A stretch of 64,000 bases of DNA from Druceiella hillmani (taxonomy: Eukaryota > Arthropoda > Insecta > Lepidoptera > Hepialidae). Location of the stretch: contig JAYKKI010000060.1 of assembly GCA_039881145.1 (NCBI GenBank), positions 9,572,501 through 9,636,500 on the forward strand. Reading direction: 5' to 3'. The translations under genes and the position numbers were made by a program. Under the pieces are notes generated by a model. That model did no database searches, had not been told where the DNA came from, and saw nothing but the letters and a program-made list of their open reading frames with translations. This document shows positions 1 through 64,000 of this stretch, piece by piece. Each line of letters starts with the position of its first letter. Position 1 is the first letter of the stretch.

Positions 1-1440
1 TTTGATAAAGAAAATCTCTTCGTCTCGCGGACATTGTATTATCAAAATTTAAAAAAAGCTAAAATATTACAATTAAATAGATTTTCCACAAAATATTTTC
101 AGAATATATTGAAACTCTTATACATTAGTTTGTAGGTGGACAGTAGGAATTAAAATGGGTATATTAGTTTGTAGAATTAAAATGGGTATATCGCTCTTTT
201 TACACTTACTTTTTGTGCTGGTTTTCGGCTTTTTTATTTTCGTTTTCAACTCAGTTCGTTTCCCATCTGAGTTTTCACCAATAATACAACATCGAAAGTC
301 ATTAAGATGTTCAGACGTCGTTCCAAAAAGGGCAAAATACTTTAATTTTTGGAATTAAATTGAAATTCAATGTATAAACAAACTATACTGCAATAATAAA
401 TTAGCATAAAATAGTATTTCCACTTCTAGTCTCTGTTTTCAATTGTTGACATAATTATGTTTAGTACTATTTAACGGGCTGATGAAACATATGAATATTA
501 GATAACACTGGTTTGTGTTTGCGATAACTTGAATTCGATTTCGCGTTACATCACTTTACAAGTTGAAACCGAGGAGCAAAACTTCAAGGACGATGATATC
601 ACATTACAACTTAATGAGCTCTCGCAATTAGATATTAGCTAATTGAAAAGCAAATAAGCATCTACGCGTTGGGAGCTTCCGGTAGTTTTGCTTATTTGCT
701 AAATCCACTGAAAATAAGCGAATTTATTACGTCATTTATATATTTTATATAAATATAAAAACCATCAAATACTGCTTTTCGAAGTAATGGTGGGAAAAAG
801 TGAAATTAAAGTGATCACTACCATTTCAAAACACAATTTTTTTAAATTGTTTTCTTAATTAAAAGGCGAATACATAAAACTTTCTTTGGAATTTACTATA
901 AATAGGTAAAACTTAAAACTACCTATTAACAATGCAAATACATTTAATGATTTATTCCATTTAACTATTAACTTATAAAAAAATTATTATAAAATTATTT
1001 AACCTATCAGGCAGTAGGTCAAATCCAGTAACTATGCGAGAATTTAGTGGGATTTTTAAAAATAATGCTATAAAATATAAACAAAATTAAAAGCTTTAAT
1101 AAGCAGACTGAAATCTTTAATATTTAAAAAAAAGCTTCGGTTTGGAAAACATTCGGGCTCATTATTGTTGATAATTCAAGATATACTTGTCCATAAGTTT
1201 GTAATATTCCTACTGGCGGAAAGTGGGCGTGTAGAAAATATTCAATAAAAGATTTGTATGGAGTTAGTATACACCACGTTTAATTAAATATGCCATTTAG
1301 TAATTTTATTATCATAAGCAAAATTTTATTTATGATTTTAAGTTTGATTTGCAAGACGATTTGCATAATAATAGTTTATACATATGTGTTTAACGAATAA
1401 CTATATCTTGAATATTTCCAACTATGTAATGGAATCTACG
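1..1440. other. AT-rich DNA, no gene seen
   Basis: No open frame here has protein-like composition or splice context. The short frame near 155-358 is rich in Phe and Leu from T-runs and I do not call it. The only structure I see is the inverted repeat at 649-700, listed separately. Confidence 0.6.
649..700. repeat. Perfect 12-bp inverted repeat, 28-nt loop
   Basis: The arms AGCAAATAAGCA (649-660) and TGCTTATTTGCT (689-700) are exact reverse complements. The 28-base spacer is GC-richer than its surroundings. It could be a decayed small inverted-repeat element or a cruciform-prone site. No target duplication is obvious. Confidence 0.6.
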
Positions 1441-1465
1441 AAACTAAATTTCATGCATTTCTGAC

Positions 1466-1740
1466 AATTGAATCATCATGAAACTTGGTAGTAGTATGTA
1501 GTTCTGATGACAATGTAGTAATATGGTCTGGTTCAGTGAAATAGATCCAGAAGTTAGACACAGAACTAGATAACGAACCAATAACAAAGTTCATAACTTT
1601 GTTTTGTGTTAGGGCTTCCAATTGTTGTATCATCATAAAACTCGCCGGTGGTGTGTAGTTCTGATGACAACACAATAAAATTGTACAATCGGATTGATTC
1701 ACTGGAATAGAACCGGAAGTAGTATACTAAAATCGATAAC
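1466..1740. repeat. Diverged tandem duplication, period about 155 bp
   Basis: Two copies of a unit lie head to tail. Both contain an ATCATCAT...AAACT segment, then GTAGTTCTGATGACAA, then a GATT/GGTTCA..TG(A/G)AATAGA.CC.GAAGT segment, then a GATAAC tail. The copies differ at many positions with small indels, so the duplication is old. Minus-strand open frames across it simply repeat the same peptide (SELHTT..FHDD and SELHTTGEFYDD). I do not recognise a protein family and treat the frames as by-products of the repeat. Confidence 0.6.
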
Positions 1741-1759
1741 AGAACAACGCATCCTAACT

Positions 1760-3714
1760 GCACTAAAGAGTAAAAAATAATTATCGAACCTATTTTTTCT
1801 GTCCCTCTCTAAGACTTTAGTGTCAGCCATGTTTGTTATTGAGCTTAATACTTAAGTGTAAAAGCTTGGGGTGCTCTTTTTAAATCTAATTGAATTCTTT
1901 AAGCATATTAATACACATAATTTAAATTTAGTAACTAAAATCATTTATTTTTGATAACTCAAATTGTTGACTCAAATATTGGACTCAAAAACAAATATAG
2001 CTCACAGTCCTTGCAGAGCAGAGAGAGAAAAGAGGTTTGAAGTTTATTTTTTCGCGGTTTAGTGCAATATTTACAAAAGCGTATTTTCTTTGTTTTTTTA
2101 TTCCATCAATTTTTTACATAGCATACAAATACAAATATATTTCAAGAAGCGAGGAATTAAAATGTATTAAATTAATGGAATATCAAAATAACTTCTAAAA
2201 TATTCTTAAAATATCGTAGTAGGAATATTCAATTAAAAATTAAATTAAAATTTTTTTTTATTCAGTCTGAATTAATTTATATTTTAATCAGTATAATTTT
2301 ATGTTATTAGCAGTTATCTCAAATATTTTAACGATTTTTAACACACAGGATGTGTGACATCTAGTATAATTAAGAAAAATCTTAAATTGCATTAAATAAT
2401 ACAACGCACTTAATGAGAGATAAATTTTTGACAGAATACCTCGAAACTCGAAGGTTTTTTCAATCTCTCTTATTGGCAAACATGTGAATTTATTGTAATA
2501 TTTAAACTCTTGGCTAGCAAAAAGTTTACGATACATGCAGAGGGTACATTAATGGCTACTTACGTTAATCCGTACATTTTCCGTTAAAAATAACACTACC
2601 GTTGCACCCGGAAAACTTACTCAATTTAGAAATTTTCATTTCATTTGACCCAATTTCTCGGTGGACGAAAATTTTGTTACTTGTCAATTAAAATTTGCAA
2701 TGTTTATTTTTGAACGTACATAAGAACTGTTAAATCTTAAATCAAAATAAAGAATTTAATTTTATCTAAGCCGTTTTTGTTGGTTATGGGATGAATATGT
2801 AAATGGTCACGGTATTATATAACAATTATTACGATATTATTGTAATTAAATTTTTTTTTTCTAATTCCGAAAATAAATTTAGTGATAGAATAAAACGGGT
2901 GCATGTAATAGAAAAATGTAGCTGCGAGAGATAATATTTTTTTATTTCAGACTTTCACTATTAAAAAAACGTTTTTGATGGCCAATTAAGAAAGACCAAT
3001 CAAATAACGTAGTTCAATTTTCAAAAGTCTTCAGTTAAACTTGAGTACTCTATATATTTTCTTTTTGGTTTAGTTAGTGATTTTACTTTCACATAATAAG
3101 CATAGTTTATTAACATCAGCTTTACATTAAAATTTAATAAAATTTTAATTATGGAAGTTTTTTCCAATAAAAAACCTAGTAATCAAAAATTAATGTAAAA
3201 TTCTATAATAAGGTGTTGTTTAATATAGAAAACGCCGTATTAAAATAGATGCACTTTTATAAAATATTTGAGAAAATTAATAAATAGTGAAATTAATTTT
3301 GGTAACGTGTACATTTTTAATTAATACAAAATTTTACATTGTAAGGGAAAATTTAATTTTTTCTAGTGTATTTTTATGATAACTACTGAAGAATGATACA
3401 AAATAAACATATTTTAAATTAGATTTTATTAAAGAAACATGTGAAAATCTTATATGAATAATGTTTATACATTTCTTCATAATTGTTTTCATATGACAGT
3501 TTTTAACGAATCGATCTGAAATGCAATATGAAAAAACCGGTTTACGTAAAAATTGTTTTTATACATGAAAAAAACTTAATATTTTTTTTTCCTGTCGAAC
3601 AACGATAAAAAACTCAATAATTTTAAAATATTCAATATTTCAAAAACAAAATTTTACAAATTCCTATAGGCTTTGCAAGTAATACAGTAAACACAATATT
3701 AAACCAATGACCTC

Positions 3715-3715
<1 letters not shown>
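1760..3715. other. AT-rich DNA, no gene seen
   Basis: Nothing coding is supported. The minus-strand frame around 2288-2536 has no recognisable domain, and its composition matches the background. Confidence 0.55.

Positions 3716-3719
<4 letters not shown>

Positions 3720-3773
<54 letters not shown>
3720..3773. repeat. (TA)n microsatellite
   Basis: About 27 uninterrupted TA dinucleotides. This is a simple repeat likely to vary in length between individuals. Confidence 0.97.
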
Positions 3774-3778
<5 letters not shown>

Positions 3779-3809
3779 GGTAAGTTTAGATTGATTGTTT
3801 TATTAAATT

Positions 3810-3834
3810 CATTTGATATCACTTATATCAAATG
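3810..3834. repeat. Perfect 10-bp stem with 5-nt loop
   Basis: CATTTGATAT and ATATCAAATG are exact inverted copies around CACTT. It is AT-rich, so chance is a plausible origin. Confidence 0.5.
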
Positions 3835-4415
3835 TGGTTTCAGCACACTTGTGGTATAAGACAGAAACCATTATCTATGCCAAAATATACCCTCAACAGA
3901 AGATAAAATATATTTGACTTTCCCTGTGTAAGTAATCCCTTGAAACCAATTAATGGAAATCTGTCAAACACACTTTTGTTTTAAACCTTACAGCCCGCCA
4001 TTAAGGCTTTAATGAAATATGAATGCGATGGTGATAAAAAAGGTTAATCCAATGAAATGACCCGTATTAAATTGGGAAACAGGCAGGGGTCGTAAACTTT
4101 TACAAGGTGGTAAAATTAATTATAGAATTCATGTACATAAAACGATACGTTCTCCTTTAGGTAGTGGCACTCCTGAGAATAGGTGTTTTATATTGTAATT
4201 ACGTTAAGAATAACACTTTCCTTAGTATACATAAATACATCTTTGTATTTCTTCCGATATATCATTTCTTAACGCAGCTTCATAAGAAGTAGTGACAATA
4301 TTGAGAGTCATTAAGAGAATAACAGCACATCGCTAATCAAGCAAAATGATTAATCGTGTTTGATAACGGTCGTGCCAATTGCGACAAATAGAGGTTTGTT
4401 ATAAAAAAGCATTGT

Positions 4416-4435
4416 GCGTGTCAGCTTCGACACGC
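4416..4435. repeat. GC-rich 7-bp hairpin
   Basis: GCGTGTC and GACACGC pair perfectly around a 6-nt loop (AGCTTC). The G+C content stands out against the AT-rich surroundings. Confidence 0.5.
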
Positions 4436-4619
4436 CATTAGAATTTACTCCTCATGTACAATTTTCTTCGAACGTATAAAATAAGTAACATTGTGTATAA
4501 ATATAAATATCAATACGTCTTTTACTCTTAAGGCAGCGTTCATAAGAAACGCATTCGATCGATTGTTTTTTCATTGACTTGCATTGCAAAATTGGTCTCA
4601 ATGAAAAACATTTTTAACG

Positions 4620-4985
4620 GATGATAATGATAATATATAACCTACGTCCATCCCGAAGGTTCTTTACAAATATTGATAAAATATTTTTTTTAACGGGATA
4701 ATATCCAATCTATGTCCGTCTTGAAGATATTTTCAAAATATTGGTAAAAGAATTTTTTAAATCGGATGAGTAGTTTTGGAGATTACCTCCTGCATCCAAA
4801 CTTACAAAATTTAACTTTTTTATAACATGATATTTTTTTAACGGAATAATATACAACTGCGTCCATCTTGAATGTCCCTTCTAAATAATGGTGCAAGAAT
4901 TTTTGAAACCGGATGAGTAGTTTTGATAAGATTATGTCCTACATCCAAACATACAAATTGTTACACTTTTCTCTGAACTTCTGAT
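4620..4985. repeat. Three diverged copies of an arthropod-type interspersed repeat
   Basis: Three successive blocks share the order AA.ATA.CC(A)A.CTA(C/T)GTCC(A/G)TC(C/T)(C/T)GAAG.T, then AAATATTG.TAAAA.A.TTTTTT, then AATCGGATGAGTAGTTTTG, then CCT.CATCCAAAC.TACAAA. The first block lacks the GGATGAGTAG part. I recall very similar 'cctacgtcc...gatgagtagtttt' repeats as abundant in several insect genomes, which supports an arthropod source. No coding capacity is visible. Confidence 0.65.
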
Positions 4986-5726
4986 TTTAATCCTCATAAA
5001 ACTTCATATAGGTCGCTATATATAAAAATGATTCATTCCAATAAATAATTGACAGTAATTGAAGAAAATTGCGTAATTATTTTCCCTGCAAACAGGAAGT
5101 CTAAGAAGAAAATGATAGCGATGCCGTGTCAGTGCGCGAATTACGGCATGACCATTGGATAGTTTTGCATGAAAGTTTGCATTAAATTTTCTGTCTATCT
5201 GTTTAATAAAATATTTCACTTGTTCCCTCAATTTGTAAATTTTATTATCTCAGCCAGCCTAAAAAAGGCTTGAAAGAAAACAACTTATACATCATAGATA
5301 ATAGCACGTCGGAAAAAAAATTAAATTATTATCCGAGACCTTAAAACTGGCTATTAGGAAAAAAAATCAGCGGTTTTAGAATTCTTGTCTCTCTGTCAAT
5401 GTGTTTATTTGATCGTGCGTCATTTAAAAAAAAGAATAATAATTTTATTGTGATGAATTTTATTCTTTGTATTTAAAGTCTAATGAATATGATATGAATT
5501 AATTTATAATGACGTAGCATATTTGTTTATCAGAACTGAACATCAGGCATTAAGTAGGAAAAATGATTTTAACTTTGTTTGATTTTTTAGTTTTAATTTA
5601 GTTCACAGTATGTTTTTGCAAGATTTAATCCTTATTAGCAACAATATAAACTAGTACAAGATATATATTATGTTGTCTATCTGTCTCTTTATTAAAGTAT
5701 TACAAATACAATTTAGTTTGGTTCGG

Positions 5727-5796
5727 TAAACAATTTAAATAAAATGTAAGTTAATACCTGCTAAACAATTTAAATAAAATGTAAGTTAATACCTGC
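5727..5796. repeat. Perfect 35-bp tandem duplication
   Basis: The 35-base unit beginning TAAACAATTTAAATAAAA is present twice with no difference, so the duplication is recent. A shorter echo (CTGCTACTCAG) follows immediately downstream, as expected from replication slippage. Confidence 0.9.
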
Positions 5797-6242
5797 TACT
5801 CAGATTAAAATTACTGCTACTCAGTACTACATCGCACCATTGATGCATTTTCACTATCTTATTATTGGGTGGGCAGAAAATAATGACGTTAAGAGCGACA
5901 GTATTATACTTATCTACCCATAAATAATCTGTCGTAAAATGACCTTTTTATGTACATATCTCAATACCATGTTCTTTTAAATTATTTTTTGTTAATTTTA
6001 TTTGACAATTTAATAAATTCGTTAATGTCTTTAATAACAGATCTATTTTAGTTTATTATCATAAATTGTAATATTTAATTTTATACCGGAATATTGCATT
6101 TGTAGCTCTTCGTGCTTCTTTTTTATTCCTTTCCACTTACATATTGTCGCATAAAGCAAGTTTCGTTAATTAATTTTTAAATTTTCTCACGATGATCAGA
6201 CTTATTTAACGCTAACTGTCACGACAGTAATCTTTACTTTTA

Positions 6243-6289
6243 AATGGTAACCATTTTAAATCTTTATTTTTAATGGTAACCATTTTAAA
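6243..6289. repeat. Duplicated AATGGTAACCATTTTAAA block
   Basis: The 18-base sequence occurs at 6243-6260 and 6272-6289. Each copy contains an odd palindrome (AAATGGT or AATGGT against ACCATT, centred on one A). It could be a repeated protein-binding site or a small slippage duplication. Confidence 0.7.
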
Positions 6290-6719
6290 AAACAATCATG
6301 AGGATATATTTATTGATTTTATTACATCAACGTAGTTCAAACAAGCTTGAGCGATCATTAAACTTACATCTTAATAATATTCTTACCAGTTCCTCCGTGC
6401 TTCCAAAGGCACTATGCCACAGGTTTTTGCCTGTTGTCACTAGATCACAGTCGTTATAAGGCGTCTAACTTAAGAAAGGTCTGGTTATAGTTCCGTATAA
6501 AAGCCAACACACCGGCTAAATCCCTCAAATTAAATTATGGAACCCATTAAAAGACACGGAATAATATTAAGTTGAAGTAAGCGAGTAATTTTAGAGGAAT
6601 ATTTATTATTTTGCACCTATGAAAATAATAATATTAATATTTGAAAATAGTTTAACGGTAATACCGGCAAATTATACCTTATCCACATCACATAACAACG
6701 TCCATAATAACAACGCCTT

Positions 6720-6754
6720 TTCACTTTAATGTGGCACTGCCACATTAAAGTGAA
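6720..6754. repeat. 35-bp perfect palindrome
   Basis: Two 17-bp arms (TTCACTTTAATGTGGCA and its exact reverse complement) flank a single central C at 6737. There is no mismatch until the outer ends. This is far beyond what short-range chance predicts. It could extrude as a cruciform or be the fold-back centre of a lost element. Confidence 0.9.
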
Positions 6755-6759
6755 TAAGA

Positions 6760-8290
6760 TAATAATTATCTAATTACAATAAGATTGGCGATTAAAAATA
6801 TTAACACAAAATGCTTTTACGTTATTGCCTTTTGTAACAAAAACAACTCATACAGTCTATGTTTAAATACACTCAACTAACCATTATTTCATTTTTTTGA
6901 TCATAAGAGAATCGAATATATCCACTACTTTTAAAGATAAAGGCGCATATATAATATATCATTTTAATCACTTAATTATTGGGTAAAGTGTTTATAATTG
7001 TCTCGTTGTATAAATATTTTGATTAAATAATATTTGGTTCGGAGTTTCATCTTGGCAAATCCTCAGTGGTGAAATATAGTTATGTTCGTGTTTCAATCAA
7101 CCATAATCATCGCGGAAAAACGGATTAAGGTGTAATATTCATAACACAATTAACCTTTCCTGACTAGGTCACTAAGATTTCCCGCTCGCACTTCCGTATC
7201 CTCGGATTTGTGCACGAAATTCACACGATCTAATCACGTTACCATTCATTGGCCTTCTATATAAAACATAAGTAGTTTGCAGTAAGACAGAATCATCATG
7301 TTATGCGGAACCGCCGAAACATGAAAATTATCTTTTGCTTGAGAAATTTCAAAAACACTTTTTTAAAGTTGTCGTGTAGAAGACAGTAGAGACTTTCCTT
7401 TTATGTTTCCTGATTCTTTTAATCGAGGTATGACAATTTTCCATTTTATCGAAATCGGCATTGATTTGACTTTACTCCTGTTCATTTTCAAATATTGGGA
7501 GGAAAAATTGTGTGCCTCTTACAATTATATCACATATATTATTTGTGTCAAATAAATATGTGAGCAAAGCTTTCCAAGATACCTTCTCCCGAACTGATGT
7601 ATATCATGGTATCCATTGTGCCGTGATATGGATCTCGTAAACTGTCTCCTCGTGAGTATGCCTTAATGTCATATATTAGAGGGAAATGAGAATGTGTTCA
7701 AATGCAATAGGAAACCTAGTTATTTCCATAAGTATCTATTTTTCCCCTTATAGTATAAAATACAATACTAAATAAATAACTTGTTGTGGAGGAATAGTTT
7801 TAGTTAATTTTAACAAGATAAAATTCAGCATTTGGGATAAAATTATATTTAAATTTTGCTCAATTCGGTATCTAATTACCAAATGTGAAATCATATATCT
7901 ATAATTTATCTAACTTTTTGAAACGTAAATTATTTAATTGACTTCGAAAATAATTTTCAATCACTTTCCTTAACTTACTAATTTCCAGAAGCAGCATAAC
8001 TTTTACGCAATTCCTATTTTGAAATTATTTTGCCTTTAAACATAAATAAATAAAATACAGTGTGTGTATAAAAATCGCATTTTACGCTTCATTAACAAAT
8101 GTTTGAAAGATCAAATTGTGAAAGAAGAACAACAACAAGCAACATAATTGCATTTCACGTTGAGCTATTTGTTTTCATCACTCTCCTTTGAACTCGGCCG
8201 TCGCCGTACTGTTTTTTATAATAATTAACGCCGAAGGAAATTGGTCAGAGATCACCAATGTTTTGTTTAAATTGCTGTATATTAATTAAA
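6760..8290. other. AT-rich DNA, no gene supported
   Basis: A somewhat less AT-rich stretch at about 7060-7260 precedes TATATAAAA (7258-7266) and an ATG at 7299. The frame from that ATG closes after eight codons. Nothing else suggests a first exon, so I leave it uncalled. Confidence 0.5.
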
Positions 8291-8299
8291 TTTCCTTTG

Positions 8300-8580
8300 G
8301 TTTTTGCTGTAATAAAGAAAATTTCAATTTGAGGAAGCTTTTACAGCCAAGATAAAATCATTATTACGAACTTTGTCAGTTTATTCATAAACAAAATAAA
8401 TGTTTAATATAAATATTTGCCATTAGACGGGAATCTTCTCGTAATTAATGAGAGAGTACTGGTGTGTAACTAATTGCAGGGGATCATAATAAATATCGTA
8501 TATCTTCAATATATAAAGCAATGGCTCTCTTTAAAAGGATTTGGTAATAAAGTATAAGTGTGTCAGAAATTATTTTTTTT
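8300..8580. repeat. Left direct repeat flanking the relic protein gene
   Basis: This segment shares an ordered series of matches with 10490-10760 in the same orientation. These are a TACAGCC/TGGCTGTAA patch, TTACGAACTTTGTCA against ATAACGAACTCGGTCA, then TAATATAAATATTTGCCATTAGACGGGAA against a near match, then AGAGAGTACT and CAATATATAAA. The copies are heavily diverged. They bracket the minus-strand relic at 8750-10199, so they could be old terminal repeats or a repeat into which the relic inserted. Confidence 0.5.
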
Positions 8581-8581
8581 T

Positions 8582-8607
8582 GCTTCAAATACAAAGGTAT
8601 TTGAAGC
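8582..8607. repeat. Perfect 11-bp hairpin, AAAG loop
   Basis: GCTTCAAATAC and GTATTTGAAGC pair exactly around AAAG. It follows a run of T and lies between the left direct repeat and the 3' side of the minus-strand relic. Confidence 0.6.
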
Positions 8608-8749
8608 TGTTTTCTTTCACATTAAACCTGTTGTATACGGATGTATTAAAGTAATTTTTATTACACGTACTATTTTAAAGTTGTAATAAATAAAAATATT
8701 CCATAAATGAATAAAGACAGTGTGAAAATTTCCAATTAATCCATACCAT

Positions 8750-10199
8750 ATTTTTTTTATTAGTGTTTTAATAAAAATTGTTTGTCATTCACCATTCCGA
8801 GATTAGGCAAGAAAAAATGCACGAAATATATTTTTAAAGGCATTTTGTTTCATATTTTTTTAACAAGTCTTTCTCTAAAAATCGACATTTTCAGCTTTAT
8901 GATTGCCTAAAAATCAGAAATAATACAGTAATTTTTTCATCGTATTGATTTTTCTTCAAGAGTGTTCTTACTTGTGGGCCAATGGAAATGTCTTTTATTT
9001 TACCATCATTTAATTAAAAAAAAACAATTTCTAAAAATCTTTAAAATTTTCATCCACAACCTTATCAAAATTTTTCATCAATCCAAGTTTTATATGTAAA
9101 GATGGAAGAATCCTGTTTTCTTATGGAATAAGAGGTTTATATTTGACATTTGATTTGCCACAAACGAAGTCAGTTCTTTTTGGCCCATATTTAATTGAAT
9201 AGTGGTTGTTGGTGTTTCTGTCGTCCCACAAACAGACAAAACAACAATATTTTGTGAACCCTCTCTGTAGATTAAACAATAAAGCAACAAACTTTCCAGT
9301 TGACTTCTTTGTATTTTGTTAACTATAAGATTAGTTACATGTTCTCATATACTACTTTTAAAATCACGCAGTATGCAATAGGTATGAAACGATATTGGCT
9401 GCCATAATGAAGTAATACTGCTTTTAATCAGAATTAGAATAATCAATAAAAGCCTCCACTGCCTTCTATCGTAAAGTATTTCAAGTTCCTCCATTAGTTC
9501 ATTAATATTGTTACAAAAGCAAAGTGATTCAGTGCTTGTAAAAAAAGTTTTACAAGTGCATATTTCTTTTCCTAGGTAAATATAATTTCGTGTTAAGAGA
9601 TAATATAGGTCATCCTTGTAATCTAGATGCCAAAATTTTACCTTTCCTAACAGGAAAATTCAAAACATGGATCAAACCTTTCCACTCGTGTTGTTCAATT
9701 AAATATCTTTGCTGCATGAAGCGATCGGAACATAGATACTCCAATATTTATCTATTTAACTCAACGTCTTCTTCGTCATTACTTGAAATATCTGGTTCTT
9801 CAGGTGTAGTGTCAGATGTTTTAAGAATTGAATATGTCTCACTGTGTGGAATTGGTTTAGATACCGATACTTCATTTGGGTACTCTATTTAGCTTTTTAG
9901 AAATTTATCTATTAAAATTCAAGGCAAAAATAGCAATCATCGTTAAGATTTATTTGTTCCCGACAGATCTTGGATACAGCAAAAGATATAGAAACAGGTT
10001 TTCCTTTCTGGCCAAATATATTATTTAGCACGAAATTTAAAAAATTTGGGGTCCATTCCTTATCTTGCACCATTGAATGATCAAAATAACGTATATAAGC
10101 TTGTATCAACTTTTCAGTGGGAGCTTTTCCTTGAGACTTGGTAATATATTGCCCACAAACATAACAAAACTTATTTGGATAGGTCAGATACTTACACAC
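8750..10199 (-). pseudogene. Relic of a multi-copy arthropod protein family
   Basis: Read on the minus strand, successive frames give one continuous protein broken by frameshifts and stops. First comes a Cys-rich N-terminus (9912-10199: KFCYVCGQYITKSQ, then W.P, ending DDCYFC). Next is an acidic linker with PIPHSE and NDEEDVE (about 9755-9890). Then EWKGLIHVLNFP and ILASRLQG (9610-9725), then RQWRLL plus LKAVLLHYGSQ (9370-9520). Then CFVCLWDDRNTNNHYSIKYG and SLHIKLGLMKNF (9040-9265), and decayed GNHKAEN (about 8900). I recall this motif order from uncharacterised proteins present in many near-identical copies in insect genomes, so a mobile or amplified origin is likely. The molecular function is unknown to me. 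The longest open piece starts at a GTG, not an ATG. At least five frame breaks mean it cannot be functional. Confidence 0.75.
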
Positions 10200-10489
10200 T
10201 TACGACAGTAACTTTTCTCCTTGATTTCGAAAAAAATGGCAGTAATCAATCCAATATACTATTAAGACAATTTCAAGAAAACCAAAACTTGTCATTTATA
10301 TTCACATACACTACTAAGTGGTAAAATATATCTGTAACTTACTTCTTTTTCTTGGCACTATACACGATGGTACATAAAAATAATGTTCATACTATTACTA
10401 AAGAACGTGACGTGTCAGACATCCATATCATTAAGCAATTTTGGTAAAAATCGAATAAGTAATTCAATACAAGTAATATTATTCAAGTT

Positions 10490-10760
10490 AGAATAATTGT
10501 GTCGCACAGTTTTAAATATGGCTGTAAAAGTTTCCGATGAGATTGTTATAACGAACTCGGTCACTTTTGTTAATAAAGAAATAAACGTCTAACATAAATT
10601 TTTGCCATTAGAAGGGAACTTTCGCAAAACTATTCAGAAAGTACTAACGTCTAAATAATTATGAGAGAGGATAAAAAATATACCTGCAATATATAAAAAA
10701 ATTCCTGTCATAATTAAATAGTGCAATAACGTATAAAAATTTCATAATACGTTTTGTCAG
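10490..10760. repeat. Right direct repeat flanking the relic protein gene
   Basis: This is the partner of 8300-8580, in the same orientation and heavily diverged. Best-preserved words are TTGCCATTAGA.GGGAA, GAAAGTACT and GCAATATATAAA. Confidence 0.5.
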
Positions 10761-10955
10761 TTAATACCAATATATAAATATGGAACATGAAATGTTAAAT
10801 AAAGGAAAATTTACACATTCCTGTAATGGAAATTATTCACCCTTAGGAGTACTTGCACTACGAGGGTTGAGCTATTTTTTTCATATTTTCCAGAATACCT
10901 CTGACAATATACTACATAAAATAATGCAAAAATTGTTTAAGATCTTTATCATTAG

Positions 10956-10956
<1 letters not shown>

Positions 10957-10992
<36 letters not shown>
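10957..10992. repeat. (TA)n microsatellite
   Basis: About 18 TA dinucleotides. The plus-strand open frame crossing it is an Ile-Tyr repeat artefact. Confidence 0.95.
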
Positions 10993-10995
<3 letters not shown>

Positions 10996-10999
10996 CCTT

Positions 11000-12235
11000 T
11001 TTATAGGATACTCCATACTATCTTACTGCGATTGGTGCGGGTTAAAATGTTCTGTTGCTATGCTATGCAAGTTCAAATTTTTATGTGAGTGAACTAATAA
11101 AGTTTCCTTTTTTCTGTCTAATGTATGAAACCTCATAAACGACTCTAAAATATAACTTTACTTGCTACATCTTTATTGATAACAGACTGAAGGACAGATT
11201 GAATTATCTTACTTCTCTGTCATCCGTTACATTTTTCTCCAAATACGGATCAGATGTGCAAGTTATTTCTACTCTAATTCGTTCTGCAAGACTGCGTCAA
11301 GGTTGCGTGAGGGTATCTTCTCGCTGATCGAGTGCACACGAGCGTGTGTACTCGAACTTGATACTGCAACTAGGCTATTAAGATTACGGTAAAATTATGG
11401 CTATTTATAACTCTAAATATTTATTGCATTTTCTTTTACAGCTGTTTTGCTATAAACTTTTAAAGTTACTAAAAATAATAAAGGTATGGAAAGGTGTCAC
11501 AGTGTATATTGACTGAATGGAGAGTTAATGTTATATCAATATAGAAACTTATGGGAAAGCTTGTTGATTATATGAAGAAATATACATTTTATATACACTT
11601 TTAGTAATCAATGATTCAATGTTTGTCATTGCCATTCATTTTGTCATCTTGTCCATTTTCAAGAAAGTGTGACGTGATGTTTTTTTGTTTCTTATTCTGA
11701 ATACGCATGTTTACTTACGTACGTATTCTGAATATTCACATGTTTACTTTGAGGATTGAATAAAATCTTAAGACACTTTTTTATAGCAAAATTAATAGCC
11801 ACTCTCCTTATTTATACTTTCTATATTTAGTAATAGGTATGCTGGATTTAATTTCTTTCAACTCTGATGGGAACTACTTTTGAACATGTATTTTTTTAAT
11901 TATTAAATTAATGTATTGATAAACTTTTGACCTCGAGTTGAGTAGCGCTGTATGCTTCTGGCTGTTAAGTAGAAGGACGTAATTATAGTTTATTTCATCA
12001 CCTTATATTGATTACTTAAATCACCTTCATGTGCCCATATACATTAACATGGTGATACAAGACTCGGCAGCCAAGGAATTTTTCTGTTTTAATAAAAAGT
12101 TTAGGAAAGCGACAATTAAATATTATATATTTGGCTTCTCCGTTTATTGTTTGAATTACGTTTCAAAAATATTTCACTCCTGGTATTTGAAGAGTTACAT
12201 CGCATTAGATCATTTTAGGTCAAGCATCAAGTTTT
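11000..12235. other. No gene seen; contains a GC-rich fold-back
   Basis: Apart from the inverted repeat at 11302-11370, I find only AT-rich sequence. The plus frame at 12031-12237 has no recognisable domain. Confidence 0.5.
11302..11370. repeat. GC-rich imperfect hairpin
   Basis: Inner arms CGAGTGCACACG (11329-11340) and CGTGTGTACTCG (11343-11354) pair at 11 of 12 positions around AG. Outer arms GTTGC (11302-11306) and GTATC (11313-11317) find GATAC (11360-11364) and GCAAC (11366-11370). The nested pairing spans about 70 bases and is much more GC-rich than its neighbourhood. It could be a structured RNA or a cruciform. I recognise no family. Confidence 0.5.
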
Positions 12236-12289
12236 AAGAAATAAATTAATAAACAAAATAAAAAACTAAAAAGGCGAAATAAAAAACCG

Positions 12290-13340
12290 TTTCAGAGTGA
12301 CAAACATGCTCATTTTTCAGGGTTCCGCATTTCAAATGGAAACCTTGTAAGATCACTTATCCGTCTATCCATCTATCACAGCCGTTTTTCTCGGGAATCA
12401 CTTAACATAGCAACTTGAAATTTATGCCGAGACATATAACACAAATAACGCATTTTCCAATTGTTCGAACAAACATTTAAAGTTAAATCCATAGTTCGTT
12501 ACGTTACGCGTATTTTATAACTTGAAGTAAATGTATTCTGCTCCGCTAACGTTGACTTTTGAATTAATGACTTTAGTTTAAATAAAAATGGGGCTCTTTG
12601 ATATATCATTTTCGATAAGTATTCATAAGTAAATACAAATTTTCCTAAAAATATATTTTTATACATATACAATTACTTGTGAGTACAAAGTTCCCTTTCC
12701 AAAGTTGAAGAGTCCTCACGTTTCTAAAGAATGTTCAAAATTTAGGACAATTAGGAATAGAAAATAGTAGACTCATTCATCGTCTGATATATTCCAATTT
12801 GAGACGTCATTCCCTTCTTGTGCGTTCAATTTAATCAAGAGTTATTTATTTATAATTATGAAAATGCATTCATTTTTCATACTCGGTAAAAACCGCTTAT
12901 AAAAAATTTTTGAGGTAAAAATTCCGCGTATTGTATGGTTACAAATAAACAAATAATGTACTACATTTTTAGCTATAAACTTATACAATTTACTTTTTAT
13001 TTTAGAAACGGTTTTAGCAATATAAACATCATTTCGATCACGATCTTTTATTTGACTTGGGGTTCTGAAGCCGAACGGCAAAACGAAACCTTTATAACTT
13101 CGCCGTGTCTATCTCTCCGTCTGTCCATTCATTGCGGTCGTCATAAAGACTTTGAGATCAATTGTGAGACACTTTGAGATCAATTGTGAGACACTTTGAG
13201 ATCAATTGTGACGAAATTTTACAGGAAGATATAATTGAATGATGTGGCAAATAGAAGAAAATTTTTTTTTCAAATCGGATTTGGGGATGATTTTTATTTT
13301 CTCACGGACCCCTTCAAGTGAGGGGGATCCCTTTCAACTC
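12290..13340. repeat. Diverged interspersed repeat, copy 1
   Basis: It begins with GGGTTCCGCATTTCAAATGG and 'ATCCGTCTATCCATCTATCACAG', and a second block at 13061 has GGGGTTCTGAAGCCGAACGG followed by CTCCGTCTGTCCATTCATTG. I recall this 'ggttccg...gtccgtc' pattern from abundant repeats in several insect orders. The middle shares AAAGTTAA..CCA.AGTT, CTGCTCCGCTAACG and GAGTCCTCA with 17690-17830 and 22790-23660. No open frame fits a protein. Confidence 0.6.
13149..13211. repeat. 22-bp tandem repeat, 2.9 copies
   Basis: The unit ACTTTGAGATCAATTGTGAGAC is repeated twice in full, then 19 bases of a third copy, all identical. It lies inside the older interspersed repeat, so it is a recent local expansion. 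Confidence 0.92.
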
Positions 13341-13344
13341 ATTA

Positions 13345-14380
13345 AAGAGGCTGATCATAATTAAACCTAAAATATTTAGAACAATATTTCAAAGGACGTC
13401 ACTGTGATTTTTAAGCATGATAAAACCTAAAATTTTTTATAGCATTTTCATCGTAATGCTATTTAATAAATATTTCAATGGAAAAATATTTCAGTTAATT
13501 AATTTTAATCACTTATTAATATGCAAACAAGTTATTTGTCTTACGTCGATCAAAGATGTGCTGGGCAATACATTTACGTGGAGAAAAATAATATTATTTG
13601 TTAAAAATTTAATAGAAATACTATTCTACCCTCAAGCGTTTAAACTTTTAAATGTGCTTATGTATGTATAAGACCTTCTTAGTGGGAGTCCGTTTGTTCT
13701 GAACAGACTAATTTTAAGTCTTTTCTTTCTGTCTTTCATGACCATACACTTTTTCAAGTCTTATCCAAATTTATTGCGTCCATCTCCTTCAGTAGAGTCA
13801 GAATATCTCAGCTTCCTCTAGCTCATTCCTTTTTATTCTCTACCACTTTTATTAAAACAGTTTTTATGTAAATAACCAACTAAAGAGCAAAATTAACATA
13901 CAATAATTTTTTAAATTCACTTATCTAGTAGTTCTCGAGCTATAAACTGTAGAGTTCAGCATCCCATAATGATTTTTAAGACAATACTTTAGCAGTTTAC
14001 GAATACATAGCTAGTCCTTAATTTCATCTCTGAGATGTAAAAATTCTCTAACTTACGGTTATTGGTATATATAAAAATTAATAAAAATAAAGATAAAATT
14101 TAAGCATTTTTCTTTAATATTCTAAGAGTTCTCTAACTGTAAGTCTAATCTCTAACGGTCGACAAAAAATCTTGAAAGGATTGTGGTTTTAATTTGACTT
14201 TGGCCAACCTTTTCGTTCTGCTGTTAATTAGCGTGAACGACTTTCTTAATAAGGTCACCCTGAATAATTACTTTTTAATTTAAACTTCTCTTTACTTATT
14301 GCAACAAATTAATTCATAATTTAAATAGAAAATAATCAATTAAATATAGATTTGTTATTCTGAGTGCTATAAATTAATGT
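13345..14380. repeat. AT-rich DNA; its 3' part is repeated at 18.5 kb
   Basis: The stretch 13990-14100 (CTTAATTTCATCTCTGAGATGTAAAAATTCTCTAAC and onward) aligns with 18560-18650. This extends the homology between this repeat block and the one ending near 18.65 kb. The rest shows no gene. The plus frame at 13417-13671 is low-complexity and hydrophobic, with no recognised domain. Confidence 0.45.
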
Positions 14381-14390
14381 ATTTTTTTCA

Positions 14391-14532
14391 AATATTGAAT
14401 ATATTTGGCGTTAATTTTGTAGAAATTCATTATTCACAATTAAATGAAACTACTATCCCACCTGAAGATGTTGTAATACAACGAAACCTAGGTCGTGGTA
14501 AAGAAATTAAAGGTAGTTTCATTTAATTGTTT
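14391..14532 (+). mobile_element. Small hammerhead-bearing element, copy 1
   Basis: A left arm (ATTGAATATATTTGGCG and about 25 further bases) leads into an exact 18-bp inverted terminal repeat. Its arms are ACAATTAAATGAAACTAC at 14436-14453 and the reverse complement at 14513-14530. Between them lies the ribozyme. The flanks carry TTTTTTTCA on both sides (14382-14390 and 14533-14541), a possible but low-complexity target duplication. It has no coding capacity, so it would depend on proteins from elsewhere. Small elements carrying minimal hammerheads are known as retrozymes and as terminal parts of Penelope-like elements. Which of these it belongs to cannot be settled here. Confidence 0.75.
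14457..14499 (+). ncRNA. Minimal type I hammerhead ribozyme, intact core
   Basis: All conserved core bases are present in order. CUGAAGA is at 14462-14468, and stem II GUUGU/ACAAC (14470-14474 with 14478-14482) has an AAU loop. GAA follows at 14483-14485. Stem III pairs A14486, C, C with G, G, U14493 across a two-base UA loop. C17 is at 14494, so cleavage is predicted after it. Stem I closes as CCAC (14458-14461) with GUGG (14495-14498). The very short stem III is typical of the hammerheads of Penelope-like elements and animal retrozymes, which usually work as dimers. One unpaired U (14469) precedes stem II, a mild departure. Activity is inferred from the fold only. Confidence 0.75.
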
Positions 14533-14539
14533 TTTTTTT

Positions 14540-15228
14540 CATTTTATTGCTCTCCAGTATTATTAGCGATCGGATGGTATTTTACATAATCTGATATTGA
14601 GCAAATATCTCTAATATGATTTTATTAAAGTGTAAAATTTGTCTTATTATCTAAGTATATGCACAATGTGGTTACTAGTATAATTAATATACAAAAATTA
14701 AGAAATAACGGCCAAATGAGAGACTGGTAATTACCCCTGAAAAGTTACATAAAATATTATTTGCGTATATAGTCCTTAGTCACACAAACCTAAAATATAA
14801 ATTGCTCAGATATAAATAACACTCTGTAAAAAGTGTCCCTATACTGCGTAGCAAAGTAAATAAATTAAATGCTAGAATTTTCAAAGAAGTGCATTACCCA
14901 CTATTTTTTTTAAATAAACTGCTTTAGATTGCAATAAGGCTAGTTACGTAGTTACGAGATATTTGATTACAATTTCTGAATTAGTATTTAGTGCAGTACC
15001 CCGTCAATTATTTGACAGAAATATTTCCAGAGAAATGAAACATGTTCCATCACTTTCAAATATTAAATTAATTGCAATGCATTAAATTTTTGTCCGAGAG
15101 CAAAAATTTGTTTGCGTTTATTTTCAATTTACAATATATATGCGTTTAACGCGTTATTTAAAAAATACACACATTATACATATTTTAGGTAAAAATATAG
15201 GCTATATACTATTAAGATTTGTTGACTT
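14540..15228. other. AT-rich spacer between two ribozyme elements
   Basis: No open frame or repeat of note. It separates copies 1 and 2, which lie about 0.7 kb apart. Confidence 0.55.
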
Positions 15229-15229
15229 C

Positions 15230-15408
15230 ACAATTAAATGAAACTACGTGATGTTAGTCACGGATATTAGCAAAGAACCATCTTTGCTAATATCCCACTT
15301 GAAGATGTTGTAATACAACAAAACCTAGGTCGTAGCAAAGAATTTAAAGAAAGTAGTTTCATTTAATTGTGAATAATGAATTTCTACAAAATTAACGCCA
15401 AATATATT
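15230..15408 (+). mobile_element. Small hammerhead-bearing element, copy 2
   Basis: It has the same exact 18-bp inverted termini (15230-15247 and 15353-15370). Here the shared arm lies on the right, as the reverse complement (ends GCCAAATATATT), while the ribozyme still reads on the plus strand. The cassette is therefore inverted relative to the arm compared with copies 1 and 4. A perfect 15-bp stem (15262-15276 with 15281-15295, loop ACCA) sits directly before ribozyme stem I. In copies 1 and 3 this hairpin is missing or incomplete, and in copy 4 it is imperfect. Confidence 0.75.
15294..15337 (+). ncRNA. Hammerhead ribozyme, core mutated
   Basis: The fold is recognisable from its match to copy 1. 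However, the first core base C3 is U (UUGAAGA at 15299-15305), and G12 of the GAAA box is A (ACAACAAAACC). Both positions are essential in known hammerheads, so this copy should be inactive. Stem III and the GUC cleavage triplet are unchanged. Confidence 0.65.
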
Positions 15409-15429
15409 AAAAAATTTAAATATTTAATA

Positions 15430-15660
15430 TAAAATTGCAGCAATCAATAAGCTTCCATTTTGGCTATCAAATTTAATAATATTTTAAATAAAGCCACATT
15501 AAATAAAACGTATTAAACAGTAGAGAAAATTTTAATTATTTGCGAGAAATTAAAATCGCGAGCGAAGCCTCCCTACAAAACTATTTAACATTCACATATA
15601 ATATATTTCTTATTAAGTTTAATGAAAATACGTAAGTGTAATGAAAATTTAATGTATTGT
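15430..15660. repeat. Short interspersed repeat, partner at 16.44 kb
   Basis: GCAGCAATCAATAAGCTTCCATTTTGGCT (15437-15465) matches GTAGCAATCAATAAGCTTCAATCTTGGCT near 16448. The copies lie in the same orientation about 1 kb apart. They bracket the minisatellites at 15664 and 16084. Confidence 0.6.
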
Positions 15661-15663
15661 CCT

Positions 15664-15722
15664 TACGATAAGAAATATGGTGGTGGTTTATGTATGATAA
15701 GAAATATGGTGATTGGTTTAAT
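15664..15722. repeat. Imperfect tandem duplication ACGATAAGAAATATGGTG
   Basis: Two copies of about 28 bases (CGATAAGAAATATGGTGGTGG and TGATAAGAAATATGGTGATTGG) differ at a few positions. Confidence 0.7.
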
Positions 15723-16083
15723 TAATATTAGGAATGGTATTAAACTGAAATATATGAATAATGATGCATTGAATGTTAAAAAATAATCTTATTTTCAAAA
15801 TATTTTCTAATCAAATTTATTATCATGGTCTGTCTGAAAATCCTTACATGTTATTTTGGTCTCATCTTGACTCCAAAATGGATGGGAACTAAGACTTTGT
15901 TAGAGTATATAATAATAATATAATTTGATTGTGCTTCAAACTTAAAAATAATCTTGTTAAGTAATTTAAATTTTATAATGCAATTTAAGAGTTAATATCA
16001 TCACCTAGTAATATATTGTATGAGTGCGTTATAAGCCCTGAAGAAATAATTAAAAAATGCATCTTGTTAATGTTTTGTGCCAA

Positions 16084-16206
16084 AATTTAATAAAAATTGT
16101 ACCCGAAGGTAATGAATTTAATAAAAATTGTACCCAAAGGTAATGAAATTAATAAAAATTGTACCCAAAGGTAATGAAATTAATAAAAATTGTACCCAAA
16201 GGTAAT
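16084..16206. repeat. 31-bp minisatellite, four copies
   Basis: The unit AATTTAATAAAAATTGTACC plus CAAAGGTAATG is repeated four times, head to tail. It differs only by a G/A in the first copy and by AATTT versus AAATT at the junctions. There are no spacers between copies, so this is not a CRISPR array. Confidence 0.93.
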
Positions 16207-16590
16207 ATGACAAAATCAAATATTATTCTTATTATTCACTTGAATACTTAAACTGAAAGGAATAGCTGAATGAAAATATAATTTTCTAATATAATTCTTA
16301 ATGAATTATATTAGGCAATTTCGATTTAAATAAACGAATATATAATCGATTGGCAACGATTCTTATATAATGGAAGCCGAAACAGTCACCAAGTACAAGA
16401 AAACCACGTTAACTCTGTATAAAAATTTAACCATTTAAAAAAACATTGTAGCAATCAATAAGCTTCAATCTTGGCTGCAATATTTTTTGAACGCAACCTG
16501 TAACACAGGTCAATTTTGAAAGGGAAATTTAAGTCGTAATAAATATTTAAAAAAACATTAATGAATACCATTACTTTTGAAAGAAAGTTT

Positions 16591-16696
16591 TCTTCCGAAA
16601 GAAATTGATTACTCGTGAAATTAGTCGAGATAAAATGATTATATTAAGAGGAAGATCTCTTCCGAAAGAAATTGATTACTCGTGAAATTAGTCGAG
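16591..16696. repeat. 39-bp direct duplication, period 67
   Basis: The 39 bases beginning TCTTCCGAAAGAAATTGATT occur exactly at 16591-16629 and 16658-16696. The second copy opens a 68-codon plus-strand frame (ITREISRVKITSFVSTRG and onward, to 16875) that reads somewhat protein-like. I recognise no family for it and do not call a gene. Confidence 0.85.
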
Positions 16697-16842
16697 TTAA
16701 AATTACTTCCTTTGTAAGTACAAGAGGTACCAGAGGTTTGACATCTATGCTGAAATATGTCAATGAAATATGTCATATTGTATCAATCATTACTCTCCAT
16801 TACATTAAGTTACAAGAGAGCATCTTTTTCAAATTATGTATA

Positions 16843-16888
16843 AAAACTATGAAACAGAGTAAAGTAAAACTATGAAACAGAGTAAAGT
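16843..16888. repeat. Perfect 23-bp tandem duplication
   Basis: AAAACTATGAAACAGAGTAA plus AGT is present twice with no gap or change. Confidence 0.92.
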
Positions 16889-17341
16889 ATTGAGAGGAAT
16901 CAATTTCGATAATTATTTTAAGTTCAAAATAGCATTTATTTAGCCAACTGTACGTAAGCAAATGCTTTTTTTCATAATTTAATATAATATGAGCCCCATT
17001 GGTAAAATACATTAAATTATTTTATAGTTAAAAATATATTACTATATTTACTTATTATCGACCACATAGGCGCGGAGTTTTTCTCACTAAATATTAGGTC
17101 AGCCTCTCTGTTTATTATGTAACAAAATGTTTGTACCTTTTATATGTCAATATCCTTTTTATAAACAAACTTTTAGTACAAATGATCTATGCGATACTTT
17201 AACATACAGAAGGAACAATATAAATATTGTACATTATCTTTTGACATTTAAAGCAGGTACTGAATACTTTATTACTTTTTTAGTGCTAATACTTAAACAA
17301 AATTACAGCCTACGAAGTAAGTAAAGTTTGGTTTCGAAAAT

Positions 17342-17501
17342 TAAGGTATGTGTTACTGTGCAAAAAACTTTAAAGAAACTAAAGCGATTAAGGTATGTGT
17401 TACTGTGCAAAAAGGTATGTGTTACTGTGCAAAAAACATTAAAGAAACTAAAGTGATTAAGGTATGTGTTACTGTGCAAAAAACATTAAAGAAACTAAAG
17501 C
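17342..17501. repeat. About 46-bp minisatellite with a truncated copy
   Basis: The unit TAAGGTATGTGTTACTGTGC...AAAGAAACTAAAGCGAT occurs three times in near-complete form (from 17342, 17411 and 17458). One truncated copy (17389-17411) consists only of the first 23 or so bases. Differences are single bases (CTT/CAT, GCGAT/GTGAT), so the expansion is recent. Each copy contains GGTATGTG, which resembles a splice donor. Confidence 0.9.
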
Positions 17502-17689
17502 TATAAAGTGAAAAGCAGAAAGTGATAAAATTACAAATTGAACTTCGTGTATAAATGGTTCTTGAATTAGAAATTAATTTTCGTTAGCCTTTATTTTCAA
17601 AACGTTTATTAATGTTAAATAAGTGATTAAGTTAGATTATTTGAGTGTTTCTCCAGTCAAGATATTTAACACAATTAAAATATTTTAAA

Positions 17690-17830
17690 ATTTTTCAAAT
17701 AAACATTTAAAGTTAAGCATACAGTTCGTTACCAATATTTATTTTAAAACTTAAAGCATTATAGAACATATCGTTACAGGAGTATTCCGCTCCGCTGGCC
17801 ATTACTCGTACTTTTCCAGTTTATTTATAT
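17690..17830. repeat. Diverged interspersed repeat, copy 2 (partial)
   Basis: AAACATTTAAAGTTAAGCATACAGTTCGTTACC and ATTCCGCTCCGCTGGCCATTACT match the middle of the repeats at 12290 and 22790. The flanking parts are not clearly conserved. Confidence 0.6.
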
Positions 17831-17861
17831 TAAAACAAAATTCTAATTAATAATTATTTCT

Positions 17862-18003
17862 AATATTGAATATATTTGGCGTTAATTTTGTAAAAATTAA
17901 TTAACAATTAAATTAAACTACGTGATGTAGTATTATTTCTACTTTCTTTTAAGTTCTTTACCACGACCTAGGTTTCGTTGTATTACATCTTCAGGTGGGA
18001 TAT
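17862..18003 (-). mobile_element. Small hammerhead-bearing element, copy 3 (one end lost)
   Basis: The shared arm (from AATATTGAATATATTTGGCG) is on the left, followed by a one-mismatch copy of the 18-bp terminus (17904-17921). The internal cassette then runs in reverse, so the ribozyme is on the minus strand. The sequence continues past GGGATATTAGTGAAGATC without reaching the second terminus. This end is truncated or replaced. Confidence 0.72.
17961..17998 (-). ncRNA. Hammerhead ribozyme, stem II shortened
   Basis: On the minus strand, stem I CCAC/GUGG, the CUGAAGA box, GAAA, the CCUAGG stem III and GUC are all intact. However, three bases are missing from the 5' side of stem II relative to copies 1 and 4 (UGUAAUACAAC instead of UGUUGUAAUACAAC). 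At most three pairs remain there, next to unpaired bases. Hammerheads tolerate short stem II, so weak activity is possible. Confidence 0.65.
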
Positions 18004-18009
18004 TAGTGA

Positions 18010-19880
18010 AGATCTTTATAAAATACTAAATACTATATCTTACATGTTACTTATTTAAATGTGTAAACTTTACATGAAACTTAATATATAGAACACACAC
18101 TTATTCAGAATTATATTAGTAAATCATTATTAAATTTTTCGCTTCAATATTCAAACGTTTTTGAAATTCGAACTTCTGTTTTCATTACGAATATACTTTT
18201 TAAAATCTTAACCAAACCGACGCCAATTCAGTTAAAGCAAATTAACTTTTTAACTCAATTTAAACATGAGTATAAAATTTTACGAATCCATTACCGTTTT
18301 CCCTGTTATTTTTTCTGGTATCCTACATTTTCAATATAACCTATTTGTATCGATAAACAGTTGAGTAACAGAATTTACATAAGTATATTCCCAAAATGTA
18401 TCTTGTTTTTAATTCCCAAAATGTATCAAGCTAAATCCTAAAATTTCTCATTCCACAATCATTGGTAATCATACTTTTCACGTCTACAAAATTTACGTGC
18501 AACCGTATAAAAAACGTAAAAAGGTCTGAACGATTATGCTTTTACATTTCTTAAGTATATAATAAATTCTTAATTTATATCGTAGATGTAGAAATTCTCT
18601 AACGTTCTATTATTCATGGATATAAGAATTATTAACATAAACGTAAAAATAATTTTATTATATAAGTAGAATTATATTTACTTATTTTACATTGAAATGT
18701 ATTTATAATTAATGAAGTCCTATTAGAAATATTTTCTCCAATTAGACTATTTAGAATATCGCACAGAAAATAACATTGTACAATAACTAATCAACGATTT
18801 GTAACCCTCGTAATGCTCTGAATAACGAACCCTTATTTAATTAAATTTCCTTTGTGGCAATGGATTAAAGAATTAATTCGATTCAAGATATAAGAAGAGA
18901 TCAAAGTGAAAATATAATTATGCGGAGTAGACTTGTTGAGAAATCCGTTCATGTGAATTAAGAGTGAAACGAAAATACCGGCCATAAATATCTCTAAAGC
19001 CAGGCTAAAACCACAAAGATTTCAAGATTGTTTATGGGTCGTTGGATATATTTCGAGAAACGTTTAATATATTTCGTTTTATTTTGTTATATATTTGATT
19101 AGAGTAATCATTTTGGGCATAAAATAACTTTTTTTGGTTTATCGTGATTATGTAATCAAATCAGAGTTATGTTTTTTTACATAAAAATAAACGCGGTCTG
19201 TTTTAGTATCGCCCAATCGAAACGCCCTTTATAAAAAGAACAAATGCTCAATAAAATTTTTCAATATAAACGCTGAAAATATGACAAACTGTATATAGTT
19301 ATTACTATGCATGGTTTTAGAACTCTAAGATGAAATTGAATAGACATTCTGGGGAAGAAATATGACCCCTGTGCAGATACTGATTACAGGTTTTTAACCT
19401 TCCCTTTGTACTTATTTTAGAAGTTTTTGGTCTTTTTCTCTCGAGTTATCGATACCGATGTAATCCCATTTCTTCTTCCAATTAAAATGAATCTGTAAGT
19501 TAAATTATAATAAAAAATACGAATAAAAAGAAAATGGAATAATTAATTATAAAATATAAGATAATTTCTCTAACTACTACGACGAAAATCAAAATTTTCA
19601 GTCGAGAGTAAAATAAGAATTTGTAATTAAATTTTCTAATAGCGATTTTCTAACTTAGCGATATATTAAGCAAACTTTCCAAAATAAAGTACTGTGGCCA
19701 ATTGGAACAGCTGCATAGTACTTTAGAAAAAGTAATCTACGTCTTGACCTACGCATTGAGTAAGTACCAGAAGTGATGAGAAATAGGCAACCAATCAAAT
19801 TATGCGGTTGCAATATCACGAAACTTCTGAGATGGAAGCGTGTGGTGGACATAGCAAATGAGCTACGATAATACCAGCAA
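18010..19880. other. AT-rich DNA, no gene seen
   Basis: Apart from the segment at 18560-18650 that matches 13990-14100, I see nothing. The minus frame at 19655-19852 abuts the LINE tail and could be its decayed 3' region, but shows no motif. Confidence 0.5.
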
Positions 19881-19885
19881 ACTCA

Positions 19886-20146
19886 TACCATATCATCATC
19901 ATAATAAAGCAGCCTTCTATTATGGCGTAAGCTTTGTTCAATCTGCACCACTCGGTTCTATTTTAGGCTATATTGATCCAGTTTGTTCCGCCACTTTCCT
20001 TATGTCATCCTTCCATCTCATTTGCGGCCGCCCAACGTCTGTTTTGCACTCCCACAGTCTCTACGAGAATTTTGCATCATAAATCCGACTTTCGAGTAAT
20101 GTGACCAGCCATCTGCTATTTAAGTTTCGCCGAACCAAACCTCATG
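19886..20146 (-). pseudogene. LINE reverse transcriptase C-terminal tail, decayed
   Basis: Minus-strand frames give the conserved tail of a non-LTR retrotransposon polymerase in pieces. QMAGHITRKSD (near 20120) corresponds to the usual W.GH..R. VGRPQMRWKDDIRKVAEQ (about 20000-20055) corresponds to GRP..RW.DDI.KVAG, and TNWINIA..RTEW (about 19945-19990) to the NW...A..R..W end. It carries an in-frame stop and frameshifts, and the catalytic palm is absent, so this is a 5'-truncated dead copy. This motif set is typical of the RT tails of RTE, jockey or CR1-like LINEs. I cannot assign the clade. Confidence 0.8.
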
Positions 20147-20149
20147 AAT

Positions 20150-22785
20150 TAATAATGGTGTAGAAAAAAAGTAAAGTAAAGCCTATCTATATATAAGTGC
20201 TCCAGGTGAAAGTTCCAAAAAAAGGAATAAAAGCTGCTAGTCGGTGCACAGTATATTGTCATTAAGACGGTAGTTAGAGGGGTAAGTGGGCATTTGTTTA
20301 AGGGGAATTTGTTCACCTTCTATTAAATAAATAAAAGTTAAGAAGGAGTAGAACTCGCAATACGAGGATGAAAATTTAATTTTCACAAGGTAATTGGTAA
20401 GGGCAAGGTTTAATATTTTGCCTCCTAAAAATTAAACAGCAAGTATAATTTTGATAAGGTGTAAAAATAAGGGCATAATGCAAAAATTCTACGATCTAGG
20501 ATAATCGCTGTAGTTCTCTTCTAATCTTCTAGCCCCATTTCATAAACCTTATTTTTTATGATTTTTGGTTTAGTAATTTCGGAAATAGGAGGAGAGAGAT
20601 GCTCTTTTTAAACATTAAATTTAATATTGTGCATTTTTTATTGCTCACATTGTATCAAAATCCTTTTAAAACATATTTAAAAAAAAACTATTAGCTAGTG
20701 TAAGCTAAAAAGACTAAGCATCACTTTTTAAGTATTTTCAAATTGTGTTTAGTTTGTAAACCATTTCGACGCTTGAGAGATCTAGGTATAAACAAAGTTA
20801 GTCGAGCGGTGAATTTTACGATTTTATTTAGGTACCTGTTTAAATGATCAATTTAATAAAGGTTAACGGGAAAAATAAATACATACAAATTTTTTATGGA
20901 AATAATTTTATAAAGTGGGCGTTTATATCGAAATATAGTTTAAGGCGTTTTTTCCACGTGTTAAGCGAAATTTTTTCCACGAAATATGTAGTATTTTAAA
21001 AATTCTTTGCAGTGACGCATTATTTGTACGCTTGCTGTGTAAGATTAACTTTAAGGATTTCTTTACCATTTGAGACGTTGCTTTTTTGAAAGTATTGAAC
21101 GAATTTGGTCCATTTGCGAACTTATCTTAAATTTTAATCTAACAATTTTTTTGGCAAGTTTCATTTTAATCGAATAAGAAGTGTGACTTTTTGCAAGGTG
21201 ACCTCTCCTTTGTAGTCTGAGAACAGTGATCGATGAGAATCTGGGGAAATAATCTAATATTCATTTCAAAAACCTATAAATGAGATTCCGTCCGTGGAAT
21301 TGTGTTAAATAAAATTTTGTTCAATTTTATGTAAAAAGGTAGAAACATTTTTTTAATTTTTTTTACAAAATCATTGATATTTTCTACCGTAGTTTCAAAC
21401 TGCAAAATTTTATGCGTTTACAGATTAAATTATCAAACATTTAATAGATCAATCGACACGATAAAATTGTACATAATTTACTCCTAGTTTAACTAAATAC
21501 AAACCATTCTTAATACCGAATACATACATAGTCTCCAGAAAAAAATTAAAAACTATTGTCTACAATGCAAAAATTCATGGAAAACTATTAACGAATTGGT
21601 CAGCTAAAACAGCATAAAATTTTATATACTTTGAACACATTGCTGAAAAACCCTAGAATTTTATCATTTGTGCTGATAAATTGTATACTTTTATATAATC
21701 CATTTTTCTTCATGCCGAAGAATTCACTAAACGCGTCTTCATAACATGATTTATAAAATTTTGTTTTTCTTAGCCAACTGTGCCTAAACTTTTAACTCAA
21801 TGTTCGTAAACAAAGGAACGATTTTCCACCATACGAGCCCAGCTGGTTACGTAAATCATATCAAGTTATCTCTATTCACGAGTGGATACTCGTGATAATA
21901 ATCTTTTGTAGTATTTTTTCGTCCCCGATGCAGGAAAATTTTGGTAACTTTTACAAATTCATAGACTAATGACAAATAGTCTTAAAATACAAATTTTCAC
22001 CTTCGGCACGATTTCCATATTCTGTGTTTTCCTGCAATATACTTAATTATCCCCTTACACGCCACGACCTTCAATTAGATTATAATAATTAAAAATAATC
22101 TCCTAATCCCTCAACATAGAATTGTATATTGCTCTAAATAATTTTTTAACAAGTTTCTTTACTAGACTATCGAATCAAATGAACCCAAAAGTAAAATATC
22201 AACCCTCGTTGTCTGTACTTAAAAATCCTCACAACTTACGTTACTTAACTTTAACGTAACTTTCTTTTATACCCCGTCCTTATCCTTTCCCTACCCCTAC
22301 GATACCATTGCAAAACTTTTATTTTATTTTATTTTCTATTATTTCTGTACATTTATTATTCATATATATAATAATACCGTTATTTGGTGACGTGAGTAGA
22401 ATTAAGTAGTATTTACGAATCATTTACGGTCCATAACGGTACATGTTTTATTACTTGAGTCATTGTGGTTAGCTATAAGCGATTGCTCTTATAACAACGA
22501 GTATATTTATCTTTCCAACTTGACGTAAATTTTTCTAAATGAATTAAGAAATATTTTCATGTAATAAAAACACTGTAAATACGCCACTGGATAAATTGTT
22601 GGCAGGATTAAATATTTATGCTGGCGTTGACTAAACAAATCACATTTTTAGTGGTAGGTTACTTGAATAGCTTTATAACCTAAGGAGGTATTGGAAGTTT
22701 TACTTAAAAAGCAAAACACAACTTAACAAAATTAAAGAGAATTTAACCTCAGAGTTTATTTTCAATGTTTATTGAGAAAACGTAT
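20150..22785. other. AT-rich DNA, no gene seen
   Basis: Plus and minus frames are short and unremarkable. A small perfect hairpin lies at 21876-21895 (TCACGAGT/ACTCGTGA around GGAT). The sequence becomes C-rich on the plus strand near 22260-22310 without a coding pattern. Confidence 0.5.
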
Positions 22786-22789
22786 GTAA

Positions 22790-23660
22790 ATTGGGTGTAT
22801 CTTTAGCAAAACATTTCCAACAACAACATAATTTCAAATTGTTCAATCTCACGTTCAAAGTTAAGCCCACAGTTTGATATTTTATATGTTTCTTTAGAAC
22901 TTAAGCTTATGCATGCATATTGTGCTCCGCTAACAATTACTTTTGAAGTAATACATTTACTCTACCTTTAAAAATAATTTGTGATGAACTCTACATAAAC
23001 ATAAAAACAAGATCTAACCAAGTAACTTTGACATTGAATATATAATTTTAAATCGATTTTCGTGACCAAATACCGACTTTTCACTAGACATATTTTTCCG
23101 AACACATGTGTAATCATTTTCAATAGTGAAGTTTTCATTCCCAAATTTCAAGAGTCCTCAGGACTCAATAGAATGTTTCAAATTAATTAAAATATGATGT
23201 TTGATCCAAATATTGGCAATAATGAAAGTTGAGTATATTCGAATTTTAGATGTAACAATTTTCTTTTAATGTACACTCGATTTAAGTGATTGGGTTGTTT
23301 AATTATAAATTGAGAATGTGTTAATTTTTCACATGTAGTAAAATTACCAATATAAATCTATAAATACGGTAGTCCACATCTTATATTATTGATCCTAATT
23401 AAACAAAATAGCACCTTTATACCCATAACCTTGCATAACTTTTAGTTAAAATGTAAAGCAAAAATGGAACGCCATATGTATCATTAAACTCATAATCTTT
23501 AATTTTTATTAAGATTCTGCGATTTAACGATAAATACGCTACCATTTTCCTACCTCTACCTGTCTGTCCATTCATTGTAGCATCATAAATCTTTCATTAT
23601 AAAGCCTATTGTGATGGAAATTTACAGAGTCGTAATTGGGTTACGTGAACACACAAAAAC
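22790..23660. repeat. Diverged interspersed repeat, copy 3
   Basis: It shares TTCAAAGTTAAGCCCACAGTTT, TTGTGCTCCGCTAACAATTACTTTTGAA, AAGAGTCCTCAGGA and CCTGTCTGTCCATTCATTG with copy 1, in the same order and at similar spacing. That supports a common element of roughly 1 kb. Confidence 0.6.
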
Positions 23661-23775
23661 AGAAAAACTATTTTTTGAAGTCGAAGGGCAAAAGAATAAT
23701 TCTCTAACCTCTGAATGAAGTTGAAAACGTCGGAACTTACCTACCAATGAAACGGAGCATGATGTTACGTGTGTT

Positions 23776-23882
23776 TTGTGCATAGGCGCTTGCGTGCCTG
23801 CATGCGTCCATTTGTGTCCCTACATGTATATGCGTGTGCGTGTGTATATATGTTTGTGTGTTCTTGCGTGCGCCTGAGAATG
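23776..23882. repeat. GT/GC-rich alternating purine-pyrimidine tract
   Basis: Runs of TGTG, GCGTGC and TGTATATG make a mostly alternating tract within AT-rich DNA. Z-DNA formation is a possible property. The overlapping open frames on both strands (Cys/Val-rich plus, His/Thr-rich minus) are composition artefacts. Confidence 0.6.
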
Positions 23883-23989
23883 CGTAAGATGAATGGCCAT
23901 TTTTATTTTGATGTAATAATACATAAATTAATATTAATGTACGTAACAATACGCACTTCACATTTACATTATTATGGATAAATATGCGT

Positions 23990-26130
23990 GTGTATCCAAA
24001 TATTTGAGTTAATATTATTATTTATATCTGCAAATTTCACCACATGACTTTTGTACGATTGCACAACATAATCTGTACAATTTGCATAGATCAATGGACC
24101 CTGAAGCGGCACATCCAAGACTGGTTGGGAGGAACTATCCTAAAAACAATTGGCTATTGCCAACCTAATGTAGGATGATATGTGTTTTACATTGTACGGT
24201 TAAACTTATGTGTCTGGAAATGTATCTTTGGAAAATGAAATATATACTTTCAACCACAAACAAATTTCATGAATCAACTTCTTTTATTAGTAAAGTTCAT
24301 ATATATATTATACATATTCCATAAACTTCCCCACATTCTGAGCTTCCAAAACCCACATATTTTTGGAATTGAAATACAATCTAGATTGAAAAAAATCTAG
24401 AGATTAACGTAAAAAACAAACAAAACAAAAAATTTCGTGGCTTTATCACTGTTTCGCCTCTGCCAATCATAGCGTAATAAAATATAAATTGTAATTTTGC
24501 TTAAAGTAGTAAGTATAATTTTTGAAATTGGATATTATAATTTTTGAAATTGATATTTCGCACAAAAATTACTAGTCTTCTTGACATAACTTTTGCAAAA
24601 ACAAAAAAATTCACACGGATATTTCGTAACAAATGTTGAAAAACTATTAAGAAATACACCAATAAAATGTATGGAGGGAATAATAATACCAAAAAGGGCT
24701 AAATAGACATGTAATAAATACATTTATTCATCTTTCAAGACAAGGTGCCGTAACTCTTTTCAAGTTTAAGAAATTACTGGGATAAACATTTGGATCAATT
24801 TAATAATCCCATTAAAATTATTGTTCAACACATATTTCAACAAGAAATAATTATATTACGATGATATTATATAAATACACATAATGTAGTCATAAATTTG
24901 TAAGCGTAATTTAAAAAGTCTATTGTTTTTTTTTACACAATACAAACCTATCGAAAGGACACAAAAAATCTCAAATACCATATTTTTTTTGTAAAAGTGA
25001 AGTTATAATATGTGTATTACATTATTGTCCTTAAAAAAACTTCAAAAACTTTTATCAACAAAAACTTTTATATAACTAAATTGAATTTGAGACAATGGCG
25101 ACTGTAGTAAATTCCATCGTTATTTACTACACATATTTTAACTTGTAAAACGATCCAAAAGCAGTGGCATTTACATTCCTTGATTTTATATAAATATAAA
25201 GTACAGTGAGATAGCAAAAAGTCGGTAATATTTACGCTGTAAAAATCTACGTTCTAAAATTGTTCAACGAGATACGATATAAATTCCAATGTCAACTTAT
25301 TAATTTTAAGTTGAATTAGCAAGAAATTTCATAAATTATAAAAGTAGGAATAATGTTGCTTAAATAATTCTTCACTATCAATTTAAATAAAAACTTTATC
25401 GACGTCCTTATCTGTCTGTTTAGTCGAACACCTACTGATATGTTACATAAATTGGAAAAAAGTTCATTGATTTTAATTATAGATTAATAATAAATTGGCC
25501 AACAAATTTTGTTTTGAGTATTAATTCGAGTTTATAATTCTGGAGATAAATATTATTTTAGTTTATAAATGTTTACACAATATAACATACTTATCGTTCT
25601 TTCATATTACATTTTCTCCACATCTCGTAGCCCCACTTTTAAATTTTCACTTTTTATTTTGAGTCCATTTTAAATAAAAATTTAAATGTTATCAAAATTA
25701 AAATATAGAAATATGAATTAAATAAACTTAGACAAGCATAGTAACGAACATCGATAATTAATGCTTGTACGAAACATGATTGGACCACCAAACAATAGTC
25801 AAAAAAATCAATAACAGATAAAAATAAATTAGACATTCTCTCAAAAAATGTCAGCTTCAATAAATAATTAACAAATAAAGTTTTTTTACATTAAAATTTC
25901 TCATACACTTATTTTATATACCCATCTAATACCCAAAAGCCACGTATTATGTTTCTAGAAGACCTGGAGCTGCAACTCCAATATCAACTTTGCCTTTTTA
26001 AAACTTTGAGCATTATAAGAAAAGACGGAAATATTGGAGACACCCTAAAGCGTTAAGAGGGAGTAACAAATTCAATGTTTTAAAAAAGTCTCTATGTGTA
26101 TATTTCTATTTAAATTGCGCTGCCCATCGT
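23990..26130. other. AT-rich DNA, no gene seen
   Basis: A short less AT-rich patch near 24095-24175 has no frame I can place. The segment at 25310-25400 (AAGAAATTTCATAAATTATAAAAGTAGGAATAATG) recurs near 27270-27360, so it is part of another diverged repeat. Confidence 0.5.
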
Positions 26131-26145
26131 CCAAGTGGAAATTTT

Positions 26146-26367
26146 TGAAATTTTCATAAAAATAATGGTAACTATTTCTTAAACACTTTCCCCATTATTA
26201 GCATATTATAAAACCATAGCGTGCTTTTTCAATAAATATTTGGCAAATGTACTTTAAAACGATTTTGGAAATTTTCTTAAAAATAATATTAACCATTTCT
26301 TAACCACTTTCCCCATTATTAGCATATTATAAAACCATAGCGTGCTTTTTCACTAAAAATTTGGCAA
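26146..26367. repeat. About 120-bp tandem duplication
   Basis: Two near-identical copies start GAAATTTTC(A/T)TAAAAATAAT and both contain CACTTTCCCCATTATTAGCA and ACCATAGCGTGCTTTTTCA. They lie immediately upstream of ribozyme element copy 4. Confidence 0.9.
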
Positions 26368-26410
26368 CAATTTATTTAAAATGGTATTTCTCATACAAAA
26401 CATAAATAAG

Positions 26411-26418
26411 CAGCACAC
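26411..26418. repeat. Target-site duplication, left
   Basis: CAGCACAC directly precedes the element and is repeated at 26623-26630 directly after it. Confidence 0.7.
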
Positions 26419-26622
26419 ATTGAATATTGAATATATTTGGCGTTAATTTTGTAGAAATTCATTATTCACAATTAAATGAAACTACGTGAAGATCAGATGG
26501 AATATTATCTTTACTAATATCCCATCTGAAGATGTTGTAATACAACGAAACCTAGGTCGTTTATAAAGAAATTAAAGAAAGTAGAAATAATACTACATCA
26601 GGTAGTTTCATTTAATTGTAAA
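26419..26622 (+). mobile_element. Small hammerhead-bearing element, copy 4, with target duplication
   Basis: This is the most complete copy: left arm, exact 18-bp termini (26468-26485 and 26602-26619), ribozyme on the plus strand, and an 8-bp direct repeat CAGCACAC on both sides. The duplication defines the element as about 204 bp, from ATTGAATATTGAATA to AATTGTAAA. It argues for insertion by a mechanism that staggers the target. A 14-bp inverted repeat with one mismatch (26494-26507 with 26515-26528) would trap the CUG of the ribozyme core in a hairpin. No coding sequence is present. Confidence 0.8.
26521..26563 (+). ncRNA. Hammerhead ribozyme, weak stem I
   Basis: The core is intact: CUGAAGA at 26526-26532, stem II GUUGU/ACAAC, GAAA at 26547, CCUAGG, and GUC ending at 26558. 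The 3' side of stem I reads GUUUAUAAAG where copy 1 has GUGGUAAAG. Only a wobble and one A-U pair form with CCAU, so cleavage is likely poor in isolation. Confidence 0.65.
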
Positions 26623-26630
26623 CAGCACAC
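26623..26630. repeat. Target-site duplication, right
   Basis: CAGCACAC matches 26411-26418 exactly. Confidence 0.7.
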
Positions 26631-26634
26631 CTTA

Positions 26635-28050
26635 ATACAGTGATTTTTTTGAATTTAATCCATATAACCACTGCTTTAGAATATTTAATTTAATTATCTA
26701 AAACAATACGTATACAATTTGCATCTCAAAAGAAGCAAGTCGTGAAAGTTTACTGATTTATATCAAATAATTTTATTCCATCGTCAGTTTTAAATCTTCC
26801 TTTTCCTCTTTGTCATCCGTTTCCTCGTCGTCAAAGAAAAATGAACTATTATTCGTCCTTTTGTTTTCCAAAATATTTCTCTGCTGAAAGATAGCGAAAT
26901 TCGATGCTATCAGGCTGTTGAATGAAATATGAAACAGGTTTCGTTTAATAACATGAAATAAGACACAACTGCGATATTAGGGATTATGGAATATTATTTT
27001 ACAATTAGAAACTGCTTCGGTGCTTCAATTCGATGATGCGGATTTTTTTTAATTGTTTTCGTCACGGACGAGCTCGTAATTATTTTTTTTTATTATAAAC
27101 TTAATATAATTAATTTGATATTGACTGTGTATGTTTGACGATATGCATGTGTCGGGCTTTGTAATAATAACCTATCCTTACAAAGTTTAGAACACAGCAA
27201 TTACCAGCAATTATTAGGAAGAAATTTTATACATATTTTTATCATTTTATACAACACAGCAATTATTAGCAAGAAATTTTATAAATTATAAAAGTAGAAA
27301 TAATATTTAAATTACTTCTGGATAGTTTAATTAAAGAACATGATCAAAAGTCGTCTTCGTACTTCACCTTTTTATTTTCCTGGAAAACAATTCTTATGGG
27401 GAAATATTTCTTAATCCCAGGTGATTTCAAATTGCCACTGTGTAGAAATAAGTTATATGACCTTCGTAAAGCATACTTATATAACTTATATTCTCTAATT
27501 GTGTTCTATAATTTGAAATAAGGTTGAGGGAAACAATAACGATTTAATGCTAAATTTTGGAAATTCATTTAAAAACCTCTCCACTTCGGAAAGATTTTAT
27601 GAAGAATGTTTTATGAAGAAAATACCAGACGCCAAAGTCTACATGACTAGATTATCAAATGGAGGAAATTAAATTAGATCTAGTTATTCCCCATAAATAT
27701 CAGCCCAAAGAATGTGTGCCTACAGGAAAAGTTTTATAAAGTGCACTGTAAAAGGAAATTAAGCGACCTGGACCACAATATGTGACGCTACGTCCAATTT
27801 GCATATTATATGTTTGTAAAACAAATCCATCTAATTTCCATTGTGTCTTTTTATCTTTATTCAAACGATATTAGAGTATGTTAGGGAAAATAATAAAGAT
27901 TTGTTAACAAAATGAAGTGAGAATATCTACGAACACATTTATGAGGACAGTTTTCATTTGTTAATGTCACGTGCAGCTTTACCATCCCTGATTTTAAATA
28001 CCATCTGAAACAACATTTCTCCCTCAATGCCAACGATAACTGAATGTCCT
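26635..28050. other. AT-rich DNA, no gene seen
   Basis: The segment 27260-27360 is the second copy of the repeat seen at 25310. The CTTCCTTTTCCTCTTTG..CATCCGTTTCCTCGTCGTC tract near 26800 is pyrimidine-rich. It could encode an acidic Glu/Asp run on the minus strand, but no longer frame supports that. Confidence 0.45.
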
Positions 28051-28059
28051 AATTTTAAG

Positions 28060-28150
28060 TTTCCGTAGCTAAAGGAACCCAGTAGAACTCGAATAGAATA
28101 GTTGGGGCAATGTTGTTTGTCCGCCCGTCGATGAGAAACTTATAACTCCT
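28060..28150. repeat. Fragment of the 'ggttccg...gtccgtc' repeat type
   Basis: AAAGGAACCCAGTAGAAC followed by TTGTTTGTCCGCCCGTCG and a ..AACTTATAACTCC end resembles the start of the repeat at 12316. It is one short decayed copy. Confidence 0.4.
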
Positions 28151-28781
28151 AAATAAAACATTTTATTTTATTTTAGTACATTGACTTAAAAGTGAAGACT
28201 ACATACTTTGCAGACTAACAGGCAAACTAACCTTTTACTATTTGATTATTTAAACCAATTTACGTTTTAGTTGTTATTTAAATCAATTTACAATTTAGGT
28301 GCTTTTTTTTGTTCAATTATTTGTTAATTTCATTATTTGTGCCGTATGGGTGACAGGAGTATTATATTATTTTTTCTACATACATTGTGAAAAAGTTTTT
28401 CTCAAAAATTTCAACACCTCTTCTCCTGTTTATGGGGACAAATTTTAAAAAATTATTTGTGAGCGATTCTGTACTCTGCAAGGAATGTCATATTTGAAAT
28501 TTATGTTGCTAGTTTCAGTAATTTCGGCTCTACGTTGATAGTCCATCATTCATAACAAAGAAAGGTATTAAAAAAGAAAGGTATATATTAAACGCGAATA
28601 TAATATACACCAGAACTATAAAAGAGTTGATTCAGATTTAGAGGGTGGTATAGCAACCATGTGATGATTGCATGAATGCCAGAAGTTTTCAGGTGGGCAG
28701 AATGAAATCAATAATACAAGGCATAGAATTTTTCTTTCAATAGTTACAAAAAACGTACACTTAGCATACTCAAGAAAAAAT

Positions 28782-28835
28782 AAAAAAAGGAAGAAGGAAG
28801 AAGGAAGAAGGAAGAGAAAATGGAAAAGGAAGTAA
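28782..28835. repeat. Purine-rich (GGAAGAA)n tract
   Basis: A GAAGGAA-type simple repeat lies inside the LINE relic. On the minus strand it gives a spurious Phe/Leu/Ser run. Confidence 0.85.
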
Positions 28836-29420
28836 CCATACTTTCTCAAATACAGATATCGGAGGAGCGTCTTTTCACACGTTAAATCATCAGGCTGTAC
28901 TTGGGTTCGTGTGGGATCCAAATAGTAAAGCCGGATTCTGATCGAATCTACGCCAATGAAATGTACTTTAGGCAAATTGATGACCTAGACTGAAAATATT
29001 TTCAATTATTTGACATGAATCCAATTTCTCCAAATAAATTTTTGCTACATCGAAACGTCAACCCCAATTAAATTTTTACTTCCAAATCAACGGCTTCATA
29101 AAAACGATGCAGTGGAATTCCATTCACTGTATATTTGTATTTAATAGCAGTGTGTGCTCGGCTGAAACTCATTTTTGAACATTTGTTAGTGTTAATTCGT
29201 AAGCTGCTTGCTGCGTTCCACTCGACGAAGGCGTTGAAATCACGCTGCGAGCGTTCGCCATATACAGCTTTCTTGAAGATTTTAAAAAGTCTCAGGTCGT
29301 CCGCGAATAACGAGGTCAGGTCGTCCGTGAGTAACAAACAACGCAACCAATATTATTCACCAGCGCAACGAGGTAGTAAGAAAAACATAAAAGGTTCGTA
29401 ATCACTGAACGTTCAAATCG
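28836..29420 (-). pseudogene. LINE reverse transcriptase, decayed palm and thumb
   Basis: The minus strand encodes the catalytic core of a non-LTR retrotransposon polymerase. SLFADDLRLF (near 29295-29325) is the FADD active-site box. It is followed by an alignment-rich stretch with ASSLRINTNKCSKMSFSR (the LN..KC..M.FSR box) and YTVNGIPLHR..EAVDLEV (the DLGV box), down to 29068. Beyond that, other frames continue with SRSSICLKYISLA.IRSESG, IWIPHEPKY and KTLLRYLYLRKYGY, the usual LEY...W.P....I...Q..FLRYL region. Several frameshifts and stops break it. A 22-base duplication (AGGTCGTCCG) has doubled the FADD region (TDDLTSLFADD). The motif style suggests a jockey, CR1 or R1-like clade. Confidence 0.85.
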
Positions 29421-29424
29421 AAAC

Positions 29425-31590
29425 CCATGCTGCTCATCGCAGATTTGATCTTTGTGGCTCGAATAGAAGTTGCGATGCAAAACATAGTGAGAAAGAAATT
29501 GGAATATTTTAACAGCATCTTTCCAAGACGAGCATTAGCAATTCACATTTTTATTTTTATATTTATTACATCAATAGATCAACTTGTATCTAAAATGCAA
29601 AAATAAAAGATGCAGTAAAAAGAACGACTTCGTTCATAAAATTCCGAAATGCAAGTGCAATATACTTTGCATATATTTTTGCACAATATTATTGTGCAAT
29701 ATGTTTAGTCCAGTGCAATGTATTTTTTTTATAGTTGATATGAAGGTTAAAAAATTAGTTTAGTTTTAATTCCGCACAGGTCACCTTACATTATTTTCCC
29801 AATTTCCCTGCATCCAGAATTATTATATATTTTTCTACGTGAATTTTCATCATTATAACTAAAAAAAAATTTATATGGATTCCAAGATTCTTGTTAAAAG
29901 TTTTCGAGTCAAAGCCATTTGTATAATTAGACCGATAAACGGATACACATTTTTTTAACCTTAAGTTCGTTTCAGCAATCGAATATACAAACGGAAAAGA
30001 ATTTAAAATTGAATATTCAAAAATCACTTGATTTTTATTTCTGTTTCAATTTGTTTCTCTACATTAGCACAAGTCGACTGACGGATGAGTTCATATATGT
30101 GTTGATTAAGGGCTATTTCAATAATATAAAATACTTTGCAAATATCGTCATTCTCAACATTATAACGACGTTTGAAAGAATCTTCCAACCTGTAAGAACG
30201 AATTTATGGGACGTATACAAAAAACACATATATACTTAATCAGTAGAAACAAGAAAATGAATATGACTTTATTTTATAAAACTTTGCTGTACAATATTTA
30301 AAAACAATGCAATCTTTATACGTACATCAATATTTGTACGCATAATTTGACTTTTTCATAAACTAAATATATTTAGACTATACGCGATAAACAAAATACT
30401 AAAGTTTAACTGTACTAAGAAGCAGTGATGGGCATGTAGACTCAATGAAGTTGGCAATCAAAATATTAGATAAAACCTGTATGCCTAAAGATGAACAAAT
30501 CCAACGACGCTCTTTTCATGCTGTTGATGCAATCGTTTATAATTGTGTGATATTGACTGCTGTATCTTTCAAATTTATTAATAAGAATAGTGTATGCTAT
30601 TAAAATATAAAATGTTGTTATACTATTAAAATATAACAATTCAAAAATTTAACATAAATTTTTAATTGAATCTTAATTAATCAGTCCCTTTCATCCTTCC
30701 GATTTATGTACGCATAAATTTTTTTTCAAATTCTCATGATTTATATGTACACGTCAAAACTGGTTAAATTATAAAGTCTTCTAAGTTTCCTAAATTTATG
30801 ACTAATTTACCCTCAGAGTTTCATAATAAAATATATTAATTTCATATCGTAACAACAATAAATTTGATGTAAAAAATTGGTAGTAAACAAAATTATAATC
30901 ACTATTTTAATCAACGAATAAACTTCGACTTAAACATGGTTAATGATATCAAATTTTCTCATCTGGGACACGAAAGGGAATATTCAAATAAAATTTTCAT
31001 TTTATTTGATTTCGTTCCAGAAATATTCTAACATACAAATATATGTCGAATGATATTATTTATTTATTTGCTTAACTGTATTAATTTCTAAGTTTGACTA
31101 ATATTTGAACAGATCAGAAAATTGAAATAGATCAGAAAATTGAAATAGATCAGAAAATTTAAATATATTATATATTCGCTTCGTTTCTTTTAAATATATG
31201 AGAAAAATTACGTATTTTCGATATTTTTAAAATATTGTTAATATTGACGAGGAAATTGAAAACGAACTGTTTACATGTATGTTGAATGTCATGAACTGCG
31301 TAAATATTGATGTCACATTGCTTTTCATTTTCTGTTTGTTTTATTTAAAATATCTCTCCATTGGATACAAATATAATATACAAACATAAAAAATATTATT
31401 TTATATTTATCAACTTTACTTAAGACTCAGCAGCCCTTATTAAAATGTATATCTTGCCTGCCATCAATAATATTTTCGGGTCAGAGAGATGAAAGTTACC
31501 ACATAATGTTCTTCTTTTTTATAATAATGCTCTTGGCAGATTAGTCGTGGTTAATATGTAGTTATGTTATTCTGACATAACCCACATCGC
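29425..31590. other. AT-rich DNA, no gene seen
   Basis: The part up to about 29560 may be upstream remains of the minus-strand LINE. Beyond that I see only background plus the 18-bp tandem repeat at 31111-31163. The plus frame at 30009-30239 has no recognised domain. Confidence 0.45.
31111..31163. repeat. 18-bp tandem repeat, three copies
   Basis: The unit AGATCAGAAAATTGAAAT is present three times, with the last copy changed in its final bases. Confidence 0.92.
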
Positions 31591-31599
31591 AATGTCCCG

Positions 31600-31790
31600 C
31601 TATCTCTTTTGTTGAGCCTCAGTTTGTTATACTCCTGTAAGGGACTGCCCACATCCGATTCTATATGGGCGGTCCATCACATGGGGGCTCACCGCCCTCT
31701 TCTATTGTAAATTTTCCTATATTGCAGAGCTCTATGGAGTTTTCGTTACTCTGTGAGACAAGACCGAAGAATCTGGGTATTTGAGATCTT
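31600..31790. other. GC-richer island of unknown nature
   Basis: About 190 bases around CTGCCCACATCCGATTCTAT and CATGGGGGCTCACCGCCC are far richer in G+C than the neighbourhood. No frame on either strand is long enough or familiar. The island lies downstream of the minus-strand LINE relic at 32.3 kb, so it may be its 3' region. Confidence 0.35.
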
Positions 31791-32280
31791 ACTAAGGTCA
31801 ATAGACGTTATGGCGAGTTCTTGACAATTGGTTGGTGAGTTCTTGGCATATGAAGACATTAGTAAGAAATTTATTTCTGAAAACATAAACAGAATTACTG
31901 TCTTATTTTGCTCGATTTCCCAAAATGTCCACATCGCTGCATTGTACAAAAATATTGAGAACAAAAAAATTCGAAAAAATATAGGTTTCGTAGCTAACAT
32001 TTAAATTAATGGGAAATAAACCATTTTAGGTCTTCCATTTCTTATCCACTGATCAAAATTTTAAATGGACTTAAATTTAAATTCCTCTTTTATTTCTTAG
32101 TGTGAAAAAATATCAGGTTTAATTGTTTTTCCATAATTTATTTGTTTGTATGTTTGTCAATGTTCACGTCATTCAAGAGGTATTAATTCCATTTTGGTAA
32201 ATTTTTATTTTTTATTTAATTCGACCTCGAAACGAAATCGAGATATTTCGTGCGACTCATTTTTTCATCCGACTAAATTA

Positions 32281-33080
32281 CTAAAGATCTTGTACATCGT
32301 GAAGTGCCTCGTTAGAGGAATTGGCAGCTGCTGCCATTTTGGAGTTAAGAGTTTTCATCTTGTTTACGGTTTGTCTAAGAGCGTAATTGAAAAGGAATCC
32401 CATGATGCTCTTGGCCTGATCAGACCTGCAGCTAGGATATCCACCGTGAGGTCTCTTAACTTTTACTTCTCCTACAGCAACCAATTTATATAGTTTATCT
32501 GGCTGTCTACGACTTTTATGGCCAATGTAACCAATAACTCGTTGGTAGCAAATGGTTGATGATTTGGCCTTAAATTGGAGTAAATAAAGTATGGTTTTGT
32601 TGGCACTTGTAAATATTATGAATGACATTCTCCTCCAAAATTGTATCACCAACTATCGATCGTCTTCCTGTTCACTATGCGGATTATCTAAGGCTCGGAC
32701 CCATACAGAAAATGGAGAAAACAAGCATTTACACTAATCTCTTCTTGGAAAGCTTTTTCTGTCCAGTCATATTCTATTGAACTTACTGATTGCTGCTTTA
32801 TGCATTACACTTAAATACATCTCTCGATGTCTCCATTGCATTATTTTTGACTACTTATAATAGATTTAATTATATTAATTCCCTTACAGACTTTAATTCC
32901 ACACGTCATAACAATCGCCACCTCTTACTTTGACCATGGTTCTAGTTTTATGTTTATCTTCTGAACATTTCTGTGAATTACTGGTCTGATAATGCGAAGA
33001 GTGTAATATTATCAGCGTATATAAAATTGCTGGTTCATTCAACTCCAATCGCAATGCCTTTTTTCCTTTAACTCCTATCG
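32281..33080 (-). pseudogene. LINE reverse transcriptase, second decayed copy
   Basis: YADNITLFALSDQ (minus strand near 32980-33020) is a reverse transcriptase active-site box with D to N at the second Asp. It is followed by QK.NIKLEPWSK (about 32925) and then the C-terminal part in one open frame (32281-32652). That frame has RVIGYIGHKSRRQPDK, KLVAVGEVKVKRPHGGYP (the usual KRPRGRSP) and SDQAKSIMG. Frameshifts separate the blocks. The 'KLV..GEV.GKRPRGRSP.RW.DQIK' pattern is common in arthropod RTE-like LINE tails. It differs from the tails at 19.9 and 28.8 kb, so at least two LINE families contributed. Confidence 0.8.
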
Positions 33081-33089
33081 CAATGCTTT

Positions 33090-36000
33090 TATAACCTTCC
33101 TCATAATCTATTCTCGGTAGATTTTAAGTAGAAAATGTGGTAAAATTTTGTTTAAGACGTCACGACAAATCAATAGAAATCACTGCATGAAATATCTCCT
33201 CGCAAAATGTCATGCATATACTTCCAAAAAATGGTAGGAAGGAGAGACATAGTGTAATTATAAAAGTCCATAGTTTTATTCCTGATTCTTAAAAATGTTG
33301 ACTTAATAGCGATCACCATATCATTAACCATTTACTATACTAATGTTACAAACAACTAATAAAACTTCCAAAAAGTAAGCGAGCAAAAATTTAGTTTCGA
33401 GAAGAAGTAAAGAAGCCACTTTATTATAATAATAAAACCAAAACAATTGCCTCTTATTTAGTTTTTATATATTGTAACCATTACTCTTTACATTAGTCAC
33501 TAATTTTGAATTATGTTGATGGAAATTTTCAATCTCTATTTAGGTAAACCTCAAAACTTTTACCGAAAAAATTAAAAATAAATGGGAAAGTCTTAATTAC
33601 TAAATTTTAAGACAGATTTAGACAAATTTTAATTTTAGCCTGCACGTATTATATAATTATGTGGCTTCGTGAAAGCACCCATTTTTCACTGATTTGACTT
33701 AACTTTATTTATAATCATTATTACAAATTAGTAGAATTAAATATAACGCTATTCATGTATATCATTATGTTTGAGTTGCGTAGTTTAAGAAGGCCGAAGT
33801 TTAACCTAACTTCAAAACGTATGAGGCAAAACGTGATTGAAATCAAAATAACGAAAAATAATCATATCTCAATTGCATTTTAAGTAGATTCTGACCGAGA
33901 TCACCATAGAATATGGCCATTTTCATTACGAGTCTGCTTAATTTTTAAAACTTTATAATATTTTTTTGGTATCTACAACGATCTCTCATTTACAATGTAT
34001 TGTAATGAAGATGCTTATTTACTTGCCCACCTCCACTTTTCGGGTTGTGAGACGAAGTATAAAACCGAAATACAAGTTGTCAACCACTTTCATTATAAGT
34101 TTAAGTTCGCTAACATTTACCGATATGAATCTGTGTACTTTCCAAATATTTGTTTTTATTTTAATACATTAAATAATATAGAGCAAGGTTTATCGATATT
34201 GTCACAACCCTGCAAATTACAACAGGTCATTGGGGTTTCGACATACTGATTATAATGCATTTTAAGTGATACCTATTTGCGAGACAAGTTCAAGAAAGGG
34301 TATGTTCCTCCCTAATTAATATAAAACTCCTCCTCCCTAATCAATATAAGGAGAACAAAATGACGAATCTAATGGTAATACAGTTGTCTGTAGGGTACAG
34401 TTCTTTATTTTTTTACTTTTACGTTACTTTGTAAATTGTTGATTTTTTTCATGATTTATCGTAAAATCTGGATCTATTTTAAGGCCTTATTTTATTACCC
34501 TTGAGTCTATAACAGATATCCCTTAAAAATGCGATTGTTGTGAATTTATGAAGTATTCGACAATATTTATTTCCTTTATTTTTTTGTATTTAGATTGGCT
34601 TACATACAAAGAGAAGTATTTGTTTAATTCGATACGATAAGACTGTGTGAAAAAGACAACAACTTTTACACCACAGGACGAATGCTATATTAGTTAAAAC
34701 TTTATTTTTAATTAAAGTAATTAAATTGATAAGCAAAGGCTACATATTAAATATAGTCGATCGATATTAGTTATTTTTTGTAAATAAACTTCGTTCGATG
34801 TTGTTGGAATTTTTATTTCACTGACAAATCATTTTATTATTTGATGTATAGAAGTCATTATCGATTCCTGGTATGTTGCAATAACAATACTTATATGCGT
34901 GTCAATGACAGTAGCTGTTCTGTTTTATATTAAAGTTAACATTTTTATTTAAATTTTTGTTCTTTCCTGGCTGTCCATCGTTGAATTGTTTTCTTTTCGT
35001 TCTGAAAAGGGCCAGCTTTTTTAAAAATTATATTTTATTCCTATAACCCGTACCCATTTACAATCGGCCTTCTTGTTCCGAAGGATTGCAGAATTTATCA
35101 AGGCAAAATTACGAGTTTTTACACATATATATTTTTATTTATAATTATTTAAGTGAAGTTAAATTATTACCTTAGTCATTAGCAAAAATCGCTTGAAAAT
35201 ATATTCCGTTTAATGAAGGTTGTGTCAATGGAACTTTAGGCGATTTTTGTCGGAACATTGAGGTCATAATGTAGTATTATCTTTTCTATCCTTATAAGTC
35301 TGATGTTTCATTAGTCTTAGAGATGGGAAAGTCACTTGTATTTAGGTTAAATTAAGAAATGAAAAATTTTCAATACTTGCTATAGTCGACGATTTAGTTC
35401 ATTGATTAAATATAAGATGGCTTTACAATTATGATCTGAAGAATGAATGATAAAAAATAAATTAAAATATAATTTGTATACAATTTTCAAATATCTTAAA
35501 AATTCCTAAAAATTTTACATTTTATGGAAATTTTCTATGTTGCTTTGTAAAGAATTAAAATTTTCTTGATTATTTTAAATAATGATTCCATGAATTCCAT
35601 TTCAAAAGTAAAATAAAACCAAATATACTACTTCACATTTTTACAAATAAAATATAAAATACTTAATGCCATTACTTGTCTGTCATTCTTGTCTTTCTTG
35701 AAGATTAATCTTTTTAGAGCCCTCTTCTGAATCAACAGCGAACGACAAAAATATCAAGAGAGTCACATAAACATTGTATTGTACTGTAATATTGTATTGT
35801 AGGTTACATTTTTATGAGCGTGAATTAGTGAAACCAGTTTTTGACGCTAATTAAATTATATACAAAAATTCATAAGTTAATCATCCCAGAAAAAATACAT
35901 ATAAATAATTTCATTTATTACATTACCTAACAACACTGTTCCTTCGTTTCTTTGTTATTTATAAAAATAAATACTACAGTCATTTCAGCCCTCTTCAACA

Positions 36001-36820
36001 CTCACATAATTATAAGGCTTCACTAATATATGTGTGATAAATGTCTGTATATAAATCATAAATTAAAGACAAGTTATTTATCTGTTACGTTACTACGCCC
36101 TCTACCATCAAGACAAGATTACAAGCATGATAGATTACCGCATTAGTCGTAATGGTACGTTTAGAATAATATACTGACATTTATAAAATTATCTTCACCG
36201 ATGTTTGTCTCCCCATTCTTACTCTGATCTACTTATGTTTCATATTATATTTTCTTTTTCGTACTTTATAATGATAAATATACTTTCTTATGTGTTCGAA
36301 TTTATTTTTACCGGAGATATAAAACTTGAACAAACACCTTTTTTAATATTTGTAATGATTACCTCATTTTTTTGTCTCACATTTATTTCGTATCATCTTT
36401 TGTTATATCTTTTCTAATAATTTTATTTCTGTGCCATTTATTTTGTCTTGCAAAGCAATATTAATTTTCGTGCATAATATTCTGTAATAGAAGCTTCTTA
36501 TATCAAAGTTGAAGTGAGAAAATCTTTCGGGCGGAATTAGTAGTAAATAATTTTCAGTTTCTAATTTCAATTGCAGTAGTAAAACATGCACAAGTACGCC
36601 TCGTTTTATCTGTATTTCAGTAGTATAGTCTTAATTGATATGAAACTCTATTTAACTTGATACGACTTACTGAAAATATATATGTGAAATTTAAAAAATG
36701 TCCAAGTTTTTTTTATATTCCTTTTATACTAAATAAATCTTTAAAAAATTGCTTAAGCCTTACCAAATTTGTTGAACTAGTGCGTGTTAATGATTAAAAT
36801 ACATAATATTTAATAGATTG
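33090..36820. other. AT-rich DNA, no gene seen
   Basis: Overlapping plus frames at 33966-34249 are short and unfamiliar. The hydrophobic plus frame at 36205-36417 lacks a recognisable domain. I found no repeat structure tying this part to the array that begins near 36.83 kb. Confidence 0.45.
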
Positions 36821-37553
36821 AACAGAGAAAATGTTATGTCGTTTTAGTTCAATTTTGTTGTTACTTGAAGATTTTTCCGTATGTTCTGAAACCACAGTCG
36901 AAAAGAATTTATGTTGCAATGAAACGCAATTATTGCGCATTTTTTAAATATTAATAACAAAATAGTAATATACTGTCAGTACAATTTCAAATAAATATAT
37001 AAGTCGTCAAACAGCGAAACACAAAACTCTTTATACGGCAAAAAGGAAATATCAACCAGGTCTGTTGGATCAGCACCGAAAAAGTTAAAAAAAAACTAAT
37101 TTAATAAAGCTATAATAATATTGGAATATGTCCATATTATATTTGTGAACCTGATTTTATATATGTAGCACATTATATATTTTTTGTAATTTTCACCACA
37201 TTGATGTCCTTGACTGGTTGGTAAAAGTGCTATTCAAAAATATATGATTAATGTATCATGCGTTCATGACTTTTCCATTTCGATTTTTCAAAAAATCTAT
37301 ATGTAAAGAATATGTTTATTTTCTTAGTCACTGTAACGCTTAGTTCTTATTCTTGTTTTTATTTTGTTTTTATATCCTGTTATAACACTTCATTCTGGTC
37401 AATAAAAAATTAAACTCAACTAACAATTCGACCTGACTGAACATAAGATAATTTAAATAAAATAAATAGTAATACTTCATAAATATTTAGGTATAGTGTA
37501 ACACTATTTATGAGAGAAAAGTATGAATTGGTCATATAAATAATAACTGTACT

Positions 37554-37865
37554 TTAAGAGATATCAATTTTTTCGCATCTACCTGTACACCTTACAATAT
37601 CGTTATTATCCTTATGAAAATAGCTCTTACTAAATATCTTAAAATTGTAAATATGCAAGATAAAAATAAGGAAAAGATTAAAGCACAGAACGGATGATGG
37701 AACTCGGCTTTTAATGTGAGGCTCAAAGCAGAAATTTTGAAGATTATTAATCGTCCCAAAGTTACACCGTATAGGAACTGCGTTATTACACTTTAAAATT
37801 TTCTTTTTAATCTTGTTTTCAGATGTAAGTGGATTGGTAAAATCATATTTATTTTTATAAATCAT
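37554..37865. other. Conserved island (unit 1 copy) shared with 51.4 kb
   Basis: This island matches 51370-51660 well (AACGGATGATGGAACTCGGCT against ACGGATGACAGAACTCGGCT, then CAAA..GAAA..TTTG and ATCATATTTATTTTT). The minus strand is open for 103 codons here, and the peptide core CNFGTINNLQN...SRVPSSVLCF has a counterpart CNFRPINNL.N...SRVLSSVLRF in unit 2, with a stop. The plus strand reads TDDGTRLLM.GSKQKF here and TDDRTRLLGRGPNGNTF in unit 2, reminiscent of a FLYWCH start. Which strand was coding, if either, is not settled. Confidence 0.4.
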
Positions 37866-38830
37866 TTTTCTCCCTAAATACGAAAATGATGGAAAATTTA
37901 ACTTTTCGTAACTTGGTTGTAATTTATTTTCGTGCCATCTAAAAAATAAAGTAATCTATCAAGAAAGAAATTTTAGTTTTCCAAAGAATTTTAAAAATTT
38001 TGTATTGTATTATAATTTCCTGCTGGATTAAATTGAGCGATACATCCTTTTGTTTAGGAAGCTATAACACATATTAGCTATTTAAAATATATGTGACATT
38101 CAAACAGTAGGAAAGACACTTAATGTGAAATGATCTTAAAGTACCCTATTCGTTTCTACTCTATAATGTGTTAAATTGTCTTAATAATTATTTATTATTA
38201 GACACACATTTTAGGCATTAATTACTAATAGCTTCGAATTGCTGTTTGAAATACCCCTCATTACCCATCGAGTCTCCTACCTTTCAATGTCGGCTGTCAA
38301 ATATTATAATAATTTGAAATACCCAATAAAAAATTACGTGAGTTACATTTTTAAGCATAATTTTAATGAAATTTGGAAAAGAACTGTTCATTTAATCAAG
38401 ATTAGAAACAGTGTTATAGTTATTATAGCTAATATCTAGCAATGTCCTACAGTACTTATACAAAGATATAGCAAAGTTTGTAAAAAGAAAACATATAAAA
38501 TTAGGGGAAATATAATTTAAATCAGAACCCAAATTTACTGAACAGCATAGTGTCATGAACGTAAATATTGATATTAAGCAAAAGAACGTAAGTAATTTAA
38601 ACTGAAGGTGTTGGAGAACATGAAATTCTTACAAAATGTCTATATGTACATATATTATCTATTTCAGTTAGGATGTATCGCTTAATGGGTAGTTTGACCT
38701 TTAATACAACTGCTGAAAATGGTGTTGAATAGAATTTCCAGTTGCAAATAATTTGTTCTAAATGTGTATATCCCCGAATAGTTAGTGGTTAGAAAGAAAG
38801 AAGGTAGTAATTCCAATAAAACAGACTTGG

Positions 38831-38865
38831 AAAAAAAAATAAAAAAAGAAAAAAAAAAAAAAAAG

Positions 38866-38868
<3 letters not shown>
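38831..38868. repeat. A-rich tract
   Basis: A run of A with occasional T or G leads directly into the (AT)n array. Confidence 0.9.

Positions 38869-38933
<65 letters not shown>
38869..38933. repeat. (AT)n microsatellite
   Basis: About 32 uninterrupted AT dinucleotides. It has no counterpart at the same place in units 2 or 3. Confidence 0.97.
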
Positions 38934-38935
<2 letters not shown>

Positions 38936-40779
38936 GTAGTATGCGTAGTATGATTAAAATTTTATTCCAATTTTACTACAAATATTGAAAATAATCATGA
39001 ACCGTATGACGCCATTGAATAAAAAATAAGACAGAACAGACTTCACATAGAAATTCTCTGAACACGCAAACGTTGAAATCAGAATTAATTGTTTTTGAAA
39101 GGTTTGAAATTAAATAATTGTTCATTTTAAACCCTAAATGAAGATGTAACTACATCGACTTGGAAATATATAACTAGTGCTATATATTATCCAAGTAATA
39201 TGATCAACTCGGTTCAATATAACATTGTATAATCTTCTAATTTTGCTTATATTTAAATTGCTCTGACGTTTGAATTCCGGGTATTGATAGAAGTTAGTCG
39301 TAATTCAATTGAATTACAATCAACTTCACATTAGATGAAATTACGATATATTTGATATATACCTGGCGTTTTTTTTTATATAAAAGTCAGGTCCTTAAAT
39401 AATATGTTTACTCTATTTCACTAATATATAATTTATTTCAAACTTTCACAAAAATAATATATTTAATTCCTCAAATATCCTCTTGGATCATTTCTTTGTC
39501 TTTCTTTGTCATAAATATTTCTAGAAGTTGAAAGACCGCTTCACAAACAATTTAAACTTTATTCGTTCCAAACTCTTCATTAACTCAAGGGATACGTTAA
39601 TACGGAATTCATCTAAAGCCACCTAATTTTTTTAATAAATTACCCAGTGGTATTTAAATGAATATTAGAGATCGTAAAGTTTATCCGTCATACGACTTTA
39701 TTTAATTAAGTTGTTTATTTAATATGCAACTTAAACGTAAAATCTTATCCATTCATGTAAATAATCCTAATTTATTTTGTAAATTGGAGTTTCTTTCATT
39801 CGATATATTTTTAATCTCCTATTATATTTTTAAAATCTGAATTTAAAATAGTTTATGTCAACTCATAGATACGTCATATGAAAAGAACAGTATATTTACT
39901 AAGAAATAATACAAGATTTATCTAATACAATACTTTTTGCTAAAAAACGTAACAAAAATATTATCAAGTATCAAAGTTTCTTCAAATGGAAAACCATGTC
40001 ATATTGTCAAGTATTCATTGCAATAAATTCAAAGAATCCTTTAGTTTGTGAAATAAGTCGCCTACGTTTGCTATCATAATTATGTACAGGTGTACGTATA
40101 TGATGCAGATAAATGTAATACTCATAAAGTTATACATAAAAAAATATGGCATATATTTTTGCTATATTTTAATTTCAATGAAAAAAAGAACTTGCATTAC
40201 GAATTAAAATGGTCCTTCTATTCATAAACATTATTGATAACGCATACTCACGTATAAATCATTGGTACCTATCTGGACTGAGCTCCATTCAATACAAAAC
40301 TCTTTGGAAACGTAAGCCAATTTTCGACAGAAATTTGTTTGAAATAATATTTCCTTTGGAATAGTTTTAAGTATTATGTTTTATTGAGAAGTTTTAGTTA
40401 ATTTTATCGGTTGGAAATAACAATTTTCTTGTCTTTTTAAACATATTATATGTTCACATTTCTGGAAGCAAAAATAAATATTGCAATGGCGTATACAGGG
40501 TAATAACTTTTTATAAATTTATATTTGATTTGTATTTAATTTGATTTATGAAATTAATATTTGATTTGAATTTCATTCATATCTTTCTCAAATATTTAAA
40601 TATTTTTCATACGCATTTTGAAAGTAATTCAATCAATTAACAGTCCTAATTCCTTTTTTAATGAATACTTATTACTAACTGCGCATCATTCACTGAAATT
40701 AGCTTCCACCCCAACCTCTATGAAGTACTTTTCCGTAAGTCTATCCTAATACTCGTGCCACACAAACTTTTCTGAGTAG

Positions 40780-40809
40780 TTTTCTTTTTCGATATTCCGA
40801 AAAAGAAAA
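40780..40809. repeat. Perfect 12-bp hairpin
   Basis: TTTTCTTTTTCG and CGAAAAAGAAAA pair exactly around ATATTC. It lies in an island shared with unit 3, where only one arm (CTCTTCGATAATCC..) is recognisable. Confidence 0.55.
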
Positions 40810-42029
40810 AGTTTTTTCTGAACTTGTCAATATATCTTATAAATATATCTTTGCCACAATTTCTTGTTCAAATTTTGTATGAGGTATATTTTAGTATAAC
40901 ATAAAAAAATTCGTTACTTAATTACACGATATTAGATGCTTTTTCGTGTTCATCATCACGAAAATTAAAGTAAAAATGTAATGTTGTTAACGATGTACGG
41001 GTAAAACTTTATTATAATATGGAAAAAACTAATACACGTGTTTAGGCTAACATCATTTCATTTAATCACTATACTTGGGTTAAAGTTTCAGCAAACACAA
41101 GCGCTGGAAAATTTAGCTTTACGGAGATTCAATAGTCGCTAATGAAAAGTTTTTGAATATGGTATAGTCTTTTTGTAAACATTTTGGTCAAACGAAGAAA
41201 TATAACGTTAATTCAAGCGCTGAGATAAAGGAATATAATATCTTACTAAATATCTTTTATTCATCAGATTTTACCTTATATTTCTGATTCTTCAAAACCA
41301 AATCTGCAGACTTTCTTCATGGTCGGTAGTCAAAAGTGTTGTTTATGATATTCTTCGGCTGACGTTAGTTTTCGACTTTATCGAAAACAATCTCCCTTCG
41401 CTATTCCCCAACCTCATTATCAGTGGGTACAAATTATATTAATTATATATTCAAAACAAAAAAAGTTTTATTTACTATAATTTATAGATAAGCAAGAATT
41501 TGCAAACCCATACTTAATCAAATAATACAATCATTCTCAAAATGAAAGCATGGTCATTACGTATTGGCATTTTAGGCATGACATATTAGCATTTCTTCAT
41601 ATTGTCATTGTTTAGGTTGCTAAATTTAAAGAAGCCAATGATATAATACATAATATGTAGTGTTCATTAGTCTCAGTAAGAAATAGAAAAATTAATGAAA
41701 ACGGCAAAATTTTGTCTGTTAATCACACAATCTATAAAAAGTAATGAACACCCACGCCATAAAAAAAATTTAGTATTTATTCACCGCAACGAATAGCGTT
41801 CACTTGCTTGATATTTAAAATTTAAATTCATAATAAAAAAGACAAACCAAGGTCATTTTTAATCTCTTCACCAATGTTTCAGATCTATTTTAATATCTGT
41901 TTTGTCATCATACTTTTTAAACGCAGAGATCAAAGATTTTTATCCCTTTAAACTATATATTATTAACGGTGTATCACTTTTCTAAATGAGTTATTATGTT
42001 TATTTAATTGGTTTAAAGTCCTCTTTACA

Positions 42030-45000
42030 AATAATTGCGTTGTATATTATATATTCTTTTGCAACATTCAAATGATCTGTAGAATTAGAATTATTTCTGT
42101 TGTTAATTGTTAAATATTTAATAGTATTCTGTTATAACCAAGAGTTAGTAATAAATAAATATTAAGTTATTTTCCTACAAAACGAGTGCTTTAATCGAAA
42201 TAACATAAACAGAAAATTTTGGAAAATTGTACTTGAACGGCCCAGAGTGGCGAGCTACAACAAAGTAATCCTGCTCGTATAAAAGTTCCGTTTTTTTTTT
42301 TCATTTTGAATAACGAAATCACAAAAACGGAAAAATGTATTCAGAGCATGGGCAAAGTAGGGATCTGTAATTGCACTTACCATCTGAAATTCTTTATGCA
42401 TTTAAACCGAAATAATTTTAATTCGATCTAGAACTTTGATTTAGAACTTTTCTAGATTTTTCCAACCGATGTTGGAAATGTTAGAGGAAGAATACATGCA
42501 CATCGTATGGAAACTCAATAATTTGCAAATTAAATTTAAAAATGAAAAATAATAAATAGTACATTATTCTTATTTAAAAGGCCTGTGAAATGGTATCCTA
42601 GCCATGGGCTGCGCAAAAGACTAATATTTCAACGCTCATATATATCGAAGCTCAAAAGGTATTTCGAAAAATTAACTCGCTACAAGTATATTTAGAAAAT
42701 ATTAATACTTTTTTTTGTTATGGCCATTTAAATTAAAACACTCGTTTTATTGATATTAAACATTCCTTGCTTAAGGCCAGTTTCACCACTTCCCCAACCT
42801 TCGATTTATTTCGCATTTGTTCAAGTCTTGAATGATAGAATATTTTAAACAAACTTAATGGAAAACTTAGTTAGAAAGTTACGTAAGAAAGATATGTAAT
42901 CAAATTTTTCAATTTGTTCCCTCAATAATATTATTATTTTCCTGAACAAATGTCACTTTTCAAATGGTTGAAAATCCATGAACGACGACTAATTCACTTA
43001 CGCCTTTCTTTAATATATTAAAAACTAATTAGAGTAAAAATTATCTCATTACCAGATTTAAAAACTTGCGCACTCGCGGTCTCGGGTTACGTTCTGAAAG
43101 CGCCAACGTACTGCGTATAAATTAATGTAAAAAACTACCGCGCTTATTGGAAAATTGACTTGTCAGATATAATACTCATAATAAATCAGTTCCTTATTTC
43201 TTTTTCCGTATAACGTTTCAAACAACAACAGCATTTTATTATTATATGGTTATGTAAGTCTGTCAGAAAATAATGAACATTAAATATGTGGTAGAAATAA
43301 TGTCTATCAAGTTATTTACTTACATTAAAGTTTTAAAATAAAATCGGTTTACAAATCGTTAATATTTCAATAGTTGTCTGAAACCAAACCGTTTTGCATT
43401 TAAAGAAAATTCGTCATTTATTTTAACATCATTCCAGTAAATTTATAAAACCAATGAAAGGGAGTACTTCCTTCCGTTTATGAGTTTCTCTTTTAATCGC
43501 CTTCTCGTTGGCAATAATAAAAATTTATTACCAAAGCGAAATTAATAACAATTTTTCTGGTTTTCTTACGTAAGAAAGGAAACATTTCTTTAATGTTTGT
43601 GAAGGTTTCACGTTAAGCGTCCTTTTTCTCTTTGCTTTGTAAAGAGTGAAGTTGAATAAGTGTTGAAATAGTAATGCAGTATTTTCAACGTTCATCGTGT
43701 CATAATTACTTTATATGAAACATTTTTTATAGGACACAAATAAAATTTTCCAAAGGTTCGTTTTACATATTCAAGAAGAAATCTTTCTAATAAGAGAAAA
43801 TTTGAAAATTGCATTGAAAACATTTACTTACCTTTCTTGACTCGGTTTAAATATATAAGTAATAAGTTATTACGTAATAAACGCACCGGCTTTTCCAGCG
43901 ATTTTTGGAATATTACAGAAAATTTTCGAACACCAAACACCACATTTTTATATATATTTCCAGAGGTAGAGTATATAAATGCGCGGTGTTTGATCTATTA
44001 TGCAGTTACCAAATTATTTTTGTTGGCTAAAGAACAAACAAAATATAGAAATTTTGCTAAGAGAACATAGAGTGCTCATGTTTCACAAATTCCTTTTAGA
44101 GCGAAAAGAGAACAAAGCAATGCGCAGTACATGCACAAGCTCGCATGACGCAACTGAGTATTAATTCTAAAGATTCCAAATATATTGTTATCTATTTAAT
44201 AATGTTCCTACAAAGTAATCATTTAAGTTTGATTCAATAAAATTTTAAGATACTTTATTGAAGCAGTATCCATGTTAATCTGCTTTTTCTGACAGGCCTA
44301 ACCCCATTCTCTTATGGAAAAAACAATTTTATGTTTTAGAACAGAAGTTAAAATATCCTGTTTGTCTATCATATGGGCTAATACTCTTTCGACTTCAGAA
44401 ATATACATGGAGTTACTCTCTTTTCTTTTGTTGTCTTTACCTACCCTTATAGACTCCCGATCTAATAACCTACGACTACTACGTGTTTTGCTGGGTCCAT
44501 AATTATTTATGCGTTAAACAATTTAATTTTAAATTAAACTTTCTCAATTTTTTCATTAAAATCGCAAAAAGTTATAGGGAATAATTGTAACTCTGCGTAA
44601 CCACTAGAACTCAGTGCATATTACGATTGTGTTATGTATTTAAAGACTAATTTAATTAATTTCAGGTAATAATAAAATAACTGATGTGGCAGGTTTATTT
44701 TTAAACTTCATATTATTCACTATTTTGTAGTTCTTAATTCTAAATAACTTTTACCAAGACACGAAAATGATCAAGTGTTATAAAATTTCATTTCTAAATT
44801 ATCATATTTTAAAATAAAATAAATTTAAAATGACGTCATAAATTTTAGATTAAATATCAGCACAGCATGATGAGTTTAACAAGCATTTTAATGTCATTTT
44901 ATAAATAGTTTGTCATTGTAAAAGTATTTTGCTTTTTAAAAATTTATACTTTACAAATTTGTTCAGAATCTCCATAATATCAAAGAAAAGAGGTACATTT

Positions 45001-45680
45001 CAATTCATCGCTTCAAGAATATATAGGTACTAAGATCTGGCCAGTTAGCATCGCTATACTTTGTTTCCAACTATTATTTTACTTTCACCCGTTTATCTGC
45101 CGTTACATTTTCCGAGAAAGTTGACTATTACAGCAATTTTATAGCGAAATGCTACAAAATTAAAAGAAAATAACATTTTCTGCCTGAAGAACGGGAATTG
45201 TTTTTGATAATTAAAACTTTTAAAGTACTTTTTTCATTAGGTTCGAATTCTACAATTCATTAGTTCGAATTCATTGTATCCATTGAAATAGTATTTTTAT
45301 GAGTAAACTTGATTTGTTTTTTTTATTATAACCGGAAGTCGTTATTCGTTAAAAAGGTAATAAGTCGATTAAGGTAACTATACTATAATAAAATGTAAAT
45401 ACATACAGTTTGAAACTAGTAATAAAATCAATAGGATGTGAATAAAAAGATATCAAAATTACTTCACTTTTTTAAATTTGCCCGCCAGAAACATAAATGC
45501 GTTAAAACTGAATAATACTACGAAATAAGATTTTTATATGCAGGTATACAAAATTATTAGTTATAATTATGTTGAAAGCTCAAAAATTAAAATATGTCCA
45601 AATAATATTATTTATTGAAAGAATACTATTACAGAACCATTGTATTACGTAAATAATTGTAGAGCTAAATTGACTTAATT
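42030..45680. other. Unit 1 interior, no gene seen
   Basis: A short plus-strand patch at 42230-42300 reads NGPEWRATTK then SCSYKSS, loosely like the W.C....C part of a zinc finger but with stops. The plus frames at 43837-44070 and 44314-44502 are unremarkable. No other structure is seen. Confidence 0.4.
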
Positions 45681-46630
45681 ATATATCGGAAATAAATTAA
45701 GTTCATAAATTTTACATCTAGCTTAATAAAAATATTAAAAGATGGCATGAAACATGAACTGTTAAATTCTAAGTGCGACTTCAAAGGTTGTATTTGTAAA
45801 GTTATTTGTCTATACATTTTGTGTTGATTATATTTAAAACAAAACAGCCTTTTCTTCTAATATTATTTTTTTAAATTTTGGTTGCTTTTTTGTTAATTTA
45901 CTTTTTTGTTTTTTTTTTCAAAAGTACTGTGTTTAAAAGCTACATGCAAAAATGGATTGCTGGAATAGCCCCTAAAAATTCTTCGACATTGACTCAATTT
46001 CATAACAACACAATGAAGTGTGTTTTACCTTACCATTTTTATGTTTAATTCAAGTTACACACATTAAGAACTCTGTGGTTTCATCTGAATAAATACTTTC
46101 AGTGCTAAGAAGAAATTTACTCTTTACTTTCTTTGTTTTGTTTTTATATCTTTCGTTCTTAACTATTTTTAAAATATTCTTTGTTCCAAAAAAAAATATA
46201 GATTAGGTAATATTTTACAGCTAAAAGACAACACTTTCAGTGTTTGTTCACAATTTTCATGATCAGACCTTTTCTTTTCGATTAAGATGTAATTGTTACT
46301 AACGTATTGCTGATACAATATAAAATAGTAAGAGAACGGAACAATAGCAGAAGAAATAGAAAAGAAGAAGAAGAATAGAAACTATGGGAAGGGACTCTTT
46401 CCCTCTCTTTCTTTTAGAATATTGTTACATATATCTCAATTTAAATTTTGGACAATTTGTTAACAATAATATAGTTCACAGGAATTTTCTTGACACTTAT
46501 ATCTCTCTATTTTAAATACTTGGGAAAAGTATTTGTTTTTTTATTTTGATTATAAAAAAAAATTTCTTCGTATTTTAAATTATTTCCGGAATCATTTTGA
46601 TTCTAAGGCTAAAAAAAGTTTTTCATTTGT

Positions 46631-47029
46631 GTGACAAGAACACTAATCTCAAATTGTCTCTATGTCACGCGTGACATCAGTAAACAAGAGAGGAACTCAT
46701 CGTCAAGAATGTATGAACGGGATATGGATCGTGATGTTAACTTGAGTATGTTCCGGGATAAAGAGAGTTTGTTCCGGAGTATTAACGTGAATAGAAAACG
46801 TCTATTTTTGATATCATATATATATTTTAATTTTTTTCTTATACAGGTTAATTTCAAAAGAGATTTAATGTATGAGGAGAAAGTTGTAAATAATTCAGTA
46901 ATCGGGATTTCACTTGTGATTTTCCATTTTATCGATTTTAATTTCTTAAATAATTATGTGTACTTTACCTCCACATTCTTGGAACTAAAAGGCATAGGTA
47001 GTTTAACTACAGTGGTACACAGTATATAA
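46631..47029 (+). other. Longest open frame in the window, uncertain
   Basis: The frame runs 132 codons, opening at a GTG. The first ATG is at 46708. The first third is Arg/Ser/Asp-rich (RDISKQERNSSSRMYERDMD), unlike the background. The rest turns hydrophobic and Asn/Phe-rich as expected from AT-rich non-coding DNA. A minus-strand frame overlaps it. I recognise no domain. The 3' part falls in an island shared with 63.6 kb, but the frame is not conserved there. It might contain a small exon ending near 46800, or be chance. Confidence 0.25.
46662..46677. promoter_or_regulatory. 16-bp perfect palindrome ATGTCACGCGTGACAT
   Basis: It is exact over 16 bases with a CACGCGTG centre, in a locally GC-richer patch. 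Symmetric sites of this kind are typical of dimeric transcription factors, and CACGCG resembles Hairy/E(spl)-type sites. There is no promoter context, so the role is a guess. Confidence 0.3.
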
Positions 47030-47099
47030 TTTGTAAACCGAATTATTTTCTAAAAAGCTAAGCAGACGTTCAGTTATTTATTGGAGAGAAGTCCAAGAC

Positions 47100-49050
47100 T
47101 AGCTACTTTATTTACAAAAAAAGGAATAAAATTTACAAACTCACTAATTACACTTAAATATGGTATTAAATAAAATTCTATTAAATGAAATGATGAATTA
47201 TTTAACCTAAGAGCTGTAAAACATATTATAAAGAAGAAAAATATCCTTTCAATATTTGCATCAAACTATATATTTTTATTGGAGTTTTGTACGTATTAAA
47301 AATACGTATAAAAAGATTAAACAACCTATTTTTTAAGGAATATTAGATTTAAGGAAACCCAATGAAATATTTTCGCCTTTGTGCAAAAGTTTGCCAAACC
47401 GTTTTGGAGCTATCCTAGCTAAACTGATACAAAGTTGTTTTTTTTCATTTGCCTACACGTACAAGATTAATTAAAACATTTACTCCACTCTCACTGTATT
47501 GTAATTATATTCATATTATTTGCCCAGTTTGCTTATTTTATTCCAACAGGGCGATGTGTGTTTTATTTAAATTATATGCATCACAGAGGGAACAGGGATG
47601 TAAGGAGACAAGGAGTATGTTTAATGCAAGTTCAGGAAATATTAAATTTAATAAAATTTATGAAATTTATAGCTAAAAATTTGCGAGTAGTTTCTTAAAA
47701 ATTTAAACCAGTTATATACGATTTATAAAATGTTGGGTATATTTTTCTTTACTGCGTTTATTACCAGTTATAGTAATATTTGTATCATAAAGTACAGAAA
47801 TGATTATAAAGTGAAATACAATTATATTTGCAATATAAAATGCAGAAACATTTGCAATATGAAACACTATTCCGATATCCTGAGTACATAACCTGCAAGA
47901 CACTGAAGCGTCACTGAAAACGTTCAAATATCACGCAAATTAGAAAAATCTATTTTGTATTTTCATTTCTTATTACACAATGTTAGAGGGAAAAATTTAA
48001 ATGAAAAAAGACTCCGTATTTGTCCAGCTACTTCAGTCACAAATTCCGATTAAGGGGCGAAGTCGTAGGTTGGAATATACATATGTGACCCGTGCATTAT
48101 ATCTATATGGTCCATGTAGACAAAGTTCATAGGTCGGAACACGCAAGTCAAAATTGGCGTTTAAAGCTATTTACGTGTTGCTTCCACTAGTATAAAAAGA
48201 AATACAACAAAATATAAAGAAAATTTCTGAAAACTTCAATTGCACTTTTCTCAAAGATTTATGTTTGTGAGTAGTCCATATTTTTTCCTAATATTTTTTA
48301 TATTTTACGCTAAAAAGATGTTCATATAAAGAAATATTAAAATTAAAAACAAAATGTAACGAACTCGAGGTTTTGTCTTGTTCTTTCAGAAATTATTAGT
48401 CTTTATTTTCCATAAAACTGTTTCTAAATGCAATAATAAGGTTAGGTACTATTAAAGTTTTTTCACAAAAAATTTGTAGTCTGCTAGATTACTAATGTTT
48501 TGATACCCATTCAATATAAACGGATCAAAATACTAAACTAAAAGATAAAAAAGACAGATGGGTACAAGACGTAGCTAGTTTTTAAATAAGGTTCTATACC
48601 AAATATGGTGAAGCGGAACTCTGATATGTAGGAAAAATTGCAAAAAATTGTCCAATCGCATTAAGCTACGAATTAAAAAATAAAAACCATAATAATTTAG
48701 CTTTGTTTTCAGTACGTCTTCTGACAAACAATATTGAAACACATTTTCAATATTTTCTTGTAATTCAAATGTATCTGTTAACATTCTGATATCTTACATG
48801 TATTGAATATCAATTAAATAATATTTAAATAAACAAGGTGAAGAACTTACATGACTCCCAATTAATAAGTTAGCAAATAAACCGGTTTTACATAAATTTT
48901 CACACGAAGTCGCAGCAACACTTTGTTTATTATATTTAATATTAGCTTTCGCGCGTGCGTCGTGTTTTTTTACCCTGATCCCTTCTTTAGATTAATCACT
49001 TATATATTATATCTATAATATTATAGATATGGGTTACATATATAAAATAG
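47100..49050. other. Spacer between units 1 and 2
   Basis: No gene is supported. A GC-richer patch holds a 43-codon ATG frame at 48001-48132 (SVFVQLLQSQ, GRSRRLEYTYVTRALYLYG, PCRQSS). A 22-bp perfect palindrome (ATATCTATAAT and its mirror) lies at 49009-49030. Confidence 0.4.
48001..48132 (+). other. Small open frame, weakly zinc-finger-like
   Basis: The frame encodes 43 residues from an ATG to a TAG. It is the least AT-rich stretch of the region and is basic and Tyr-rich. The order FVQ, GR.RRL, YTY, then LYG.C loosely follows the start of a FLYWCH domain, but the second half is absent. It could equally be chance. Confidence 0.2.
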
Positions 49051-49536
49051 AGTTCACTTAATGGAGAAATTTCTGTACTATTTCGGTTTATTTTCTGCTT
49101 ACTTGAAGATTCCTTCCATAACGGCTAAAATTAGAGACGTGGATTGTTTGCTACATGTCAACATTAGTATTGGAATGTAATTGGCACACATTTTTGCCGG
49201 TACAATATGTAATAAATATCACTCCGTAAGTTGCTAAAGCGCGGAACATGAAACTCTTCACACAACAAAAAGGAAATATCAATCATATCTACTGATCCTG
49301 ATAAGGAAATACAAGTATGCTTCATTTTTTGCTAATCGAATGAGTATGGCGAAGATGAAACAAGTATTGAAAGTTAGGCTTCAATATGTCTATGTGTTCT
49401 GCTGGCCGTCATCCGCAAGTTAAGTCTGTAATATTGACTTTTGATTTGAAAGAGCACGGTGTTTTTTTGTTTTTATTTAGATTTGGGTTCAAAATAAATT
49501 TCACAATCAATTTAATTCAACATTTAATTTGACATT

Positions 49537-49571
49537 AAATATTATTACACCGTTTTGGTGTAATAATATTT
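49537..49571. repeat. Perfect 15-bp hairpin, GTTTT loop
   Basis: AAATATTATTACACC (49537-49551) pairs exactly with GGTGTAATAATATTT (49557-49571). It is one of the strongest simple hairpins in the window. No run of T follows on either strand to suggest a terminator, and the host context is eukaryotic. Confidence 0.75.
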
Positions 49572-49825
49572 TATATGGTACATTTTAACCGGTATTCAGT
49601 TTTAATATTATTTTTGCCCAATTGATTTTAAAACTCTCGAATAGTTATATTTAGATCCATTGCTCTTAAAATACTTTATTAGAATTAATATATTACATAT
49701 TGAAACAACAATAATATATATTGACTGCCAGTGTACCGTCCATTTTAAATGCAACAAAAGCGTATTGATATTGATTTACTTATTTCATACGATAATCACA
49801 TGTATACCAACATACTTATGACGTG

Positions 49826-49828
<3 letters not shown>

Positions 49829-49870
<42 letters not shown>

Positions 49871-49886
49871 GTGTGTGTGTGTGTGT
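49829..49886. repeat. (AT)n followed by (TG)n microsatellite
   Basis: About 20 AT dinucleotides run to 49868. An eight-or-nine-copy TG run follows. Confidence 0.95.
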
Positions 49887-52800
49887 TCGTATGCTCACTA
49901 CATAAAATAACCAACACATCATAACACGCGTTGTATAAACCTTAATTTAAATTAGTTTGTGATAAGAGTAAATTGGGAAAAATGGATGCTTCAAGAATGA
50001 AAATCTCGCGTAAATGGTCATGATTTGAGACTTTTGCAAACAACCAATTTGGAATATTTTATATATATTATTATCTTTTTCAGATAATATTAATTATAAA
50101 ATTCAAGAAATTTTTTTTTCGAATATTTTATAAATTAGTTATAATGTAATTCTGATCTTATAATTTTACACAAAAAGTCTAGATTGGAATTTAAATTTTA
50201 CCAACTTCCAACTCTAACCTGACATATTTTCTGAATTAATTTTATTGTCAGCGGATGGTTTCATAATATTATTAACCCAGTTTCAGGCGCAAACAAGCTG
50301 AAGAAACTTTTTATCTCTGCTGTGCTCATTCTGAAAATATTTAAGTTCAAACTTCTATAACTGCCATATATTTCAGGTCTCGCAAACTTCAAGAAGTTCC
50401 TCGATTAGGCGATTAGCCTTGATCGTCCTAAATATTTTTTTTCTAGAAAAAAAAAATAATTAATACATAGCTATAAACTGATAACTAATATATGAATAGT
50501 TAAAAGCATCAAGTGTTTTTTTATCAAGTATACATCGGACCAAAGAGTTTTCATTCATAAAAACAAACACGATTCTTGTTAGTTCAATAAAGCAAAAATT
50601 AATATTATTATGACCAAATTCAAAGCCATCTTTTCGATTTCATTATTTTGAATTTAAAATAATATTTTGTATACCCATAACGGTGTTGCTTATATTAGTA
50701 TAGCTATTTCGAGTTATGTTGTCGCATGGTAAAAAATTAGAGTAAAAACTTATTTGGACTAGCTGAGGAAATTCTAGATTAATCGTTTCGGTAGCAGCCT
50801 TTCATTTAATTTCTACGAAACGGTCACAAGCTGTAAATATTTATATTATATATAATGTGCAATATAAGTATCAGAATATAAAAAAGTAAATCAAAATTTG
50901 AGACTACAATATTTATGTTAATATTGTATCCTTTCCGTCAAAACTAAAAGAAGGTAATTTGAAAGAAAAAAACTAAGAAAATTTTTTAAATTTTTTTTGT
51001 TAAAATTTGCCAACTAAAAGCAATATTTTTTTCTGCTGTGTCAAATCGTTTTGTAGATATTTATTTTACGAAACTCATGTGGAAACTACCATGTCCACAT
51101 TTTACAATTGCAGAGACTAAGATGAATTTGTTTAAAATTTCGTCAAAAGGTTTTCCGTTTGTGGCAATTCTCATGTTTTTCCATATTTCCTTGTCTGCCT
51201 CAATTTCGATGATAAAATAAGAAAAACATATAAACTTACTTTTGTTTATTTTTTTAAATCTTACTACACTTCACTCTAATTCAACTATTTTTAAATTTAA
51301 CTAATAAATAAATCAAGTTCAAAGTACAATTATTGTTTTTATTACTAACATAAACAATAATGAAATAGATGATATCAAAACTTTCGCATTCAACTGTACA
51401 CGTTGCCTTATAATTATCACTTATTTGAAAATTGATCTTGCAAGGTGCTTTCAAATTTTAGGTTTAATAATGAAAACAATAAAGCGCAGTACGGATGACA
51501 GAACTCGGCTATTAGGGCGGGGTCCAAACGGAAACACATTTTACAAATTATTAATGGGCCTAAAATTACAATAAATTTTATAGGAGCTCGTTCATTATAC
51601 TTATGTGTTCCTTTTTTAATCTTATTTCCGTGAGATTGCAAAAATCATATTTATTTTTGTGAATATTTTTTAGTAATCACGAACGTGGTGGTCTATTTAA
51701 ATTTTCATAAGGTAATCCGAAACATTATTTTACTGCACACAAAAGCAAAAAGCTCTGCATTTTTAGTACCCAGAAAAATTATATGCGTGAAAGAATAGAA
51801 GCATAACTTTCTATAAGTAATGTATTTCACAGCTTAGTCAATCGCAATAGATGTTCAATTCGTATGAATAATCTTGATTTGTTTTGTCAATCGTAGTTTA
51901 CTTCATCCGATTAATTTACTCGAATATTGCAGTTATTCTAACTTAATCTAGTGGACATTTTCTTTTGGATTGATTTCATACTTTTCGCATAGATTGTTAT
52001 ATTAATGAAACTGTATTTTCGTTGTAGTAATAATAAGTTTATTACCAATAATATATATTTATCTCCTAAAGACAAAATAAAATTAATAAAGCACCTCCAT
52101 TTGCCATGTGTAATATTTGGAATACTTTAGAGGAAAAACTGAACAAAACAAGATTTATCTAATCCAATACTTCGTCGTAAAAAACTTGACAAGAACATAA
52201 TTGAGGGATAAGTCAATAGAAGTTTCCCTGTCATATTTTCTGGTGGACAGTTGGTTATATCGACTCGACATTCCATCGTGTGTCAATACAAAAGGTTTAT
52301 TGGCCCTCTAAAACTATACATTTAAAGAATCTTTTAAGTCCGCAAACATGACGCCTGAAAAAAAATTGTCCACATTTGCTCATGTACGTGCGTATATTTA
52401 AGATAAAAATAAATTTAATATTCATAAAGTTACAGATAAAAAGAGACGATGCCCTTAAAAAAAGCAAGCTCCTTGCACGAGCTGTAATCACTATGATGGT
52501 CCACAATAATCTTCCGCTAAAGTTGGTATTAGACCTTCCCGGAAATAACCTTACTTCGCTGCTTCACATTAATAATATCAGTGATTAAAATTATCAGTTT
52601 AAAGCATAATTTTGTAATATTTATGAAATAATAAAAAAAATTGTATAATTACTATAATCTACAACAGTTATTGCAAAATGAGTGCGAAAAATACTTTATA
52701 GAGTTTTTTTTTAATTTACTTAGGGCTTTAATAATTGAGATACTTAAATTAAATCAATTTATAATAAAATGTGATTCATGAAACCAATTGAAGAGAATTA

Positions 52801-52997
52801 AATGTAAAATGGGATATTATACTAGAAGTCACACAATAACGGATATCTTGTTATTGAAAATGAAAAAAAAACATATTGCGAATATTAAAAGAGTACCTGT
52901 TTACATGAAGTTGGTGTGCCAATATTGTGGTAAGGGTAAGTTTAAGCTAAAAAAATTAAATGAAAAGGTCGGGTTCAAAACTTGTTTGACCGAATAA

Positions 52998-53036
52998 CAT
53001 GCTGTTATTTACAATGAAGGCCATCGAAATAGCCAA
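52998..53036 (+). pseudogene. Possible FLYWCH-like C-terminal remnant, unit 2
   Basis: The plus frame reads HAVIYNEGHRNSQ, preceded by TCLTE and a stop. The aligned place in unit 3 reads HSVIYYEDHPRSHK (57702 onward) in the same frame. The shared H.VIY.E.H pattern resembles the final H.H segment of FLYWCH-type fingers. It is short, so the assignment is tentative. Confidence 0.3.
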
Positions 53037-53211
53037 TAATTAGGAAATATTACTGACAACAATTTATGAAATATTTTGGAATTAATCGTAGAACGTAATG
53101 CACACACAATACAAAACACAAGAATTCTGATAGAGAATCAATACTACATACAGGACTATAAGTACATAATATACACGTTCCATATTAAATCTTACAGAAT
53201 ATAAACACTGA

Positions 53212-53345
53212 TACGACGGAGGCTGTGGGGGCATTTCTTTCCGAGTGCACAACAACGATGCACTGGATCTCATCTATCAGGGATGGAAGTACAGAGACAA
53301 GAAAACAGGAGATGATGTAAGGGGGGAAATCTAACGGTTAAAATA
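53212..53345 (+). pseudogene. FLYWCH-like zinc-finger half, unit 2
   Basis: The open frame runs from YDGGCGGISFRVHNNDALDL through IYQGWKYRDKKTGDD to VRGEI and a stop at 53332. It is bounded upstream by a TGA. Known FLYWCH domains begin F..S.RG...L...GY.Y..., then W.C, then C.AR, ending H.H. Here F, L, the G-W-K-Y turn and the Lys-rich loop fit. The W.C part is lost: the next codons read R.K.NTKN. GATGTAAGG at 53314-53322 could be a splice donor. The unit 3 copy (57920) keeps the same frame and many residues, which favours former coding sequence over chance. Confidence 0.4.
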
Positions 53346-53973
53346 AAATACAAAAAACTTATCACAAAGGTAATGATGTAATAATATGGTTATGCTTGCA
53401 ATAATTATTTAGTGCCAGTGCTCATATCTATAGCGAATTGAATCGTTACCACGGGGAATACAGAAAAGCTAAGACACAATTTACAACATGTGTTATCTAC
53501 GTTGAATGCATTTTCAAAGCTAAATTTATTCAAATAATGTCACGATGCTCAAAATGAAAACGTTTTACTTCGACGGAAAGTTCTACATTACGATTTCATT
53601 GCACACCGACTTCTACAATCAGTTGTTGAATTTATGAGCACTTCCTGATGTTGTCATTGTGCATGTTGCTAAGTTTAAAGAAGTCAGTGTTGCACACTGT
53701 TTGTTTTTCGTTAATTCTGGAAACTTCGTGATTTGTAAAGTAATTAATTAAGACTGTAGCAATTTTATCTAAGTTCGCATAAATGATAATGAATGATAAA
53801 CACCGATAAAAAAATAAAAGATTGAGAATATAAAATTGCTACAAATAGTATTCATTTATGTGATATTTCAAATTGTACTTCCTTGAAAATTTTAAAATAT
53901 GTGGCTGAAAAATAATAAGAGTGAACTAACCAATGATCTTTTTAGTTATTTACATGTATTATTTTCTTTATTT

Positions 53974-53975
<2 letters not shown>

Positions 53976-54050
<75 letters not shown>
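53976..54050. repeat. (TA)n microsatellite with one interruption
   Basis: Two TA runs are separated by TATGTATA. The plus frame through it is an artefact. Confidence 0.95.
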
Positions 54051-54052
<2 letters not shown>

Positions 54053-54059
54053 GGTGTAA

Positions 54060-55680
54060 ACATTTCCTGCCTGGGTTGTAAATTTTAAACTTATTTTGAA
54101 AGGAGTTTTCGTAATTTATGTTGGATGCGGTTTTTTAAGCAACATGAATACGATTATTTGCAATTTTTTTCCATCTTAACCTAAGTTGTGACTATTAATC
54201 TTTCAATTAAAGTTAAACAATAAATTAAATACTATTGTCCCTTAGGCCATCAAATCCAGCTGATGCCGGCTCTATTTTATGCTACCGTCGACATCGCCTG
54301 ACCCGATTGTGGTGTCGTCGAATTTGATGTCAAGAGTTTTATGTAATTTATCAGGTTCGAGCTGATTTCAGTACAGTACAGGCTAATCTATTTTTTTAGG
54401 TTCCTTTTGCTCCATCGATAAAACTTCTAGTTATAAATCATTTTTTTATGTAAGTCTTGATCTAATTCCAAAATTCAGTTTACTTAATAAACCTTCATTT
54501 TTATTGGGATCACTTGGAATATATTCAGGTCGCCATAGCCGTCAGTGGGGTTTCGCTTCTGTAGAAATATTGATATTTCAAAGTTCCTACAGATTTGTAA
54601 GTCTGCCTAATCTTTTCTGCCTATCATATTCACATTATATTTGTCGACTTGTTTTATAGTTGTATCAATTCTAACTATCTCAATCGTTTCTTTTTTTTGG
54701 GTTATTCGTATTCTTTACCGCTCTTGAGTAAGTTAAACCAAAACAACAATAATGTAGTAATTGAAACTAAATGTACTTATTGATTGAGAATCTTATTATA
54801 TATTTACATGAGAAGTGATATAACATGAAAAGTGTTTTATGTTATATTTAATAGTATAAATACAAAACTATACAGAAACGTAATATCTATGTAGATATAT
54901 GAAATAATTTCTGTCTATTTACAAATCGTCAATTATCAAATAAAGATTCCAATCTATATCGCTAAGTAATATCAAATTCCAAATAAATATACCAACATAG
55001 TCAGTATGATATCAATGATATCGATTGGAATTACAAAACGTCGTAAGTGTTTGGTGAGAACTTAAGTAAATACTTAAGTAAACTTCAATGCACCAAACGA
55101 TACCGCGTTTTAGAAAATCAGAAAGCGCCATATATTGAGCTTTTAGCAAACTAGTAGAAGAAAATTTATTTCGGTGCTTTTTAGCAATTTAATGTTGTAT
55201 TTAATTAGTAAATTATTAATTAATTTTAATGGATCTAGCGCCATTTATTAGCCATGTAATGTCAACTAGTGCAAAATATGTTGTTACTTAAACTGAAATT
55301 GCTCTAAACTCCACGTGAATTTCGAGTATTAAAGTTGATTCAGTCTGCTTTACAATGACTAAGATTATTACAAGCGAAATATGACATATGTCATAAATAC
55401 GACACTCATTTATCGGTTTAGTTCATATTTTTATCAAGCCACCTGACAATGTTGCCTTTTACCAAATAATCCGATTACAGTTATGGAAATATTAAAGCTC
55501 GTAAAATTTAAAAACGTCACATCAGAAGGAAAACTTCCCGTAAGTAATCCGTGAATTTGATAGCTAGCTTAATCCAAACATGTTCTAAATTGTTCGTAAG
55601 ATTTATATTGTACTTAATAGTTTGATTTTGTACTTTTCCCGTAAAGTTTTATATTAATAGACACGTAAGTTTTGTTAAAG
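54060..55680. other. Spacer before unit 3, no gene seen
   Basis: A GC-richer patch at 54235-54380 (GGCCATCAAATCCAGCTGAT, ACCCGATTGTGGTGTCGTCG) includes GGTTCGAGC, which looks like a Pol III B box, but no A box or tRNA fold fits. It may be a transposon fragment. The rest is background. Confidence 0.4.
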
Positions 55681-57194
55681 TAGTAAACAGTTTATTATCA
55701 ATCACCGAAAACCGAGTTTTTGAAATTCAAATGAAAAAGGGACTTCCGTTTGCTATTTGCAACATTTACTTCCTGGTTAAAATCGTAACAAAAATAACCG
55801 AATATCAAAAATTTCCTTTTCGGTCAAGGCGATAAATAATTTTCTTCTTCACATTATACTTGCAGCATAAAGTGCTTGAAGTGTCACTGTCATATTCTTA
55901 AGTCGATAAGTTATATTTGTGTGTCAATAGTAAGAGTTGATTGGGCCTCTAAAAGCTGTAAATCAAAAGAATCGTTTAAGTACACGTTTCGTACTCATTC
56001 AAGCTTAGGAGGGAAATTAATTTTTCTACCTATGCTTACCTGCATGCATATATTTTAAATGCGGATAAATTTAATATTCATAAAGTTATACGTATCACAA
56101 GTTGACGGATAATTATGATATATTTTGTTATATATGCAAAGAATCTGGTGCCTATTATTACATGTTACAATGGTTCTTCGGTTTATAAACGTTTTTGACA
56201 ATAGGCATGAACGCAAAAATCATTAATACTCCTCTTCTAGGCCGAGCTCCATTCGTTATAAGATTTCTTGGTTAAAAGTTTGTTGGCTGAATTTTTTTTT
56301 AATATTAAACTTCTGAATATTATGTTTTAAATTTTATATAATTTTATCAGCAAGCAATAACATGATTTTCCAGCTTTTTCACAATTGCTCTAAATCTATG
56401 TAAAATCCTATTAAAAAATTATAAATATTAGCATGATATATGGAAAACAACTTTTTAAATAACCTCTGAATACAGGAAGAGTTAATAAAAAACCAATACT
56501 TTTCTTATTTAAATCATTCCCATTTATTAGAAGTATTTCATTTCACCTTTAATTCTTTATTCTTATTTATTAATATACGCTTATGATTATTTATTAATAT
56601 ATACACGTCACTCTCTAAACCTAGCTTCAATTCAAACCTCTATAACGAAATATGTTTTCCCGTCCGTTTTATTACCGTCCTGACAACCAAACTTTACATA
56701 AATATTTTTCCTCTTCGATAATCCATTGCTTGAAAACAGAAGTTTTTCTCTACTTGTCAGAACATCTGTAAAGTAAATATATTCTTGCCACTAGTTCTTG
56801 CGTATCTTTTATAAACGAGCTGTTTGAAGTTTATCATTTTCTAAAAATTTCGTTATAATTTATACCATGTTAGGTGTCCTTTTCAAGTTAAACTTCCAAG
56901 AAAAATAAAGTCAGAACATAAGTTTGATTAATATTTATAATTCAAATTGTTTTCTTATTATACGGGAAAAATGATAAATTGTTTTACCTTAATACTGTTT
57001 TATTTAATCACTCTATTAGATACAAAATTTGAGGATGTGAATTTCCGATAAAATTTTAGAAAATTTTAAGTTATTAGAAGTTGAATGGCTGCAAATGGAA
57101 AATTTCGAGTTGAGTCAAACGAAAAAATATAACGTTAATTGAAACATCTTATTAAAGAAATGTAATGTTTTACACAATATCGTTTATCCACCAG

Positions 57195-57340
57195 GTCCCA
57201 TCGAATATTTCAAGTTCTATAATCCAAATATGTATGCTCCTTTCACGGACGGCAATTATTGCGTTGATCCACGATACTTGTACTCAGAGCTTACTGGGAC
57301 CAAACCTCACTTCGTTGCTTCACAATCTTATAATCAGCCG
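57195..57340 (+). CDS. Candidate internal exon, family not recognised
   Basis: A 146-base GC-richer stretch is preceded by a pyrimidine-poor but acceptable acceptor (TTTATCCACCAG, ending 57194) and followed by a consensus donor (GTGAGA at 57341). Between them one frame is open for 48 codons: PIEYFKFYNPNMYAPFTDGN, then YCVDPRYLYSELTGTK, then PHFVASQSYNQP. Composition is protein-like and unlike the background frames. In unit 1 (41285-41450) the aligned sequence ends with QSPFAIPQPHYQW before GTACAA but carries stops. In unit 2 only the last third survives, with a stop in this frame. It could be a real exon of a surviving gene or a slowly decaying relic. I considered a CD36-type receptor and could not support it. 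Confidence 0.35.
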
Positions 57341-57701
57341 GTGAGAATATTAGTTTATAGCACAAATATTTAATGTTCATCAAATAATTTTAAAAAGGGA
57401 TGTTTCAAATACTGTTCTCTGTAGAATTTTCATTGAATGTTAATTTTTTCAGGTTTGTGAATTTTTGGAAGACTTAAAATAAATCGATTTTTAATAAATA
57501 ACAAATTTATGAAGATAATTCAATGTAAAATGTGATGTTATCTTAAATATCACGGAATAACTGATAACGACTTAATGACAATTAAAGAAAATATAATACA
57601 AATATCAGTAAACGACATGTTTCACTAATATACTGAGGATGGGTTTACGCCGTAAACATTTAGTATGAATATCTAGGGTTCAAAGCCAATTGATCAAATA
57701 A

Positions 57702-57745
57702 CATTCTGTTATTTACTATGAAGATCATCCGCGTAGTCATAAATT
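57702..57745 (+). pseudogene. Possible FLYWCH-like C-terminal remnant, unit 3
   Basis: HSVIYYEDHPRSHK aligns with HAVIYNEGHRNSQ at 52998. The frame upstream has stops. It is the same tentative H.H segment. Confidence 0.3.
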
Positions 57746-57919
57746 AAGAAATATTACAGTCAAAAGTTATTGAATTAATTGTAAAATATAATTTAAATTC
57801 AAATTTTAATACATATAACGATATGTTGATACGGAATCAGTACTACATATCAATATAACTCTAAATAGGTAATACACACGTTATTCATCAAATCCGATGA
57901 AATATATAATTTGTAGTGA

Positions 57920-58090
57920 TACAGCAGAGGCGGCGGGGGCATTTCCTTCCGGGAGAACGACAAGGGACAAGATCTCCCCTATTAGGGGTGGGTGTACATG
58001 GACGAGAAAACCGGACATGACATAAAGACGGAAATCTAATGGCGCCAATGAAATATATTCGTTTCCAAGAAATGTCTCGCTTTGTTTCAA
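57920..58090 (+). pseudogene. FLYWCH-like zinc finger, unit 3, with stops
   Basis: The plus frame reads GISFRENDKGQDLPY, a TAG where unit 2 has Gln, GWVYMDEKTGHD, IKTEI, a TAA, then WRQ (58040-58048), a TGA, NIFVSKKCLAL (Cys at 58073). This follows the FLYWCH order F...G..L...G[YW].Y...K..., W-R-x, eleven positions, then Cys-x-Ala. The first Cys of W.C is Gln and the final H.H was not found. Three stops show that it is dead. FLYWCH fingers occur in insects in the alternative 3' exons of mod(mdg4)-type chromatin proteins and next to some transposases. Either source fits an array like this. Confidence 0.42.
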
Positions 58091-58639
58091 TGACAGTTTG
58101 TTAATTTATTAGATAGTGTCTTGTTGCCATATGAAATTCGTAGTTACATTGTGAAGTTTTATTCCGAATAACGAAAATATTTTCACGGACAACAATCAAT
58201 AGACTTACACTAGTGACATATCATTTATAATAGGTACACGTTTACAAAACTTTTTAGTACTAGTCACATCTATAATGAACCCTTAGAACAGTGAATATAG
58301 AAAGAGTAATTTATTATTTATAACAAGTTATATCTACTTTTCACGAAATTATCAATTATTATCAATATTTTAGAAACTCTTTTAAATAATGTAGTGATTG
58401 TCAAAATAAAACGGCTTCACTTCAACTTTTAAGGCGAGTTTTATATTACGATTTAGTTGCATATGGTTTTCTAGGACTACGTTCTATTTATCGTTGCCTT
58501 CATTAAAAGACATCAAAAAAAATGAAGAGGTTCTCAATTCGTCGCAATTTTTTTTTCATATATCTTCAGCGATAAATCTTTATCGATTTCAGTGATTCTT
58601 TTTTTAATTGAAAGAGAATGCTTTAGGGTGTGGATGACG

Positions 58640-59150
58640 ATGAATGATGAAGTTCGAAAATGAACAATGGAATTCGTTAATGAATGGCAGTATATCATAT
58701 ATGATTGAAGATATTCGTTATATGTAGTTGTTGTTTTGGTAAATAACTACACCACTTACCAGATCTGGGTCTGACGATAAGTTAGGGAGATGAACAATAT
58801 AACTCCTTATAAGATGATGGTAAATTAACCGTAATACATGATATTTACCACCAGCAGTTTTCACTTTTTAAAATAATCTCACCATCGACCATGTCAGAAT
58901 CTGATGATGTTTTCTTGAGATCGACAATAGAACTCCTTATCGGATGGTGGTAAATCAATCGTAATTCAAGCTATTTGCCACTGGTTAGTTATTACTTTTC
59001 CAAATGTGACATGGATTTCGTATATAGAGAACGGAATTCCTTAAGTAATAGTTGCTACTTGGAAAAATCTGATATTGGAATTCAGATATTGAGAATGGAA
59101 CTCCTCAACGGATAACAGCTAGTCATTAGCGGATACTACTATTGCTTTGT
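58640..59150. repeat. Decayed tandem repeat, period about 130 bp
   Basis: Four to five blocks repeat the order GA(G/A).ACAAT(G/A)(G/T)AA(C/T)TCC(T/G)TTA, GGATG.TGGTAAAT.AA, GTAAT.CA..(C/A)TATT.(A/C)CCAC, then AATCTGAT. Copies differ widely in length and sequence. It lies within unit 3, and I found no counterpart in units 1 or 2. Confidence 0.6.
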
Positions 59151-59199
59151 TTCTGTGTACTGTTGATAATCAACTTCAGACAAAGACGAAATTATTTAT

Positions 59200-62100
59200 A
59201 TACTGGCTTTAGACTTTGACTTTTAATAGTTATACGAAATTTTAAGAAAGATAATAATCGAATTTTAGTTATGGTGTGACGTTTTATATCATTGATAGCA
59301 CAAAATTAAAAAAATAAAATATAATTAAATGTAAATAAGTACCTATTTATTTGCAAAAAATAATTAAATTACTATTTCTTATTGTGAGTATATCGGAAGT
59401 TAAAGTTTTAAATTTACGTTAAAAATGAAATTTAATTATAAATTTGTTTAAGTTGGTCGACAGTGCTGGCGCCAACTTCAAAAATACGTAACTTAGTTAT
59501 TTATTGGGAATAAGTAGATAGTTATTTTGAGTTTAATATTTTTTATTTTTCAGTCCTTACTTTTTTTGAAGTCGGTTTTTTAAGAGTGTAGAACTTTGAT
59601 CATTCCTCGAACAAAATTATAAAATTCCGATAAAGGAAATAATTAGTTGAGAATGTAATTTAATTTTTATCAAATTTATTCATTTATTTGAAATTTAAAA
59701 TTGCATTTCATTTCCATTCAATTTATAAAATGCATTGCCAAAAGATAATACAATGGAAAGAACACAGGACATTCTTAGTCTTTTATTCCAGATCTATGTT
59801 AATATCTACCTGGTTCAGTTTTTTTTTAATAATTTAACGGTTACAAATCAGTGTAATTACTTTTCTGACTGAGTTGTTATTTGCATTTTTATTTTCATTA
59901 AATGTTTTTTGTATAAAAATTACGACAAAAAAATAGCATTTCTTTTCTACTTTTTAATAACCTGGGAAAATAGAAGTAAGTTTAATATGAATTGTTAATT
60001 ATTTATTTTTATACTATTATAATTAAGGGGTAATAATAAATAAAGATTATACCATTTTTGTATGAAACGAATGATTTATTAGAAATAGCATTAAACAATT
60101 AGAGGAAAACACTTGAAAGGAGTTAATTTTCCTAAATGCGTTTTGAGTATGATTTTAGAATAATTAGTATTTTTAGGCAGCAAATGAACATCTGCAATTT
60201 TGTTCTCAGCTTAACGTAAGTTAGAAATAAATTCTATCAACTTTATTAACATGTCAACGTACATAATTTAATAATTTATACCGGATCTGTCCGGAGCAAA
60301 GTTGTGGTAATAAGTTAAGAAAGAATATTTAGTAGAAATACTAAATCGAAAAATTCCAAGACCTTTAAAGCCATATTATGATGAAATTGCAACTCAGAAT
60401 TTGTCATTTTTAGCTTTTACTTTACATAGGTAATCAAATATTTTCATATATATAAAATGTACCCATAGCACGCTAGAACAAGAGCAAAGCAAAGTTGGGT
60501 AATTTTATTCTATCTTAAACTTTGTTGAATTTTAGAACTCAAATTTTAATCATTAGAGGTCGGCACACATTGCACGTTATTTTGAACCTTAAGATGTCAC
60601 GATAAAATTAAAAATAAAACCTTCGTCCTATTTAAAATATCTATTCGATTGTATCCCGATGGGAAGAACGAAAAAGAAATTAAACACAACTTTTCATATT
60701 AACTGAAATATACTTGGTAATTTACAATATATTAAATGAGACTCAAATAAAGCATCCATTTGAAAAATTTCAAGCACGTAAATCTAAAACTATAGAAACT
60801 TTAGAAAGAAAATTATAAAATTATAAGAGTTTCTTTTAATAAAGGAGGCCTAAAAAGAGCTTTAGATTTAAGGCTAAATTGAAATTTGAAACGTTTCAAA
60901 GGAAACACTAAACATTTGTGACATTACTTAACTAATTAACTAGATTGGTTTACTTTATTGTACTTTTAAATTTTTTTTTTAATTTTCAAGGTGGTTACCA
61001 GCAACTTTCTGGACCATTTCAATACTTTAAAGTTATTATCTTTGCCACGCCCCCTTATTGTGCCATTATTTCGAGCCCCATTTCAATTTATATTCAAAAA
61101 AATAAAAAATTTTATTTCCGTTTCGATTTTCTTTAAAATAATTAAAAGAATTTCATAACATAGATATACAAAGTAGCCCAAATTCACTGCATGAGTACAA
61201 GCAGTGATTAGGCTAAGGTGATCGTGTAAAATCCTCAAAATTATGGTTTTTGATGATCCCGTTAATGCCTCCTCGGATAATTTTTTAAAATGTTTTTGTA
61301 ATTTTTTTATGTATTTTTTCCACTTATGGAAAATAATAATTGCCTACCAAATAACTGAATTGAAATTAATACCGACGATATTTGATATGGTCGACATTGT
61401 TTTACAATTGTCTTCGACATTGGCTGTTTGTTTGGACGAGAGTCATAGAGCGTGATCTTAAAACTTCTGAAACAATTACTGTCAGAGATTTAATATTTAA
61501 CATAGATACCCTAAAGTATTTAAATAACAGGGTATTAAGCAGATCTATCATTTTTTCTCCTTCTTCATTTCCCAGGATTTTAGATTCTCCCTCATAGTTA
61601 TATAAATATAAAATTAACAAGTCGTTGCCTCTACGGATATGATGGTTTTTGTAGTTATTTATTGGAAAATAATTAGTTACTTCATTTATAGGCATATTTT
61701 AAAACTATTTATATATTTAAGTTAACTATTTTTGACCACACTGAGGAAAATACATTATATCCCATTAAATGGTACTTGAAATATATGCAGTTTTTAATAA
61801 TCAATGTAATTAATGGCGAACTAATGAAGGAAATACAAAGCTTGTTTTATTTTTTCGAATTTGCCCTAAGTATAAATGTATTAAAATGGGGCTTAACTTT
61901 GAAAAATTATTTTTACTAAAATTGATCTGTAATTGGTGCACAAATTATATTATTGGCGATATTTATAGATGCTGTGAAAATGTTGGTAAATCCTGATATC
62001 CTTTGAGACGAAAAACTGAAACAGAATTTTTATATAACACGAATAAATCTAAGTCATGCACAATTGCTTGGAGCATGCTCAAATCTATAATAAAATATAA
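59200..62100. other. Unit 3 interior, no gene seen
   Basis: The frames at 60945-61136 and 61243-61597 on the plus strand and 61402-61695 on the minus strand overlap each other and show no recognised domain. The minus frame (acidic start EGESKILGNEEGEK) lies opposite a plus frame of similar length, so neither is convincing. Confidence 0.4.
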
Positions 62101-62718
62101 TGAAAAATATATTAAAGGAAACTCATATTTCAAATTTTATATCCAGCTTAATAGAAAGAAACAAATGGCCTGAAAAATGGCTTATATAATGCGAAAATTA
62201 AATGCCTGAGAGAAAATCGCCCTATTGCAATGACGAAAATTAATTTTGTATTGCAAGTTTATTGTAGAACTTCAGGAATATACTTGTAAAGTTACTTATA
62301 AATTTATTTTCTATCTTATTAAATTTAAAATGGAATAGTCATATTTTGCGCTAGATATCGTTCCTTTAACGTGGCAAACCTTCGAAGAAACAGTCATATA
62401 TTACTATATCAAAATTCAACACTGAAATTATTCTTGACGGACGCTTCAATAATTTTAAGTTCTAAGTCATTTAATAGTCTTTATTTTTTTAAGATTCTTC
62501 GTTTATATCCTAATTTTTTAACGTTTTTATTTGGGTTTACTTATTCAGACTGTAACAGTGAATGTATCTATCAAAAAAAAAGTATCCGTGATTCTGAACA
62601 TTGAATGTGTAAAAAATGGTTTTGAAAGCCGTTTCTGTTCGTTCGTTTCCGTCTTTAAAATGATTTACTATTTTCTTAACAAACACACTTAAAATATATT
62701 TAGTTTCATGCACAGCAT

Positions 62719-62783
<65 letters not shown>

Positions 62784-62793
62784 ATATATATAT
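62719..62793. repeat. (TA)n microsatellite with two interruptions
   Basis: TA runs are broken at AAATATA and TTTATA. Such interruptions usually stabilise length. Confidence 0.95.
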
Positions 62794-63589
62794 GATTGTA
62801 AACATATAATTTATGTTTGAAAACAATATAGAAAAAGTGTAAAAAAGTTAAAAATTCAAAATTTTGGTGTACTATTCTATACTCGATCTCATGATGAAGC
62901 GACGCAAAGTAATTACCGCCTTACCATTTTTATTTTTAGTCAAATGTTATCAATAATTGTGGTTTTACTGTACTGAGGACACACTGTCAGTGCTAAGAAA
63001 AGAAATTATGACATCCTCATCACACATTTCAGATATATTTCTTTTTTTAATTTTTTTAATCTTAATTGTAATTAATAATTACTTCGTCTCAAAAAAATCT
63101 AGTGATCATTTGCAGTTTTCATGCTTAAATATTTTAATTCGTCTTAGATATTACTTTAATCAGTATATTGTAGGTTGAGGAAATCATTACAGAAATATCG
63201 ATTAATTTTTTAGAAACATGGGTAAAATAATTTTTTCACAGCTTATATCTTCTGCTGGAATTATTGTAAATATAATAAAATAATATTACCGTTGCAATTT
63301 TCAATGCAAAATAATTATTTCGTGTGTAAAAATTATTTCCTTATTCACTTTCATCATTTAAAGCAAACAAAAATGTTCTTGATAGATGTTTTATAAGTAA
63401 CCCTCTTCTATATAAGTTAGTCAGTCTATCAGCGTTTAGGACAAGTCATCAGTGTTACAGAGAACAGTTCTGCATTTTGAAATCAAATGATACCATACAA
63501 TTATTTCAAAATGTATCCCATTTTGTTGTATGGTTTCATTATTTTTTTTTCAAATTCATAAAACTCACCAACGACTCCCTTAAATCTAA

Positions 63590-63690
63590 AACATATAGAT
63601 TACTTGCAATGGTGCATTTAGTTTATTATAGTTTTTACAGCAAACCATTGCCTAAAAAGCTTAGAAGACGTTCACCCTTTGATTGAAACA
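63590..63690 (+). other. Conserved island shared with 46.98-47.08 kb
   Basis: CCTAAAAAGCTTAGAAGACGTTCA matches CTAAAAAGCTAAGCAGACGTTCA. The unit 3 frame ends KPLPKKLRRRSPFD and a TGA, a plausible basic C-terminus. The unit 1 copy has stops in this frame. It is the last island of the array. Confidence 0.35.
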
Positions 63691-63699
63691 AGCGAAATT

Positions 63700-64000
63700 T
63701 AGTAGTACTTTATACCCAAGACACAAATAATAAAATTAAGAAATCGACTTATTACCGCAAATGGGAAAAGCAAACTTAAATAGGCAAATAAATTACATAC
63801 ATAAATTACAGCTATTTGCGTATGAATTTTTATACATACTGTGATATCAAATACAGGTCTGAATTATTTAATCTAATAATTAGAGTAATACAAATTTAGG
63901 CAAACGCGTGAAGTAACATTCTAATATTTGTGTTTAAAGAACCTTTTCTTATTGAATTCAATATTAGCTTAAAATTTCTTACGAACAATTAACGATGAAT
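63700..64000. other. AT-rich DNA, nothing seen
   Basis: No frame, repeat or structure of note to the window end. Confidence 0.6.

Follow-up and report, generated by a model that had tools for sequence, protein, structure and literature searches.

A hammerhead-like motif within a short dispersed repeat with inverted arms in the lepidopteran Druceiella hillmani

The window analysed here, a stretch of 64 kb from the genome of Druceiella hillmani, is AT-rich (28% GC) and contains no open reading frame of at least 150 amino acids. Four dispersed copies of a small repeat lie within 12 kb of it (table 1), a count which had been given in an earlier note on this DNA and was confirmed by our search of the window. 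A covariance model built from the four copies recovers each of them in the window with an E value of 5e-12 or better, and the same scan found nothing else better than E 1.4. Much of the architecture described in the earlier note has been borne out: the span given for copy 1 fits a unit that we find between two TTTTTTTCA repeats, its 18-bp inverted arms are perfect, and the whole is a small repeat with inverted arms and no long reading frame. The arm-to-arm unit of 95 bp also exists, but it turns out to be an internal-deletion form of an element whose fullest version, copy 4, measures 204 bp. When the copies are aligned in the sense of the motif, copy 1 lacks sequence on either side of the motif that copies 2-4 hold to differing degrees, and for this reason we consider it a shortened derivative. 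The outer segment that we call flank A is incomplete or has diverged in part in copies 2 and 3, and the second arm of copy 3 is not recognisable.

Table 1. Positions in the window of the four copies of the repeat, their parts and the hammerhead-like motif of copy 1
Feature	Position	Strand	Remarks
Copy 1, 142 bp, shortened internally relative to copies 2-4	14391-14532	+	bounded by TTTTTTTCA
TTTTTTTCA repeats bounding copy 1, low-complexity	14382-14390 and 14533-14541		
Outer flank A, 44 bp, present in all four copies	14391-14434	+	44/44 identical, copy 1 versus copy 4
Copy 1, left inverted arm, 18 bp	14436-14453	+	
Copy 1, stem I 5' strand CCAC, pairs with 14495-14498	14458-14461	+	sequence
Copy 1, CUGAAGA, hammerhead-like, C3 to A9	14462-14468	+	motif scan
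Copy 1, extra U between A9 and stem II	14469	+	sequence; match uses the one-extra-base option
Copy 1, stem II GUUGU/ACAAC, loop AAU	14470-14482	+	sequence
Copy 1, GAA, A15.1, 3-bp stem III (ACC/GGU), loop UA, C17; predicted cut after 14494	14483-14494	+	
Copy 1, stem I 3' strand GUGG	14495-14498	+	sequence
Copy 1, right inverted arm, 18 bp	14513-14530	+	
Copy 2	15227-15411	+	flank A downstream of motif
Copy 2, arms, 21 bp, perfect	15227-15247 and 15353-15373		
Copy 2, hairpin	15262-15295		
Copy 3, motif on minus strand	17862-18007	-	flank A downstream in motif sense
Target-site duplication CAGCACAC, left copy	26411-26418	.	flanks copy 4
Copy 4, fullest, 204 bp	26419-26622	+	flank A upstream
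Copy 4, arms	26465-26485 and 26602-26622		
Target-site duplication CAGCACAC, right copy	26623-26630	.	flanks copy 4

Other repeats are scattered through the window. A tandem unit of 121 bp with 92% matches (26141-26381) lies just upstream of copy 4, and a scan of positions 10000-30000 found other short duplications in tandem, matching at 97-100%, at 13149-13211, 16087-16206, 16843-16889 and 17343-17482. Further downstream, the regions 37560-42211 and 51371-60097 share four diverged repeat pairs, 68-79% identical; because these pairs keep the same order, they suggest that a segment, which may be a gene, was duplicated long ago, and their translation showed no conserved reading frame. Another pair of about 600 bp (52742-53350 and 57472-58055, 66% identical) is perhaps an old transposable element. 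Ten short open reading frames, chosen by eye, were submitted to a domain scan, in which the only trace of reverse transcriptase was a weak RVT_1 match at 29071-29352 on the minus strand (16.5 bits versus a cutoff of 29.6), which may come from a degraded non-LTR retrotransposon; the same ten frames revealed no transposase and no autonomous relative.

Direct reading of the plus strand of copy 1 from 14458 to 14498 gives CCAC-CUGAAGA-U-GUUGU-AAU-ACAAC-GAA-ACC-UA-GGU-C-GUGG, in which the core bases of the hammerhead are complete and stems I, II and III measure 4, 5 and 3 bp. Every base conforms to the consensus except one, an inserted U (14469) that separates A9 from the first pair of stem II, a G-C. 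The elements singled out in the earlier note, namely CUGAAGA, GAAA (14483-14486), CCUAGG, the GUC ending at C14494 and a 4-bp stem I, are therefore all present, and its core bases and stems are real; what cannot be kept is its reading of the motif as a plain consensus hammerhead, since the extra U had been overlooked. In a descriptor scan allowing one extra base, copy 1 alone satisfied the stem requirements besides the core, and a near-motif scan of the window with one core mismatch allowed likewise returned copy 1 alone. The other three motifs carry lesions, in the core for copy 2 and in the stems for copies 3 and 4. Copy 2 has C3 changed to U (15299), G12 changed to A (15320) and one mismatch in stem I; copy 3 keeps 12/12 core bases together with stem I and has lost 3 nt of stem II; copy 4 also retains 12/12 core bases (C3 at 26526, C17 at 26558) with a broken stem I, reduced beside the core to a U-G and an A-U.

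An additional base at this very position, between A9 and G10.1, is found in the plus-strand hammerhead of the chrysanthemum chlorotic mottle viroid, where, according to a review, the extra A10 is mildly harmful and its change into U increases the rate of trans-cleavage 3-4-fold (PMC3705267). Because of this effect, the extra U of copy 1 is compatible with activity. The parallel has its limits, for the viroid carries A where the repeat has U and is a replicating circular RNA, an unrelated context (PMC3705267).

How strong is the resemblance to known hammerheads in statistical terms? Across the whole 64-kb window, every Rfam family stays below its gathering score. The Hammerhead_1 model (RF00163) gives 16.6 bits to copy 1, about half of its gathering score of 34, and 16.9 bits to copy 3, which thus scores no worse than copy 1, whereas copies 2 and 4 are absent from listings extending to E 10. 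For copy 1, the E value is 0.14 in a search restricted to 150 bases and counted over 4227 families, and becomes about 0.014 when recomputed for this single family across the whole window. The type I hammerhead proposed in the earlier note consequently does not pass the covariance check. The expectation by chance was estimated from 2400 shuffles of the window preserving dinucleotides, with a descriptor tolerating one extra base. Stems of at least 4, 5 and 3 bp, the lengths found in copy 1, occur 0.0008 times per shuffle (2 matches in 2400), stems of at least 4, 4 and 2 bp 0.006 times, and the loosest setting yields 0.08 matches per shuffle; a smaller set of 40 shuffles, scanned with a descriptor that differed slightly, produced one match. 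The motif is unusual for a single window, yet within reach when many windows are scanned. A fair null would be less stringent than these shuffles, because stems come readily from the many palindromes of the element.

A stem I extended past a bulge on the 5' strand is a layout found among natural hammerheads of type I, and a comparable one can be drawn for some copies of the repeat. An outer stem I of 6 bp, with a 5' bulge, is possible in copy 2 (UCUUUG/CAAAGA) and copy 4 (UCUUUA/UAAAGA), has one mismatch in copy 3 and is missing in copy 1. It includes one double-sided change, from A-U to G-C; 154 of 500 shuffles did as well, and 13.8% of random positions offer an outer helix of at least 6 bp. 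We have consequently set aside the outer stem as proof of a ribozyme, and also rejected covariation as proof of an RNA fold, for palindromic arms can in addition copy each other. Moreover, the same outer-stem bases of copy 2 are predicted to form a 15-bp hairpin with an upstream repeat, and the predicted upstream hairpin of copy 4 incorporates CCAUCUGA and with it the first core bases; because of these hairpins, competing structures would be preferred in a full-length RNA of either copy. The predicted fold of each is a cluster of hairpins that the arms close, with a z value of -5.67 for copy 4 and -10.46 for copy 2. For the motif of copy 1, the predicted minimum is a rod-like hairpin of -11.7 kcal/mol versus -5.0 kcal/mol with the core held open, a constrained fold that did not form stem III. 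This is a caution and no disproof of the hammerhead, because folding programs ignore tertiary contacts and the constrained fold was without stem III.

If the ribozyme were the part of the element that selection preserves, its core should stand out from its surroundings, as the earlier note had anticipated. We counted, cell by cell and excluding gaps, the departures from the majority base in the four-copy alignment of the motif region; the class elsewhere includes the columns of the outer stem I, and 3 of its 38 columns were dropped for having under three letters. Departures amount to 2/48 in the 12 core columns, 4/86 in the stem columns and 6/129 elsewhere, so that no conservation of the core beyond its flanks is seen (Fisher p 1.0 for core versus elsewhere), in a comparison of four copies that has little power, with about two core changes expected. 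Both core departures belong to copy 2, and copies 1, 3 and 4 show 0/36. Among the 18-nt arms, six of the seven that are readable are identical and the seventh is off by one base; this corresponds to 1/126 departing cells versus 12/263 in the motif region, a difference that is not significant (Fisher p 0.07). In sequence terms, these figures give no indication that the ribozyme is what has been preserved, and hint that the ends of the DNA may be.

The arrangement of the copies bears on how they spread. Copy 4 is flanked by a clear target-site duplication of 8 bp and copy 1 by the low-complexity 9-bp repeat, and no clear duplication is seen in the sequence flanking copies 2 and 3. A shared word of at least 8 between two 25-bp flanks occurs at 97 of 5000 random positions, a base rate that ignores that CAGCACAC is GC-rich in AT-rich DNA. 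Relative to flank A, read outward, copies 1 and 4 have the motif in sense, and copies 2 and 3, in which flank A lies downstream of it, have it in antisense; a flip-flop arrangement can be followed at 14391-14453, 15353-15411, 17862-17921 and 26423-26485. Because the orientation of the motif differs among copies, the core must have been inverted relative to flank A at least once. Such an inversion is expected when the two arms of a foldback element recombine or serve for a template switch, and is unexpected for a retrozyme copied from a unit-length circle.

Several classes of mobile DNA were compared with these features. A hAT-like MITE has terminal inverted repeats at both outer ends together with an 8-bp target duplication. 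By eye, the outer ends of the repeat, AATATTGAATATATTTGGCG and TTYACAATTAAATG, are not similar, and its inverted arms are subterminal on the side of flank A, which does not fit this class. The broader class of MITE and foldback elements, which combine inverted repeats with foldback potential, agrees with what is found here, copy 3 being an exception for its second arm. With Galileo, Foldback and Tetris the repeat shares inverted repeats, a strong foldback potential, a variable internal length and internal rearrangement, as well as a precise target duplication, which is seen here in one copy; it differs from them in having flank A outside one arm, so that the inverted arms are subterminal on one side. 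Galileo, Foldback and Tetris are also larger than this element of about 140-205 bp.

We conclude that this short non-coding repeat probably moves as DNA. The interpretation that we prefer, with a probability of roughly 0.57, is that of a MITE-like foldback element whose core inverts between the arms, the hammerhead being either fortuitous and favoured by palindromes or a decaying relic. Such an element, devoid of a long reading frame, would consist of a palindrome-packed core enclosed by a pair of 18-21 bp arms, together with flank A, which measures about 44 bp; it would have been moved as DNA by a transposase encoded elsewhere, its core being inverted through recombination or template switching between the arms. 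The hammerhead-like motif would not drive the element, and would represent a by-product of juxtaposed palindromes, namely CATCT-GA-AGATG as seen in copy 4, TGTTGT-AAT-ACAACA and ACCTAGGT, or else a relic that is no longer maintained. This foldback interpretation is supported by the arms, the four dispersed copies, the 8-bp duplication and the opposed orientations of the core, by the near identity of the arms and the perfect match of flank A between copies 1 and 4, and by the uniform rate of departure across core, stems and elsewhere, along with the lesions in three of the four motifs. The predicted folds also speak for it, given the arm-closed hairpin clusters of copies 4 and 2 and the rod-like minimum of the copy 1 motif. 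Against it stand the complete set of core bases in copies 1, 3 and 4, the Rfam score of copy 3 equalling that of copy 1, the rarity of the strict motif in shuffled windows, the confinement of a convincing target-site duplication to copy 4, the absence of a transposase or autonomous relative among the ten short frames scanned, the low power of a conservation test on four copies, and the fact that flank A and the arm end do not resemble inverted repeats of each other, unlike in an ordinary MITE. The idea that the ribozyme defines or drives the element has found no support, given that no covariance match exceeds the threshold and that the core is no better conserved than the rest, two outcomes of the kind which the earlier note had named as counting against its reading, the second being seen here among four copies and on a test of low power.

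The same facts can be arranged differently. A possible reading, to which we attach tentative weight, takes the motif as a true minimal hammerhead of type I that is now decaying: the sequence from which all four copies descend would have had a working ribozyme with the extra U10, a stem I extended past an 8-nt 5' bulge and a palindromic stem III allowing dimers, which was passively carried or once processed the transcripts of the element, most copies having since lost core bases or stems. The intact cores of three copies and the Hammerhead_1 scores of copies 1 and 3 argue in this direction, as does the favourable effect of U at the extra position (PMC3705267). So does the self-complementarity of ACCUAGGU, a feature of repeat-type hammerheads thought to work as dimers; in a study on the interspersed-repeat hammerheads of Aedes and other species, an inactive Aedes hammerhead is suggested to need a dimer through its palindromic stem III (PMC3088659). 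The outer stem I of copies 2 and 4, with its double change, would also fit, but the frequency of equal changes in shuffles and of equal helices at random positions weakens this argument, and the strand of copy 2 that also pairs over 15 bp upstream means that arm-to-arm copying can explain the change. Scores at about half the gathering threshold, and a core not more conserved than its surroundings (a weak test with four copies), further count against a once functional ribozyme. We consider unlikely a combination of both views, in which a foldback element mobile as DNA would carry a functional hammerhead with the extra U10 and use the flipping of its core between the arms as a reversible switch at the RNA level. 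If true, the ribozyme would be sense or antisense to the remaining parts of the element and only one isomer would yield cleaved transcripts, a switch within a transposon that differs from retrozymes and Penelope termini. Distinctly improbable, in our opinion, is the notion that the element serves as a hairpin source of small RNA, either a MITE-derived microRNA or siRNA, through dicing of the arm duplex. Copy 1 does fold as one hairpin with a perfect arm duplex and the best Rfam match of the locus is mir-7552, at 34.2 bits; however, this match lies below the gathering score of 59, the papers found that mention mir-7552 concern fish, and the identity of the arms is equally expected of a foldback transposon. 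The match, being sub-threshold and carrying a name known from fish, probably reflects a generic AT-rich hairpin, and a microRNA gene was set aside.

The retroelement interpretations deserve the same scrutiny. Animal retrozymes, as described so far, consist of tandemly arranged units of about 150-450 bp that each contain a hammerhead (PMC7229834), and insects are named there among the taxa with retrozyme-like repeats. The repeat of D. hillmani resembles these metazoan non-LTR retrozymes in being small and AT-rich, with a core like that of type I and no long reading frame, and the earlier note had proposed that it could self-cleave and circularise; its transcripts would then ligate into small circles to be reverse-transcribed into the genome. 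Yet it differs from the elements of that description (PMC7229834) in being dispersed, with inverted arms, an extra U and a motif damaged in 3/4 copies. None of the four copies is in tandem, either in the window or according to a tandem-repeat finder run over 10000-30000, and the core occurs in both orientations relative to flank A. With one dispersed motif per element, a circle of unit length cannot be released, and the window yielded no further motif even with one core mismatch allowed; copies 1 and 2 do share a strand with predicted cuts about 840 nt apart, yet copy 2 is without C3 and G12. The circularising reading accordingly found no support and was set aside as very improbable. Penelope-like elements and Terminons harbour minimal motifs of type I, which may work in dimeric form (PMC7761336, PMC11167929, PMC6155905). 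A Penelope-like element would be expected to encode a reverse transcriptase with GIY-YIG and to have the motif within pseudo-LTRs. The motif of copy 1 shares with them a very short self-complementary stem III and a dispersed distribution (PMC7761336, PMC11167929), but no Penelope pseudo-LTR was recognised beside the element; with no partner recognised, no reading frame of at least 150 residues in the window and ten short frames scanned, a Penelope terminus was also set aside. Finally, the clusters of hairpins enclosed by the arms, with two core orientations present in two copies each, recall the terminal hairpins of parvovirus type, which consist of nested palindromes closed by a stem and occur in flip and flop orientations. 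That the repeat is an endogenous remnant of such a hairpin seems exceedingly improbable, since the window holds no long reading frame, three element words of 20-21 nt have no exact match in IMG/VR and the 8-bp target duplication fits a transposon. Exact element words were also absent from GTDB genomes, and neither of these collections is aimed at insect genomes.

We know of no earlier hammerhead in a foldback element of DNA type rather than in a retroelement. Among the matches listed from the titles and abstract openings of open-licence literature, none reports a hammerhead in a foldback DNA element. If the motif of copy 1 cleaves, it would be the first case of this kind known to us, and would offer a natural instance of U at the extra position that the work on the viroid found favourable. 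If it does not cleave, the repeat would convey a caution of wider use: palindrome-rich repeats can assemble convincing minimal hammerheads, and the conservation of core and stems across copies should be checked before a ribozyme is called.
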